64,000 nt of DNA from Diphasiastrum complanatum (Eukaryota; Streptophyta; Lycopodiopsida; Lycopodiales; Lycopodiaceae). Location: the NCBI GenBank assembly GCA_029204225.1, contig CM055103.1, forward strand, positions 23,678,663-23,742,662, read 5' to 3'. Below the pieces are notes generated by a model. It saw only the letters and a list, made by a program, of their open reading frames with translations. It was not told the origin of the DNA and made no database searches. Position numbers and translations under genes: made by a program. The stretch's first letter is position 1. Each line of letters begins with the position of its first letter. Below, one piece after another: positions 1-64,000 of this stretch.

Positions 1-1220
1 AGAGCAACGCAACATATGACAAGCCATCGAGAATGGTATGCTCATGTCCCAAAGGATAATAGAAAGAAATTAGATGGAAATTCGTTCAAGACTATTTTTG
101 TTGGCTATTGCACATTTGATGCAATGTATAGACTTTACAACATAGGCACCTGTAAAGTTTTGACTAACAGGGATGTGACTTTTATCGAAGATCACTTCAT
201 TTATTCAAAGGGCAAGGACCAGATGTAGTCTACAATTTTTGACCTGACAACATATATTTATCAGAAGGTAATTTCTATTCTTTTTAGTAGTCACCCTGTA
301 TAGTCAGACTTAGAAGAAAAACAAGAAGCTGCAACTCAGGAGCAGCCGAATCAGCCAACACAAAGTCAAGTTTCACAGCTTGAAACTTCGACTAGAAGAT
401 CAACAAGAATTTGAACTCAGCCTATCTGATACACTGATGAGTTTGCTCACTATTCTATTCAGGAGCCAACCTACAGTTGATGAAGCTATGTCATAGGCCG
501 ATTCATATCCTTGGAAAGAAGCAATGGATAAGGAGTACAATTCACTGCCAAGGAACAATACATGGATTGTCACCAAGCTACCAGCAAATAGAATAATCAA
601 TTGCAAATGGATCTTTAAATCAAATATAAAACAGACGATAGTATCTACAGAAGAAAAGCTTGACTCGTGGCCAGGGGATTTCCTCAGATTTCCAATATCG
701 ACTACTTTGAAACTTTTAGCCCAGATGTATATTTCAAAGCTGTTAATCAATTCTTTGTCATCATCACACTTTATGTGGATAATACGTTGCTGTTTGACAA
801 CAATATTGCTCTGACAAAGGATACGAAGAGGATGCTATCCCAAGAATTCGAGATGACAAATCTTGGAGCACACTATTGTCTCGAGATACAAATCCATAGA
901 GACAGAAGTCGAAGACTTTTCTATATCACCCAGTAGAGGTATTTTCATAATTTGCTGATGAAATTAAATTTCATGAATTTCAAGCCTGTACATGATCCCA
1001 TGGATCCAGGTCTCAAATTATCCAAGAAACCATGCCCTCATACCAATGAGGAGAAGGCAGAAACGAAGGGGTATATGATACCAATCTATTATCGGGTCCC
1101 TGATGTATGCAATGATCTCGACCAGGCCAGATCTTGCATACGCCATCAATTCTTTGAGTCAGTACATGACCAATCCTGGCATGATCCATTTGAAAGCTCT
1201 TTTTAGAGTAATCAGATATG
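1..1220 (+). pseudogene. Ty1/copia pol fragment (integrase C-terminus to reverse transcriptase)
   Basis: Conceptual translation shows, in order, the copia integrase C-terminal signature (IFVGYCTFDAMYRLYN, then VTFIEDHF), a hydrophilic linker, the RT start (NNTWIVTKLPANR, CKWIFK), a remnant FETFSPDV block, a YVDN box where YVDD is expected (about 773-787), and the RT thumb with LSQYMTNPGMIHLKALFRV (about 1133-1205). Frames change several times and stops interrupt it, so it is a dead copy. Part of the RT fingers/palm is missing around 715-740. The element runs off the left edge of the window. Its RNase H appears to resume at about 4005, after a gypsy-derived block. Family assignment is firm from motif order; exact junctions are approximate. 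Confidence 0.85.
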
Positions 1221-2193
1221 TATGAGCTGCTGTCTATTTGCATGGGTTTCCTCGTACTATCTTTTTTGATTGGGATAGTAAGGTTACATCCATACTCTGG
1301 ATAGAGCTTATGCGTATCTTGGATGTACAGCTTTTTATGAGTTTTGCTTATCACTCTACTTCTGATGGGCAATGTGAGGTCCTTAACAGGATCCTTGAGG
1401 ATTATTTATGCCATTTTGTTACTCCTTCTAAGAAGGATTGGGATCAACATCTATGTTTAGCATAGTATAGCTATAACAGCTCTATTAGTACCAGCACAGT
1501 CCCACCATTTTTAGTATCTCATGGCTATGCACCTCTTTTACTTGGCATTCCTCTTCCTCTTGAGGATACACTTGTGACACTTGCATCCTTTCTATCAGGT
1601 GCCAGTGAACTTATTACTTGGGCCAGTTCTCATTTACAACATGTTCAACAGCGTTTTCAAACCTCAGTTGATCGCCACCGCCACCATGTTGAGTTTCAGC
1701 TTGGAGATATGCTTTATCTATGCCTACGGTTTTCACGTCATCATTTTGTCCAAGGCCATGCTTCTACTAAAAATCTTGCACCATGTTATTAGGGGCCTTA
1801 TCGCATTTTGGAGGTTCATAGTCCAGTTACATATCGCTTATAGCTTCCTGCTTCCACATGTGCCTATGATGTATTCCATGTCAGTCTATTACATGCTGCT
1901 ATTGAGGATGATGCTCCTTGTGATGTTGAGTTTCCTATTGCTCCCGAGTTGTTTCCATTTTTACCTGCTGCTATATTACAGATTTGTCTATACCATAGTC
2001 GACGTCGCCGACAGATACAATTTTTGGTTTAGTGGGATGGTCGTCCTGTTGAGGAGGCCACATGGGAGCCTATTGATGTATTTTATCATACACCATCACT
2101 TGCAGATCAGGCTCGTGCTCTTGCTACACTTGTTGATTCCTCTACATCAGATGTTGTTCTAGATGTTGATCCTCCAGGGCTTGCTGCTATATG
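1221..2193 (+). pseudogene. Ty3/gypsy chromovirus pol 3' part (integrase and chromodomain)
   Basis: Starts abruptly inside a gypsy integrase core (HGFPRTIFFDWDSKVTS, then SFAYHSTSDGQCEVLNRILE). It continues through the SLSGASELI-like region and the GPY-type segment (QRFQTSVDRHRHHVEF, LGDMLYLCLRF) and ends in a chromodomain-like stretch, WDGRPVEEATWEPID, near 2036-2080. Several frameshifts and a TAG before WDGRP make it non-coding. The abrupt start directly after copia RT sequence marks a junction at about 1221. The upstream RT/RNase H half of this gypsy element is absent. Confidence in the chromovirus class comes from the W-E-P-x chromodomain signature. Confidence 0.8.
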
Positions 2194-2640
2194 ATCCACT
2201 TTCTTTTCCATAGTTGGGTCTTATTTTTGTGTCGAGGAGAGTTACGGACTTGGTCCATTTACATTTACTTTACTTTATGCATAAGCAGACCTTGGGCCTT
2301 ATTATTCATTATTTGGACATTTGGACATATTACTGGAGAGTGGGGGCCTTTTTGGAGGGCGCACTATTATCCCTCCCAATTGGGCTCTTGCCATTGGAAG
2401 CTTCCTTTTTAGGGTTTCCTTTAGGCTATACATAGAGAACTTGTGTCATTTGTTATTTAGTTGATGATATTCATCTCTTTCTTTAGTCTCCTTAATCTCT
2501 CTTTCCTGCTTTCTAGGGTTAAGTCTTGCTTATGTGATGCTTTCGTAGCTTAGCTCTAGATCAATTGTGATTTCATTCGTAACTCCCTATGCTACCTAGA
2601 ATAGCAATTGACCTCCTATTCTTGTATTATAGTAGTCAAA
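2194..2640 (+). other. 3' untranslated/LTR-like gypsy sequence
   Basis: No credible coding sequence. Pyrimidine-rich stretches and a 'gtgtcgaggaga' purine tract about 40 bases after the chromodomain suggest 3' UTR or LTR sequence of the preceding gypsy fragment. I could not pair it with a second LTR in this window. Confidence 0.35.
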
Positions 2641-2830
2641 CACCATGCAAGTGCTCCTATGTCCAATTATAGGTATGGGCCCTCATATGATTATTAATTA
2701 ATTTATCAGCCAAGCCCGGAATGACGAGGCATAACCAATAACAGCATACATTGGAGTGATCGACTATCCATGTCAGGAATTATTCCGAATCCCACATACT
2801 GGACATGGACGTAACATTCTTCCCCCCTTA
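2641..2830 (-). repeat. Gypsy LTR edge with polypurine tract, minus strand
   Basis: Read on the minus strand, a purine tract (taaggggggaagaa, 2817-2830) is followed at 2816 by TGTTACGTCCATGTCC. The same arrangement, 'ggggggaagaa' then TGTCATGCCATGAC, opens the chromovirus LTRs at 12728 and 18111. This therefore looks like the 3' LTR start of a related chromovirus in the opposite orientation. The far end of the LTR is not defined; the shared 'gggccc...taattaat' words near 2675-2700 support homology. Confidence 0.5.
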
Positions 2831-4004
2831 AACCAGTTTTGTCCTCAGAACGAGTAACTAGGGAAGATCCAATTTGTATGCTTTCAACTCTTTCCCATGA
2901 ATCATTATTCTCAATCTGACCAACCAACCTAATTAAGCACTCAAAGATAGAACTATTTCTCAATTGTTTATTTCTGATTCAGAGTACTCTTTTAGGGTCC
3001 AAAGGTACATCGAGTGATAAGTTCAATCCTTAGTCTGACTTCAATATCAAATAAGTACCTAGAGATGGAAAAATTCTTAAATTATCTATCTCTGCAATGA
3101 AGTACTATATCGACCTTTAGAAGCACAGAAACAGATAAATTTTTTTATGCTCTAATTCTCTCCAATCTAGTAACATCACCTTCATGTAACCTCAATTTAT
3201 ATGAATCCATGGGTGAAATGTCACTTTTTATTGGAAATCAATGTTCAAAAGTTAAAGATCCAAATAATTATAGTCCAAGACTATCCACAATTACTTGTAT
3301 ACCTATCATAAATGCTTCTTGGTACCAATTCACTTCGAATTTTTCAAAAAACTAAGGTACAACCATTCATCCTACCAAAATCTCTAGGAGATCCATCAAG
3401 GTAAAAATGATCATAACTCAGTTCTGAGTACCCTAGATACTCTCTTAAGTGAAGCACTCTATTCCTAGCAACATATACAAGGAAATAACAACCATCAATC
3501 CTTGATAGACTTGTCTGTCTTCTAATTAACTGGAGATTTAGGTTGAAAATAGTACACAAGCATCCCTTGACTACAATCTATAGTAGAATTTCATCCACTA
3601 AAATAAGCAAATTCCTCATAAGTAAACAAATTACTTAACGAAAATTCCTGTAAGATTTACATAATCTCAAATATGCACTGAAGTAAAGAAATTTAGAGTT
3701 TAACTAATAGATCGAAATCCTTGATTCATTTACTTGATCAAGAATTACTCATTATTTTAAGAATCCTCACATTTTCTTATATTTTTTTTGAGGACCTTTA
3801 AGTATCAATCTATGATCTGTCAATCATAAATATTTAGAATCTTATGATTTGTCAGTCATAATATACATGATTCCAAAACCATATTTAATTATTAAAAAGT
3901 ATCGGAGTATATGCACAACATACCACTCAGAAAATGTAAGAAACATTCTGAAATCTTTTCCACAAAGAAAATGACTGGATTTCAAGAATACTCTTCCAAC
4001 CTGA
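2831..4004 (-). other. Degenerate AT-rich gypsy internal sequence
   Basis: About 1.2 kb between the minus-strand polypurine tract and the resumption of copia RNase H. Minus-strand frames hold a short peptide ending SLVTRSEDKTGLRGEE just before the tract, typical of a decayed gypsy pol terminus. The rest shows no domain I recognise and no long frame. I infer gypsy debris, not a host gene. Confidence 0.35.
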
Positions 4005-4548
4005 TTCTTAACCAGATTATGAGTTCCAAATTTGTGATGTTAATTCATCCGATATCCATACACTTCATGGATATATAGATGCAAATTGGGAAGGCGATGT
4101 TGACACCAGAAAATCGACTTCTAGATTTGTCTTCCTACTCAACAATGGTCCAATATCTTGGAATAGTAAAAAATAAACCTCCATTGCAATGTCGTCTACA
4201 GAATCTGAATACATTGCAGTCTCTTAAGCTACCAAAGAGGCAATTTGGTTGAGAAATTTACTATCTGATATTGGTCTCAGACAGTCTGCTCCAACAATGA
4301 TACAAGCTGATAATCAGAGTGCTATTGCATTATCTATCAATCCTAGATTTCATTCTAGGAGTAAGCATATCAAAATCAGATATCACTACATCAGGAGCAT
4401 GATAAACAACAAGGAGGTAAGTCTAAAATTTTGCAAAACCCAGTACATGGTAGCTGACATATTTACAAAGGGATTGAATCAAGAAGTACACAAGAATTTT
4501 TGTGCTATCTTGAACTTACAAATCAAGGCATTCAAGGATCCAGATTAA
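4005..4548 (+). pseudogene. Ty1/copia RNase H C-terminal part
   Basis: Translation gives the copia RNase H sequence HGYIDANWEGDVDTRKSTS, then SSTESEYIA, then ADNQSAIALSINPRFHSRSK and MVADIFTKGLN, the canonical 3' end of copia pol. A stop interrupts the first half; the second half (4249-4548) is open and ends in TAA. The RT thumb ends at about 1220 and this segment supplies the next expected domain, so both probably belong to one element split by the 1221-4004 block. The DANW motif carries the catalytic Asp normally seen as DADW. Confidence 0.8.
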
Positions 4549-5281
4549 GGGCGGGGGGGGGGGTTGTTGGATTTCTATCCTCTCCATCCCTATTCTTTGC
4601 TGATCTAGATCCATTCATTAAGCCATTGTAAATAATTGTATAGTCGCATAGTCTGCAGAATTCCAAAGAAATCAGTGACAGTATAGTCTGACTTGTCTGA
4701 AGTTCCCGACATCGAAGTCTCTGACTTTTGGGCCCGAGGTCTTCGACTTCTCAGACGTGCCCGACTTCTGAGCCTGACATAGCTGAAGTCGACTTTTGAA
4801 GACATGAGAGCAGCACTCGACTTATCCGAAATCTCCAACTTGTCCGAAGTCTTTGACTTCTCAGCCTTGTACGAATTCAGAGTCCAACATCGAAGTTTGT
4901 CGAACCTCCGATGTCGACTTCTTCAAAAGTCGATGTGATGTCCCAACTGCCAAAGGTCGATGTCATCAAATTGGTGGCTCAACCATACTTCACCACGACC
5001 GGACACAATCTCATGATATTGTCCGAAGGCGACTACCAACAGCATGTAGTGCCTTAATCCTATTTATAAATTACTCATTAATCATTCTTTTAATTGGTTA
5101 GCCATGTGTATATATACAATGACTTATCAGTTGCTTTGGTTAAGCTCCACAAATACTAAACATCTAGAGCACAATTGTTTTGTTCTTTCTCTCTGTTATA
5201 TTCGAGTATTGTCTTAGGAAGAACACAACTTTGTTTGCATTCAGACTGTATTTTCTACACGACTAATCAACTAATGTTACA
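4549..5281 (+). repeat. Polypurine tract and probable copia 3' LTR
   Basis: Immediately after the pol stop lies a G-rich tract (4550-4563), then TGTTGGATTTC at 4565, a typical copia LTR start. A TATA-like 'gtatatataca' near 5107-5117 would suit the U3/R boundary. A candidate end is '...aatgttaca' at about 5281. No 5' partner LTR lies in the window, so the right end is tentative. Confidence 0.5.
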
Positions 5282-5445
5282 ATAATCTAGGTTTTGTATG
5301 CTGAATGCTTATTTCTTTTCATGTTCAGATAGATCTATGCTAGCAGATAAATCTATTCATAGATTAAACTGTTATTGTATGACTAATAGCATCTGTCGCT
5401 CTAAATCACCGCACCTAAAACGCTTCCACAAAGCTAAATCTGTAA

Positions 5446-5690
5446 TCAAGGTATATGTGCATGGCTAGGGGATTGACTCAGTTGATCCAGCGACTTCGAA
5501 GCTGTGATTCGATAGGACAAACTTCGAGACATCGAAGCATTAGAGGAGTTTTGAGTTCCAAAAAGACCCTTTAAGAATTCGTGCAAGATGTCTTTTTTAT
5601 TATTAGGTCCATGTGTAAGAAAAATTTGAGAAAAAATATAAAAAGAATCTTTACAAAGGGTCTTTTTCTCTAACATATGGTAGTTGGTAC
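5446..5690 (-). repeat. Dispersed repeat shared with 45485-45860
   Basis: On the minus strand, words such as 'gaccctttgtaaagattc', 'cttacacatggacc' and 'gcacgaattcttaaaggg' recur on the plus strand at about 45505-45570 and 45812-45860. In the second copy about 225 bases separate the two halves. Both copies sit in decayed LTR-element sequence; function unknown. Confidence 0.6.
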
Positions 5691-6021
5691 TAGACCGAAG
5701 GTTATAAGATACTCTTAGAGATAAGGGCTATGACTTTAAGACTCGGACTTAGGTTAAGTTATACAACCACTAAAATGGACATTTATGAGGAATTGTTAAC
5801 CCCATGAGCAGTCTTGGAATATGGCTTGAGTAGTACCAATATAGGAGTAAGTGTCAACATACGTTCATTCAGTCCCTAGGCGTGAGGCCTAGACTATGGG
5901 ATGAGCCTATGCATCCTCCAAGACTTAGGTGTGGCATCGCCTAGATTGGAGGTAGTTACGATGGTATGTAAGAAGTTTGTTAAGGTCTTAATTGAGTGAT
6001 TTTGGATGTTGGTTATGGGAT
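5691..6021. other. No recognisable feature
   Basis: AT-rich intergenic sequence between the dispersed repeat and the duplicated NPF block. No coding or structural signal found. Confidence 0.4.
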
Positions 6022-6606
6022 AACTCCTACTCAAGAGTGAGTATGGAGTTCGCACTTTGGTTGAGTTTGGTTATTCACATGCCCTTTTCCCTCTTATTCT
6101 TCACTCTCAAGTTTGGGCTTTTGAAATATGTGTCTCAAACAAAATTATTGTTAGAATTATGCATTCTAGTAAAAGTAAAACCAAGCATCACTAATGCAAG
6201 CCCTCGTTGAAGATTTGAGGAGAGCTTCTTTATGATGCATTATTTGGTCTCTAGATTTCCATATTTTTCACAAGGTCATAATATGCATAATTTGTTGAGT
6301 AAAATTTACGACTTCTTGCTTGAAGTATCTTGAGTCCTCAAATAGTACATCCAAATCAATGAAATATACAAGCAAAATTGAGTTTATATTGAATTTGTTG
6401 CTAATTGGAAACTAATAGGAGAGTAACCTTTAGAACAAGGCTCAGCTTATTGTACTTAAATCATAATATAAAATCAAAACAACTCAAGGTTTTGAAAAAA
6501 GAGTCGAGAGATTGGAGAATACGAACCTAGTTCTCAACATAGTATCATTTTGCTCAGCAAAAGAAAAAACATAGTACAAGCTTGATCATATGCTCTTATT
6601 CAACGA

Positions 6607-9600
6607 CTACCAGTCAATGGTTTCCAAGGTTGTCTCCTTTTTTGGATCTATGGAAGACCTTTTATATCTATAGAAATATGCAACCACTAGGAAAATCAAG
6701 AAATTTCCTAGGGACATGGCACTCAACAACCAATAAAAGCGATCTAGCTGTCCTAGGTTGATGTTTTCAGCAAGCCAAGGTGCATTGCCATGGAGACCAG
6801 TCTTTTGGTGCACAACCTTCACCACCAAGCTCGCAATGAAGCTGCCAATGGCGTTGGCCGTGTAGACATAGGACGTACCGATGCTACGCATCCCATCTGG
6901 TGCTTGGCAATAGAAAAACTCTAGTTGTCCCACTAGGAAGAACACCTCCGCCACACCCAAAAACATATATTGCATCGAAAGCCAAAACGCGTTGATGGGC
7001 ACGACTTGCTGAGAGTTGGTTGCCACGTGGGTGGCCCAGGCAACGCGGCGACGGTGGGTCTCGAAAAGCGCTGCAACAATTGTCGCCATGATAGTCGCTA
7101 TAAGGCCAATGCCCATTCTTTGCAACATGCTGATGCCACGTGGATTGTGGGTGACACGTCGGAGAAGGGGTACTAGAATGACGTCATAGATGGGCAAGAG
7201 TACTAGGACAAAGATTGCAGTGATGATAGGGATTGTTGCAGAGGGGACTGTAAAGTGAGGGCCAATCTTCCTATTCATGGTGTTGCCTTGCTGCACTGTG
7301 AAATTGACCAGGGTTTGGGTGACAGTTTGTGGGATGAAGCAGACGAGCCACACTGGGATCAACTTCACCAGGGCCTTCACTTCCTCAACTTGTGTCACTG
7401 TGCACAGGTGCCATGGGTTGATGTAGTTGTCCTCCACTGCACCATCCCAATCTGTTATCACTGCTGCTTTGTCTAGGAATCTGCATATATTGCAACAGGG
7501 AGCCCAAATGTCAGTGTTTATGTCAAAACAGATGAGCATTTATGGAGCAACTAAACATATAATCAATCTACTGCTTCAGTCCATGCTTTAGTACAGCTTA
7601 AAATCAATGGATGAGTCTAATTTGGAGTGCAAATCTAGATCATGTGAAGTATTGATGTGGATTAGCAAGAGGACAAAGTACACGAAATCAATAGGGAACT
7701 TATGCTAAGTGCTTGATTCTTGTCCATGGTTTTTAAATTGAAACATATCACCTCAAAGGCCTCATAATTACTAAATCTTGTATCCAAATATTTTTTTCGA
7801 TGTTAATGCATGCAAGGAAGAACAGTTACTAGTATCTAGGCTGAAAATATAGCTTCATCTAACAATAATAGTCCTATCCAATGGTCTAGCAGATTTCAGA
7901 AAAGTGTTGAAAGAAAATTACCTGCTCAATTTAGTTATAGGTATAGGCTTACTTATTCGGAATAAGGCAGATTGTGCAACAGCTTCAGGAATATGCTGTT
8001 TAGAAGCTGGGAACAAAGGTTAACAAGACTAGTTTGGATTTAGCAGAAGAGAAACAGAAATTTATAGATGCATCAACTAAATCAGAGGAAATTCAGGCCA
8101 TTATAATGGCTCTCAGATATGACTGGAAAGAGCAGACAAGTCGTATGTAAAGTGTTTTACCTCAAGAAATTCGTGTGGGCTAGCTTGCGGCTTCCTTTGA
8201 TAGCAGAAGGCTTGTCATATACTTCGTACAATTTTGCTGTATCCTCTGGGAGAGTAGCGTTTATCTTCCTTGTCACTGAGACAATTACTTGGGCTATTCG
8301 AGTGAGGGGACTTCCACTTGGAAGCCGGTGTCGGTACAGTGGTGTCCCTGCAACGTATAAAGTGATCGATATTGCCACAGCCATCGCCATTACTCCGAAT
8401 CCCCAGCCCCAACCAAAACTTTCCTGAATATAGACGATAACAACCAGGGAGAAACATATGCCCACTGTAAGAAAGAAGAAGAACCCATTGAAGAACCTTC
8501 CAAGGAGATTTTTTTCTCTAGTAAGAGCCACGTCAAATTGATCAGCTCCAAAAGGAGACACACATGGCCTGATTCCACCTGTTCCCAAAGCAATTACGTA
8601 GAGTGCGGTAAAGAGAGAGAGAGCCTGCAAAGTGGAAGGACGCTCACACCCTACGGTGAAAAGCTTTATTTGATTGCATCCAGCGTTAGAAGGTCTCAGA
8701 GTTGGTACGATTCCAGATATAGTCAAAAGCACAAGGCCCTGCATCAAAGCATATATCTCAAAGGCACACTCGATTCCATCATATTAAAGCGACTATTTCC
8801 AAGCAAAATATTACTTCACTCTTCAAAAGAATTCGATAACAAACTACGGAAGTCAAACAAGATCCTGAAGGCTCTATCACGTCATAGCTAGAATCAAGCT
8901 CATCTAGATATACGTACTCATAATTCCTCACAGACAAACATATCAAGGAAGTCTCAGCATTGGTTACGTGAGCATACTCTGTGTGCAATTGACAAATTAC
9001 TCTCTCAAAGATTTCTCTGAATCTACCGGCAGTATGCATGACTTGGCTATGATTACCGCAATGAGATTAGGGGAGCATCTGACTGATTTTGAACCTACCA
9101 ATAGATAGATCAAGGAAAATATGACAATCGTCCAGTAGCGACCTAGGTAAGAATCTGCAATGAAAGCTCCAACTAGAGGCAGAATTTGAGCTGCTCCAAG
9201 GAAATTCGTGACGATCGTTGCTGCCTCTGAAAATTTGTAGTGCATGTTGTATGCCAGGTAGTTGATAAAATTTACTGCTAGCCCATAATATGCCATTCTT
9301 TCTGTAATCTCATTTCCTGTTTCAACACAACGCAAAGTAGGTGCTAGTTTTGTCAGATATATTCATTCTTTTCAACAGACGCCTCCTATTCAGACCTGTT
9401 TCTTTCACTACTTATGGACATTAGATGAATTGATCAATTGGTAATCGTTCCGAAATTTGGCTAGACAGAGCCTAGAGGTAGAGCATTCATACCAAAAATA
9501 AACATGGAAGCCTTCCAGCCACCAGTACTGAGATATTTCTTAGGATCCATAGGCTTGCCATGAATATCAACTGGTGCAAAACCTATGGAGAGCTTGTCCA

Positions 9601-10001
9601 AGTCCCTAGATTTCTGTTGCTGTTGATCCAACGAGAAACTTTTTTCCTCCTTGGAGGACACAAGAATTGAGTGTCAATCACAGACATTAATGATACAGAT
9701 AGACTACGGTAGACAAATTTGGCAGTCATTTTCTCAGCCTAAAGTAATAGTATGGCACAGGACCCAAATAAAATTTGTTGCTTTCTACTTTCCTGAACAT
9801 CATATCAGTACTCACGAATTCATTACAATCGACTATAAGCTACTTCGGCTACTCTACTTTCTACTAACACGTAGTTCTCGCTCCCAAGATCCAGCTCCAA
9901 TTAAACACTTAAGAACAATGCTTGCAGAAATGCCTTCATGCTCAAACATATAAATTCACACTACCCGCTATATGACCACTCAATGTGCGAAGACGTACCA
10001 T
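6607..10001 (-). CDS. NRT1/PTR family (NPF) proton-coupled transporter, intact five-exon gene
   Basis: Plasma- or vacuolar-membrane major-facilitator transporter of the plant NPF family; members carry nitrate, peptides, hormones or glucosides, and the substrate cannot be read here. Proposed coding exons (minus): 10001-9999 (ATG only), 9649-9493, 9316-9099, 8738-8161, 7480-6607. All boundaries are GT-AG. The sum is 1830 bases, giving 609 residues plus TAG, the usual family length. Visible family marks: GGWKASMFIFG, the proton-coupling ExxER motif (EITER, in EITERMAYYGLAVN), GAFIADSYLGRYWT, GTGGIRPCVSPFGADQF, FLDKAAVITDWD and CTVTQVEEVKALVKLIPVW after the central hydrophilic loop, then hydrophobic helices to the C-terminus. 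Intron phases 0/1/0/2 keep the frame open throughout. No ATG lies in frame in the second exon; its frame opens at a GTG, so the ATG-exon model is preferred. Neighbours are repeats; the inverted copy at 51.7-54.2 kb is broken. Confidence 0.9.
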
Positions 10002-10097
10002 TCTTCCGAATCAGTGACTTCCTCTTCTCAGTCTCCAGCTCAAATCTGCAATGTGTCCTCAGGTGTAACAGCCCTTATCAGAACATAAATTCAAGCT

Positions 10098-10104
10098 TTA
10101 TACA
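10098..10104 (-). promoter_or_regulatory. Candidate TATA box of the NPF gene
   Basis: The minus strand reads 'actgtataaagcttg', about 100 bases upstream of the proposed ATG at 10001. The same TATAAA context is kept in the inverted copy (about 51770-51777, 'actatataaagcttg'). A second AT-rich candidate ('tttataataaaag') lies about 100 bases further upstream. Choice between them is inference. Confidence 0.45.
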
Positions 10105-10267
10105 GTCCCTGCAAGCTTCTCTGGGATCAAGTACGTCTTACGTCTTCCAGCAGCAGTAGCATCATCACTAATTTAACAGTAGAGATAGTATTCCGAGGAA
10201 TTCTTTTATTATAAAGAAATGAGAGAGGGAATTCTGAATGAGGTACATTTATGCTTGATCTAGGAAG

Positions 10268-10640
10268 ATGAACCAAGAGACATATGTACTAGCTCATCCT
10301 AAATTGGCGTGATCATGAGGGTACTGCAGGATGCTGGCCCAGCAACCCCAAGGGTCACACCCTCGGGCAGCCGTCCAAGCATCCAGCCATACACTAGTCT
10401 TGGAATTTTGATAATCTCTATGATTATGTATTACCTAATGATGATGATGATGATGATGTATTACCTAATGGCCATTATGAGTCCCATTATCGTAATGCCT
10501 TGTGCTCAGGTGTCCTTTGTATTTTGGGACCACCTCTAGGAGCATAATGTCCATCCAATTTTCTCTTTCCTAGGAATCTGTCATTCTCTGGCTGTCCACA
10601 TCCACATTCCACCACAAACGTAAAAAAATTTGCGAAAAAA
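10268..10640. repeat. Intergenic sequence with ATG microsatellite
   Basis: An (ATG)n run of about seven units at 10437-10459 is flanked on both sides by the word 'tattacctaatg', so the microsatellite expanded inside a small duplication. No gene seen. Confidence 0.6.
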
Positions 10641-10862
10641 AAAGGCAAAAAATCGAAAAAAAAATGGTCCACGCATACGGCCGTACGTACCATACGGCCA
10701 AAAAAACGAAAAAAAAAAACCCTTCGCACAATGGCATTACGTAGGGGAAGGCCCGAAGCTCTCGGGCCTTTCTTGCTAGTCGGGGCCTGCCCGAGGGCTC
10801 CCGCCCTCGGGCAAGGGCCCTCCCAGCAAGGAAGGCCCTCAGGCAGGGCCGTCCCCCCCACA
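10620..10862. repeat. A-tract then GC-rich foldback sequence
   Basis: Poly-A tracts interspersed with 'cgaaaa' words and the palindromic 'acggccgtacgtaccatacggcc' segment (10678-10700) lead into a very GC-rich block. That block holds a perfect 8-bp stem, CCCGAGGG ctcccg CCCTCGGG (about 10791-10812), and further cccgagg/ccctcggg pairings with 'gaagctctcgggcc'. The composition is unlike both flanks, suggesting a small inserted repeat. The open frames here are low-complexity and not credible. Confidence 0.5.
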
Positions 10863-11040
10863 TGAATAATTAGGACCAGGCTGTTTGGCCCATTATCATA
10901 AATAGGTTGTTTGGAATCGAATCGAATTATTTATCGTAATGACCTGGCCAATTGAACGTTACATTACATGATGTATTTATGGGCTCTTTCTTTTGGAGCA
11001 CTCACTGGGGCATTCTTTCTCTCTCTCAATATGCATGGAA

Positions 11041-11078
11041 TCTCTCTCTCTCTCTCTCTCTCTAGGCAGACATCATAG

Positions 11079-11126
<48 letters not shown>

Positions 11127-11198
11127 CTCTCTCTCTCTCTCAGCAAGCAGCAGGCTGGCAACTCAATGCGCTCTCTCTCTCTTGCGTAGGCAGTAGGC

Positions 11199-11280
<82 letters not shown>
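11041..11280. repeat. (CT)n microsatellite cluster
   Basis: Three long CT runs are separated by related spacers such as 'gcaagcagcaggctgg' and 'gcgtaggcagtaggccg'. They give spurious Ser-Leu and Arg-Glu frames on the two strands. Expansion by slippage is the simplest reading. Confidence 0.95.
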
Positions 11281-11281
<1 letters not shown>

Positions 11282-11863
11282 CTTCCCAATAGGCAACGGA
11301 GCCTTGAGCTGTCTCTCTAGGTAGCAATGACATCAGGGGCTAGCTTTCTCTCTCACACACACATCATTTGGAAGCAGTTTGAAAAAAAATGAAATTTTTT
11401 TGGGGACCATATAATATGCAAAATAATATAGGGCCCAAAAAGGCCATAATCAATCGAAGGTCAATTCCGTATAATTGATTTTGCATGTCTACGAAGGTGG
11501 GGCATACCCATAAATTAGAATTATGCTCATCTTGTAGGTAATAACCCAGATTCCGTGGCGACATTTAATTTGGTGGTTGATGGCATAAGGACAACAAAAA
11601 AGACAATCTCGCTAGGTCAACAACTTCATTTCATATTCACATAAAACATCTAATTTTGGAAAAAAGAATTAATATACTCATACTCAAGGCTTATAGTTGG
11701 CTGGTATCACCCCTACAATACCCAGGCCGACTGATACCAGCCACAAATAAAAAATAATAATATTCATACCCGGCTAGTATCAAAATTTTAGTAAAAGTAT
11801 AATACTAGGAACTGGCTGGTATTGAAAAAATCAATACCCGCCCAACACTAGCTAATAAACTCT

Positions 11864-11930
11864 TAAAAGCTTAACTTGTGTCGAAGGGCACTAAGCAAGG
11901 CATAACCCTAAGACACAAGTTAAGCTTTTA
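11864..11930. repeat. Perfect 19-bp inverted repeat (hairpin)
   Basis: Arms TAAAAGCTTAACTTGTGTC (11864-11882) and its exact reverse complement (11912-11930) flank a 29-base loop. No coding sequence around it. Confidence 0.85.
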
Positions 11931-12041
11931 TGAGCGTATTAACCTACTTTTAATTGGAGATGCATTATGGTTACCCTTTCCTATTGGACAAGTTGCCATG
12001 AAATATGCCATATCAATCTTCATGCTTATCCTCATGTGAAC

Positions 12042-12189
12042 GAAAAAGACGACACTACATTTTTGCACGTAATTCTTGACAGGCAAAAAAATGTGAAAAA
12101 GGTGATACTACATTTTTGCACGTAATTCCTGACAAGCAAAAAATGCGAAAAAGATGACACCACATTTTTACACGAGATTCCTGATAGGC
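12042..12189 (+). repeat. Three-unit tandem repeat (about 52 bp)
   Basis: Units start at 12042, 12095 and 12147 with 'gaaaaagacgacactacat', 'gaaaaaggtgatactacat' and 'gaaaaagatgacaccacat', each followed by 'tttt(t)gcacgtaattc(c/t)tgaca'. Units one and two are nearly identical; the third is diverged. An inverted relative lies at 61633-61755. Confidence 0.85.
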
Positions 12190-12258
12190 GACACTGTCGG
12201 GTTTGTAGAGAGAGAAAATACGACATTGTTGTCAAACTCCATGTATTTTATTATCTTC

Positions 12259-12507
12259 TCATTTGGACTTCCGTTTCTTTCTGCGATCGATATCATCAGT
12301 TTTTGTGTTTGATGAGTCACTGGAATCAGATTCAGAACTTGAAGAACTTGAACTGGATTCAGATTTAGATTCATCTTCACTGCCGCTGGAGTCATGCTTA
12401 GACTTTCGAGTTCGTCTAGTAGAACGTCTTTTACGTGCTAACTTGGAAGTCTCATAATTCTCATCACTCGATATGACTATTGATAACATCTTGGATCTGG
12501 AGGTCAA
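12259..12507 (-). CDS. Ser/Lys-rich hypothetical ORF, low support
   Basis: An 82-codon minus-strand frame with basic ends (LARKRRSTRRTRKSK, DIDRRKKRKSK) around an acidic Ser/Glu/Asp run. It could be a remnant of a low-complexity nuclear protein or of a retroelement gag. Its 5' end overlaps the start of the chromovirus tail at about 12486, so the frame is probably partial or accidental. No homology recognised. Confidence 0.2.
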   Translation of the reverse strand: MTSRSKMLSIVISSDENYETSKLARKRRSTRRTRKSKHDSSGSEDESKSESSSSSSSSESDSSDSSNTKTDDIDRRKKRKSK

Positions 12508-12727
12508 TTGGACTTGTTGGATGAATCATCGGGTGTGTCTTGACTTGAACCTAAAAAGATCTTGGATACAAGAACTAAACGATTGAGAAATCATATAATT
12601 ACCAAGCATTGGGTTCGATGGAAGGGATGTACAGATGATGATGATCCCTTGGAACAGGAAGGCAGCTTAAGGAGGAACTTTCCTAGTTTTAAGTTCTGAG
12701 GACAGAACTTGAATAAGGGGGGAAGAA
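12486..12727 (+). pseudogene. Chromovirus pol terminus (chromodomain) and polypurine tract
   Basis: Translation gives ILDTRTKRLRNHIITKHW then VRWKGCTDDDDP, a gypsy chromodomain, followed by a run to the purine tract (aataaggggggaagaa, 12712-12727) that primes plus-strand synthesis. Its upstream part is missing: the sequence starts abruptly near 12486. Near-identical tails occur at about 17870-18110 and 50950-51197. Confidence 0.8.
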
Positions 12728-13384
12728 TGTCATGCCATGACTGGTCTCGAGTAGCGTGTCCACGCTAGAGACCATTAGACCAACAACCCATAAGTTAATT
12801 GTGACTATATGGGGGATTGGGGCCCTTATGTGTACATGGTCATAATTAATGGTTGTAGGCCTAAACACTTGGTGGTGGAGTTGGTATGGGTCTATCAGTG
12901 AGTCATTAGGGAACGGGATAATGTGGCCCAAATAGGCTGCAGAGGTGTCCAGTTAGATGTCACTGTCATGTCCATGATTGATCTCGGGAAGCGTGTCCAT
13001 GCTAGGGACCAGTAGACCAACAACCCATAAGCTACTTGTGACTAGAAGGGAATTGGGGCCCTTATGTGTATATGGTCATAATTAATGGTTGTACGCCTAA
13101 ACACTTGATAGTGGATTGGTATGGGTCTATCAGTGAGTCATTGAGAAACTGGATGACATGGCCCAGATAGGCTGCAAAGGTGTCCAGTGAGGCTTGATAG
13201 CATGACCAGTGGCAGGATGCTGCTGGTGTGATGCCTCATTTCTCTTTGAGTGATTGATCCATAGCTTGGGGGCTAGATCCGTTCGATCTAGGTTTGGTTG
13301 GGTTGGTTTGTCCACCATCAAGTTTCCTTGTGTTGCTTGTGACTGGATGCTTAGAATAGGATCCTTGGATTGAGGACTTTATAT
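12728..13384 (+). repeat. Chromovirus LTR 1, shared by two internal regions
   Basis: Begins TGTCATGCCATGACTGG right after a polypurine tract and ends just before a tRNA-Met primer-binding site (13385), so it serves as 3' LTR on its left and 5' LTR on its right. The first about 235 bases are duplicated in tandem (12728-12963 and 12964-13190). Relative to LTR 2 it lacks a roughly 75-base piece that carries 'gggtataagtatac', the best TATA candidate. Confidence 0.8.
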
Positions 13385-13397
13385 TGGTATCAGAGCC
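13385..13397 (+). promoter_or_regulatory. Primer-binding site (initiator Met tRNA)
   Basis: TGGTATCAGAGCC is complementary to the 3' end of plant initiator Met tRNA, as used by most plant LTR retrotransposons. Confidence 0.85.
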
Positions 13398-14414
13398 AAT
13401 TCTGAGCTCGTTTAGCCATTGGTTTGTGTTCAAGAGAAATTTTGAATTGTGGGGATTTTTCCATTGTGTGATATGGAATCCTGACACTTTTTCGAGAATT
13501 CAATGGAGTATGCAACGAAGTGGTAAAAGTGCGGATTATTCTTCCTGTGGATTTCCTTGTTTGAAGTGTAAACGGTTGTGTGGTAAGTGCACTACCAGGT
13601 ATACAATCGGTTCGATTTTTAGACACTTCATATTGGTTTTCAGGAAGTAAAGTTCCGTTTCCTTGAGTCACTTTTGTTTCCATTTACTTCATTTAGGAAC
13701 ACTTTTCCGTTAGCAATGAGATCAATTAGAGGAAATACTGATTTTTACGGTTTTTTGTTCATTACACAGTGATTTAGGAATTTTTGTTGGCTGTCTTTTG
13801 GTTTCTGATGAGCTAGTCTTGGCTTGAATCAAAGAAAAAGTAGGAAAAGAAGCACAAAAAAGACTAATCACTGGTTGAGAGTGTTGGTGGTCTTTACAGG
13901 ATTTGCAAGACAGTTCTTTCTGATTTACAGGTTTATGCTGAAGTTTTCTTCAATTTATCAGTGTTTTGCAGGGTGGATTAATTCAGTAAAGCCATCTTTG
14001 CAATGGTATGAACTACTGCAAAGCCCATCCTGTGGTTAAGGAGGGGTAACCTGCAAATCTGTGTTTTGAAAAAAAAAAATGGGCAGCATCTAATCTATTT
14101 TTCAACTTTTAGGAAATCTACAAATCTGTAAAAAGAGCTTGCTTATGCATGTATGAATATAAAGCAACTATTAAAGCGCCCTATTTTCATCTTTAATCTG
14201 CAATAAGCAGTAGAAGAAATGTATGGTATGTTTCAAGAAGAACAGAAGCTGGAAACTTCCGTTTCAAAAGCAACAAGTAAGAAAAAACAGTTGTGTAAGC
14301 CTCCACAGCCGCGCTTCTCCTGTAGCATACAGGGCGCCCTCATGTTTCCTACCTGTAAGAAATGTCAACACATGAAAAGGTGGAGGGATGGCACGCCACC
14401 ATCCCTCGGACCGG

Positions 14415-14489
<75 letters not shown>

Positions 14490-17039
14490 GATCTTCACGT
14501 GCTGCTCGGGCCTCTCTCCCTCGTCTGCTCGCGGGCCGCAAGTGAGGCCCGAGGCTTTGAAATATGGTGAGAAGAGAAGGGGAGGGGGGTGTTGACACAC
14601 TTAAAGTTTTGTTTTAGTTAGACTTGAGTGGGTGCCTTGGTAGGTAAAAGAGGGGGTGGTGTTGGCTGGAGATTGTTACAAGTTTTTTCTTTTCCATTTT
14701 TTGGCTATGGTTTTCCATGGGCTTTTTAAAGTCATTTCGGGATATGTTTTTTTTAATGCAGTTAAAGTAATTGCAAATCGTAATGGCTTAAAAAATTGTG
14801 TGAACTAGAGTTTGTTGAATACAATGGTTTTTTTGGCATATTTGTTGCACATAATTCCATTTTGCAATGCTTATTGGTATAAATTCTATAAGCATGTTAA
14901 GGACCGTGTTTTTTCCAGCTTTGCTCTATTAGAAAATTATACCCGCATTGATGGAAACTGAACGTAAATTTTTTAAAAATTTTCGGTTTTTGTGCAAATG
15001 GAGGGAGTGAAATTCCAATTAGGGGAGGCAAATGAAAATTCGCCTGGCATCGCTCGATAGTAATGGCCCTCTGAAATATTAAAACACATGATTGCAATTT
15101 TGGACATGGAGTCTTGGAATTTTATCTATGCAATGAATAGCACAAAACCTAATGCAAAATCTATCTAATCGATTATTAGCCATTATGATATACAGCTTGG
15201 ACTTAAAAACGGAAATTCTTCAAGTGAGTAAAGCCTGAAAGTTGTCGATAACTGGATAAACCGTTTGTCACTGCACAACATCCCAGAGTAAACAAAAGCG
15301 AATTTCGTCGGTGCTTTGGGTCAAGCCTCAAGAGAGTGCAACCCATAGAACTGTGACTGGGCTGAATTCCTGGTGGAATTCCGTAAAGCTTTTTTCACAG
15401 ATAACGAAAAGGATTTCTTGAAGATATAAGCAAGAAAAATTGTTTAGAAAGAACCGTCAATAACCATTTTTGTGATATAATCCAAGGTCAACGGGTAATC
15501 AGACCTACCATATAAGGAATCACAAAAAACTGGGTTAATAAGAGTAAGAAATTCACCAATATATCTTTTACAAAGAAATAGCTTGCCGGGTTTCCGATTT
15601 TGTAAATTTGAGATATCCAAAAAGGGGTCATTACCAATATCTCAAATTTCAGACAAAACACCCATTTTATGACCTATAGTATACGGTCAACTGATCCAGT
15701 TAGTTTCAGATCTTTATTTTGGAATTGTCTGCATCCCATACCACAGGTTTTTCTTCCATGAAGGCCCTCCACTTCGTGATCAAAGTGTTAAAAAACAAGT
15801 ATATGAAGTTTTCGGAAATTTATTAAAAATTCCCTACTTCAACTAAAACGACCTCAGAGCAAACATTCTTTCGCCCCTTTTCATAATCTTTACGGTCATC
15901 GTAAGGTTCACAGTGACAGATTTAGAAATGGGGAAGAATGAACCGGCTTTTTTTTGTTCTAAACAACAAACAGTGTTGGTACGCCCACGGCTCCAAGTAT
16001 ATCAAGAAAATAACTTTTTTCATTTTATTTCAGTTTCCATCCTAGGCTTATGGGCCCTTTCTGGCCGTGCACGATTCTGAAAAAATGACACCTTGGCCAA
16101 AAAACCTAAGAATTCCCGTTCTCGGTTGCCCATTGCAGTTAATAAACCTTTTGTACAAACTTCTAATCATGTGGATCTACAAAGTATTCCGTGAACTAAG
16201 TTTATTTGCATGCATAAACTAGCTGTTGGTACATAGGCATAGTGATGAGAATTGTGTTTGAGACAATTTCTTGCTGGGTTATAGCAATTTCTCACTAAGA
16301 AATGCTTATTGACCTAGGGTTGATTGAGAATCAGATTAAATGTGGTGTTTTGGTACCAGACCGAGACATTTAAATATTTTCTAAATCTGATACAGCTAAC
16401 CGAGTCAGGAGCGCTACTTCTGAGTTAGTTGTTGTAAATCAACAATATAATCTTACTTATAGATATTATTGTTGAAATGTATTGCTTATAAGTCACAACA
16501 TTTATGAGTCATTTTGGATTCGTTTACAGATGTGTGTGCATAGAATACATGAGAACTTTTTGGCCTTATCTTTTCCCGTTTGGAATTGATGAAATGCTAT
16601 TCCGGAAGACTCAGAAGAGTTGGATAGTTGGGGGTTGCCAAAAGTTAGAACTTCACGTAATGAGGTTCCGATTAATCTTAAGTTATTCTAGATTAGAACT
16701 TAAGAGGAAAATCTAGACGTATTCTAGATTAGGACCCTAACTTTGGAATGACAATTTGTGCCATGTCTAAAGTAAGGGCATTTTTTTGATTACAATCCTT
16801 ATATTGGCAATGTGTGTGGGTTAGAAGAGTATGGAACTTTCTAGATGGAAAGAACTTTTAGGTAAAACTCATGTGTCTTTTAAAAATTGTGATGCACTCT
16901 TATGATAGGGTATGGTCTCTGGAATCTAGAGAGTTGAAATTGGTGAATCATAACTCAGATTCTAGGAAATACCTAATCCATAGGAGAGGATAATGTTCAT
17001 ACCTTGGATGAATAAACAGGTTAGTGTAATTTTGGTATA
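13398..17039 (+). other. Chromovirus internal region without coding capacity
   Basis: About 3.6 kb between PBS and integrase remnant. No gag, protease, RT or RNase H could be recognised in any frame; longest frames are under 110 codons and of low complexity. The block includes the CT microsatellite at 14415-14488. From about 16736 rightward it is closely matched by 49795 onward, so that point may be an old junction. The element is non-autonomous or heavily degraded. Confidence 0.5.
14415..14488. repeat. (CT)n microsatellite
   Basis: An uninterrupted CT run apart from one T, flanked by GC-rich sequence. It sits inside the gypsy internal region. Confidence 0.95.
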
Positions 17040-18110
17040 ACTGATCACCTTACCAAATCAACTATGTTTATGCAGGTATAGACCAAGAAGTTATAGAGTC
17101 TCTGTTTAGCTTTACAGATTACCAGAGTGACATTATGAATGTTCACATTTTGAAATTCACTGGTCGCTTTTTGGTCGGTCGTATTTGCTAAACTAGAGAT
17201 TACTCTGAGCTTAAAAGTTCTTGTGATCATCGGTAGTTGCCTATGTGAGGTTATCACGTTCTTTTATTGAGTATAGGACGATGAATTATGGTTGGCGAAT
17301 CATAGTTCAGATTCTAGTTATACTTGATCAGTCAAAAGAAGGATTACCTGTGTGATCAGAAGATTAGTTAAGATATGTATTCATATTTTCATAGCAATCT
17401 CCTCGGAGAGGAAGTTATCCTTGATGGAAATTGAGTTATAGTAAGCATTTGGCTATCGATTATAGCCCATTTATGCTTATGAACAGATTTGAGCCTAGGT
17501 CACCCATTATGGTTGAGACTCGGTCGATCAAGTTTCAGAAAGTAGCAGATTTCTTACACGATATGCAGGAAATGTTACGGATTGCACGTGAGAATGTCTT
17601 GTGTACCCAGGATGGGGACCGACATTATGCAAGTCTGAAAAGATCACCGAGACTTCCAAATGGGGGATTGGGTATGTTTAAGATTTCTGAAGGATTCGAG
17701 TGTAATGCATACCAGCAAGCATTATAAGTCGTCCCCTAGATATAGAGGACCTTTTAAGATCTTGAAAAAGATCGGAGCCTTAGCTTACCAATCGAAACTC
17801 CCGGATGGATCTCAAGTGCATCCCGTATTTCACGTAAGCTAGCTCTAAAAGAGTCTACGTGAAGGAGAGCATCTTGGATCTGGAGATCGATTGGACCTGT
17901 TGGATGAATCATTGGGTGTGTTGCCACTTCAACCCGAAAAGATCTTGGATACAAGAACTAAACGATTGAGAAACCATATAGTTACCGAGCATTTGGTTCA
18001 ATGGAAGGGGTGTACTGACGATGATGATTCATAATAATAGGAAGGAAGCTTAAGGAGGAACTTTCCTAGTTTTAAGTTCTGAGGACAGAACTTGAATAAG
18101 GGGGGAAGAA
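17040..18110 (+). pseudogene. Chromovirus integrase C-terminal part, GPY/F and chromodomain
   Basis: Decayed integrase core words (ITDHLTKSTMF; a HILKFTGRFLVGR-like strand near 17150) are followed by the C-terminal domain: YSPFMLMNRFEPRSP, KVADFLHDMQEML, ARENVLCTQDGDRHYA. The GPY/F module YRGPFKILKKIGALAYQ and LPDGSQVHPVFHVS follow, then the chromodomain EHLVQWKGCTDDDDS and the polypurine tract at 18095-18110. Stops and frame changes break the core; the GPY/F region is best preserved. The sister copy at 49.8-51.2 kb shows the same decay pattern, so part of the damage predates duplication. Confidence 0.8.
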
Positions 18111-18855
18111 TGTCATGCCATGACTGGTCTCGGGTAGCGTGTCCACGCTAGAGACCATTAGACCAACAACTCGTAAGTTAATTGTGACTATAAGGGAATT
18201 GGGGCCCTTATGTGTATAAGGCCATAATTAATGGTTGTACGCCTAAACACTTGATGGTGGATTGGTATGGGTCTATCAGTGAGTCACTGGGGAACTGGAT
18301 GGCATGCAGAGGTGTCCAGTGAGGTGTCACAATGCACTACTAGTGGTGCATGGGCCTTGGAGGGTATAAGTATACCCATTGGGCTCTCACTAGTGTATGC
18401 TTGATAGCATGACCAGTGGCAAGATGCTGCTGGTGTGATGCCTCATTCCTCTCTGAGTGATTGATCCATAGCTTGGGGGCTAGATCCGTTCGATCTAGGT
18501 TTGGTTGGGTTGGTTTGTCCACCATCAAGTTCTCTTGTGTTGCCTGTGTCTGGCATGCTTAGAATAGGATCCTTGGATTGAGTACTTTATAGTCATAGTG
18601 CACTACTAGTGGTGCATGGGCCTTGGAGGGTATAAGTATACTTATTGGGCTCTCACTAGTGTATGCTTGATTCTATGATTGGTAGCTACATGTTGCTAGT
18701 GTGATTCCTCTTTCCATGACTGTGATTTATCCATAGCTTGGGGGCTAGATTCGTACGATCTAGATTTGGTTGGGTTGGTTTATTCACCACCCGTTCCCTT
18801 GTGTTGTTGCTTTGATTGGTATGCTTAGTTTTGTATCATGTGTGTAGGAAATTAC
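18111..18855 (+). repeat. Chromovirus LTR 2 with internal duplication
   Basis: Opens TGTCATGCCATGAC right after the purine tract. Its 3' half is duplicated: the word 'gcactactagtggtgcatgg' followed by 'gggtataagtata' appears near 18333 and again near 18600, each continuing through a 'catagcttgggggctaga' block. The flank 'cctagagaaagacc' after the LTR is also found after LTR 3 (about 51637), so the true 3' border may lie slightly further right. Confidence 0.75.
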
Positions 18856-18859
18856 ACCT

Positions 18860-19460
18860 AGAGAAAGACCCGGAGGGTGATAACAATCAATGGCCTACTG
18901 CTTCCACTCACTCCCTAGTGAATCCAAGATTACTATAGTTCATCCATAAAATCGGACAAAATGCGCACAAGCATTATGATTTGGAAGTCCCTTTCCATAA
19001 CAAGGAGGTGAAAAATGACCATATAGTTATCCTAGTTGATCTACTAAGAGGCGAATTCATAATACCCTTAGGCACCCTACTCAGAATATATCTGACCCTC
19101 TGGGAAGGAATGAAAACTTATATAGATGGACCAGACAACGGGAGACCTAAAGCGCACCCTACTACGTGCCGGATGTAGAAGTAGAAGGGTCACAACTAGT
19201 CTACCAAGTAGAGGTAGGATGGGAGAAAGATGCCAAACATGTAACTATCCCAATCACACATAGGGGGTTTCCATGCAAATCGGCCATATATAGTCAACGG
19301 AGGATCCAGAGTGAACATCATTTCTTCAAAGCTTTATTACAAATGGGGACTTACTCATATGGTAAGCGCTCCTTTTACAATCTAACTAGCTGACCAAAGA
19401 GCCATGGTTGCAAGCTCTACAACTACAATCCATTCTAACGAGGAGTCAGATGACGTATGT
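18860..19460 (+). pseudogene. Gypsy gag-protease remnant
   Basis: Frames read HYDLEVPFHNKEVKNDH, a linker, and then IVNGGSRVNIISSKLY ... GLTHMVSAPFTI ... LADQ. That order matches retropepsin of Ty3/gypsy elements, with NGGS in place of the D-S/T/G-G active site. Frames change near 19180 and 19290. No RT follows. The assignment rests on the protease-like block; the upstream part is unassigned. Confidence 0.5.
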
Positions 19461-19608
19461 CGTTGGAGGAGAATTGTCATACGTGACGATTCGTAGACTG
19501 ATGTAGTGAATTGGATCGAAGCCTTAACTAGGATTAATCTAAGTAGATTGGTTAGATCTAGGATAGATGTATCTTATGATAGGATTAGTTAGGCTAGGTT
19601 AGGTCTCC

Positions 19609-21760
19609 TTAGCGAGGTAGATTGGTAGCTTCGACTAATGACCACGTCTGGTTCTTGATCAGAGAGAAATAATTTATGTCCATAGCTTCTCTCCAAAGAT
19701 CAGATTCTGGTTGGCTGAGTGCCTCTTCGACTGTCGTCGGTTCTTGTATCAAGAGACATGCAGACTCAAGAGTATACATTGTGGGTTGTGTGTGCACTCG
19801 GCTTGATCTTTTGGGAGGATTCGACTGATGAACCACTCCTGGGACTTGTTGTTGGATAGCAGCAACGTCTTTATGGATCAACAACGGACACACCTAAGCT
19901 AGAAGCTCGGACAATCGTGTCAATGGCAGGTGATGAAGGTTCTCCTGGAGCAATATCCTTGCCTTTGATGTCGACAAACTGATCCTCGATAAAGACTATA
20001 TCCCAGCTATACAAGATTTGCTAGGTATCATGATTATATAGCTTGTATTTATTATCAGATGAAGTATATCCAATCAGGATGGTCTTGAGACCTTGGAAGT
20101 CCAATTTCTTCTTCGTGTCTTGTGGGATTTGTGCATAGGCAACGCATCCAAACACTCTTAGGTTCTTCACAAAAGGCTTAGAGCATGTCCACACCTCATG
20201 GGGTGTCTTGCCTAAGAGGGCCTTGGTCGAACATCTGTTCTAGACATAAGCTGCAGTGGAGACAGCTTCAGCCCAGAATCTCTTGGGCAACGATTCATAT
20301 GCTAGCATACATTTGGCCGATTCAACCAGGGTACGGTTCTTCCTCTCGGAAAAGCCATTAGACTGAGGACTGTAAGGAGTGATGAATTGTTGCTCAATGC
20401 TTTGGATTTGGCGGTACTCCTTAAACTTGATAGAGATATATTCTCCACCATTGTCTGACCTTAGAGCCTTGATCGTCCGTCCAGTCTCCTTTTCTACACT
20501 CTCCTTGAAGATTCTGAAGCAGTTGAAGGCTTCTGATTTCTTCTTTATAAAGTACACCATAGGCTTTCTGAAAAATTTACAATAAAAGTTATAAAATACT
20601 TTGCATCCTTCAGCGAAGGATTTTTCATCGGGCCACAAATGTCTGAATGTAACTCTGCTTCGTAGGATGATTGCATGGTTAGGGTCTGTCTCCTGCTGAT
20701 CCATATGACAGCTGCTCTGGCTAATATCATGCATCCTCCTGAGATGCTCTTGTAGTCATCTTTCAGGGATGCCCAGCTTGCATCGCTATAGGATTTAATC
20801 TGAAATCCTTCATGCTGAGAGAAACACAGCCCATAATTCTTCATCTGTTAAAGGTATTGTAGAATTCTCTTGGCTATCTTCAAGTGTGTAGGGCCTGGAT
20901 TGACATTAATCTGGCTTATTCTGAAAACTGCATAAGAAATGTTAGGGCTTCTATTATCTGCTAAGTACATGAGTGACCCGATTAATCTTTTGTAGGGCAC
21001 GTTATGCATGGCTTCCTGCTCTTCTATATTTTGTGGGCAGTCTTGCTTGGTTAGAACTGTTCTAGCTACCATCGGCGTGTTAGCTCCCTTGCAGTCCGTC
21101 ATTTGAAAATCATCAATGATTTTCTAGATGTATCTTGACTGGCAAAGATACAGCTTCCCTCCATCAAGATCTCTGTCAACCTGCAATCCTAGGTAGCATC
21201 TTGCTTCCCCTAGGTCTGATATTTCAAAAAGTTGTGAAATATCATGCTTCACCTGATTAATTAGCTCATCACTTCTGGATAGGGTCAAGGTGTCATCCAT
21301 GTAGACTGCTATGATTATGATTTTTCCATTTGTGACCTTTGTATAGACATTGTGGTCGGCCATCAATGGTTGAGATCCCAAGGATTTGAGAATGTGATCC
21401 TTCTTCTTATACCACTGCCTTGTAGACTGTTTCAATCCGTATATGCTTCTTTGCATTCGGCAGACATAGTTGGCAAAGCGTGAGCAGATAAATTCCGGTG
21501 GCTAGTCCATATAGACCTCTTCATTCAAATCGCCATGTAAGAAGGCGGTCTTCTCATCCACGATGTGGATCTTGAGACTGTATGCTATTGTGCGTATGCA
21601 AATAACAAGTGTAAGGACGAATGCTTTATGACTGAAAAAAAGGTTTCAGTATAGTCAACACCATACTTCTGAGAGAAACCTTTCACCACCAATGTGGTCT
21701 TGTATTTGGATATGTTGCCATCAAGTACATACTTGCCTCTTTTATTCTTGTGTTAGCTAT
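19609..21760 (-). pseudogene. Rearranged Ty1/copia pol (RT-RNase H joined to integrase)
   Basis: Read on the minus strand from 21760: RT (KGFSQKYGVDYTETF, then IYGLKQSTRQWY, AVYMDDTLTLS, YLGLQVDRD), the thumb (YKRLIGSLMYLADNRSPNIS) and RNase H (SYSDASWASLKDDYKSISGG). At about 20650 the RNase H words TLTMQSSYEAE run in frame into an integrase start (LHSDICGPM). Integrase then continues (ALRSDNGGEYIS, YSPQSNGFSERKNRTL), with VGYTSS-like C-terminus and a second RT start near 19610-19680. Frameshifts and stops abound. The order RT-RH-INT-RT is not the normal copia order and implies recombination between two copies. No LTR is identified for it. Confidence 0.8.
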
Positions 21761-21824
21761 TATGTTTGAATTGTTATCATGTCATTGTGATGGATAATAA
21801 TGTTGCATTAATGCTGGTGCATAT

Positions 21825-22106
21825 GTGTTTCCTTTAAATAGCTTCAACTGGAAAAATGTGAAGTCCTTCACTGGAAAATTCTTCGCCATACATGCCAAAT
21901 ATGGAGAGCTTATATATGGTGGGTTGGCATCCTCTGCCCTGATCAAAATGGGCAAATTCTTTTACGATCACATGTACAAAGTTCCAAAAAAAAACTTCGG
22001 CCATGGCAAACTAGCACCACTTTTTGAGCCTATGATCAATTCTCATGAGTGGCCATATGCTGACCAATTGACTATTGAATTAACGAAGAGGCAACCTCTC
22101 AAATAG
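21825..22106 (+). CDS. Hypothetical 93-codon ORF
   Basis: Translation has balanced composition (NWKNVKSFTGKFFAI, KMGKFFYDHMYKVPKKNF, PLFEPMINSHEWPYAD) and may be an exon or a fragment of a displaced gene. I recognise no domain. It lies between two copia remnants, so capture or a degraded gag are alternatives. Confidence 0.25.
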   Translation: MFPLNSFNWKNVKSFTGKFFAIHAKYGELIYGGLASSALIKMGKFFYDHMYKVPKKNFGHGKLAPLFEPMINSHEWPYADQLTIELTKRQPLK

Positions 22107-22910
22107 ATTATTGGGAATCTGAAGCCAACACTCGGATCCAAACGAGTCTACACTAGCATCTATGTGTGTACAAGAAATTTGAAATATGCACTTGTCATGT
22201 CTCATTGAACATAAGATTCTTTGAAAGCCTACACAACAATGAAATGCTTTTTGACTAATTTTCATTATTACCAAATGTAGCCTCAAACAATGATGTCAAG
22301 CTATTAATCAAATCTAATTTGGCATATTAAAAGCCTCATTAACAAGTCTAATTTTGATGACCCACACATATTCTCTTTCATAAGTTTTATATCTTAAAAC
22401 TAAAAATTTATAACCTCATGTAGAACATTCTTTTATGCAATTAAGTAGCAGATTTTACAATGGTTAATGCATCCATGAAAGAACATTCTTGACTCATGAC
22501 TATTTCGCCAATGATGTTTGGAGCATTGAGGCCCTTCTTGGCCATGCCTAATTAGAAATGTACATATCATATAGGATTATGATAGCACAAATCAACCAAA
22601 ATGTTGCAATTTTGAGTTTTTATATTGATATTACATATGTAAAATATAGAGTAGGTGCAATTTATGCATTCAACATGTTACAACAATGAGATCAAATCAT
22701 TAAGTTTGCTCGAAGATACTAGTCTGAACTAACACTAATGTCGTTAAGGTATAGTGTGGATATGGCAATTATATTTTTTTGGAGATTGTGACAAGGGCAC
22801 ATACATTTTATTTCTCTCAAAAAGATAGATAATATTAAGGAATTTTAACAAATATGGAAGGAAGATCAAAACTCATGAAGCTTTAGATTTGTGATGTTGC
22901 TTATAAGACC
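22107..22910. other. No recognisable feature
   Basis: AT-rich sequence with no long frame and no repeat that I could pair. Confidence 0.4.
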
Positions 22911-23080
22911 AAGGTCTCTCAAGAGGATTTATAGCATAAGAGATTGGGCCATCCCAATTTTAAGGCCATGACATCCATGGTCAAAGATGGAAAATCTATT
23001 GGATTTCCAAAGACTATATCAAAAGAGCTTCAACCTTGTGAAGCTTGTACTATTTCCAAATCTCATAGTGCATTGTTTTT
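22911..23080 (+). pseudogene. Copia pre-integrase fragment
   Basis: Reads HKRLGHPNFKAMTSMVKDGK then CEACTISKSHSA, the GAG-pre-integrase zinc region of copia pol. A stop replaces the usual Trp before HKRLGH. It is isolated, with nothing before or after. Confidence 0.65.
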
Positions 23081-23596
23081 AGCAGTAGTGTGTTGCACAT
23101 AATGAAGCAATTGCTGATTTGCACGTTGCAATTGTTGATTAGCAAACTGTAATTGCTGATTAAGACAAGATATGCTATGCATCCCAATATCACGCAACCT
23201 TTGACAATATTCACATACAAATCTGAGAAGATGAGTTACGGACTTGAAATCTAGACACAAATTGGTGGTTGGATCATTAGGATAAATTGAGAAGATGAGT
23301 TACGGACTTAAAATCCACCCACAAATCTATATTCATATGATTATTCATTCTCAATTCTCTAACTATTACAGCATCATTCTCTACAACTTTCGAATTTTTC
23401 TTAATAATTGGAGTGCATTCCATAGGAAGAGCAACATGCAAATGGAACATTGCCATTGTTAAAAGTTACAATCCGTAAATGCTTGAAACTATAGTAAATC
23501 AACATGAATAGATCTAGCATACCTTACTTTTGTAATGTTTATGTCGCATTGAAAAATGTCTCACCTCATATTTCACTATAAGCTTACAGTGATTTC
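23081..23596. other. Left flank of young copia insertion
   Basis: AT-rich, with the repeated phrase 'gagaagatgagttacggactt' (23225-23250, 23286-23310). It ends in the target sequence ATTTC at 23592-23596. Confidence 0.5.
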
Positions 23597-24249
23597 TGTG
23601 AAAAATTGTCAACTAGTAGTATTTTCCTAACTTGAGATTTTGTAGGCCTATGGCCAAATAAAAGTTAGAGATAGGTTCATACATGTATGTAGAGGCCCAA
23701 AGTATGTGTACACTACTTTTGAGGTCACATTAATTAGAGGAGGTCGAGTGTGGAGCTCTTCTATTGGCTCATAATTTGGTGCATTCCTATTTGACCAAAT
23801 TTCTAGGTATATGGGTGAATCCTATTGGACCCCAATTTTAGCCTATCATAAGACAAGTGGCCAAGAGGCACTATGGCTGCTATAAATAGCCATCTCCACG
23901 AGTATGTACACATCTCATTTTCATTCTATTGAATGAATGTTATGCTCTTTGAAGATCCATCTTCTTCTCTCTCACTTTTTTGTTCATATCTTGCATTCTA
24001 GCCACTAGAATTGTGATTTCTTTGTTGCTATGGCTTCACACGTGTGAAATGCAGGTTGTAGGCTCTGAAGTACGGACAGGGACAGCAAGTTTCTGTTTGT
24101 GGAAGCTTATGATCAGATTTTGATGTTTAGTTGATGTTTAGTATGCTTAACATCACAATTTCTATCATTTTTTCAATCTAGATGTGCATAACTTCCATGG
24201 CCAAGATCTTTATGAAACTTTAGCATCTTTTGGATCTGAGTTTTTCACA
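23597..24249 (+). repeat. Young copia 5' LTR
   Basis: TGTGAAAAAT...TTTTTCACA. Contains TATAAATA at 23881-23888 (core promoter), a 14-bp palindrome TTCACACGTGTGAA (24035-24048) with a G-box CACGTG core, and ends directly at the PBS. Confidence 0.95.
24035..24048 (+). promoter_or_regulatory. G-box palindrome in LTR
   Basis: TTCACACGTGTGAA is a perfect palindrome with a CACGTG core, the target of plant bZIP/bHLH factors. It lies about 150 bases downstream of the TATA box, so it would be transcribed; function in regulation is inference. Copied in the 3' LTR at 29243-29256. Confidence 0.5.
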
Positions 24250-24261
24250 TGGTATCAGAGC
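24250..24261 (+). promoter_or_regulatory. Primer-binding site of young copia
   Basis: TGGTATCAGAGC begins immediately after the LTR terminal CA and matches the initiator Met tRNA 3' end. Confidence 0.95.
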
Positions 24262-24858
24262 ATTAGGCGGCCAAATGTGCAGGTTTTGCCAGATTTAGAA
24301 GAGATTTGTGGGCGAGTTTGCTTTTGTAGCATTCCAATCAAGTTTCTAGCTAAAAATCTTGTTGATTTATGTGTAGAAATTGGATCTTTGTGATCAAAAC
24401 ATCATTTGTATGCATTTCAATTGAAGTAGGGCGAATTCCCTCTGTACTTATCAGAATAAGGAGACAAAAATTGTTTTGGAAAGAGGGAGATGCAAGATCC
24501 AACAAGATCCTATTAGTTTTCCATTCTAGCATATAGTTTTTTGATTCAATTTCTTGCTTCTTCATGTCAAAAACTTCAAAATTGATGTAACCCTCTGATT
24601 TTCAGTTTGCTGAATGATTCAAGAGTGTATTTCAATCTTAGGAGTGAGGGAAAAGCAAGTATATTGAGTTTTGGTCTTGGTTTGATCAAGAAATCATAAA
24701 ACTAGTGGCTAAAATTAAGGAAAAAGTGAGGAAAAGAGAGAAAAAGTAAGGTTTTAGGTTCCAAATCTTTGTGATTTCTTCTTGTGTTTCATTTGTTGAT
24801 TCAAGAGAGTGCTTAGTGCATTGGAACAGGTCAAAGATCAGAGATCAATCATTGCAAC

Positions 24859-27800
24859 ATGGCTACAAATGGAGGCTACATGTTGGAAAGCAATGATAGG
24901 CTTACCTCCCTCAACTATTCTACTTGGAAAGTAAGGATGGAGTCTTTGCTTGAGATGAATGAGTTGATGGATATTGTTGTAGGTGTGGAGGAGAGACCTT
25001 TGGCACCTCAAGAACAATTGAGGTATGACAAGAGGGCAAAGAAAGCCCTTCACATGATCAAGATGAATGTGACAAATGAGCTTATCAAAGAGGTTGGTAA
25101 GTGCACATCATCTAGTGAAGCTTGGGAAGCCTTGAAGAAGGTTTATGAATCCAAGTCTACTTCTAGAGTGTTGACTTTAAGAAGGCAAATCTTTTCTTGT
25201 ATGCAAAAGAAGAGTGAGAATGGACATGCTTTTGTTTTGAGAGTTAAAGCATTGAATGATGAGTTAGCATGCATTAATGATGGCATAAATAATGAGGAGC
25301 TTGTTCAAGTGATTCTCAATGGCTTGTTGGATGATCATGCTAATCTTGTTCAAAGTTATGCTATCCAAAAATGTTTACCAAGTGTTGGAGACTTGCAAGA
25401 GGTCTTGTTGGCTGAAGAATTCAGGTTGCAAGCAAGAGTGGGAGCATCTTCTACATCTCAAGGAGGAGAAGAGGAGGCAATGTTCTCTAAAGGCAAGTTC
25501 AAGGGCAAAGGTAAAAGCAATTGGTCTAAAGGGCAAGACCAAGGTGAGCACTCTACTTTTGGCAAAAAGAAGGATAGATCTAAGCTAAAATGTTTCTATT
25601 GTGGAGTCAAAGGGCATTTTGCTAGTGATTGTTTTAAGAAAAAGAGGGATCAAGGGGAAAAGCAAACCAATCTAACTATTGATGAGGGTGGGGATGAGCT
25701 TCTTTCAAATGATGCTTTTGTTATGTCATCTTGCTTGTTGGCTAATCATGGAGACATTGATCCTTGGTGGATTGATAGTGGAGCCACTTCTCATATGACA
25801 TATCATAAAGAGTATTTTTCATCTTTAATGGCATTTGATGGTGATAGGAAGGTAATCTATACCGCAAATGATGGTGAGTGTGCAATCAAGGGGATTGGCA
25901 CAATTCCTATTTCACTTTCTACAAATAGGAATATAGAATTGAAAGATGTTTTGCTCATTCCATCCATTACCAAGAACTTACTTAGTGTAAGCCAAATGCT
26001 TGACAAAGGATTCAAAGTTGAGTTTGATGGTGATGCTTGCTTGATCAAAAAGGGGTGTAGTATCATTGCAAAAGGGAAAAGGCAAGGGAAATTGTTCAAG
26101 CTTGATGCATGTGTTGTTGCTAACCAAGTTGGATGCATGGCAAATGAACAAATGTCAATTCAAGAGGTATGGCATAAAAGGATGGGACATCTCAACTACA
26201 AGGCCTTGGAGGTAATAGCCAAAAAGGAGGTAGTAAGGGGACTTCCCAAGTCTCTTACTTGCTTGAATCATGTTTGTGAAGAATGTGCTTTGTCTAAATC
26301 ACATAGATTGCCATATACTAGATCTATATCTAGATCTAAGATGCCTTTTTCTCTCTTGCATTCGGATATTCATGGTGTTACTACAATTAGCAATGGAGGT
26401 GCTAAGATGTATGTAACTTTCATTGATGATTTTAGTAGATTTTGTTGGGTTTATCTACTAAAGAGCAAGGATGAGGTGTTTGATGTGTTTGTCAAGTTCA
26501 AAGTTGCTATTGAGACTCAATTTACAACCAAAATCAAATGCTTGAGGAGCGACAATGGTGGTGAATACATTTCTAACAAATTCAAAGCCTTTTGCGATGA
26601 GCATGGGATCAAGAGGGAGTACACATGTCCAAGAACACCACAACAAAATGGAGTGGCCGAGAGGAAGAATAGAACCTTGTGTGAGAGTGCAAAGGCAATG
26701 AGATTGAATGCTAATCTTCCTAAACCTTTTTGGAGTGATGCTTTGTTGTGTGCAAATTTCCTATGCAATAGATGGCCAAGTGTTGTATTGGAAGGAAAAA
26801 CCCCTTTTGAAGCTTTGTTTGGTACGAAGCCTAATGTCAAGTTTCTAAGAACTTTTGGATGCATTTGCTACTTCAACATTACTCTTGATGATAGAACTAA
26901 GGAGGATCCATCTTCAAGAAAGGGCATTTTTGTTGGTTATAGTGAAGTAAGCAAAGCATATAGGATTTATGTTCCTTCAATCAAGAAAGTGTTCACAAGT
27001 AGGGATGTCATTTTTGATGAAAGTAACATTCCAAAAGTTGTTTCAAGTGATGATGGTATTGTTGCAACTAATGTGCTTGATGACAATGGAGTTGATGACA
27101 CATTGGATGTGGATGTTGAAGAAGCCTCTTCAAGTCAAATTCCAAGGAGAACTCCAAGACATAAAGTGAAACCCTCAAGGCTCACTTATGATGGCAAAGG
27201 TAAGCAAGTGGTGGATGGATCCAACTATGCTTTCCTAACTTCTTTTGATGTACCTTCATGTGTAGATGAAGCAAGGCAAAAAGAGGAATGGATCCAAGCA
27301 ATGGATCTTGAGTTTGAAGCACTTATGAAGAACAACACATGGAGATTGGTGGAGCTTCCAAAGGGCAAAAGTGCAATTGGATGCAAATGGATCTTCAAGG
27401 TAAAGACAAATCAAGATGGATCTATCAACAAGTTGAAGGCAAGGTTGGTGGCTAAAGGTTATGCTCAAGAGCATGGCATTGACTATGAGGAAACCTTTGC
27501 ACCCGTGGCAAAGATGGTGAGCATAAGAGTAATCATTTCCCTTGCAACTCTTTATGGATGGGATCTTTGGCAATTAGACATTTCTAATGCTTTCTTGAAT
27601 GGTGATCTTGAAGAGGAAGTCTACATGGAGCAACCCAAGAGCTATGTTTCTCATAGCAAGCCTAATCATGTGTGTTTTCTACAAAAAAGTTTGTATGGTC
27701 TTAAGCAAGCACCAAGGAGTTGGTATGCTAGGCTTAACTCTTTTCTACTTTCTCAAAACTTCACTATGAGTGAGTATGATCATTCACTTTACTTTAGAAT

Positions 27801-28809
27801 TAGTGCTAATGATGTTACAATCCTTCTAATTTATGTGGATGACATTATTTTAAGTGGAGGGAACAAGGAAGATATAGAAGATATCAAGAAAGCACTAAAA
27901 AAGGAATTTGAAGTGCATGATCTTGGTCTTTTGAGCTATATCTTAGGAATAGAAGTAATTAGAACTTCTCAAATCACTTTTATTTCACAAGAGAAGTATG
28001 CTATTTCTATTCTCAATAGATTTCATATGGTAGATGCAAATCCTATTGATACACCTATGGAATCACATGTAAAGCTAACTATAAGAGGTAATGAAAGATC
28101 CTTCGAGGACATTACTCTCTATAGGAAGCTAATAGGTTCTCTTATATATCTAACCATCACAAGACCTGATTTATCTTATTGTGTTGGTAGATTAAGCCAA
28201 TTCATGCAAGATCCTAGCATAGAACATTGGAAACTAGGAAAGAGGATCTTGAGATACATCTCGGGAACAAAAGATTTTGGCATTGTTTATAGAGGCTCAT
28301 CACCTAACTTATTTGGTTTTTCAGATTCAGATTTTGCAGGAGACCTTATGGATAGAAAATCCATAAATGCACATGCTATTTTCATAGGTGATGGAGCTAT
28401 CTCATGGATGTCGAAGAAACAAGCAACTATATCACTTTCTTCTAGTGAGGCCGAGTACAAAGCTTTGACATCATGCACAAAGGAGATGGTGTGGATCAAG
28501 AGGATGATTATGGAGCTTCATTTGCTGGATTTTTCAGAGAGTCCAATCATCTTTTGTGACAACCTTTCAGCCCAAAGTCTAGCAAGCAATCCGGTTTTCC
28601 ATGCAAGGAGCAAACATATCGAGGTGGCTTACCATTTTGTGAGAGAACAAGTGTTGGCAAAAGAGATCAAGCTTGAACATGTCCCATCAAAGGAATGTGT
28701 GGCTGATATCTTTACCAAAGCATTGGGAAAGGACTTATTTTTCAAGCATAGAACAAGTCTTGGTGTACTTTCTAAATCTATGCTAAAACTAGTTGAAGAG
28801 GGAGTGTGA
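24859..28809 (+). CDS. Copia gag-pol polyprotein, 1316 codons, intact
   Basis: Single frame encoding every copia protein in normal order. Gag (UBN2-type, from YSTWKVRMESLLEMNELMD) ends in a CCHC knuckle CFYCGVKGHFASDC at about residues 245-258. Protease has WWIDSGATSHM with the active-site Asp near 306. Pre-integrase is VWHKRMGHLNYKAL. Integrase has its DDE residues in LLHSDIHG (about 502), RSDNGGEY (about 565) and GVAERKNRTL (about 601). RT starts near 825 (NNTWRLVELPKGKSAIGCK) with YVDD at about 991. RNase H has SDSDFAGD near 1155, and the C-terminal ADIFTKALGK precedes the stop. The start ATG is the first in a good context (aacATGGC) after the leader. The length is typical for plant copia. 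No stop or frameshift interrupts it, so it could encode active proteins. Confidence 0.97.
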   Translation: MATNGGYMLESNDRLTSLNYSTWKVRMESLLEMNELMDIVVGVEERPLAPQEQLRYDKRAKKALHMIKMNVTNELIKEVGKCTSSSEAWEALKKVYESKSTSRVLTLRRQIFSCMQKKSENGHAFVLRVKALNDELACINDGINNEELVQVILNGLLDDHANLVQSYAIQKCLPSVGDLQEVLLAEEFRLQARVGASSTSQGGEEEAMFSKGKFKGKGKSNWSKGQDQGEHSTFGKKKDRSKLKCFYCGVKGHFASDCFKKKRDQGEKQTNLTIDEGGDELLSNDAFVMSSCLLANHGDIDPWWIDSGATSHMTYHKEYFSSLMAFDGDRKVIYTANDGECAIKGIGTIPISLSTNRNIELKDVLLIPSITKNLLSVSQMLDKGFKVEFDGDACLIKKGCSIIAKGKRQGKLFKLDACVVANQVGCMANEQMSIQEVWHKRMGHLNYKALEVIAKKEVVRGLPKSLTCLNHVCEECALSKSHRLPYTRSISRSKMPFSLLHSDIHGVTTISNGGAKMYVTFIDDFSRFCWVYLLKSKDEVFDVFVKFKVAIETQFTTKIKCLRSDNGGEYISNKFKAFCDEHGIKREYTCPRTPQQNGVAERKNRTLCESAKAMRLNANLPKPFWSDALLCANFLCNRWPSVVLEGKTPFEALFGTKPNVKFLRTFGCICYFNITLDDRTKEDPSSRKGIFVGYSEVSKAYRIYVPSIKKVFTSRDVIFDESNIPKVVSSDDGIVATNVLDDNGVDDTLDVDVEEASSSQIPRRTPRHKVKPSRLTYDGKGKQVVDGSNYAFLTSFDVPSCVDEARQKEEWIQAMDLEFEALMKNNTWRLVELPKGKSAIGCKWIFKVKTNQDGSINKLKARLVAKGYAQEHGIDYEETFAPVAKMVSIRVIISLATLYGWDLWQLDISNAFLNGDLEEEVYMEQPKSYVSHSKPNHVCFLQKSLYGLKQAPRSWYARLNSFLLSQNFTMSEYDHSLYFRISANDVTILLIYVDDIILSGGNKEDIEDIKKALKKEFEVHDLGLLSYILGIEVIRTSQITFISQEKYAISILNRFHMVDANPIDTPMESHVKLTIRGNERSFEDITLYRKLIGSLIYLTITRPDLSYCVGRLSQFMQDPSIEHWKLGKRILRYISGTKDFGIVYRGSSPNLFGFSDSDFAGDLMDRKSINAHAIFIGDGAISWMSKKQATISLSSSEAEYKALTSCTKEMVWIKRMIMELHLLDFSESPIIFCDNLSAQSLASNPVFHARSKHIEVAYHFVREQVLAKEIKLEHVPSKECVADIFTKALGKDLFFKHRTSLGVLSKSMLKLVEEGV
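28795..28804 (+). promoter_or_regulatory. Polypurine tract of young copia
   Basis: GAAGAGGGAG abuts the TG of the 3' LTR and overlaps the last codons of pol. Confidence 0.8.
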
Positions 28810-29457
28810 AAAATTGTCAACTAGTAGTATTTTCCTAACTTGAGATTTTGTAGGCCTATGGCCAAATAAAAGTTAGAGATAGGTTCATACATGTATGTAG
28901 AGGCCCAAAGTATGTGTACACTACTTTTGAGGTCACATTAATTAGAGGAGGTCGAGTGTGGAGCTCTTCTATTGGCTCATAATTTGGTGCATTCCTATTT
29001 GACCAAATTTCTAGGTATATGGGTGAATCCTATTGGACCCCAATTTTAGCCTATCATAAGACAAGTGGCCAAGAGGCACTATGGCTGCTATAAATAGCCA
29101 TCTCCACGAGTATGTACACATCTCATTTTCATTCTATTGAATGAATGTTATGCTCTTTGAAGATCCATCTTCTTCTCTCTCACTTTTTTGTTCATATCTT
29201 GCATTCTAGCCACTAGAATTGTGATTTCTTTGTTGCTATGGCTTCACACGTGTGAAATGCAGGTTGTAGGCTCTGAAGTACGGACAGGGACAGCAAGTTT
29301 CTGTTTGTGGAAGCTTATGATCAGATTTTGATGTTTAGTTGATGTTTAGTATGCTTAACATCACAATTTCTATCATTTTTTCAATCTAGATGTGCATAAC
29401 TTCCATGGCCAAGATCTTTATGAAACTTTAGCATCTTTTGGATCTGAGTTTTTCACA
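28805..29457 (+). repeat. Young copia 3' LTR
   Basis: Same length (653 bp) and, by eye, the same sequence as the 5' LTR; TATA at 29089-29096. Confidence 0.95.
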
Positions 29458-29749
29458 ATTTCTAAAGTTCTGCTACTTCTGCTTCAGTTTTTGCATTGAG
29501 CACACCAAGATTTTTAGTCTTAAAGCTCTAGTCCCGAATTTTGGAACGAGCATGAAGAGAAATTATTATATCTCATGCTTAACTAACTATTGTCTGAAGT
29601 TAACCATACCAGTTAAATGTCGACAAGGCTGGAAACTCAAAAAACGGCGACCAGGAGTTACAGGTTCACATTCTCTCTCTACGTAACCTCTCTCTAAAGT
29701 GAAATTTATTAAAGGGCCCATTTTGAGCTCATATTTCTCCTAATGGAAG
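29458..29749. other. Right flank of young copia insertion
   Basis: Begins with the target duplicate ATTTC. No gene is seen; the frame in this region is LTR read-through. Confidence 0.4.
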
Positions 29750-30262
29750 TTTGTAAATAGCAATCTTGTTATTCTCATCATTTATGTAGATGATTTCATG
29801 GAAGGAGACAGAAAGTGCATTAGGTAGTGAATTCAAAATGCAAGATCTAGGTGAGTTTCACTACATCCTAGGCCTAGAAGTAGATCTTTGTCAAGATCAT
29901 GCATTTATACGTCAATCTAGATATGCTCTTTCTATGCTTAAGAAATATAATATGGAAAATTTTAAGAGCATTGATACTCCCAGGGAGCATGTTGTAAAAG
30001 GTCCTATCAAAGGGGATGAAACATCTTTTGAGGACATCACCCTTTATAGGAGTCTTATTGGTTCCCTTATTTGGTTGACAATCACTAGGCCAGATTTGAG
30101 CTTTAGTGTGCATAAATTGAGTCAATTCATGCAAGATTCAAAGATTTTCCATTGGAAATCGGCCAAAAGGATCTTGAGATATGTATCTTCCACACTTGAT
30201 TATGGATTATTCTATAAAAGTGAAGATCTATCAATGGTTGCACCTACTTGGATTTGGACTGT
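29750..30262 (+). pseudogene. Copia RT C-terminal fragment
   Basis: Reads IIYVDDF near 29778, then EFKMQDLGEFHYILGLEV, DETSFEDITLYRSLIGSLIW and LTITRPDLSFSVHKLSQFMQ, breaking off after DYGLFYKSEDLS. The wording is close to the intact element at 24.9-28.8 kb (EDITLYRKLIGSL, TITRPDLSYCV), so it is a truncated relative. A deletion after YVDD shifts the frame. Confidence 0.85.
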
Positions 30263-30629
30263 TGGAATCTGGTTGATCTAGGTTTAAGAGTAAAGACCCT
30301 TTTGATACCTATGGTTGATCATTAAGCAATGTGCTTGTTGTGATATCGCTATTAGGAATGTCCTACTTTTATAGATTCTTGATGTACCTAGATAGAGTAG
30401 AACTCTTAACTGTAGCTACTGTTGTGAATTAAGATCTCTCCTCTTCTAAGATGTAGTGATTAGTTCCTGATATGCTGCTAATTTAGTTATGATGAGCCTT
30501 TGTGTGGAATAACAAATAGAACAAATAACAGTTGATCTTAGAGGAACATTTGATAGAGATAAAGCATTCAAAGATCATGTGTCATATAAGAGATAAGAAA
30601 AAAATATCTGTTTCATTATAGTGATCCCT
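30263..30629. other. No recognisable feature
   Basis: AT-rich, possibly LTR-derived sequence between two retroelement fragments. Confidence 0.4.
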
Positions 30630-31580
30630 GGAGCGCTGTTTGGCATACCGCACAGTGCGTTATCACAAGTACCAAGATGTATTTGCATGGTCGCTCAAAG
30701 ATTTGAAAGGAATTCTTCCAAAATTTGGCGAGCACCGCATTGATCTTTAAGGGGATGTTGTTCTTGTTTGACAGAGACAATATTGTCTTAATCCAAAGTA
30801 CTCTCTAATGGTAAAAGACGAACTCAACAAGCACCTTAAGGCAGGTATTATTTATCCCATCTTAAGTAGTGAATATGTATCTCCCATTGTTGTCGTTCCA
30901 AAGAAGAAGTTTGGTAAGATTCGGATTTGCCAGGATTTCAGGAAGCTGAATGCTGCTACAAAGAAAAATCACATCCTTTACCCTTGACGGATTCCATTCT
31001 AAACCAGGTCGTTGGGCAAGAATGTTATAGTTTCTATGATGGCTTCTCTGGTTACAATCAAGTTGGAGTAATGAAGGAGAATTGACCGAAGACTACTTTT
31101 ACTATTGATTGGGACACATATGCCTACAATAAAATGCCCTTTGGTCTTTGTAACACACTAGCTACTTTTCAAAGAATTATGATGCTGATTTTTGCTACTT
31201 TCCTAAGAATATTTCTCGAAATTTTCATTGATGATTTCTGCATTTACAGTAATATCAAAACTCATATAAAAAAATTGAAGCTTACATTGCAGAGGTGTCA
31301 AGACACTTGTTTGTCACTTCACCCCAAAAATTGTTTTTTCAATATGAGAGAAGGTATATTACTGGGTCGTAGAATATCCAATAGAGGAATTGAAGTCGAC
31401 AAAGATAAAGTCAAAGTCATAAAGAATCTGTTGATACCAACGAATCTACGTGAACTGAGAGGATTCTTAGGACATGTTGGTTATTGTCAAAGAATTATCC
31501 AGAATCATGCCTATATTGCTACAGCTCTTACACAGTTACTTAAGAAGCAAGCTGCTTATATATGGATGGCAGCACAATAG
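30630..31580 (+). pseudogene. Ty3/gypsy RT fragment (Athila/Tat-like)
   Basis: RT blocks in order: GIIYPILSSEYVSPIVVVPK, KIRICQDFRKLNAATKKNH, then (31134-31580, open) MPFGLCNTLATFQRIM, FIDDFCIYSN and LRELRGFLGHVGYCQRII. The KLNAATKK and IDDF forms are those of non-chromodomain gypsy lineages, so this is a different gypsy group from the 12.7-18.9 kb array. The 5' half has stops and frame changes. Confidence 0.85.
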
Positions 31581-31604
31581 AGAGCATTCAAAGAACTTAA
31601 GCAT

Positions 31605-33155
31605 AGATTCAACATTACTCTTGATGATAGGACCAAGGAGGATCCATCTTCAAGAAGAGGTATTTTTGTTGGATATAGTGAGATGAGTAAAGCCTACAAG
31701 GTTTACATTCCTTATAATAACAAAGTGATTGCTGGTAGAGATGTCATCTTTGATGAGAGAAACATTCCAAAAGTGTCTTCAAGCATGATTGATAAAGGTG
31801 TGGATGGATCTAACATTCTTGATGTTGATGTAAAGGATCCTACTTTGGATGGTGATGATGATGGACCTTCATCAAGTCAAAAGCCAAGGAGAACATCAAG
31901 GGAAAGACAAGTACCTTCAAGGATCACATATGACGAAAAGGGTAAGCAAGTAGTTTCTGCAAATTATGTTGCTCTCCTAACCTCTTTTGATTAAGCTACA
32001 AGTGTAGATGAATCAAGGAAAGAAGATGAGTGGATCCAAGCAATGGATCTTGAGTATCAAACTCTTATGAAGAATGAAGCATCTTTTGGTGAATCTTCTT
32101 GTGTAGATGATGCTATGAAAGTAGATGGATGTTTTCATGTTTTTACAACAAGTAATGGATCTGGAAAACAAATTTTGTTCAATGACTTTGATGATCAAGT
32201 TGATGATCAAGAGATTGATCTCAAAGGGCTTAAACTAGTCAAAAGGAAAATTGGCAATTTGGAGCTAGTCAAGAGCATCAAAGGAGAGCCAATTGGCAAA
32301 GATGTTATGGATCTGTTTTTGCAGCTTATTGAAGACTCAAGTAAGGTCAAAGGAGCATCCAGTAAGTGTTGTTCAAGTTTACTTTACTTGTTCTATCTCA
32401 TGTTTGAGCAATTTCATGTGGATGTGTCCAGATTGTCAAGATATGGTAAAACTAGCTACGTTGGTGAGCATCATTTTGATGTTGGATTTGTACTAGCATT
32501 CTTGGCTGGTTTTGTTGATGGAAATGAGTCTGTTGGAGGCTCATTATATCACTTATCCATGGGTAAGTTCTCAAGTGTTGAGCTACTTAGTGCCAATGTT
32601 TGGAGATTGTCAATTTTTGGTGAATTCATGGTCATTTTCTTGTGTCAAGTAGATCTTGAAGATGGAGTAGTAAAACTTGTTTGGTTTATGGAGTCATGTG
32701 GTGCTGCTTTAGTATCATGGATGAATTCACTTACTCATGGATTTTCAGGGCTTGATGGTTTCTTGTGGCAAGATGGAGATGGATGCTCATTCATGGAGTG
32801 TCATGGTGGATACATGGCAACAAAGGACAAAGAAGGAGGAGACATGCAACCAAATGATGATCACTCACATTTATTGTTTGTTTGTTGTATTTTTCTTGAG
32901 AGTTCAAAGTTGCAAGCATGGTGGAATAATCTCATTTACATTCTATGTGATTCTTCATGTCATATTGAGGTGCAATATCATTTTGTGAGGGAGCAAGTCA
33001 TTGCAAAGGAGGTGGAGCTTCAACATGTGTCCTCAAGGGAATGTGTAGCTGATATCTTCACCAAAGCATTGGGAAAGGTTTTGTTCATGAAGCATAGGAC
33101 TTCACTTGGAGTGTCATCAAAGTCTATGCTACAACTAGTTGAAGAGAGAGTGTGA
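31605..33155 (+). pseudogene. Copia derivative with RT/RNase H replaced by foreign open frame
   Basis: Starts in the copia integrase C-terminus (FNITLDDRTKEDPSSR, RGIFVGYSEMSKAYKVY), the same wording as the intact element, and reaches the INT-RT linker and RT start (WIQAMDLEYQTLMKN). It then switches at about 32075 into about 870 bases with no copia homology that stay open. The copia frame returns at about 32965 (IEVQYHFVREQVIAKEV) and runs to the pol stop at 33155. One TAA at about 31995 separates the first part from the 370-codon ORF 32043-33155. The foreign segment contains DFDDQVDDQEIDLKGLKLVK and several hydrophobic runs, with no domain that I recognise. Confidence 0.75.
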
Positions 33156-33320
33156 AAGATTCAACTAGTTTAATCATATTTGCTATATTTTCATATTTAG
33201 CAAATTGATGCCAACTTTGTTTTAGACTTAGAGTTTGACTTTTCAAAGCTCATTACTCTAAATTTCATTTGAATAAATACTCTTTGAAAGTGTGAGAAAG
33301 TTAGAAGTGTGAAAAATTCA
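33151..33320 (+). repeat. LTR start related to 63784-63950
   Basis: TGTGAAAGATTCAACTAGTT follows the pol stop and purine-rich 'gaagagagag'. The same sequence with scattered differences begins at 63784. It is the 3' LTR of the chimeric copia derivative; the right border is not defined. Confidence 0.7.
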
Positions 33321-34700
33321 GCAAATTCACATGTGTGGGGAACCACAACAAAAGTGTGAATGATCTTTACCATGCTTTATGGTGGCACACAGATCACCTG
33401 CAGAGTAATACTACAATCTACCAATAGATTTGAGGCTAGAGCACAATCTAGAATGCTATAGATCAAAGCTACATTAATTCCTCACAAAAAGAAAAAGTAC
33501 ACAAGAAAAATAATGTATGAAGAATACACCAATCTCGAGTTAGAGAGAGAATACCAAAAACAAGCAAAATAACATGAGATTCAATTTTGACATTATGACC
33601 TTACCAAAGCCTGATTCATCATTAAAAATGAATGAGAACCATATGTACATATACAGGAGAGCCTTAACTCGTGGTACTACTAGCATTCAATGCATTTCCT
33701 ACAGCTATTCAAGTGTAAACTACCACCATATTGACACCTAACAGCTTGCATGCAGAAATTGCACCTAACTTCTACCTACTTTCTCCAAATGTCAATTTCT
33801 CAACTATGAAACTACAATCCTTTTTGTATGTGTCCATTAGAACATTTATATGCTATGCATGTCTCAATAGACACTTAGGACAGTCTCACATGCAATCAAT
33901 TTATCACAATAAAATAAAAATAAAAATAAGGACCACTCAAAGTGCTCGTTGTATTAGCAAATTTGGAATATCACATTTATCCAAAAAGAAAATTTAGAAT
34001 GCATCTATTTTCTAGAATAATAAGTTGCTAATCTGAAAGGAATGCATGTAGTTTGGAATCACTACACCTTAGAAGAAGAAAGATCTTAAAATTCTGATTT
34101 TGGGTATCGATTATTTATGAATTTCCGAGTCCAATTGAATTTATATATGATCATCCCCTTTGGTCAAATTATAATGGATAGCTAAAATGACATGCTAACA
34201 TGCTTGAAAAAAGCCACATTCAGTAATCAAATTCACAGGTAATGTACAGTATTAATAAGTGTAAAGTTTGCAATTGACTATCTCAAAGTGGACAACATTT
34301 AGTAGCAAACAACTAACGATGTGTAAACATAACTCATTGTGCTCATCTCCTACAAGCCCATCTATCCATTCCATTGAGGACGGATGGATCTTAATGCTTA
34401 TTGCAAAAAAGAGAACTTAAAAAAGACATATCACATTCAATTTTCAATTCTATTGATAGCAAATTTAAAATATACACATGTTTAAAGCAAGAAATATTTT
34501 AACAATTAAAGTACACAAAAGTCTGAAGTGAGTTAATGTATGCAACAAGTTCTCATCATAGACATTTTCAAAAAAATCAAAAGTAACAAAACAACGAAAA
34601 TAGCTTATGAGATGGACATATGAGACATGACTCTAACCTAAATGGATTCCACCGCAATACGTGTTGCACTAAAATCGACACATGTCTGAGTTGATTTTAT
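33321..34700. other. AT-rich sequence without recognised gene
   Basis: About 1.4 kb of AT-rich DNA that may include the rest of the LTR. No coding frame above 90 codons and no motif recognised. Confidence 0.4.
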
Positions 34701-34706
34701 AGCTAA

Positions 34707-35440
34707 TCATGGCTTCATATAACCCTTGTATTTCTCACACACACATTGAAGTTCAGAAGGCAACAAATTGGACTTGTGAACAAATGCATGTGAGTCAGGG
34801 GTAGACCAAGAATTCGAAAGTAGACAAAATACAAGTGCTTGCATGGCATGTAAGTTTTTCCTTTCGCGTCTCTCAACTGAAAATCTTTGCATGAACATTT
34901 TGGATTCTCACAGATTCTTATTTTGTAAACTTTTTTATTTTTTTGGAACCATCTATGGTAATATCAAACTCTAAGCATTATCCAGCCACCACGATGTTTG
35001 ATCTTGCAACCAAAGCGTGCATATCCAATGCCCAGTTAATGCGATCTAACATAAGCTTTGTCGGGATGAGGTTAACTACAGGTTTGTCACGATCATTAGA
35101 CATGTCTCCAAACACATTTCTTGAAGGAGCACTACCATCTTTTCTTTCAAAAGCAAAACTAGCTACTTCCAACTGTTGTTTTTTATTGCGTGTGATGTCA
35201 GTTCCTCTAGCCACTTTCATACTCTTTGTGCTTCATCTGGGCTATTCAAAATTGATTCCATTGGTTTTCATGTATGTCTTACATCATCGCTACAAAACCA
35301 AAACATCTGACCTTTTATACCTACCATTTTTTGTCATCGAGAAAAGAAACTTGGAGCACGGACACCCTTCCCAGTTCGTCTTCCTTTAAGAACTGCATCT
35401 ACCATCTTCAAACATTTTTGCATAGGCATTAAGGAATAAA
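34707..35440 (-). other. Possible coding remnants of unknown origin
   Basis: Minus-strand frames with protein-like composition: 35220-34978 (RNKKQQLEVASFAFERKDGS ... PVVNLIPTKLMLDRINWALD) and 34898-34707 (RRERKNLHAMQALVFC). Just upstream a third frame reads DAVLKGRRTGKGVRAPSFFS. They could be decayed exons of one gene. They lie directly downstream of the transposase-like gene on the same strand. I cannot name a family. Confidence 0.3.
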
Positions 35441-35599
35441 CACGATGACATTTGTTTTGGGACTTTGACCTGAAAAAGAGTAATTTTTTTGGGTGTTTTT
35501 TAATGGTCCTAGTTTTAGGCCAAAATCATGGATTTTTTTAATAAATCTCTAAATTTTGTTTTTAAAAAAAGCCAAAAAATGCATATTTCAAATAAAGAA

Positions 35600-38500
35600 C
35601 TACAAGTTTTTTGTTGCAAATCTCATAAAACCATCATAATTACAAATGAAATAATAATTCAAGAGAACAAATGATTTTTGAAACTCAAAATCCCATTGAA
35701 ATACAAAACAACTTAAATTATATTTGCACATCCTTTTTTTAAGTACTTTTTCTAAGGAATTTTCACTGATGCCTCTCAATTCAGAACTTGACATATTCTC
35801 AACACTCTCGTTTTCAGCTGATGAAGTGGAAGACCCGTCTTCTTCATCAGAGTCAACTGGCATAACTTCCTCAAAATCTGCATCTAATGTTGACAAAAAA
35901 ACCTTGTAAATAAGCTTTTCTCTGTTGATGACGAGTGGAGGATGATGGTTTTTTCAGTAATCCAAGTCGTTCTTTTGATATAGATATTGTTGACTTTTGT
36001 AGATGATTGGTCATTGTTACTTCAAAATTAAATGCCAAAACGTCTACATCCTATAGATTCAAATCGTCGTCTCTTGGTTGATTTTTTGACAATCTCTTTC
36101 TCTTGCCCTTTGGATCTACTTGCAACATTTCGAGTTCGTACCTTCCCAAAAAAACATTCGTTGAAGTGGTGCGCAACCAATGGACACGTAGTACTTTTGT
36201 TTTATTGCTATTTTGAATAAAACCAAGTACTTTGGCAATCGAAAATGGATGTCCTTCATTGTTTTCTAAAGCTAGAAGTGCAACAAGGCTTCCAATTTGG
36301 ATTTCATTCAAATCACCGCGCCATTTCATTTTTGCAGCTTTTACACTTTGCCTATTCCTCCTTGAGCCCACAAATTTCACATTCCTCACTTTGCACAAGC
36401 TGCAAGAAATCATTATCTCGAGAAAGATTTGAAGGTTCAACAATTGTAGTTGATGTTCCTAATTTATGAGGCCAATGAAATTCTTCAGTTGTTAATGTAT
36501 GTTCGAGATTGAGCAAACTGATTTTTTGTTCCTCGAAAAACTCCATCCACCAATACTGATCAAACTCATCAAAAAAATGATAAGCTGCTTGAATACTTGA
36601 TTCCAAAAAATTTAATGAGGCAAATGGATCAATCTCACGACAAGGACTTCAAGAGAGACAACACAACAAGCTTGATCTAAGTCGATGGAATGTTAAGCAA
36701 AAATCTAACTCCTTCAAGAGGTAGCCACAAAACTGAATTTAAAAATAGTTTGCCCCATAATAATATAATGTCTGATTCGTTACATTTGATTTTAAACTGG
36801 TGCTGAAAGCTAATATCATTAATATTAGCTACGCATCGCTCTGTTTTGTTGGACGCCTTAACATAATCACAAAAATCATATGTGTGTCTGATTAATGACA
36901 CGTTTGGCTTTGACACATATAAATCCTCAACAATGCTTTGAAGCACTGGTAATGAAAATACTTTCTTGCATCTCAACCTCTTAGAAAAGCAACTAAACAT
37001 TTGATCAATTTAATCGTGGGTATGTCCTACCAACAAAAATCCTATTTTTACTTTTTTGAATTTTTTTTTCTCCACTAGCATAAACAAGTATGCCAAAACA
37101 GTTTGGTTTTTAACTTTCTTGCATCTCAACCTCTTAGAAAAGCAACTAAACATTTGATCAATTTAATCGTGGGTATGTCCTACCAACAAAAATCCTATTT
37201 TTACTTTTTTGAATTTTTTTTTCTCCACTAGCATAAACAAGTATGCCAAAACAGTTTGGTTTTTATTTTTCCTAGTAGTGTTGTCAAGCTGCAAATAAAG
37301 TATTTCTGGAAGATTTTTACCAAATTCGCAAATTATCTTATGTACAATGGTGATCATCAAATTTGGATCATTTCAAACATTGGGATAATTACAAAAGACC
37401 TTGGACTCCAAAGTGCCATTAAACATAAGTGCTCCAACAAGATGAACCTGAATAAAATCTGCCTCGTTCAAATTTTTGGGCACTCTGACAAAATGAGGCA
37501 ACATTGTTTTCTTCTGATCCATGCCATCGATAACAAGGCCCAGATATTTTTGTGGACATTCCAAACATTTCTTTCAATGCTTGGGCAACTTTTGTCTTTC
37601 AGTTGTTTGTTGATCTCTGTGCAGTTGAAGAGCTTTTGCAGCATCCACTAAAAATACAATGATTCACTTATTTAATAGAATAAAGATCATACCATAATGG
37701 TATTCAAAAAGACTACAACATAAATTTTTTCAAAACAGAAAGTATTAAAATGAATGACAATTTGATTAATATTTACCTTTCTCATCATTGGTCTTTGCAA
37801 GTTGTTTTGTAGACTTTAACAACTTGCAAGTGGAGCGTACTGTCATTTGTGATTTTTTTGGGAATCTTTACCAGTCCAAAATCTCTTTTCCAAATTCTAA
37901 GAAAATACTTTGTACATAAAAAAATTTGTAAAATTATCTGACAAGTTAAAATATAAGGAATTAGGCAATTTCTCTTCGTGCACATCTATGAAATGCTTTA
38001 GGGAAGCAGTTGCATTCAAAGCATTTGGAGAAACAGTTCGACCCTGTAAGGATCCCCGTAATGTTGGGTCTTTCTGAAGTCGTGCATGCATTCATTGAAG
38101 TCGTGAGTTTCCGGTTGCGTGAACTGCTTTGTAAGCTTTGCGACAAACCTCCAAAGCATTTAAAAAATACAAAAATGAGTTTTTGTCTGGCCTCACTGTT
38201 ACACACAAATAGTAATTTCTCTCATCCTTACTTCGTAAAAGGAAGTTTGATCTTTATTTTCAATTTCTCTGATACTCAGCTTTTGCAAACAACATGATGA
38301 GCAACAAATAATATTCGGTACCTTTCGAATCTCAGATTTTGTAATCAATTGTTTTTGACCATTAGTTAAATCAGGTGAGGATCTCAAGTCCCTATTGTAT
38401 TTTTCTTTTTGTTTGGAGTCTGATCTATAAATTGAACCTGTGACACCAGTAGGTGCTTGAATTGGTTGAGAAGGTGTTGGAATTTCACGACTCAGAATTC

Positions 38501-39023
38501 TGGCTCCAACCTCAGGATGTTCTAGACCCTCAGAAGGCTCTAAATTTTCAAGGAATATAGCCCTTTGAGATTTAACACGACGAACATCACTTTGAGAAGG
38601 TCTCCTATAAACATGAGAAAAGCTTGAACGTCGTGGATCAACAGACTTACGCAGATCTGTTGATTTACTAGAATTAGTAATTGAGTGAATTGAAGTTTTT
38701 GACTCATCACTGAATGATTCAACTTGTTAAAAAGAACAATGTTCTAACTGTGCAGAGCCTGTATCTGAAGAGGAGGACGAGTTCGAAAGATTTGACACAA
38801 GTTGAGTTACATGCATCATTTCTTGAAATGTACTTGCTTGAGGAATTTCAGAAGATGAACGGGTAAATGATGATGATGCCACATCATTTATGAAAAAATG
38901 TTCAGATTCAAGAGTGGCTTTATAAAAAAAACTTTCATTAGGAATATCAGATGAAGATGATGCACTTGTTGCAACGTATTGACTTACAGCTACTGGAATA
39001 GAAGAGATAGAACTACTTAACAT
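35600..39023 (-). pseudogene. DDE-like transposase, DUF7869-type, decayed
   Basis: Minus-strand gene in several frames. Order: Ser-rich N-terminus (39023-38727); basic linker with YRRPSQSDVRRVKSQRA; a Cys cluster (ICCSSCCLQKLSIREIEN); VCRKAYKAVHATGNSRLQ; IWKRDFGLVKIPKK. The putative catalytic block follows: DGMDQKKTMLPHF (about 37500-37535), VHLVGALMFNG, LYLQLDNTTRKNKNQ (about 37258-37302) and IGFLLVGHTHD (about 37170-37205). Then come IDQMFSCFSKRL, PVLQSIVEDLYVSKPNVSL and LEHTLTTEEFHWPHKL, a BAH/chromo-like module (IQIGSLVALLALENNEGHP, LRVHWLRTT; 36443-36051), and an acidic tail (35896-35600). The D...LDN...HTHD pattern is what I recall for DUF7869 proteins, which I infer are transposase-like RNase H folds. 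A 153-bp tandem duplication, stops (TAA inside HTHD-x-IDQMF) and frameshifts inactivate it. Confidence 0.7.
36961..37266 (-). repeat. 153-bp perfect tandem duplication inside transposase gene
   Basis: Two consecutive copies (36961-37113, 37114-37266) that look identical by eye. The unit is 51 codons and covers the NQTVLAYLF...GHTHD...SKRLRCKK segment, so the duplication itself would be frame-neutral. Confidence 0.9.
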
Positions 39024-39055
39024 CGTAACCTTAAAAGAAATTTTAACTATGTACT

Positions 39056-39068
39056 TATGCTAAGCATA
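39056..39068. repeat. ATGCTWAGCAT palindrome, copy 1
   Basis: TATGCTAAGCATA, 33 bases upstream of the transposase start on its 5' side. Related words recur at 39608, 48311, 48364 and 48448. Confidence 0.8.
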
Positions 39069-39280
39069 GACCCGTTAAAATAGTTAACACAAAACTAAAT
39101 GTGCTCCACAAACTTAACTGCAACCTATGCTGGTCATAGAACAAATAAAAAGCTATGCGAACCTCAATAGACGTATACAAGAAAAACAACTAAATGCAAA
39201 TGAGCAACAAGCCCAGAAAGTAACTGGTTAATTAAAATTTTCAGCGACTACCATGTCTTAAATACTGTTTGGCAGCATTC

Positions 39281-39329
39281 TTAGGGTTAGGGTTGACCCA
39301 AGAGTAGATTTAGGGTTAGGTTTAGGTTT
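39281..39329 (+). repeat. Short telomere-like tract
   Basis: TTAGGGTTAGGGTT at 39281-39294 and TTTAGGGTTAGGTTTAGG near 39309. On the transposase strand these read as telo-box words (AAACCCTAA), which are common in plant promoters. Confidence 0.6.
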
Positions 39330-39607
39330 GGACGGTCCCGGCCCAGGCTTGAGGTTGGCATGAGAGAGGTGAGTCACGACAACTCGGTCCCGACGCAAGC
39401 TAGAGGTCTGGCATGAGACGGGGGTCTCAAATTTTTTTTTATTTAAGGACCGTAGTCCAAGCATAACTCACCTCATCTGCAAACTTAGAAGCACACATGC
39501 TGCCAGAGCTCTTGCTATGACAAAGTCATGGCTTTCTATAGGATATTGTATACGTGCTCACTCACAGATTTTTTGACGGTAAGATTATTGTCATTTTTTA
39601 ATTTTGT

Positions 39608-39624
39608 TCTATGCTTAGCATGGG
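39608..39624. repeat. ATGCTWAGCAT palindrome, copy 2
   Basis: TCTATGCTTAGCATGGG. It lies about 40 bases left of the copia LTR that starts at 39662, in the presumed divergent promoter region. Confidence 0.8.
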
Positions 39625-39661
39625 TATTGAATTATTAGTTAGAATTAAAGTAAAATCACTG

Positions 39662-39892
39662 TGTTACTGTACTGTGGGTCCTATCAGTGGATAAGGATCA
39701 GTTGGCCTCGCCACGAGGCAAGTCGACGGGACACGAATCCCGCCAACGACAACCTGGGTCATGCATGGGTTGCCTGAGTGTATGTACAATGTAATTTCAT
39801 TTTGAGAAATACAGTTGCTATGTGAGCTTGCTGTGGAGAGTGTTTTCTGTTTGTGTTATTGTGTAGCATGATTTGTGTTCATGTGCAGAGCA
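39662..39892 (+). repeat. Copia 5' LTR (about 231 bp)
   Basis: TGTTACTGTACTG...GTGCAGAGCA followed 10 bases later by a PBS. Short LTR with a TG...CA form; the right end is judged from the PBS position. No second LTR copy was found in the window. Confidence 0.6.
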
Positions 39893-39902
39893 AACTCTAA
39901 GT

Positions 39903-39914
39903 TGGTATCAGAGC
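39903..39914 (+). promoter_or_regulatory. Primer-binding site
   Basis: TGGTATCAGAGC, initiator Met tRNA type, about 1.3 kb upstream of the gag ATG. Confidence 0.85.
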
Positions 39915-41210
39915 TGTACAGGGAGTGTACACAGTACAGCATCGCCGTTGAAGAGAGCTTCGGGAAAACTATCTTATGAGAGTTCAGGGTTTACGACGGG
40001 TTGAAGATGGAAAGAGAAGCACTGGTGCATGGTTTCTAGTTTATAGAGGCTTGCTAATCTTAGCAGAGGGATTATTAGCTTGTGCATAGCATCAGACAGA
40101 GAAAATTTTGGTGAAAAATTGACAATTTTTGAAGCCAGCTGAAAATTGAAATCAGACTTGGGGTTACAATTTTTATACATAACTGGTGATTTCTTCGCTG
40201 TTTATGCACCGTTTTGGATGCCGTAAGGACAAGAAGGAAGCTAATCACATTGTCAACCAGCCATGGAGAGATTCTGAGGTTTATGTCAGAGATTTGTCTC
40301 CAGACAGTTAACCTAGCAGATTTGCGGTAAAAATGTGAAAAAAGCCACTTTGTCAAGTTGAGCTAAAATCACCGTTTCTCTATGGAATATCTTGAGTGAA
40401 CACTCTATAGTCGGGAATCAGTAGGGCGACCCTGCTCTAGGTCTCAAATTGTGCTCAAATCGATCCACAAACGAATTAGATCAAGAAAATTTGAGTGTGG
40501 GGAGGCGCGACCGCATACAGGGAGGTCGCAGGCTGTTCGCACATGGAACCAGGGTGAGAGCGTAGCATCTGGAAGGCCATAGCGATTGTAGGAGCGTGGT
40601 TCAATGCCCAGATGCAGTTTGGACCTTTGGATGAGGTGTCAGATGCATCGATGGTCCAGAACTTGTGATGGGAGAGAAACGTGGATCACAAGATTTGGTT
40701 TAGCCATTGGATGGGCTTTGAACAGGGCCCTGAAGAAGTGAAGTGCATTTTGGCCTTCAACTTCATTAAAAATTTTCATACTGAAATTGGAATTGGGTCC
40801 CTTCACAAGTGAAGAATGAAGTTTCTTCAAGGTGAAGAAACAATTCAAAAACTAGAAAAGTCTCTATTTTTGGATCCTTTGCCCGTTTTGACCCAAACGA
40901 AAGGCTATAACCTCCAAACGAAGGGCATCCAGATTGTACCTGCAAGTACGGTACAACAAAACCGAGTGATTGCAGTGGAAAAAGTGCTTGGAGTATGCCA
41001 GAAGTGATTTCACCATTCCACTGGGCACGTTGTTGGGAGTTGACGACTGAGTGCATTTCGGAAAGCAATGCCAATTTGGCTTTCAACTTGGTGGAAAAGC
41101 GGCGAGTGGCATGATAAGGGAGAAAAGGTCATTATTTTCAACTTCTAACATCACTGTTGGCCTCGGCATACTATTATTAGCCTAACGTAGAAGTTTCAAG
41201 CAGTTTTGCG
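39915..41210 (+). other. Long untranslated leader of copia element
   Basis: About 1.3 kb between PBS and gag ATG; no credible frame. It is longer than the 609-base leader of the young element, so it may hold an insertion. Confidence 0.5.
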
Positions 41211-42496
41211 ATGGCAAACATGGGAGAGTCCATTTTGAGTGAAAGTAGCAAATTGGACGGGATTTCCAACTATGTAGTGTGGAAATTCAAAATGAAAAAC
41301 ATACTGATGGTAAAAGACGTGTGGGAAGTCATCACGGGTGATGAAAGAAGGCCGCCAAATGAAGCAGATATCAAAGTGTTCGACAAAAAGATGAGGAAAG
41401 CTTTGACCTTCATCAACTTGTCAGTAAAGGATCACATCATTACCCACATTTGTGATGCTGTCACACCTAGACAGGCATGGGATGTGCTAAAGGAGCAGTT
41501 TGAGATGTCAAATCCGTCAAGAATCATGTTTCTGAAGTCAAAGTTGAATAGTGCCCACATGGAACAAGGAGAGCACAGTCAGATGTACATGACCAGAATC
41601 AAGACAATGAGAGATGAACTGCATTCTATTGGTGAGCGCATACGTGATGTGGAGCTGGTGCACAATGCATTGTGCAGCATTGCAGAACCCTATCAGATGT
41701 CTGTGAATAGAATAGCATCAAGGGAAAGATTGTCAAACTTTGACGAGCTCACAAGAATCTTGATGTAGGAAGAGCAATGACGAGAAATGGTGAAAGCTAG
41801 ATGTCAAAATACTGACGATCAGGCACTTGCGACATGCCAAAAACAAGGCAAGGGCAAGGGCAAGAAAAAGTCTAAGCAGCAATTTGCCAAGTCTCAGGAG
41901 GATGAGGGATCTTCCATTAAAACTAAGAAGAAAGGCAAGTGCTTCCATTGTGGTAAAAAGGGCCATTGGAAGAGTGAATGTCGCAAATTTCTGGCGGAAC
42001 AAGGCAAGGGAAAACCAAAACAAACAGGTAAACTTTTCGATGAGTGTGAGATTGAAGACTCTAGCATCTTCATATATGCATTGTCATCTAATCAAGATGA
42101 TCAAGCATGGTATATTGACTCGGGAGCCACAAGACACATGACAGGTAACAAGAATTGGTTCAGTAGTTTGAAGGTGCTGGATAATGGAACATCTGTTTCA
42201 CAAGCAAATGGTGAGGTGTGCAAGATCAAGAGGATAGGCACCGTTTTAATCCAACTACCTGATGGCAAAAGCAGGATGATCAGGGAGGTACTTTACATAC
42301 CAGGTTTGAAGAAAAATCTACATTCTGTTGGAGTCATTACTGATCAAAAGTTGAAAGTAGAATTCGCCCATGATCATTGCTTTGTGAAGGATGTGAACCA
42401 AAAGTTCAAAGTTATTGCGGATGGAGTAAGAGAGTCCAATCCAAAATTGTACAGGTTGAATGCTACAATTAAAGGGCAACATAGACTTGTATCAAT
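41211..42496 (+). pseudogene. Copia gag-protease, truncated
   Basis: The first frame (41211-41768) is a UBN2-type gag beginning MANMGESILSESSKLDG, with VVWKFKMKNILMVKDVWEVI and EQFEMSNPSRIMFLKSKL. A TAG and a TGA around 41766-41781 interrupt it. The second frame (41787 on) has a basic linker, the CCHC knuckle CFHCGKKGHWKSEC, protease AWYIDSGATRHMTG and the post-protease strand LKKNLHSVGVI. Homology stops at VSMP (42496), where a repeat shared with 46574 begins. Integrase, RT and 3' LTR are absent: the rest was lost or displaced by the inserted gypsy block. Confidence 0.85.
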
Positions 42497-42640
42497 GCCA
42501 ACTAATTACAGTTTATTTACAATTTACTTACAAAGGTCACCACAGGCTGGTGACTTAGCCATTTTAGTAATTACAATAATTACAAAACGTACATGTGTCT
42601 CTAAAAACTGTAAATAACCGGGACAGGGAGTAAAGGCTCT
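42497..42640 (+). repeat. Direct repeat, left copy (with 46574-46708)
   Basis: TGCCAACTAATTACAG...GGCTCTAACA. The right copy reads TGCCAACTAGTTATAG...GGCTCTAACA and lacks about 17 bases (the 'aaaaactgtaaataacc' portion). The TG...CA form suggests very short terminal repeats or a pre-existing duplication around the gypsy insert. Confidence 0.8.
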
Positions 42641-45600
42641 AACATCCCTTTCTACTAAAAAAAAAGACATCGTTCGTGATGACCAAACTAGGGTACTGTG
42701 CATGCAAACTGTGCGCTGTCTCTCAGGCAACATCTGTAAGAGGTCTTCCATGCCAAGCAACTAGATATATCAATGATCAAGCGGTTACACAGACGTTTCT
42801 CCCGCCTATCAAATATCCTTGTTGGCTCATGGATCTCCTCTCCATGCTCCTGAATAGAGTCACAACTGACTCATCTCTGTACACCGGAGTTGTTGACAAC
42901 AACTGGCCTAATCAAGCCTCCTATGATAACCAACATCCCATACTATTGGCGATCACACTCGGCTCTCACTAGCACCACAATTTCTTGTCTTAAATTTTTT
43001 CAACTAACTCAAGCATCTTACTCATAGAGTTAGAAATCAACTGTACTAGGCGCTTTGAGGAATTCCCACCGTAACAAAACTAGTAGGCCTAAAACCATAT
43101 TGGACCACCAAAAGTTATAGAGGATCATCTCATAGGTCCAATCCACACCCGGATGACTAGCACCAGTACTATCATAACATAAATGCAAAATCTCCCTACA
43201 CAGCCCTTTACTTAATACGAACTGAAATGGGGAGTTTGCCATTTTCTTTAACTATACCATCTGCCATGGTATACTTCAGGCAAGTGTGAGCAAAGAGATC
43301 AAAGCTCTCCTTCTGAGACTCTGCTTGGCCAAGATTTACCTCTCTCACAACCTCTTTACAATAAACAATGAGGATCCTCTTGCTAAATTTATCTGATCTC
43401 AACAAGTAGGTCATTCTCTATGACCACAAAAGACATTCGATACAATATACGAGATAATGCATCAAGCACATGATTTTTGATACCTTTCCTGTACCGAATT
43501 TCGATGTGAAATTCCTACATCAATTCAACCCACCTGGCTAATTGCAGAAATACATAAAAATGTCGGCATACTTTCAAAGCATGGACAACGACATACAACT
43601 CTTCTGAGCAAGGTTGAGCTTCTCACTCACAAAGGCCACGGGCCTACCCTCTTGCATCAGAATTGTCCCAACGATGAACCATCAGAATTGTCCCATCAGA
43701 ATTGTTGGCGTATACAAACCCACACCACACAAAAAATTGCCTCCATACTTTCAAAGCATGGACAATGGCATACAACTCTTCTGAGCAAGGTTGAGCTTCT
43801 CACTCACAAAGGCCACCCTCTTGCATCAGAATTGTCCCAACGATGACATCACTTGCATCCGTTACTATGACAAATGGTTTCTGAGGGTCTACTATCTTTA
43901 ACGTGACAAAGTCAAGCACAACTTGTTTCAAAGCGTTGAAACTTCATTGCTAAACTTCTGTCCACTTATTATTCTATAGCATATCAGTCAAAGGTGCAGC
44001 CATGTGTGAACAAGCCTTCACACCTTGCAATAAAACCCAAACAGTCCAAGAGAGCCTCTCAATACCGTCAAGTCTATAGGTACAGGCCACGTAAGGAGAA
44101 CAACTCTTCTTAGATTTAGTTTTATGGCTTCAGCTAACACACTAAAATCCAAATACACTATCTTTTATTATCAATAGCAAACTTATCCCTCGGAGTTGAC
44201 AAAATAGTTCTAAGGTGAGTTATGTGCAACACGTCACCACAACTGTAAACCAAAACGTCATCCATAAACAATCAAAGTATGTCGTTCATCAACATCATAG
44301 ATGTTGTTGGGGCATTAGTCAATCAAAGGCTTAGTCAAAAATTTATAGTGACCAAAACAAGTTCTGAAGTCAATCTTATGCACATGCACTTTCGAATATC
44401 CATTTTTCAAACAACTTTGCTAAAACAGCAGCACCGTATCATATCAGATCATCAATATGTGGAATAGGATATCGATGCTTGACAAACTCCGTGAACATTG
44501 GGCGTCTCATACCGTCCTTTGCCCCTAGGGAGTTCAAGCATCGATAAGCCCACACACATATGCCATGACCCGTTTGTTGGTCTAGGTTCATAAGTAAGTC
44601 AACTTGTTCTGGCCATATGTTACTTTTGGAACCAGCAGTAAACATATCAAACAAAAACAAAAACATACATGCTTACAATGAACCCCCACATACTAAGCTA
44701 CCATGATCAAAGGTTCTGGAGGCACATCGGGCTCACCTCAAAGTGAATGGATTCTCTTTGGAGGCTACGAGTCTGCTTCTTTACAACGAAAGGTTTTGAG
44801 ACTTCCATGCAAGCCCTCAATAAAATGAAACACTGCTTCTGGTTCGTGTGAGGATCTTGATGTCTTCAACATTCAAGCATTTGTTGAAAAATCACCTCCA
44901 TAGAATCCACCTTGGCTGCCACTTCCTCAACTCTCAATATCTCGATGCTAGAACCCTCCAACGGATCCATGTTTACAGTGTTGCAAACTTGTCCACCTGC
45001 TCAGAGGTCAAAATTATCGGTACAATTGAGTTTACGACTCTCAAACCCTTTTTTCCTTGTATTTTGGCGCAAAAGTTAGAAGAACTTTGGAAGGCTATAG
45101 CTTTTCCACGAACTGGACTTTTCCTGAGCGGTCAATTTGTAGTGGGTCACCCTCCAGCTCTTTCCAATGAACCCTTAACAGTCTGGTTTAGGCTAGAATT
45201 GCCCAATTATCAAGCAATTTCTTCTCAGCTGGTTTTGCACCTATGTATAAGAACCAAATTTTGAAAAAACACCATAGGACTCTGTTTTCTTTGCTGTAAA
45301 TTGCATACTACAGCCCTTGAGGTCTGCCTAAAAGACTCCCAGAATTTGAGGATGATCCAAAAATCGAACGGAAAGTTACGAAGAAAAAACTCTTCAGCCT
45401 GCCAATGCCCACCAGCCACAAGAAAATTCTCAAAATCGCTTGGATTTCGCTGCTGGGGTTGGTTCCTATGACTAATCTACTCATTAGAGGAGTTCTAAAT
45501 CCAAAAAAGACCCTTTGTAAAGATTCTTTCTATATTTTTTCTCAATTTTTTCTTACACATGGACCAATCAAAACACTCAAATTTGAAATCTACGTAACGT

Positions 45601-46018
45601 AACTTTCTGAGTCCACATTTTGAATCCACACTAAAAATGGCATAACTTTTTAGTGGTAAGTCCAAATTTAGCGGAGTTTGGTGCATTGGAAAGCGCTCAA
45701 CAAGGGCTTTTCAATGATATGTTAGATGACATACTTTTGAGCTGTGATTAAAAAGTTATGGCAAGTCAAAAGTATTAGTGTTATAATATTTTAATAATAT
45801 AAACTATATCTTGCACGAATTCTTAAAGGGTCTTTTTGGAGCTCAAAACTCCTCTAATGGTGCCTTAGCAATAGGAACAGTTTGCAATAGATCCAATAAC
45901 CATCTGAGCTCTCAATCAAAAGTTATGAGCAAAAAACTCCTCTTTCTCTCTCTAGAACGTGTTTGTTTTTTGCTATCCCAAGCTTCCAAAACTTGCAAAA
46001 CTTGGCTCTGATACCAGA
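42641..46018 (-). pseudogene. Degenerate Ty3/gypsy element, minus strand
   Basis: From the minus-strand PBS (reverse complement of TGGTATCAGAGCC at 46004-46016) downward, recognisable pieces are RT near 44666-44250 (GAKDGMRRPMFTEFVKHRYP, a YPIPHIDDL block and GHYKFLTKP) and the integrase zinc-binding region near 43414-43030 (YTMADGIVKENGKLPI, GASHPGVDWTYEMILYNFWW). Almost every segment has stops and frameshifts. There is a local duplication at 43555-43640/43740-43830 ('gcatggacaa...gagcttctcactcacaaagg'). Gag is not recognisable in 45-46 kb. Confidence 0.7.
45485..45860 (+). repeat. Dispersed repeat shared with 5446-5690
   Basis: See the copy at 5446. Here the two matching halves (about 45505-45570 and 45812-45860) are separated by about 225 bases absent from the other copy. 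Confidence 0.6.
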
Positions 46019-46573
46019 TGTCAGACTCCAAATCTGAAACTTCACTTAAAACCTGGCCTATCCCGTGCACAACAATCAGCAATGTTGATCCCTGTCGATT
46101 CCTTGCATGTACAAACATCAAAGCACACGAAACAAGGTGGAGCTGGCTGCCTTGTCTCCACCCAACCTTGGCTGCATAAATTATGATCCGGAATGCCTCT
46201 CTCTAGGCTCACTTATGCACAATCCTCAAGCACCCCTTAACCCTGACCTTTCCTAACGTCGACACATGGCCAATTCCATGCATAATCGACACTTGCCACT
46301 TGGCAGTACCCTGACACATAGGCAAGTGAGTAGGCTGACATGTGTCACTCATACACTAGACCAAGTGTCCCTGCGAGCATGTGGCACGTGTCATGTTTGA
46401 CCGATCAACCCTGACATGTGTCACTCATTCACTGGACCAAGTGTCCTAGTGAGCATATGACAAGTGTCCCATTGACTAGTCAACTCTCTTACTTTTTAGG
46501 AGGTCAGTTCAACCACTCCTAATAAATGACCCAGTACCCCATGCCAAAGCTAAGCACGACTCTCTGAGGTCCA
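46019..46573 (-). repeat. Gypsy 5' LTR, minus strand (approximate)
   Basis: Starts (plus coordinates) TGTCAGACTCC two bases past the PBS. It contains repeated 'cctgacatgtgtcactcat' words near 46331 and 46414. Right border not resolved; it ends before the direct repeat at 46574. Confidence 0.5.
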
Positions 46574-46708
46574 ATGCCAACTAGTTATAGTTTATTTACA
46601 ATTTACTTACAAAGGTCACCATAGGCTGGTGACTTAGCCATTTTAGTAATTACAATAATTACAAAACATACATGTGTCTCTCCAGGACAGGGAGTAAAGG
46701 CTCTAACA
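46574..46708 (+). repeat. Direct repeat, right copy (with 42497-42640)
   Basis: Ends '...ggctctaaca', directly before the first recognisable codons of the methyltransferase gene. Confidence 0.8.
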
Positions 46709-48310
46709 GGAAAGATCCAATCTATTCATTACAGAGTTCAAAAGGTATATCTATTGGACCTCGCAAGCCTGCTTCTACCACTGCTCAGGTCACTGAAAAC
46801 GTTGAGGATGAAATTGTAGTTGTCCCTCATCCCAAAAAAAAAAAGAGCTCATAATATTTCCGAGGCTTCTCTCACTAGACCCCAGTCACACCCAAAGACC
46901 ATGGCTACGCATTGTGATAAGTCCATTCCATCTGCTGAAAGCAAGAAAGCTGCCACCGAACCATCGATGTCTCTACCTGGTGCATCCATCCGCCCCTTAC
47001 AAGATAGCTCTGAGCTTGCCAAATTAAGAGAAAATATGCATAAAACAAAAAAAATTAAAAAAACAACTTTGATTTTAGATATAAATCAGTGTGATAGGCC
47101 AACTGTAGACCCAATAACAGGAGACAGACCAATGGAAGTAAGAGAACTGAATGAAACACATGTACATAACTTAAAAATAAAATTTAAAGATCATACACAG
47201 GCCATAGTTACTCCTTTTGTTGTTTTGGTTGATCCCAATGAATGCAACGTTGTTGCAAATTTTGAGTTTTTTTTATTAGATTCTTATCATTTTTTTGTTC
47301 TTGGAGGCATACACAGTTACAAGCCTGGAAACAGTTATCTCAAGAGTATCCCCATATTCCAACCTTTCGAACTGTGAGTGCTATTGCATTTGCTGGCCTG
47401 ACAGTGGAAGAAGCAAAATTATTGGCTTGGGACCATAATATTGATCAGGACTACCAGATGAAGATGACCGTGATACAAAGAATTTGATTTTTTCACAAAG
47501 AATACTTGAGAGTCTCCAATGTAGGAGATGTGAATCAACCAGAGCTGAAAGCACTCAGTGCTCAAGAGACTGGCCTGCCTTTTGATTCGAAAAATCCTAC
47601 GCAGAGCCTTAGAAAATATGATAATTTTTTTCAGCTTGCTTTTTGTAGTGGCCAGGTAATTTTTTTTGCTATGCTCGTCATGAAATGCTCTGGACATAAT
47701 ATATGTTGTAATCCTCTTGAATTGTTTTTATCAGACTAAAATTTTGAACTCAATTTTAATACTCCCTAAATTTCTTATCAAATAATTTTTTTTTTGATTT
47801 TAGGTGTGGGCCCTTGTTGATAAATTTTTTGGTAAATGTGAAACTTTTCAAATAAAAGACCAACCTGCTCAGGGTGCCTCAAAGTCAAAGAAAAAAGCTG
47901 TCAGCACTCAAACTCTGAAGCCAATCCCTACAGAAATGGGAATATCAGAGTGGAAGAATATGCAAGGGATTAGCTCTTCAGAGCTAATAATAAGTGTTCT
48001 TTCTAGAGTTGTTGATGGTCAACTTTCTCTGGTAGAAATGGGGAAAGAATTTCAAAGGTAATAGTCATAATCTGAATATTTATTTTCATGTTACCTTTTG
48101 TAATAAAGTGATTTTCATGATTTTGTTGGACTTTTAACAATTGTACTTTTTAAATGCAGACATAAATTATTTATGAAAGTTCAAGAAGCCCTTGTGACAG
48201 GGCTAAACTGTCAAAATTTCGAAGAGTGCCAGAGGCTTTATCCTTTGAGCAGCTGAAATGAATCTTTGAGTCCATTTTTTATTTTGTTTAGAGACATGGT
48301 ATTTATTTCA

Positions 48311-48327
48311 CCCATGCTTAGCATAGG
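48311..48327. repeat. ATGCTWAGCAT palindrome, copy 3
   Basis: CCCATGCTTAGCATAGG, in the intron-like stretch between the ParB and methyltransferase parts. Confidence 0.8.
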
Positions 48328-48363
48328 TGCTTATTAATTGTTTCTTTTTTATATTTTATGTCT

Positions 48364-48379
48364 CCTATGCTAAGCATAG
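48364..48379. repeat. ATGCTWAGCAT palindrome, copy 4
   Basis: CCTATGCTAAGCATAG followed by 'ctttttcttt'. Confidence 0.8.
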
Positions 48380-48447
48380 CTTTTTCTTTATTTAATTATT
48401 ATTTTCTGATATTTTAAGTCTTCCATTCTATTTCATATTTTGTGTCT

Positions 48448-48464
48448 CCCATGCTAAGCATAGC
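48448..48464. repeat. ATGCTWAGCAT palindrome, copy 5
   Basis: CCCATGCTAAGCATAGC followed by 'tttttctttt'. With copy 4 it forms a direct repeat of about 36 bases ('tgtctcc.atgctaagcata'). Confidence 0.8.
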
Positions 48465-49790
48465 TTTTTCTTTTCTAGTCTCCCGAAGATAAGAAAAATA
48501 AAGTCCTTCCAGAGCAATTCAAGAGGCATATTCTGAAGGCAAAAGTAGAAAAAAAGGACTGAGAGAGATTGGCACGGGGTGAGACCATTGCGGACGAGGA
48601 TCTATTAGAGGCCTACCTTCCCAAAAGTGTTGATGATCAACCATGCTTCTACTCAATTGAGGAGGGCGATTGTAGAGAAATTTCAATTTTTTAAAAAAAA
48701 AGAGCTTATACACTCTGCATTGTCGATATACCATATGGATTTCAGATGAAAGAATCATTAAATGATGATTTCCCCTTCAAATTCACTAAAATCCATAGTT
48801 TTATGCAGGGTTTTCTTGAAGTCACAACTTTTCCAATTTGGAGAGTTGTTATTTTTCATTCTTCTTGGCAGTCAGCTTTAGTACAGAAAGCTCTACTAAC
48901 TTTCTGTAACGCGAGAATAGAAAATGCTGTGTGGTAAGTTTTTAAGTTCCTGAATTATTAATTCATAATTTTATTTTAATTTTTTTATTTTAAAGTTAAA
49001 ATTTTAAATTTATTTTACTTGTAATGTTTCATGTCAGGTACAAGCCCAATGTCAAGAACTCGGGAGGAGCACAACTTTGCAATGAAATAGAATACATAAC
49101 CATCGGTTATTATTCTTTGGATGGCAAATGCTCGATGTTTCATTACAACACTTCCGGACTGACAAGTTTTGGACACTTGTTCCAATATCCAGCCATGACG
49201 AAAAAATTAAAAAATCCAATGACGGGTTCCGTGGCTTGTTCCTACCAAAAGTCACAACAATTAATTAATCATTTAATTGATATTTTTTTACACCCAGCTG
49301 ATTGGGTTTTGGATTTATTTAGCGGTAGCGGCACTACGAGCACATGTGTTGTTCAAACAGATCGACATGTTGTTGTAGTAGGTTTAGATACTAATTTAGT
49401 TGATTTTGTAAAAATGTGAATGAAATCTCTTTCAGTTTTGCCAGATGAACTATTTGAGGTGGGAAAGAGTTTACATAGCGAGGATATAGTAGTTCCCTTG
49501 TCCAAGGAACCTCAGCCTCATGCTAGCAAAAAAGTAGACGACACAGGAGAATTTACTGATGTCTTGGTTTAAGATTATAATGTGATTACGGTAGTCGAGG
49601 AAATTGTAGAAGAGGTGCCACTTGAAAGTACAGTGGCTACTCAAGAAAAAGAAAAAGATGTAAATGACCTTGACGATTTTTGGGAATAAAAAATTCTCTT
49701 TTGTTTTAAAGAATAATTGTGTTTATATTTCTTGATGTATTGTGTTTTGAAATCTTTTTGATTGATTTAATGTTTTTAAATTTGTCCTAA

Positions 49791-51197
49791 TCTAGACGTA
49801 TTTTAGATTAGGACCCTAACTTTAATATGACAATTTGTGCCATGTCTAAAGTAAGGGCATTGTTTTTATTACAATACTTATATTGGCAACGTGTGTGGGT
49901 TGGAATAGTCTAGAACTTTCTAGATGGAAAGGACTTTTAGGTACAACTCATGTGTCTTTTAAGAATTGTGATGCACTCTTATGATAGGGTATGGTCTCTG
50001 GGATCTGGAGAGCTGAAATTGGTGAATCATAACTCAGATTCTAGGAAAAACCTAATCCATAGGAGAGGATAGTGTTCATACCCTGGATGAATAAACAGGT
50101 TAGTGGAATTTTGGTATGACTGATCACCTTACCTAATCAACTATGTTTATTCGGGTATAGACCAAGAAGTTATAGAGTATCTGTTTAGCTTTATAGATTA
50201 CCAGAATGACATTATGAATGTTCACGTTTTGAAATTCACTAGTCGCTTTTTGGTCGGCCATATTTACTAAACTAGAGATGACTTTGAGCTTAAAAGTTCT
50301 TCTGATCATTGGTAATTGCCTATGTGAGGTTATCATGTTCTTTTATTGAGTATAGGACAAGAATCTGATGAATTATGATTGGCGAATCATAGTTCAGATT
50401 CTAGTTATACTTGATCAGTCAAAAGAAGGACTACCTGTGTGATCAGAAGATCAGTTAAGATATATATTCATATTTTCATAGCAATTTCCTCGGAGAAGAA
50501 GTTATCCTTGATGGAGATTGAGTTATAGTAAGCATTTGGCTATCTGTTATAGCCCATTTATGCTTATAAACAGATTTGAGCCTAGGTCACCCATTGTGGT
50601 TGAGACTTGGTCGATCAAGTTTTAGAAAGTAGCGGATTTCCTACACAATATGCAGGAAATGCTACGGATTGCACGTGAGAATGTCTTGTGTACCCAGGAT
50701 GGGGACCAACATTATGCAAGCTCGGAAAAGATCACTGAGACTTCCAAATGGGGATTGGGTATTTTTAAGATTTCTGAAGGATTCGAGCGTAATGCGTACC
50801 GGCGAGCATTATAAGTCGTCTCCTAGATATAGAGGACCTTTTAAGATCTTGAAAAAGATCGGATCCTTAGCTTACCAATCAAGACTCCCGGATGGATCTC
50901 AAGTGCATTCCGTATTTCACGTAAGTCATCTCTAAAAGAGTCTACGTGAAGGAGAGCATCTTGGATCCGTAGATCGATTGGACCTGTTGGATGAATCATC
51001 CAGTGTGTCGCCACTTGAACCCGAAAAGATCTTGGATACAAGAACTAAAGGATTGAAAAATTGTATAGTTACCGAGCATCTGGTTCAATGGAAGGGGTGT
51101 ACTAACAATGATGATTCCTAATAACCAAAACGAAGCTTAAGGAGGAACTTTCCCAGTTTTAAGTTCTGAGGATAGAACTTGAATAAGGGGGAAAGAA
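49791..51197 (+). pseudogene. Chromovirus integrase C-terminus/chromodomain, third copy
   Basis: From 49791 the sequence closely follows 16731 onward ('ctagacgtatt.tagattagg'). It contains the same decayed integrase, YRGPFKILKKIGSLAYQ, LPDGSQVHSVFHVSHL, and EHLVQWKGCTNNDDS. It ends at the purine tract 'aataagggggaaagaa'. The abrupt start coincides with the end of the methyltransferase gene's 3' flank. Confidence 0.8.
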
Positions 51198-51651
51198 TGT
51201 CATGCCCATGACAGGTCTCGGGTAGTGTGTCCATGCTAGAGACCAGTAGACCAACAACCCGTAAGTTAATTGTGACTATAAGGGAATTGGGGCCCTTATG
51301 TGTATATGGTCATAATTAATGGTCGTACGCCTAAACACTTGATGGTGGATTGGTATGGGTCTATAAGTGAGTCATTGGGGAACTGGATGACGTGGCCCAG
51401 ATATCCTGTAGAGGTGAGTATACCTATTGGGCTCTCACTAGTGTATGCTTGATTCTATGATTGGTAGCTACATGCTGCTAGTGTGATTCCTCTTTCCATG
51501 ACTATGATTTATCCATAGCTTGGGGGCTAGATTTGTACGATCTAGGTTTGGTTGGGCTGGTTTATTCATCACCCATTCTCTTGTGTTGTTGCTTTGATTG
51601 GTATGCTTAGATTTGTATCATGTGTGTAGGACTTTATACCTAGAGAAAGAC
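51198..51651 (+). repeat. Chromovirus LTR 3, internally deleted
   Basis: TGTCATGCCCATGACAGG to about 51640. Relative to LTR 2 it lacks the central part around the first TATA copy: 'gaggtgagtataccta' joins the two halves. Followed by the shared flank 'cctagagaaagacc' and then directly by the inverted NPF block. Confidence 0.75.
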
Positions 51652-54600
51652 CTTCCTAGATCAAGCATAAATGTACCTCATTCAGAATTCCCTCTCTCCT
51701 TTCTTTATAATAAAAGAATTCAGCTGGAAGACGTAAGACGTACTTGCTCCCAGAGAAGCTTGCAGGGACTATATAAAGCTTGAATTTATGTTCTGATAAG
51801 GGCTGTTACACCTGAGGAGACATTGCAGATTTGAGCTGGAGACTGAGAAGAGGAAGTCACTGATTCGGAAGAATGGTACGTCTTCGCACATTGAGTGGTC
51901 ATATAGCGGGTAGTGTGAATTTATATGTTTGAGCATGAAGGCATTTCTGCAAGCATTGTTCTTAAGTGTTTAATTGGAGCTGGATCTTGGGAGCGAGAAC
52001 TACGTGTTAGTAGAAAGTAGAGTAGCCGAAGTAGCTTATAGTCGATTGAAATGAATTCGTGAGTACTGATATGATGTTCAGGAGAGTAGAAAGCAACGAA
52101 TTTTATTTGGGTCCTGTGCCATACTATTACTTTAGGCTGAGAAAATGACTGCCAAATTTGTCTACCGTAGTCTATCTGTATCATTAATGTCTGTGATTGA
52201 CACTCAATTCTTGTGTCCTCCAAGGAGGAAAAAAGTTTCTCGTTGGATCAACAGCAACAGAAATCTAGGGACTTGGACAAGCTCTCCATAGGTTTTGCAC
52301 CAGTTGATATTCATGGCAAGCCTATGGATCCTAAGAAATATCTCAGTACTGGTGGCTGGAAGGCTTCCATGTTTATTTTTGGTATGAATGCTCTACCTCT
52401 AGGCTCTGTCTAGCCAAATTTCGGAACGATTACCAATTGATCAATTCATCTAATGTCCATAAGTAGTGAAAGAAACAGGTCTGAATAGGAGGCGTCTGTT
52501 GAAAAGAATGAATATATCTGACAAAACTAGCACCTACTTTGCGTTGTGTTGAAACAGGAAATGAGATTACAGAAAGAATGGCATATTATGGGCTAGCAGT
52601 AAATTTTATCAACTACCTGGCATACAACATGCACTACAAATTTTCAGAGGCAGCAACGATCTTTCTTGAGGTAAAACACTTTACATACGACTTGTCTGCT
52701 CTTTCCAGTCATATCTGAGAGCCATTATAATGGCCTGGATTTCCTCTGATTTAGTTGATGCATCTATAATTTTCTGTTTCTCTTCTGCTAAATCCAAACT
52801 AGTCTTGTTAACCTTTGTTCCCAGCTTCTAAACAGCATATTCCTGAAGCTGTTGCACAATCTGCCTTATTCCGAATAAGTAAGCCTATACCTATAACTAA
52901 ATTGAGCAGGTAATTTTCTTTCAACACTTTTCTGAAATCTGCTAGCCCATTGGATAGGACTATTATTGTTAGATGAAGCTATATTTTCAGCCTAGTTACT
53001 AGTAACTGTTCTTCCTTGCATACATTAACATCGAAAAAAATATTTGGATACAAGATTTAGTAATTATGAGGCCTTTGAGGTGATATGTTTCAATTTAAAA
53101 ACCATGGACAAGAATCAAGCATTTAGCATAAGTTCTCTATTGATTTCGTGTAGTTTGTCCTCTTGCTAATCCACATCAATAGTTCACATGATCTAGATTT
53201 GCACTCCAAATTAGACTCATCCATTGATTTTAAGCTGTACTAAAGCATGGACTGAAGTAGTAGATTGATTATATGTTAGTTGCTCCATAGATGCTCATCT
53301 GTTTTGACATAAACACTGACATTTGGGCTCCCTGTTGCAATATATGCAGATTCCTAGACAAAGCAGCAGTGATAACAGATTGGGATGATGCAGTGGAGGA
53401 CAACTACATCAACCCATGGCACCTGTGCACAGTGACACAAGTTGAGGAAGTGAAGGCCCTGGTGAAGTTGATCCCAGTGTGGCTCGTCTGCTTCATCCCA
53501 CAAACTGTCACCCAAACCCTGGTCAATTTCACAGTGCAGCAAGGCAACACCATGAATAGGAAGATTGGCCCTCACTTTACAGTGCCCTCTGCAACAATCC
53601 CTATCATCACTGCAATCTTTGTCCTCGTACTCTTGCCCATCTATGACGTCATTCTAGTACCCCTTCTCCGACGTGTCACCCACAATCCACGTGGCATCAG
53701 CATGTTGCAAAGAATGGGCATTGGCCTTATAGCGACTATCATGGCGACAATTGTTGCAGCGCTTTTCGAGACCCACCGTCGCCGCGTTGCCTGGGCCACC
53801 CACGTGGCAACCAACCCTCAGCAAGTCCTGCCCATCAACGCGTTTTGGCTGTCAATGCAATATATGTTTTTGGGTGTGGCAGAGGTGTTCTTCCTAGTGG
53901 GACAACTAGAGTTTTTCTATTGCGAAGCACCAGATGGGGTGCGTAGCATCGGTACGTCCTATGTCTACACGGCCAACGCCATTGGCAGCTTCATTGTGAG
54001 TTTGGTGGTGAAGATTGTGGAACAAAAGATTGGTCGCCATGGCAATGCACCTTTGCTTGCCGAAAAGTGCCATGTCCCTAGGGAATTTCTTGATTTTCCT
54101 AGTGGTTGCATATTTCTATAGATATAAAAGGTCTTCCATAGATCCAAAAAAGCAGACAACCGTGGAAACCATTGACTGGTAGTCGTTGAATAAGAGCATA
54201 TGATCAAGCTTGTACTATGTTTTTTCTTTTGTTGAGCAAAATGGTACTATGTTGAGAACTAGGTTCGTATTCTCCAATCTCTGGATTCTTTTTTCAAAAC
54301 CTTGAGTTGTTTTGATTTTATATTATGATTTAAGTAATAAGCTGAGCCTTGTTCTAAAGGTTACTCTCCTATTAGTTTCCAATTAGCAACAAATTCAATA
54401 TAAAACTCAATTTTGCTTGTATTCATTGATTTGGATGTACTATTTGAGGACTCAAGATACTTCAAGCAAGAAGTCGTAAATTTTACTCAACAAATTATGC
54501 ATATTATGACCTTGTGAAAAATATGGAAATCTAGAGACCATTTAACGCATCATGAAGGTGCCCTCCTCAAATCTTCAACGAGGGCTTGCATTAGTGATGC

Positions 54601-54764
54601 TTGGTTTTACTTTTACTAGAATGGATAATTCTAACAATGATTTTGTTTGAGACACATATTTCAAAAGCCCAAACTCGAGAGTGAAGAATAAGAGGGAAAA
54701 GATCATGTGAATAACCAAACTCAGCCAAAGTGCGAACTCCATTCTCACTCCCGAGTAGGAGTTT
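51652..54764. repeat. Inverted duplication, arm 2 (NPF locus)
   Basis: Reverse-oriented copy of 6022-10267; see that entry. Includes promoter, ATG exon and 3' flank. Confidence 0.9.
51873..54183 (+). pseudogene. NPF transporter pseudogene (inverted copy)
   Basis: Keeps the ATG exon (51873-51875 with GT donor), exon 2 (52225-52381, identical coding to arm 1) and the start of exon 3 (from 52558). A deletion equivalent to 9212-8170 of arm 1 (about 1043 bp) then joins 'gcagcaacgatc' to the last bases of the next exon, 'tttcttgag'. It removes most of two exons and one intron and puts the last exon out of frame. The last exon (from 53350) is nearly intact but carries a 41-base deletion near 54057, after the AEK residues, which truncates the final helix. 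Substitutions relative to arm 1 are few, so the duplication is moderately recent. A truncated transcript is possible; a functional transporter is not. Confidence 0.92.
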
Positions 54765-55348
54765 GATAGGAATTCGCGGAAGCTCAAATGTAGAAGCAAG
54801 AATTATCTAGTTTCTACTATTGCAACATATGGCAGACAACAATTGCAGATTTACTGCATGAGAATGGAAATAATGGGCGGAAGAGAAAGTAAATCAATCA
54901 GACATAAAACAATTGCAGATTACTACGTCTAATGCACTCTTGCATTTATATCATCTGAATTACAGATTTACAACAAAACTTGCGCACTGTTTGGATCTCA
55001 AACAGCATGTCAGCACAAGAGAGCTACTCTCTCTTACGATTAGCTAGTATCATGTACTATCCTATATGCTTTGTCTCTCGTTAATCCTTTATATAAAGAA
55101 TGGAGAGACAATTGATCTGATCCTAGTAATCAAAAGAACATCTTAATTCTATTTTGTTATTCATATTGTCTATTCACGATCTGGTACAATTTCGCAAAAG
55201 TGCGAAATATGCGAAAAGTGTGACAAGAGCCTAAAAACGATGCAAAATTGGCTTTGCAAAAAATGCGAAGCCCGAAAATCCCGAAGAGAGAAGAATGTTG
55301 AAAATCTTGAAGTTGCCGAAGGTTTTTGAAGTTCACAAATTTCCAACA
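54765..55348 (-). repeat. Copia LTR, minus strand (approximate)
   Basis: On the minus strand a purine tract (ttcaagagggagc) is followed by TGTTGGAAATTTGTG at 55348. A TATATAAAGG-type box lies near 55088-55097 (minus). The left end probably coincides with the end of the NPF duplication at about 54765. Distantly similar sequence occurs at 60160-60760. Confidence 0.6.
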
Positions 55349-55373
55349 GCTCCCTCTTGAACTGAGGAAACCT

Positions 55374-58300
55374 TCATTTGATTCCCATTGACATTCTGTG
55401 CTTTTCAAACTGGATCTTGTTCAGAGGCTTTGTGAGTACTTCTGCCATCATGTCGGATGATTTAACATATTGAATCATCGATTCCTTTTTCTGAATCAGA
55501 TCTCTGATGTGGTGGTACTTCAGTGGAATGTGCTTGGTTTTGGAGTGAAAAACAGGATCCTTGGTGAGGTGGATTGCACTTTGGCTATCCACATACATTA
55601 TAGTGGGCTGAGCCCGTGGTTCACTCAATTCGTTCAATAGCATTCGATTGTGTTTCTAGATGCAGCAACATATTTTGCTTCACACTAGGACTGAGCAACC
55701 AAGGTCTGCTTCTTGCGTACCCAGTTTACTACTGATCCGCAAAGAACAAAACATCCAACAGAGACAAACTTACTGTGATCTCTGCTGCTAGCCCAAGTGG
55801 CATCACTATATGCAAGTAGTTCAAAATTAGAATCACTGCAAAAGGTTATCCTATACCTAGTTGTACTTATAATGTACTGAATGACTCTCTTGGCCATTCT
55901 CCAATGCTTCTCGCTTGGATTACCAGCAAATTGGCTAAATGAGTATACCGCCACAACAATGTCAAGTCTGGTGCAAACTGCCAGGTACATGAGGCTGCCA
56001 ATAAGGTTCCGGTATGGCATTGTTGCCATTCTCCCCTTTTTTGCATCATCTTTTGGGTAGTCATCCTTGGTCAATCTTGCTCCTGCTTCCATAGGAGTGC
56101 ATTTTTCTTTGCACTCTGTCATCTTGTAATCTTTCAGAATCTTCAGCGCATATTTTTCTTGTGTTAGGTGGAGAATTCCTCTACGCCTATCCCTATCTAT
56201 CTGCAATCCCAAACATATATGGACTTCTCCAAGGTCTGAAATGTCAAACTCATCATATATCTGAGTTTTTATTTTCTGGATTAATTTCAAGCAAATTCCT
56301 ATTATTAGAGAATCATCAACAAATAGTGTGATGAATACAAAATTGTCACCATCTCTGATTGTATATATATTACAATCAGATAATAGTGGACCAATGCACC
56401 TACTGTATTTGTTTTTCTTTGAGAATCTATTTGTTGCTTATACCTTTTCTTACAACAGGTAACGTTGTCAATTCCCATGCTCTGTTCCTTTCCATGGATT
56501 GCAGTTCTTCCTGCATGGCTTGATGCCATTGCTTACTTTCACTGCTCTGGTTCGCTCCTTGAAACGTTTCTGACTCTTCTGTGATCCCACAAAAGTTTGT
56601 ATATACATGACTCATCTTAGTATTCTCAATCACCTTCAGTGAAGGTGTTCGCGACCTCACTGGTCGGGTCACTGTCATCTGACGCCCTTCCACTGGTGCT
56701 ACTTCTGCAATTTCAGATTGTCTTGCTTGTACTTGAACTTGTACGTTTTGTCTCTATCCCTCATCTGGTGGTAGTACTAGTTGAGCTGGGGGATTTGTGA
56801 ATGTCTCCTCAGATTCACTTGTGTCTATTCTGGCAAAATATGGGTACTGATGGAAATCAGCACTAGATTCTCGATCAGATCTCGAGAACTACCGTTCGTC
56901 AAATTTGAAATCTCTACTAACAAGAATTTTCTTGGTCAGTGGATCATACAGCTTGTATCCAGCTACCTCAGATGGGTAGCCAATAAAGATGACTTTGGAA
57001 GACTTTTCATCCAATTTCTTTCTCCTTTGATCTAGTGTGTGCAAATAGGCATCACATCCAAAGATCCTGACATGTGATAGATGTAGCCTTTTGTCGAACC
57101 ATACTTCATATGGGGTCTTGCCCTTGACAGCCGTTGTTAATGTTTGATTCTGCAAATGAGTTGAAGCTGCTATTGCGGCTTCCCAGAATTCCTTAGGTAA
57201 TCCTGACTAAATCAACATGCATCGGGCTGCATCCATTAGTGTCCTATTCTTCCTTTTTAGAACACCGTTATGTTGTGGGGTATAAGGAATGGTTTACTGC
57301 TTGGAAATGCCTTCCTTTCTGAAGTGCTCTTTGAACTCGTTGCTAGCATATTCCCCTCCATTGTCAGATCGTAGTGCCTTCAATTTGCTCTGTAGCTGCC
57401 TTTCTGCATAGGCTTGAAAACACTTGAACTTTGCAAAAACTTTTGATTTTAGTTTCAAAAGATAAATCATAGTCATATAACTGTAATTATCAATAAATGT
57501 GACAAAATATCTTGATTCTGATATTGAGTCAACTGCCATTGGTCCACACAGATATGAGTATACCAGCTCAAGTGGCGCCTTTGCTCTAGTCGCCTACCCT
57601 GACAAAGATTCTCGACTTTTTTCTCCTAGAGCACAAATCTGACAAAAATCTGGATGTGGTTGAATAACATTCACCCCTGTCACCAGACCTTCCTTTGTCA
57701 TCCCATAGAGCATTTTCATGTTGATATGCCCCATTCTTTTATGCCACAGTTCTGATTCGCTGTCATGAGAAGTGGTAGCCAATGCATTTTCCACTCCCTC
57801 TAAAATTGTGACATGGTACAAATTGCCCTTTCTGGGTGCAATTACAATGACCTTGTTAGAGCATCCATCATGTACTCTACATTCATTCTAATCAAAATAG
57901 ATCTTCATGCCTAGATCTGTCATTTTTGTGACAGATAACAGGTCCTACTTCAATGACGACACATATAGTGCCCCTTCTAGATCTCTGCATCCACTAGGTG
58001 TCATCATCTAGATTATTCCAGTTCCTTCCACTCTGTGTTGGCTATCATCACCAAGCTTGACTGATCTAGATGTGCAGCTTGGTTGAAACTTCTGCAAGAG
58101 TTTTCTTCTACACGTAACATGGACAATAGCTCTAGAATATATAATTATACTGGAACAATTCTCTTGTTTGAGATATGCAGTGTCGCCTTCTCCCTCTGTC
58201 AACACAAATGTGTTGGCGTCTTCCTCTTGTTGTGGGGATGATTCTGCTGCATGCACATTGACCTTCCTAATATTCTTTTCTTTGAAAGCCTTTGACTTAG

Positions 58301-58480
58301 GATTGTACCAACACTCACTTGCATAATGTCCTATCTTCTAACAGTGAAAGCAGGTAACATTTTTCTTGACCTGCTTCTTATAATTGCCTGCATCCTTTGC
58401 TTCTAGCTGGTTCTTGCTTTTGGAAAGTCTCCTCGCTGAGCATTCTTCCCTTTGCTTTTAAAAATAGTGCCTTCTCATCA
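55374..58480 (-). pseudogene. Ty1/copia pol, minus strand, internally deleted
   Basis: Order on the minus strand: gag end with decayed knuckle (CxxC then GHYASEC), post-protease strand, SELWHKRMGHINMKMLYGM, integrase (FVTFIDNYSYMTMIYLLKLK, ALRSDNGGEYASNEF, YTPQHNGVLKRKNRTLMDAA, VIFIGYPSEVAGYKLYDP) and the linker and RT start (WHQAMQEELQSMERNRAWEL). Then RT jumps to FVDDSLI because the fingers/palm are missing. The thumb (YRNLIGSLMYLAVCTRLDI), RNase H (AYSDATWASSRDHSKFVSVG) and the tail SKTKHIPLKYHHIRDLI, MAEVLTKPLN follow. Multiple stops and frame changes. In integrase, VLKRKN replaces the usual VAERKN, so the catalytic Glu is gone. Confidence 0.88.
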
Positions 58481-58486
58481 TTTTCC

Positions 58487-58785
58487 TCATATGACTAGTT
58501 CAAGGATTTTTTTCATTCATCATGCACCTTACAATGGATCTAGAAAGTTCATCTCCTTTTCTATTGATGGTAAATGCAAGATAGAAGGAATTGGTAGTGT
58601 ATCAATTGGTGTTGGATTCACTATGACTCTTTAAATTTCACCATGAATCTCATTAGTGTTGGTAAAATGTTTGATGATGGTTTCCAAGTTGACTTTGAAA
58701 AAGATGCATGCTTGATTAAGAGGGATGGTGAAATGGTAGCAAGAGGGACTAGATGTGGAGATCTTTGTGAAAGTACTATACTTTA
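58487..58785 (+). pseudogene. Copia post-protease fragment, plus strand
   Basis: Reads FSIDGKCKIEGIGSVSIG then, after a frame change, NLISVGKMFDDGFQVDFEKD and ACLIKRDGEMVARGTRCG. It parallels residues of the intact element (NLLSVSQMLDKGFKVEF, GDACLIKKG). Short and isolated. Confidence 0.75.
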
Positions 58786-59356
58786 GGACCATAAATGGAT
58801 CTACAAAAGATCCACAAGAGTGATTGGATGCTTGCTTAACAATCCATCAAAAAACTAGACACAAAAAAGTTGATCTAGATTGGCAATTTGACAAACAACA
58901 AGCATTAACAATCAAAAGCATTGATAAACATTGAAATCCGAGACCACACGTGTGTACTACAGGCTGTAGTATGGCCTTCAACCTGAGAAACAAGTAGAAA
59001 TTGATTTGGTTTCATTTGGATCACAAAAACTCAATGTACATAGTGAACTAGCTTGAGATTGCCAATGAGCTCCAAAAATTTCTTATCTTCTCACTATGGA
59101 GAGAGGGAATACATAGCAAATTCGACTTCCTTCTTGAAGTTAGGTGGATTTCCAGCATGTAATAAGGAAGTTAACTCACTCTCCTTGACCTAAAATGAAA
59201 CCCTAGTCTATTTCCTAGAGTTATGCTTGGTAGGTAGCTAGTTGGTCAAATTTTCACCTTAAACTTAGGTGTAGGTCCTATAAAGTAGGGATGACCACCA
59301 AATAGACATGACCAACTCTCTTGACTTGACCTAACCTACATTAGGATGGGTTTCCC
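58786..59356. other. LTR-like sequence, no gene
   Basis: Contains 'ccacacgtgtgtactacaggctgtag' near 58951-58977, reminiscent of the G-box region of the young copia LTR ('cacacgtgtgaaatgcaggttgtag'). Probably a diverged LTR; borders unknown. Confidence 0.4.
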
Positions 59357-60145
59357 ATGTGGCATCATGGCCTCACATGTGTGGGACCTACTTGTGTACA
59401 CAATTTACACTATTCTACATGGTTTTTGATCAAGCTAGATTTGCCAATTTTCGCAATTCTTCACAATCTTTTCAAGTTGGAAACTAATCCTTGTGGAAGT
59501 GTGGTCAAGAGGAGCTTGGATCATCTCAAGGAGGAGAAGGCAAGTGGTTTACCTCAATTTATGTTACATGATGGCAAGGCTCATGAAGATGGTGCTTTGG
59601 AGAAAGTACTTGGAGAGTTATTGCCAAGGTGTTCTACTTCTCATCAATTTTTTCATCTTGTTCATTTGGATGATCTTGTTTCATCAAGTAGAATCAAAGA
59701 TGGTGCTTTCTTATGGAAGTATCTCTTATCAATAGTGCTTGATAGGAAAATTACAATAGTTGATACTTTGGGGATCTTTAGATCCATATGCTTTGTCAAT
59801 ATTCCTTTGCATGTAAGAAGTAAGGAAAATCTCATCTCTATCAAAAGGATGATGGTGAGATCCTCATATCTACCCACAATCCAAGTGCATGATGGAGAAA
59901 GACCAAGCTTTGAGGAGAAGACATCCCAACTCATGGTGCCAAGGAGATTTTCAAGAGGCAAGGAAGAGTCTATGTGGCTCACAACTCATGGGAAAGAGAC
60001 ACAATTTTCATGTGGTATTTATTCCAACACATCCACTTTTTCTTCTCTTCTATTATTTGATGTACCATCTTGCTTTGATAAGATTTCTACATCTCAAAGT
60101 TCAAGTGAGGCAATGCTAGTTTTGTATGATTCCTCTTGTATTTGA
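59357..60145 (+). CDS. Orphan 262-codon ORF, possibly retroelement-carried
   Basis: An uninterrupted frame with normal amino-acid variety: NLFKLETNPCGSVVKRSLDH, then LHDGKAHEDGALEKVLGELL, HLDDLVSSSRIKDGAFLWKY and RKITIVDTLGIFRSICFVNI. Near its end, LLLFDVPSCFDKIS resembles the copia INT-RT linker of the intact element (LTSFDVPSCVDEA), and SQSSSEAML vaguely recalls its RNase H. It may therefore be the remnant of another copia derivative with a swapped core, like 32043-33155. I recognise no domain. No promoter or intron evidence. Confidence 0.4.
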   Translation: MWHHGLTCVGPTCVHNLHYSTWFLIKLDLPIFAILHNLFKLETNPCGSVVKRSLDHLKEEKASGLPQFMLHDGKAHEDGALEKVLGELLPRCSTSHQFFHLVHLDDLVSSSRIKDGAFLWKYLLSIVLDRKITIVDTLGIFRSICFVNIPLHVRSKENLISIKRMMVRSSYLPTIQVHDGERPSFEEKTSQLMVPRRFSRGKEESMWLTTHGKETQFSCGIYSNTSTFSSLLLFDVPSCFDKISTSQSSSEAMLVLYDSSCI

Positions 60146-60159
60146 TGGAACAAAATTTA

Positions 60160-60760
60160 GATTTCTAATGCAAAGCTTAGATAGAGTCGATCTATGTAGT
60201 TGTAGCTACTGCTTCATACACTACCATCAATCATCTTCTGAACTACAGACTAACACAGTTGCAGATCTGATATTAATTAATGAATAGTAGATAATGTTTT
60301 ATCATCAAAAAATAACTGAGTAATAGTGAAAGTTATATCTATTGCAAGTAAGCATTAGAAAGAATTCATAGATTGCACATGTTGCGTATTATGCTGCAAC
60401 CTATCTATTATCAGAATCAAGTTTACAACAAAACTTTGAGTGATGTTTGTTTCTCAGATCAGTGCGTCAGTGCAAAAGAGACATCCTCTCTCACCAATAA
60501 ATTGGTAACTAGCTACTGCTTGTTACCTTTGTATCTGTCTATGTGATAGTATGTGTCTGCTACTGCATGACTCACACTCATCAAAAACATTTTCATCACT
60601 CTCGTTGATCCTATATAGAGAGGAATGGGAGAGATGATTGATTTGATACGCGAAGAAATTCCGAAACTGAAACATAGTCGTGAAACAGTCACGAAAGTGA
60701 AGCAACCACGATTCAACACAGTTCGGATGGAGTTCAGATGTGGTCACTAGACACTGCCAA
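60160..60760 (-). repeat. Diverged LTR-like sequence
   Basis: Shares loosely ordered words with 54880-55100 ('tttacaacaaaact', 'cagtgc.aaagagac.tcctctctc', a 'cctatatagaga' TATA-like box on the minus strand). Read as a distant copia LTR relative in the same orientation. Confidence 0.4.
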
Positions 60761-61632
60761 CTGAATCACTCCTACAGTCCTCCAGAATGTAGTCAAGCAC
60801 TACTGATCTACGTTTATAAATTAATGTAGCATTCAACAAATTCAACCGATGTGCGAAATTAAATAAATAGGAGAATCAGACACACGAATAACAGCAGACA
60901 CATTTGCATCCAAGATTATACATCATAAAAAGAAGACATGTGCACAATGGCTACAAAATCATCTATTGATTTTCTTTGATTCTTCAAGCACTACATGCAG
61001 ATCCACGCAGTGCGTTGCCGTGAGAGAAATACAGTGTCTTGCTTACTAGCGGACCTGTGGATCTCTATCTTGATCACAGAACTCGTCTCGCATGCAAGCA
61101 GACTTCTTGTCTGTATTTCATCTTGATTGCTTACTAGCATCAGACTACTTCTTGTGTATATTCATCTTTTTGTGTCAAGTATCATCCAGTAAGTGTATAG
61201 TTTCTCTTTGTAACTTTAAGATTAGAGTGATTAAACATCGACAAGTAATCAGAAAATTACAAGAGTGGCAGATTAGCCACGACCTATAGTGTATCTGCTG
61301 ACGTCATGCCATCAGATCAGACATCAGTACTTCTAGGTACTTGCATGATCTTTGCTGGTACTCTTTGGAGCGTGAGGGCAGAAAAGGTTTCGCGACGTTT
61401 TTCGTGTCGCATCGTTGGTTTCATTTCTGTCGTCTGACTTTCTCGTGTTGGACTGCAAAAGATTCTCGTTCGCGAATCTTTTGTGTTCGTGTCTTCCCCT
61501 CAAGTGTTCGCAAAACTTTCGTGCTTTGTGTCTCTTGACTTTCATGTTCGCTAACATCTTCGTCAGGCAGAGGGCTGAAAGTCATCTAGGAACTGCCTTA
61601 GCCATATTATCTCGTTGGCCATCAATGTCGTG
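60761..61632. other. No recognisable gene
   Basis: Contains 'cgcgacgtttttcgtgtcgcat' and several 'ttcgc(g)aa' words around 61389-61560. No supported coding sequence. Confidence 0.35.
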
Positions 61633-61815
61633 TCGGCTTTTTTGTATTTTTTGCCTATAAAAAATTGCGTGCAAAAATGTAGTGTCGTCTTTTTTGCATT
61701 TTTCGCTTGTCAAAAATTATGAGCAAAAATGTATGTCACATTTTTTGTCTGTGGCAATTTACGTTCATTTATGCAGAATGACAGTTTACGTTCATTTATG
61801 CAAACAGACTATTTA
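61633..61815 (-). repeat. Inverted relative of the 12042 tandem array, plus short tandem
   Basis: About 61633-61755 reads as the reverse complement of the 52-bp units at 12042-12189 ('gcaaaaatgtagtgtcgtc', 'tttttgc.tgtcaaaaatt'). It is followed by two copies of 'tttacgttcatttatgca' (about 61758, 61785). Confidence 0.7.
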
Positions 61816-62520
61816 CGGCCAATTGTCACCGCTTATCAACAAGTAACTTCTGAGAAGAATAGGATGAATGCCAATGGACACTAGCCAATTGGCAATCACA
61901 TTTGATGACCTAATTACTTAGCATAAATAAGTTGTTCATACATCTCATTATCAGTGATCAAGGAGAATGATCAATCAACACTGTGAATTGTGAAGGAGTT
62001 CAATGTTATTACACAATGCTTCATGCGCTCTCATCAAGCAGATCGTTCACAATCAGAAAGTATTGTGTTAGCTCTCTAGCTTTCAAGCTTGAAATCTCTC
62101 GAGCATTCTAGCTCAGTCTTTTAGAGATTTATTTAAGAGTTGCTATTGTGCGACTGCTTATCAGCAGAGTTGCTTATTTTGGACTTATTCTCAGTTACTC
62201 CGAGATAGCTTTAGAGTGTGCGGTTTCTATCCACTATTGTCTTGCACTCATTAGCATCTGATCTTGTTTTTCTAATCAATATTATTTTCTTATTGTGTTC
62301 AATTTGTGTTAGAATGCATGCATCTTTGTATTGCTTTTGTAACTGATAGAAAGTTTTTGAAAATTAACTTTATGTTTGGCTACGTAATCACTTAGTATCT
62401 AGCGAAAGTTAGTTGCTAAAGATTGAACATGATTTCCACCACTACTGCTTTGTTCAATTTTTGATAGGCATAGTCATGCATTGGAAGTAGGTAGTTTCTG
62501 CATTCTATTTGTCACTTGTT
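61816..62520. other. LTR-like sequence, no gene
   Basis: AT-rich, with a 'gcataaataag' TATA-like word near 61920 and many 'ctcttagcattc' style words. Plausibly LTR of the gypsy scrap that follows; no partner found. Confidence 0.35.
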
Positions 62521-62529
62521 TCCAACAAA

Positions 62530-62850
62530 GGCCAGTATTGATAAGCCTATCTCAAAAGCGAAGATGAAAGACTATGACATTGTCATTGATATTGGTTCAC
62601 TTCGACATAATATCACTTTTGAGTAGTTATTGGCTGACAATAATTACTATCGTAAGCAGTTGAAAAGTCTTTCTGCTCCTAAGAAGAAGAAATCAATTTT
62701 CTTGTTGGATGTTGGCATATTATCCATTGATCTTGGAGATCTTGGTGCACCAGAGATCAATGTTACAATTGTAGATGTTTAATTGAAAAAGTTTCAATTG
62801 ACTCAGGTTCGAATGTCAACATAATAATTGAGATTGAAGGAGAAACAAAG
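62530..62850 (+). pseudogene. Gypsy gag-protease scrap
   Basis: Frames read YDIVIDIGSLRHNITFE, LLADNNYYRKQLKSLSAPKK, LLDVGILSIDLGDLGAPE and then, one frame over, VSIDSGSNVNIIIEIEGE, a retropepsin active-site pattern (DSG-S-NVN). Stops interrupt it. A related NGGSRVNII pattern lies at 19.3 kb. Confidence 0.5.
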
Positions 62851-63100
62851 TCGTATTGAACAAATCGTACTGAATCAACATTGAGAATCAAGCTACAAGC
62901 ATCAAACAATAAGAGAAATCCAGTGATTTGCGTACAGGGAAGCTGCGAATGTTTAAAATCAATGCTACTTGTGAGCTGACAAGTAAAATCAAGGAAAACT
63001 CTAAATCTTGAAAGTAGCCTCTCACACCTCTACCTATGTATCTGCATCTTTGTTGTAGGAAGTATCTCCTGAACTGGTAGGTTACGCCAATTGACCTCGT

Positions 63101-63250
63101 TTTCGGGGCTACCAGTAGCCCCAAATACCCCATCCACGATAGGCCAGCCCCCTAAATCGCCCCTTGATCCCATTCTCAAGGTGCTACTGGCCTAGAATCC
63201 CCTGTGCCACAATGTGGGGCTATGCCATTCTAGGGGCTACTGGCCCCGAA
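63101..63250. repeat. GC-rich foldback element
   Basis: The left end ttcGGGGCTACCAGTAGCCCC (63103-63122) is matched in inverse by the right end GGGGCTACTGGCCCCGAA (63233-63250), apart from three bases. GGGGCTAC-CA-GTAGCCCC is itself a hairpin. Inner arms CCTAGAAT (63191-63198) and ATTCTAGG also pair. This looks like a MITE/foldback of about 150 bp in AT-rich surroundings. Confidence 0.6.
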
Positions 63251-63254
63251 CACA

Positions 63255-63750
63255 GTGATAACTCTAGTAAGAGTTAAATCTGAGTGTGTCAATATGATCA
63301 TCACCCAATTCTCATATGTAGAGGGCAAGCTTGAAAGCAATGTCATAATTGCATCTTGATCGTCTATGATTGATCCGATAGCAGCCATCTGTTGCAAGAG
63401 ATTCTTAAACTGGCTAATGTGACTCTAAAGTAGATCACCAACAGACATTTTGAATGTGAAGAATTTCTTTCGTAGATGTAACTTAGTAGTTACGTCCTTC
63501 ACATCATATAGTGAGTTCAAAATGTCCTAAACGTCCAATCTGTGTATCTGATATATTGAGGATGATAAGCACAAAAGTTTGACCATCCTTCGATTTTCAC
63601 TTTGAGTTGTCGCCTTCAGGTTTTACTTCTGTACCTGTAACAACATCCCATAATTCGTTGGTGATTAGCAAGGTCTTCATCTGAAATTTTGACAAATGAT
63701 AATCGGATCCATTCAGCTTGTCTGCAAAAGACCAACTTTACTTTGAGAGT
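63255..63750 (-). pseudogene. Copia gag fragment, minus strand
   Basis: The minus strand reads DKLNGSDYHLSKFQMKTLLI, TNELWDVVTGTEVKPEGD, then HLRKKFFTFKMSVGDLL, HISQFKNLLQQMAAIGSIID and LLSSLPSTYENWVMIILT, a UBN2-type gag. Stops interrupt it. It could be the missing 5' part of the minus-strand pol at 55.4-58.5 kb, separated by later insertions. Confidence 0.8.
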
Positions 63751-63783
63751 CCATCTGGAACTTAGTCTGTCGATTGTATCGAT

Positions 63784-64000
63784 TGTGAAAGATTCAACTA
63801 GTTTCATCACATTTTGCAATATTTCCATATTTGGCATATTGAGGCCAAAACTTGTTTTAGACTTAGAGGTTGACTTTTCAAAGTTCATTAGTCTAAATTT
63901 CATTTGAATAAACACTTTTTGAAAGTGTGGAAAAGATAGAATGCTCAATTTGAATAAGTTGGGTACATTGAATCTAGACCCAGAAATAGTAGGGTTTACA
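63784..64000 (+). repeat. LTR start, relative of 33151 LTR
   Basis: TGTGAAAGATTCAACTAGTT and the following about 165 bases match 33151-33320 with scattered differences. Runs off the window. Confidence 0.7.

Follow-up and report, generated by a model that had tools for sequence, protein, structure and literature searches.

The window (the whole 64,000-nucleotide stretch of the clubmoss Diphasiastrum complanatum analysed here) harbors, with a probability of about 0.93, a dead copy of a two-gene transposon with terminal inverted repeats (TIRs), in which a DUF7869 protein would act as transposase. It is close to certain that a ParB-methyltransferase gene forms the right half of this DNA transposon and a divergent DUF7869 transposase gene its left half. 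The element occupies 35439-39636 and 46708-49783, with 7.1 kb of other, partly Copia-like DNA in between, and about 1.0-1.2 kb of it is missing. That this copy is dead, as the preliminary description of the window had concluded, is plain: the methylase gene is broken by one frameshift (near 47323) and six in-frame stops, its first exon and the right end of the element are lost, and some 7 kb of other DNA lies inside.

Anatomy of the window element

35439..35452, + strand: left terminal inverted repeat AACACGATGACATT, preceded by AATA; sister copies have the same end
35439..39636, + strand: left part of the transposon, in pieces 84-94% identical to copies L016, L022, L033 and L032
35807..39047, - strand: decayed transposase gene, located by tblastn with pieces of L016/L009
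35807-36371, 36698-37648, 37772-38408 and 38700-39047, - strand: matched pieces of the transposase
36960..37265, no strand: 153-bp exact tandem duplication within the transposase remnant
39637..46707, no strand: foreign DNA replacing the middle of the element, including the first methylase exon
41181-42617, + strand: Copia gag-like frames in the foreign DNA
42493-42602 and 46572-46681: 110-bp repeat pair in the foreign DNA
46708..49689, + strand: decayed, intron-bearing gene with ParB-fold and N4/N6 amino-methyltransferase domains
49690..49783, + strand: 3' flank of the methylase gene, where element homology ends; the right inverted repeat is lost

A right-end-like match at 50328 was rejected: it has 10 matches, where chance predicts 8.2.

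The ParB-methyltransferase gene

The gene is laid out as follows, its splicing being inferred from reading frames and relatives:

46850..47655, + strand: ParB-like exon, with the frameshift near 47323 and a stop at 47485
47656..47803, + strand: intron 1, GT-AG, phase 0; absent from the fern open reading frames, whose frame runs on there
48058..48159, + strand: intron 2, GT-AG, phase 2; L037 has one at the same place and phase
48299..48478, + strand: intron 3, GT-AG, with a direct repeat inside
48479..48933, + strand: motif IV (DIPYG) exon, with stops at 48560 and 48692
48934..49037, + strand: intron 4, GT-AG, splitting a Trp codon, likewise in L037
49038..49689, + strand: last exon, with motif I (DLFSGSGTT) and the N6_N4_Mtase domain; stops at 49417 and 49570 ahead of the terminal stop

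The preliminary description had read this region as an intron-bearing fusion of a ParB-like and a DNA amino-methyltransferase domain, and this holds: the blocks it named are visible in the three-frame translation of 46680-49720, both domains lie in one gene, the introns have GT-AG borders, and the last exon matches PF01555 (N6_N4_Mtase) above the Pfam cut-off with E 6.6e-10. Motif IV precedes motif I, as in PF01555 enzymes, and phrog_67 of a phage profile library matches the gene read-through with E 2e-8. The profile check proposed there succeeded for the methylase half; for the other half, no Pfam ParB model matched any of 20 family members at E 1, and DUF6551 matches 10 of the 20 weakly (best E 0.0078). 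The ParB-like part shows a ParB/sulfiredoxin fold, and the methylase half of the predicted model is of low confidence.

The canonical motif IV of amino-methyltransferases is (D/N/S)PP(Y/F/W). The family departs from it, with DIPYG in the window and in most readable copies, VYIPYEF, ADIPYEF and ADISYGF among the fetched copies, DIPHG and DISQG in Ginkgo, and EAPYG in Adiantum; DPPY is among the forms given in PMC8885841. We file the family under PF01555 only, as a predicted methylase.

As a separate observation, a unit with ATGCTAAGCATAG is repeated within intron 3 at 48342-48473 (two copies, 92%), and these 13 bases recur at 39057-39069 in the left half of the element.

The probable transposase and DUF7869

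Profile search with pieces of L016 gave a match to DUF7869 (PF25273), a Pfam domain without a named function. The core of the protein is RNase H-like and has conserved acidic residues of the DDE/D type; among its RNase H-fold matches are transposases but also Argonautes. DUF7869 appears to be a transposase core of the RNase H fold. Our literature search found nothing for DUF7869 or DN4MT1. DUF7869 proteins (P0029-P0130) occur in ferns, liverworts, sea urchins and a lancelet, and many of the DUF7869 genes annotated as 'hypothetical protein' in the first three groups may belong to transposons.

Copies across the clubmoss genome

The genome of the window (1.7447 Gb, 5176 contigs) was searched with parts of the element. 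The last methylase exon gave 2594 first-look candidates, and all 150 that were scored match at 76-100% identity (window included), with matches on every one of the contigs C1-C23; the preliminary description had proposed looking for copies in the same genome, and had named a lack of copies in other plant scaffolds, together with absent splicing evidence, as a sign of contamination. The transposase gave 2666 first-look candidates (150 scored), and the left end 1129, of which 40 were scored, all at 96-100%. At least 17 pairs of methylase and transposase matches were found, all divergent; 14 are spaced 3.7-6.4 kb apart (within 7 kb), and the three wider-spaced pairs include the window copy.

Twenty copies were fetched, picked for open last exons, a choice that favours better-kept copies. 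Family elements begin with AACACGATGACATTTG..., and in 17 of the 20 the right end is found at the expected place as GGTCATCATGTT or with at most two changes; the inverted ends are short and imperfect. Twelve sequences were tested for both ends, and since no left end was found in L009, 11 elements could be measured. Nine have identical 4-bp flanks (AACT, AACT, TTCC, TTAA, GATG, AATA, AATC, AACT and GATA), the other two showing one mismatch; L016 and L025 have common flanking DNA and represent one site, so that eight exact sites are independent. Seven elements measure 8.2-9.1 kb, and four of 4.5-6.2 kb lack inner parts; in L023, L026 and L028 a large part of the transposase or methylase gene is gone. 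L032 offers another candidate right end at 4.5 kb, which TTAA likewise follows; the one at 8.3 kb is preferred because it is an exact family match. The suggestion that a prokaryote-type enzyme had entered a eukaryotic mobile element is thus borne out by TIRs, target duplications and introns. The word 'domesticated', taken to mean that the gene had settled, is not supported: it sits in TIR transposons with very many copies.

A constant 3' end with varying 5' starts had suggested 5' truncation, as of a LINE; this was rejected in view of the introns, inverted ends and target duplications.

Protein relatives and the search for a donor

Among 5.8 billion proteins (7998 candidates scored) the read-through had one match, Ginkgo Gb_10123, 37% identical. 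A second search with residues 230-758 of Gb_10123 yielded 28 proteins. Four are Ginkgo models, the query among them, and Adiantum nelumboides and Ceratopteris richardii contribute one apiece; 15 are unnamed ENA proteins of up to 60 member sequences, and the other seven are weakly scoring methylases of prokaryotic type. All but one of the 15 ENA proteins stop at the start of the window's intron 2, the exception being P0010. The ParB-like block is highly conserved in the alignment of 20 members (P0001-P0021 without P0019).

Concerning a donor, P0008 matched 40 phage records in the methylase region only (best E 2e-5 among the 25 listed), and the ParB exon of P0020 had no match in phages or plasmids. 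Of the phage-library profiles, phrog_67 and phrog_498 match the methylase best; they belong to viruses of prokaryotes and differ in that their alignment covers the methylase part only. An origin from a virus or giant virus was rejected, two pattern scans of viral contigs having found no relative.

A second lineage in contigs of a cyanobacterial bin

When genome contigs of bacteria and archaea were scanned, nine loci emerged, all from one 'uncultured Trichormus' bin. All nine contigs encode the methylase, and on five (L036, L037, L041, L042 and L043) the transposase lies head-to-head with it; the other four start at most 0.9 kb from the methylase match and are therefore unable to show it. In L037 both ends of the element (568-8291) are present, with the TIR AACACG... 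and the duplication TGTT. Compared with pieces of the window copy or of L016, identity across the lineages is 27-44%. Intron 2 and the Trp-splitting intron have place and phase in common in both lineages, and the gene in the bin has an extra intron within motif I.

Trichormus azollae is the symbiont of the fern Azolla. One contig of the bin carries a tRNA-Thr with anticodon AGT, which is typical of eukaryotes, and because of this and of the introns we consider the contigs to be fern DNA, presumably of Azolla. At least nine contigs (L036-L044) of a public cyanobacterial bin thus resemble plant DNA.

Selection on the two genes

Codon-position distances, which leave out codons read as stops, differ sharply between the lineages. 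In the Trichormus bin the medians for positions 1, 2 and 3 are 0.246, 0.173 and 0.590 in the ParB exon (28 pairs), 0.181, 0.096 and 0.530 in the motif IV exon (28 pairs), 0.147, 0.064 and 0.524 and 0.172, 0.126 and 0.521 in the last two exons (15 pairs each), and 0.215, 0.151 and 0.479 in the transposase (10 pairs). Position 3 is largest in 86/86 methylase-exon and 10/10 transposase pairs, and this excess indicates that the methylase has been kept about as strictly as the transposase. The fern-associated copies look to be under selection for function, with stops in some exon of several of them (most in L044). NG86 medians there are 0.04-0.13, from few usable pairs owing to saturation (MT_E1 3/28, e45 5/28, e6 5/15, e7 9/15, transposase 10/10), for which reason the codon-position distances of all pairs were preferred.

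In the window genome the distances of the last exon are nearly flat (0.112, 0.086 and 0.102 for positions 1 to 3), with position 3 largest in 63/210 pairs; the corresponding counts are 3 to 18 of 21-28 pairs for four transposase pieces, 50/55 and 21/36 for two ParB pieces, and 106/153 for the motif IV exon. DLFSGSGTT is unchanged in 10 of the 20 fetched copies. This pattern suggests mostly the decay to be expected where a burst left dead copies, together with slight signs of older constraint, and nothing in codon positions or motif I shows recent use in this genome. NG86 medians of 0.44-0.55 are disturbed by frameshifted pieces, and a claim of constraint from them alone was set aside, since both the last exon and the transposase come out nearly flat in the codon-position test. 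The preliminary description had allowed for intact relatives, and better-preserved ones do exist elsewhere: the Trichormus-bin copies are constrained. None of the window-genome copies checked is open in every exon.

Possible mechanism and alternative readings

In the model that we propose, the DUF7869 protein would cut and paste the element, and the ParB-like part would bind element DNA, perhaps as a CTP-gated clamp, bringing the amino-methyltransferase to it. The methylase might then place N6-methyladenine (6mA) or N4-methylcytosine (4mC) on the element, and the mark could aid or time transposition, or permit escape from host silencing. Between the two, the D at the start of motif IV makes 6mA the better guess, although the next residue is I instead of P. 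That the methylase modifies the element's own DNA is a serious candidate to which we give somewhat less than even odds. A wider picture, of a long-lived clade of vascular-plant transposons that combines ParB-guided self-marking (6mA or 4mC) with a BAH-like histone-reading domain in the transposase, and so reads chromatin and writes a mark, is speculative and rather doubtful.

The unit may also work as described with the host's DNA or RNA as the target of its methylase, which might serve to weaken silencing by the host; we hold this to be unlikely, as the ParB-like domain in the same protein suggests a bound DNA target. Improbable is a Pack-type origin, in which a host gene was caught by chance and rides as a passenger without a role for the element. 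The near-neutral decay of the window-genome copies and the gene losses in L023, L026 and L028 would fit it, but in the fern-bin contigs the same gene stands head-to-head with a related transposase, in pieces 27-44% identical between the lineages, and constraint on its exons there is about equal to that on the transposase. The annotated models in Ginkgo, Adiantum and Ceratopteris could speak for a domesticated low-copy plant gene with a pseudogene in the window, a very improbable reading and one refuted for the window genome by the 2594 candidates, the 150/150 matches, the TIRs and the target duplications. Contamination from a bacterium or phage, or a viral insertion, can practically be dismissed, for although phage families phrog_67 and phrog_498 are the best phage-library matches, the gene has introns, copies lie on each of C1-C23, neither viral-contig scan found a relative and the P0020 ParB exon matched no phage or plasmid; for the window, copies with inferred introns on chromosome-size contigs refute it.

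Relation to known systems

The Marchantia 4mC enzyme reportedly performs amino-methylation of DNA in a land plant; it would resemble our predicted enzyme in the kind of modification, and differs in its reported host sperm function. Sola1 transposons make a 4-bp target-site duplication. The same length is given for Sola2 in PMC3627910, and our family resembles Sola transposons in duplication length.

The preliminary description had implied that eukaryotic mobile DNA offers no precedent, which does not stand: according to PMC12477816, ParB-methylase transposon proteins occur in brown algae, and similar ones in transposons of green and red algae, that is, in algal hosts. Sola1-1_Ec32 of Ectocarpus (21.5 kb) encodes a ParB-methyltransferase protein of 1104 aa. 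As described there, it shares with our family a ParB-like domain joined to an N4C/N6A methyltransferase, encoded on the strand opposite to the transposase of a DNA transposon; it differs as a 21.5-kb element of a brown alga, ours being intron-bearing vascular-plant elements of 8.2-9.1 kb. The bdelloid N4CMT is likewise a prokaryote-type PF01555 enzyme in a eukaryote, but it is a host gene fused to a chromodomain that marks transposons and rides in none; PMC8885841 calls it an enzyme without eukaryotic homologs at its date, and the word ParB is absent from that paper.

Our literature search found no report of such elements from ferns, clubmosses or seed plants. New, as far as searched, are the vascular-plant hosts, the structure of the element with its ends and target duplications, the two introns common to both lineages, and the finding that the methylase is constrained. 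The role of 6mA and 4mC in land plants is disputed, and this mobile family offers a defined enzyme whose own copies are defined candidate targets, and allows a lineage of decayed copies to be compared with one of constrained copies.

Other features of the window

A 387-bp piece with 35-nt inverted ends (45473-45859), perhaps a small non-autonomous element, has an inverted copy inside L033 at 92% identity. Near-identical fragments of a peptide-transporter-like gene lie in opposite orientation at 6607-7539 (- strand) and 53291-54121 (+ strand), and a stop-free Copia-type polyprotein frame of 1330 aa spans 24817-28809.
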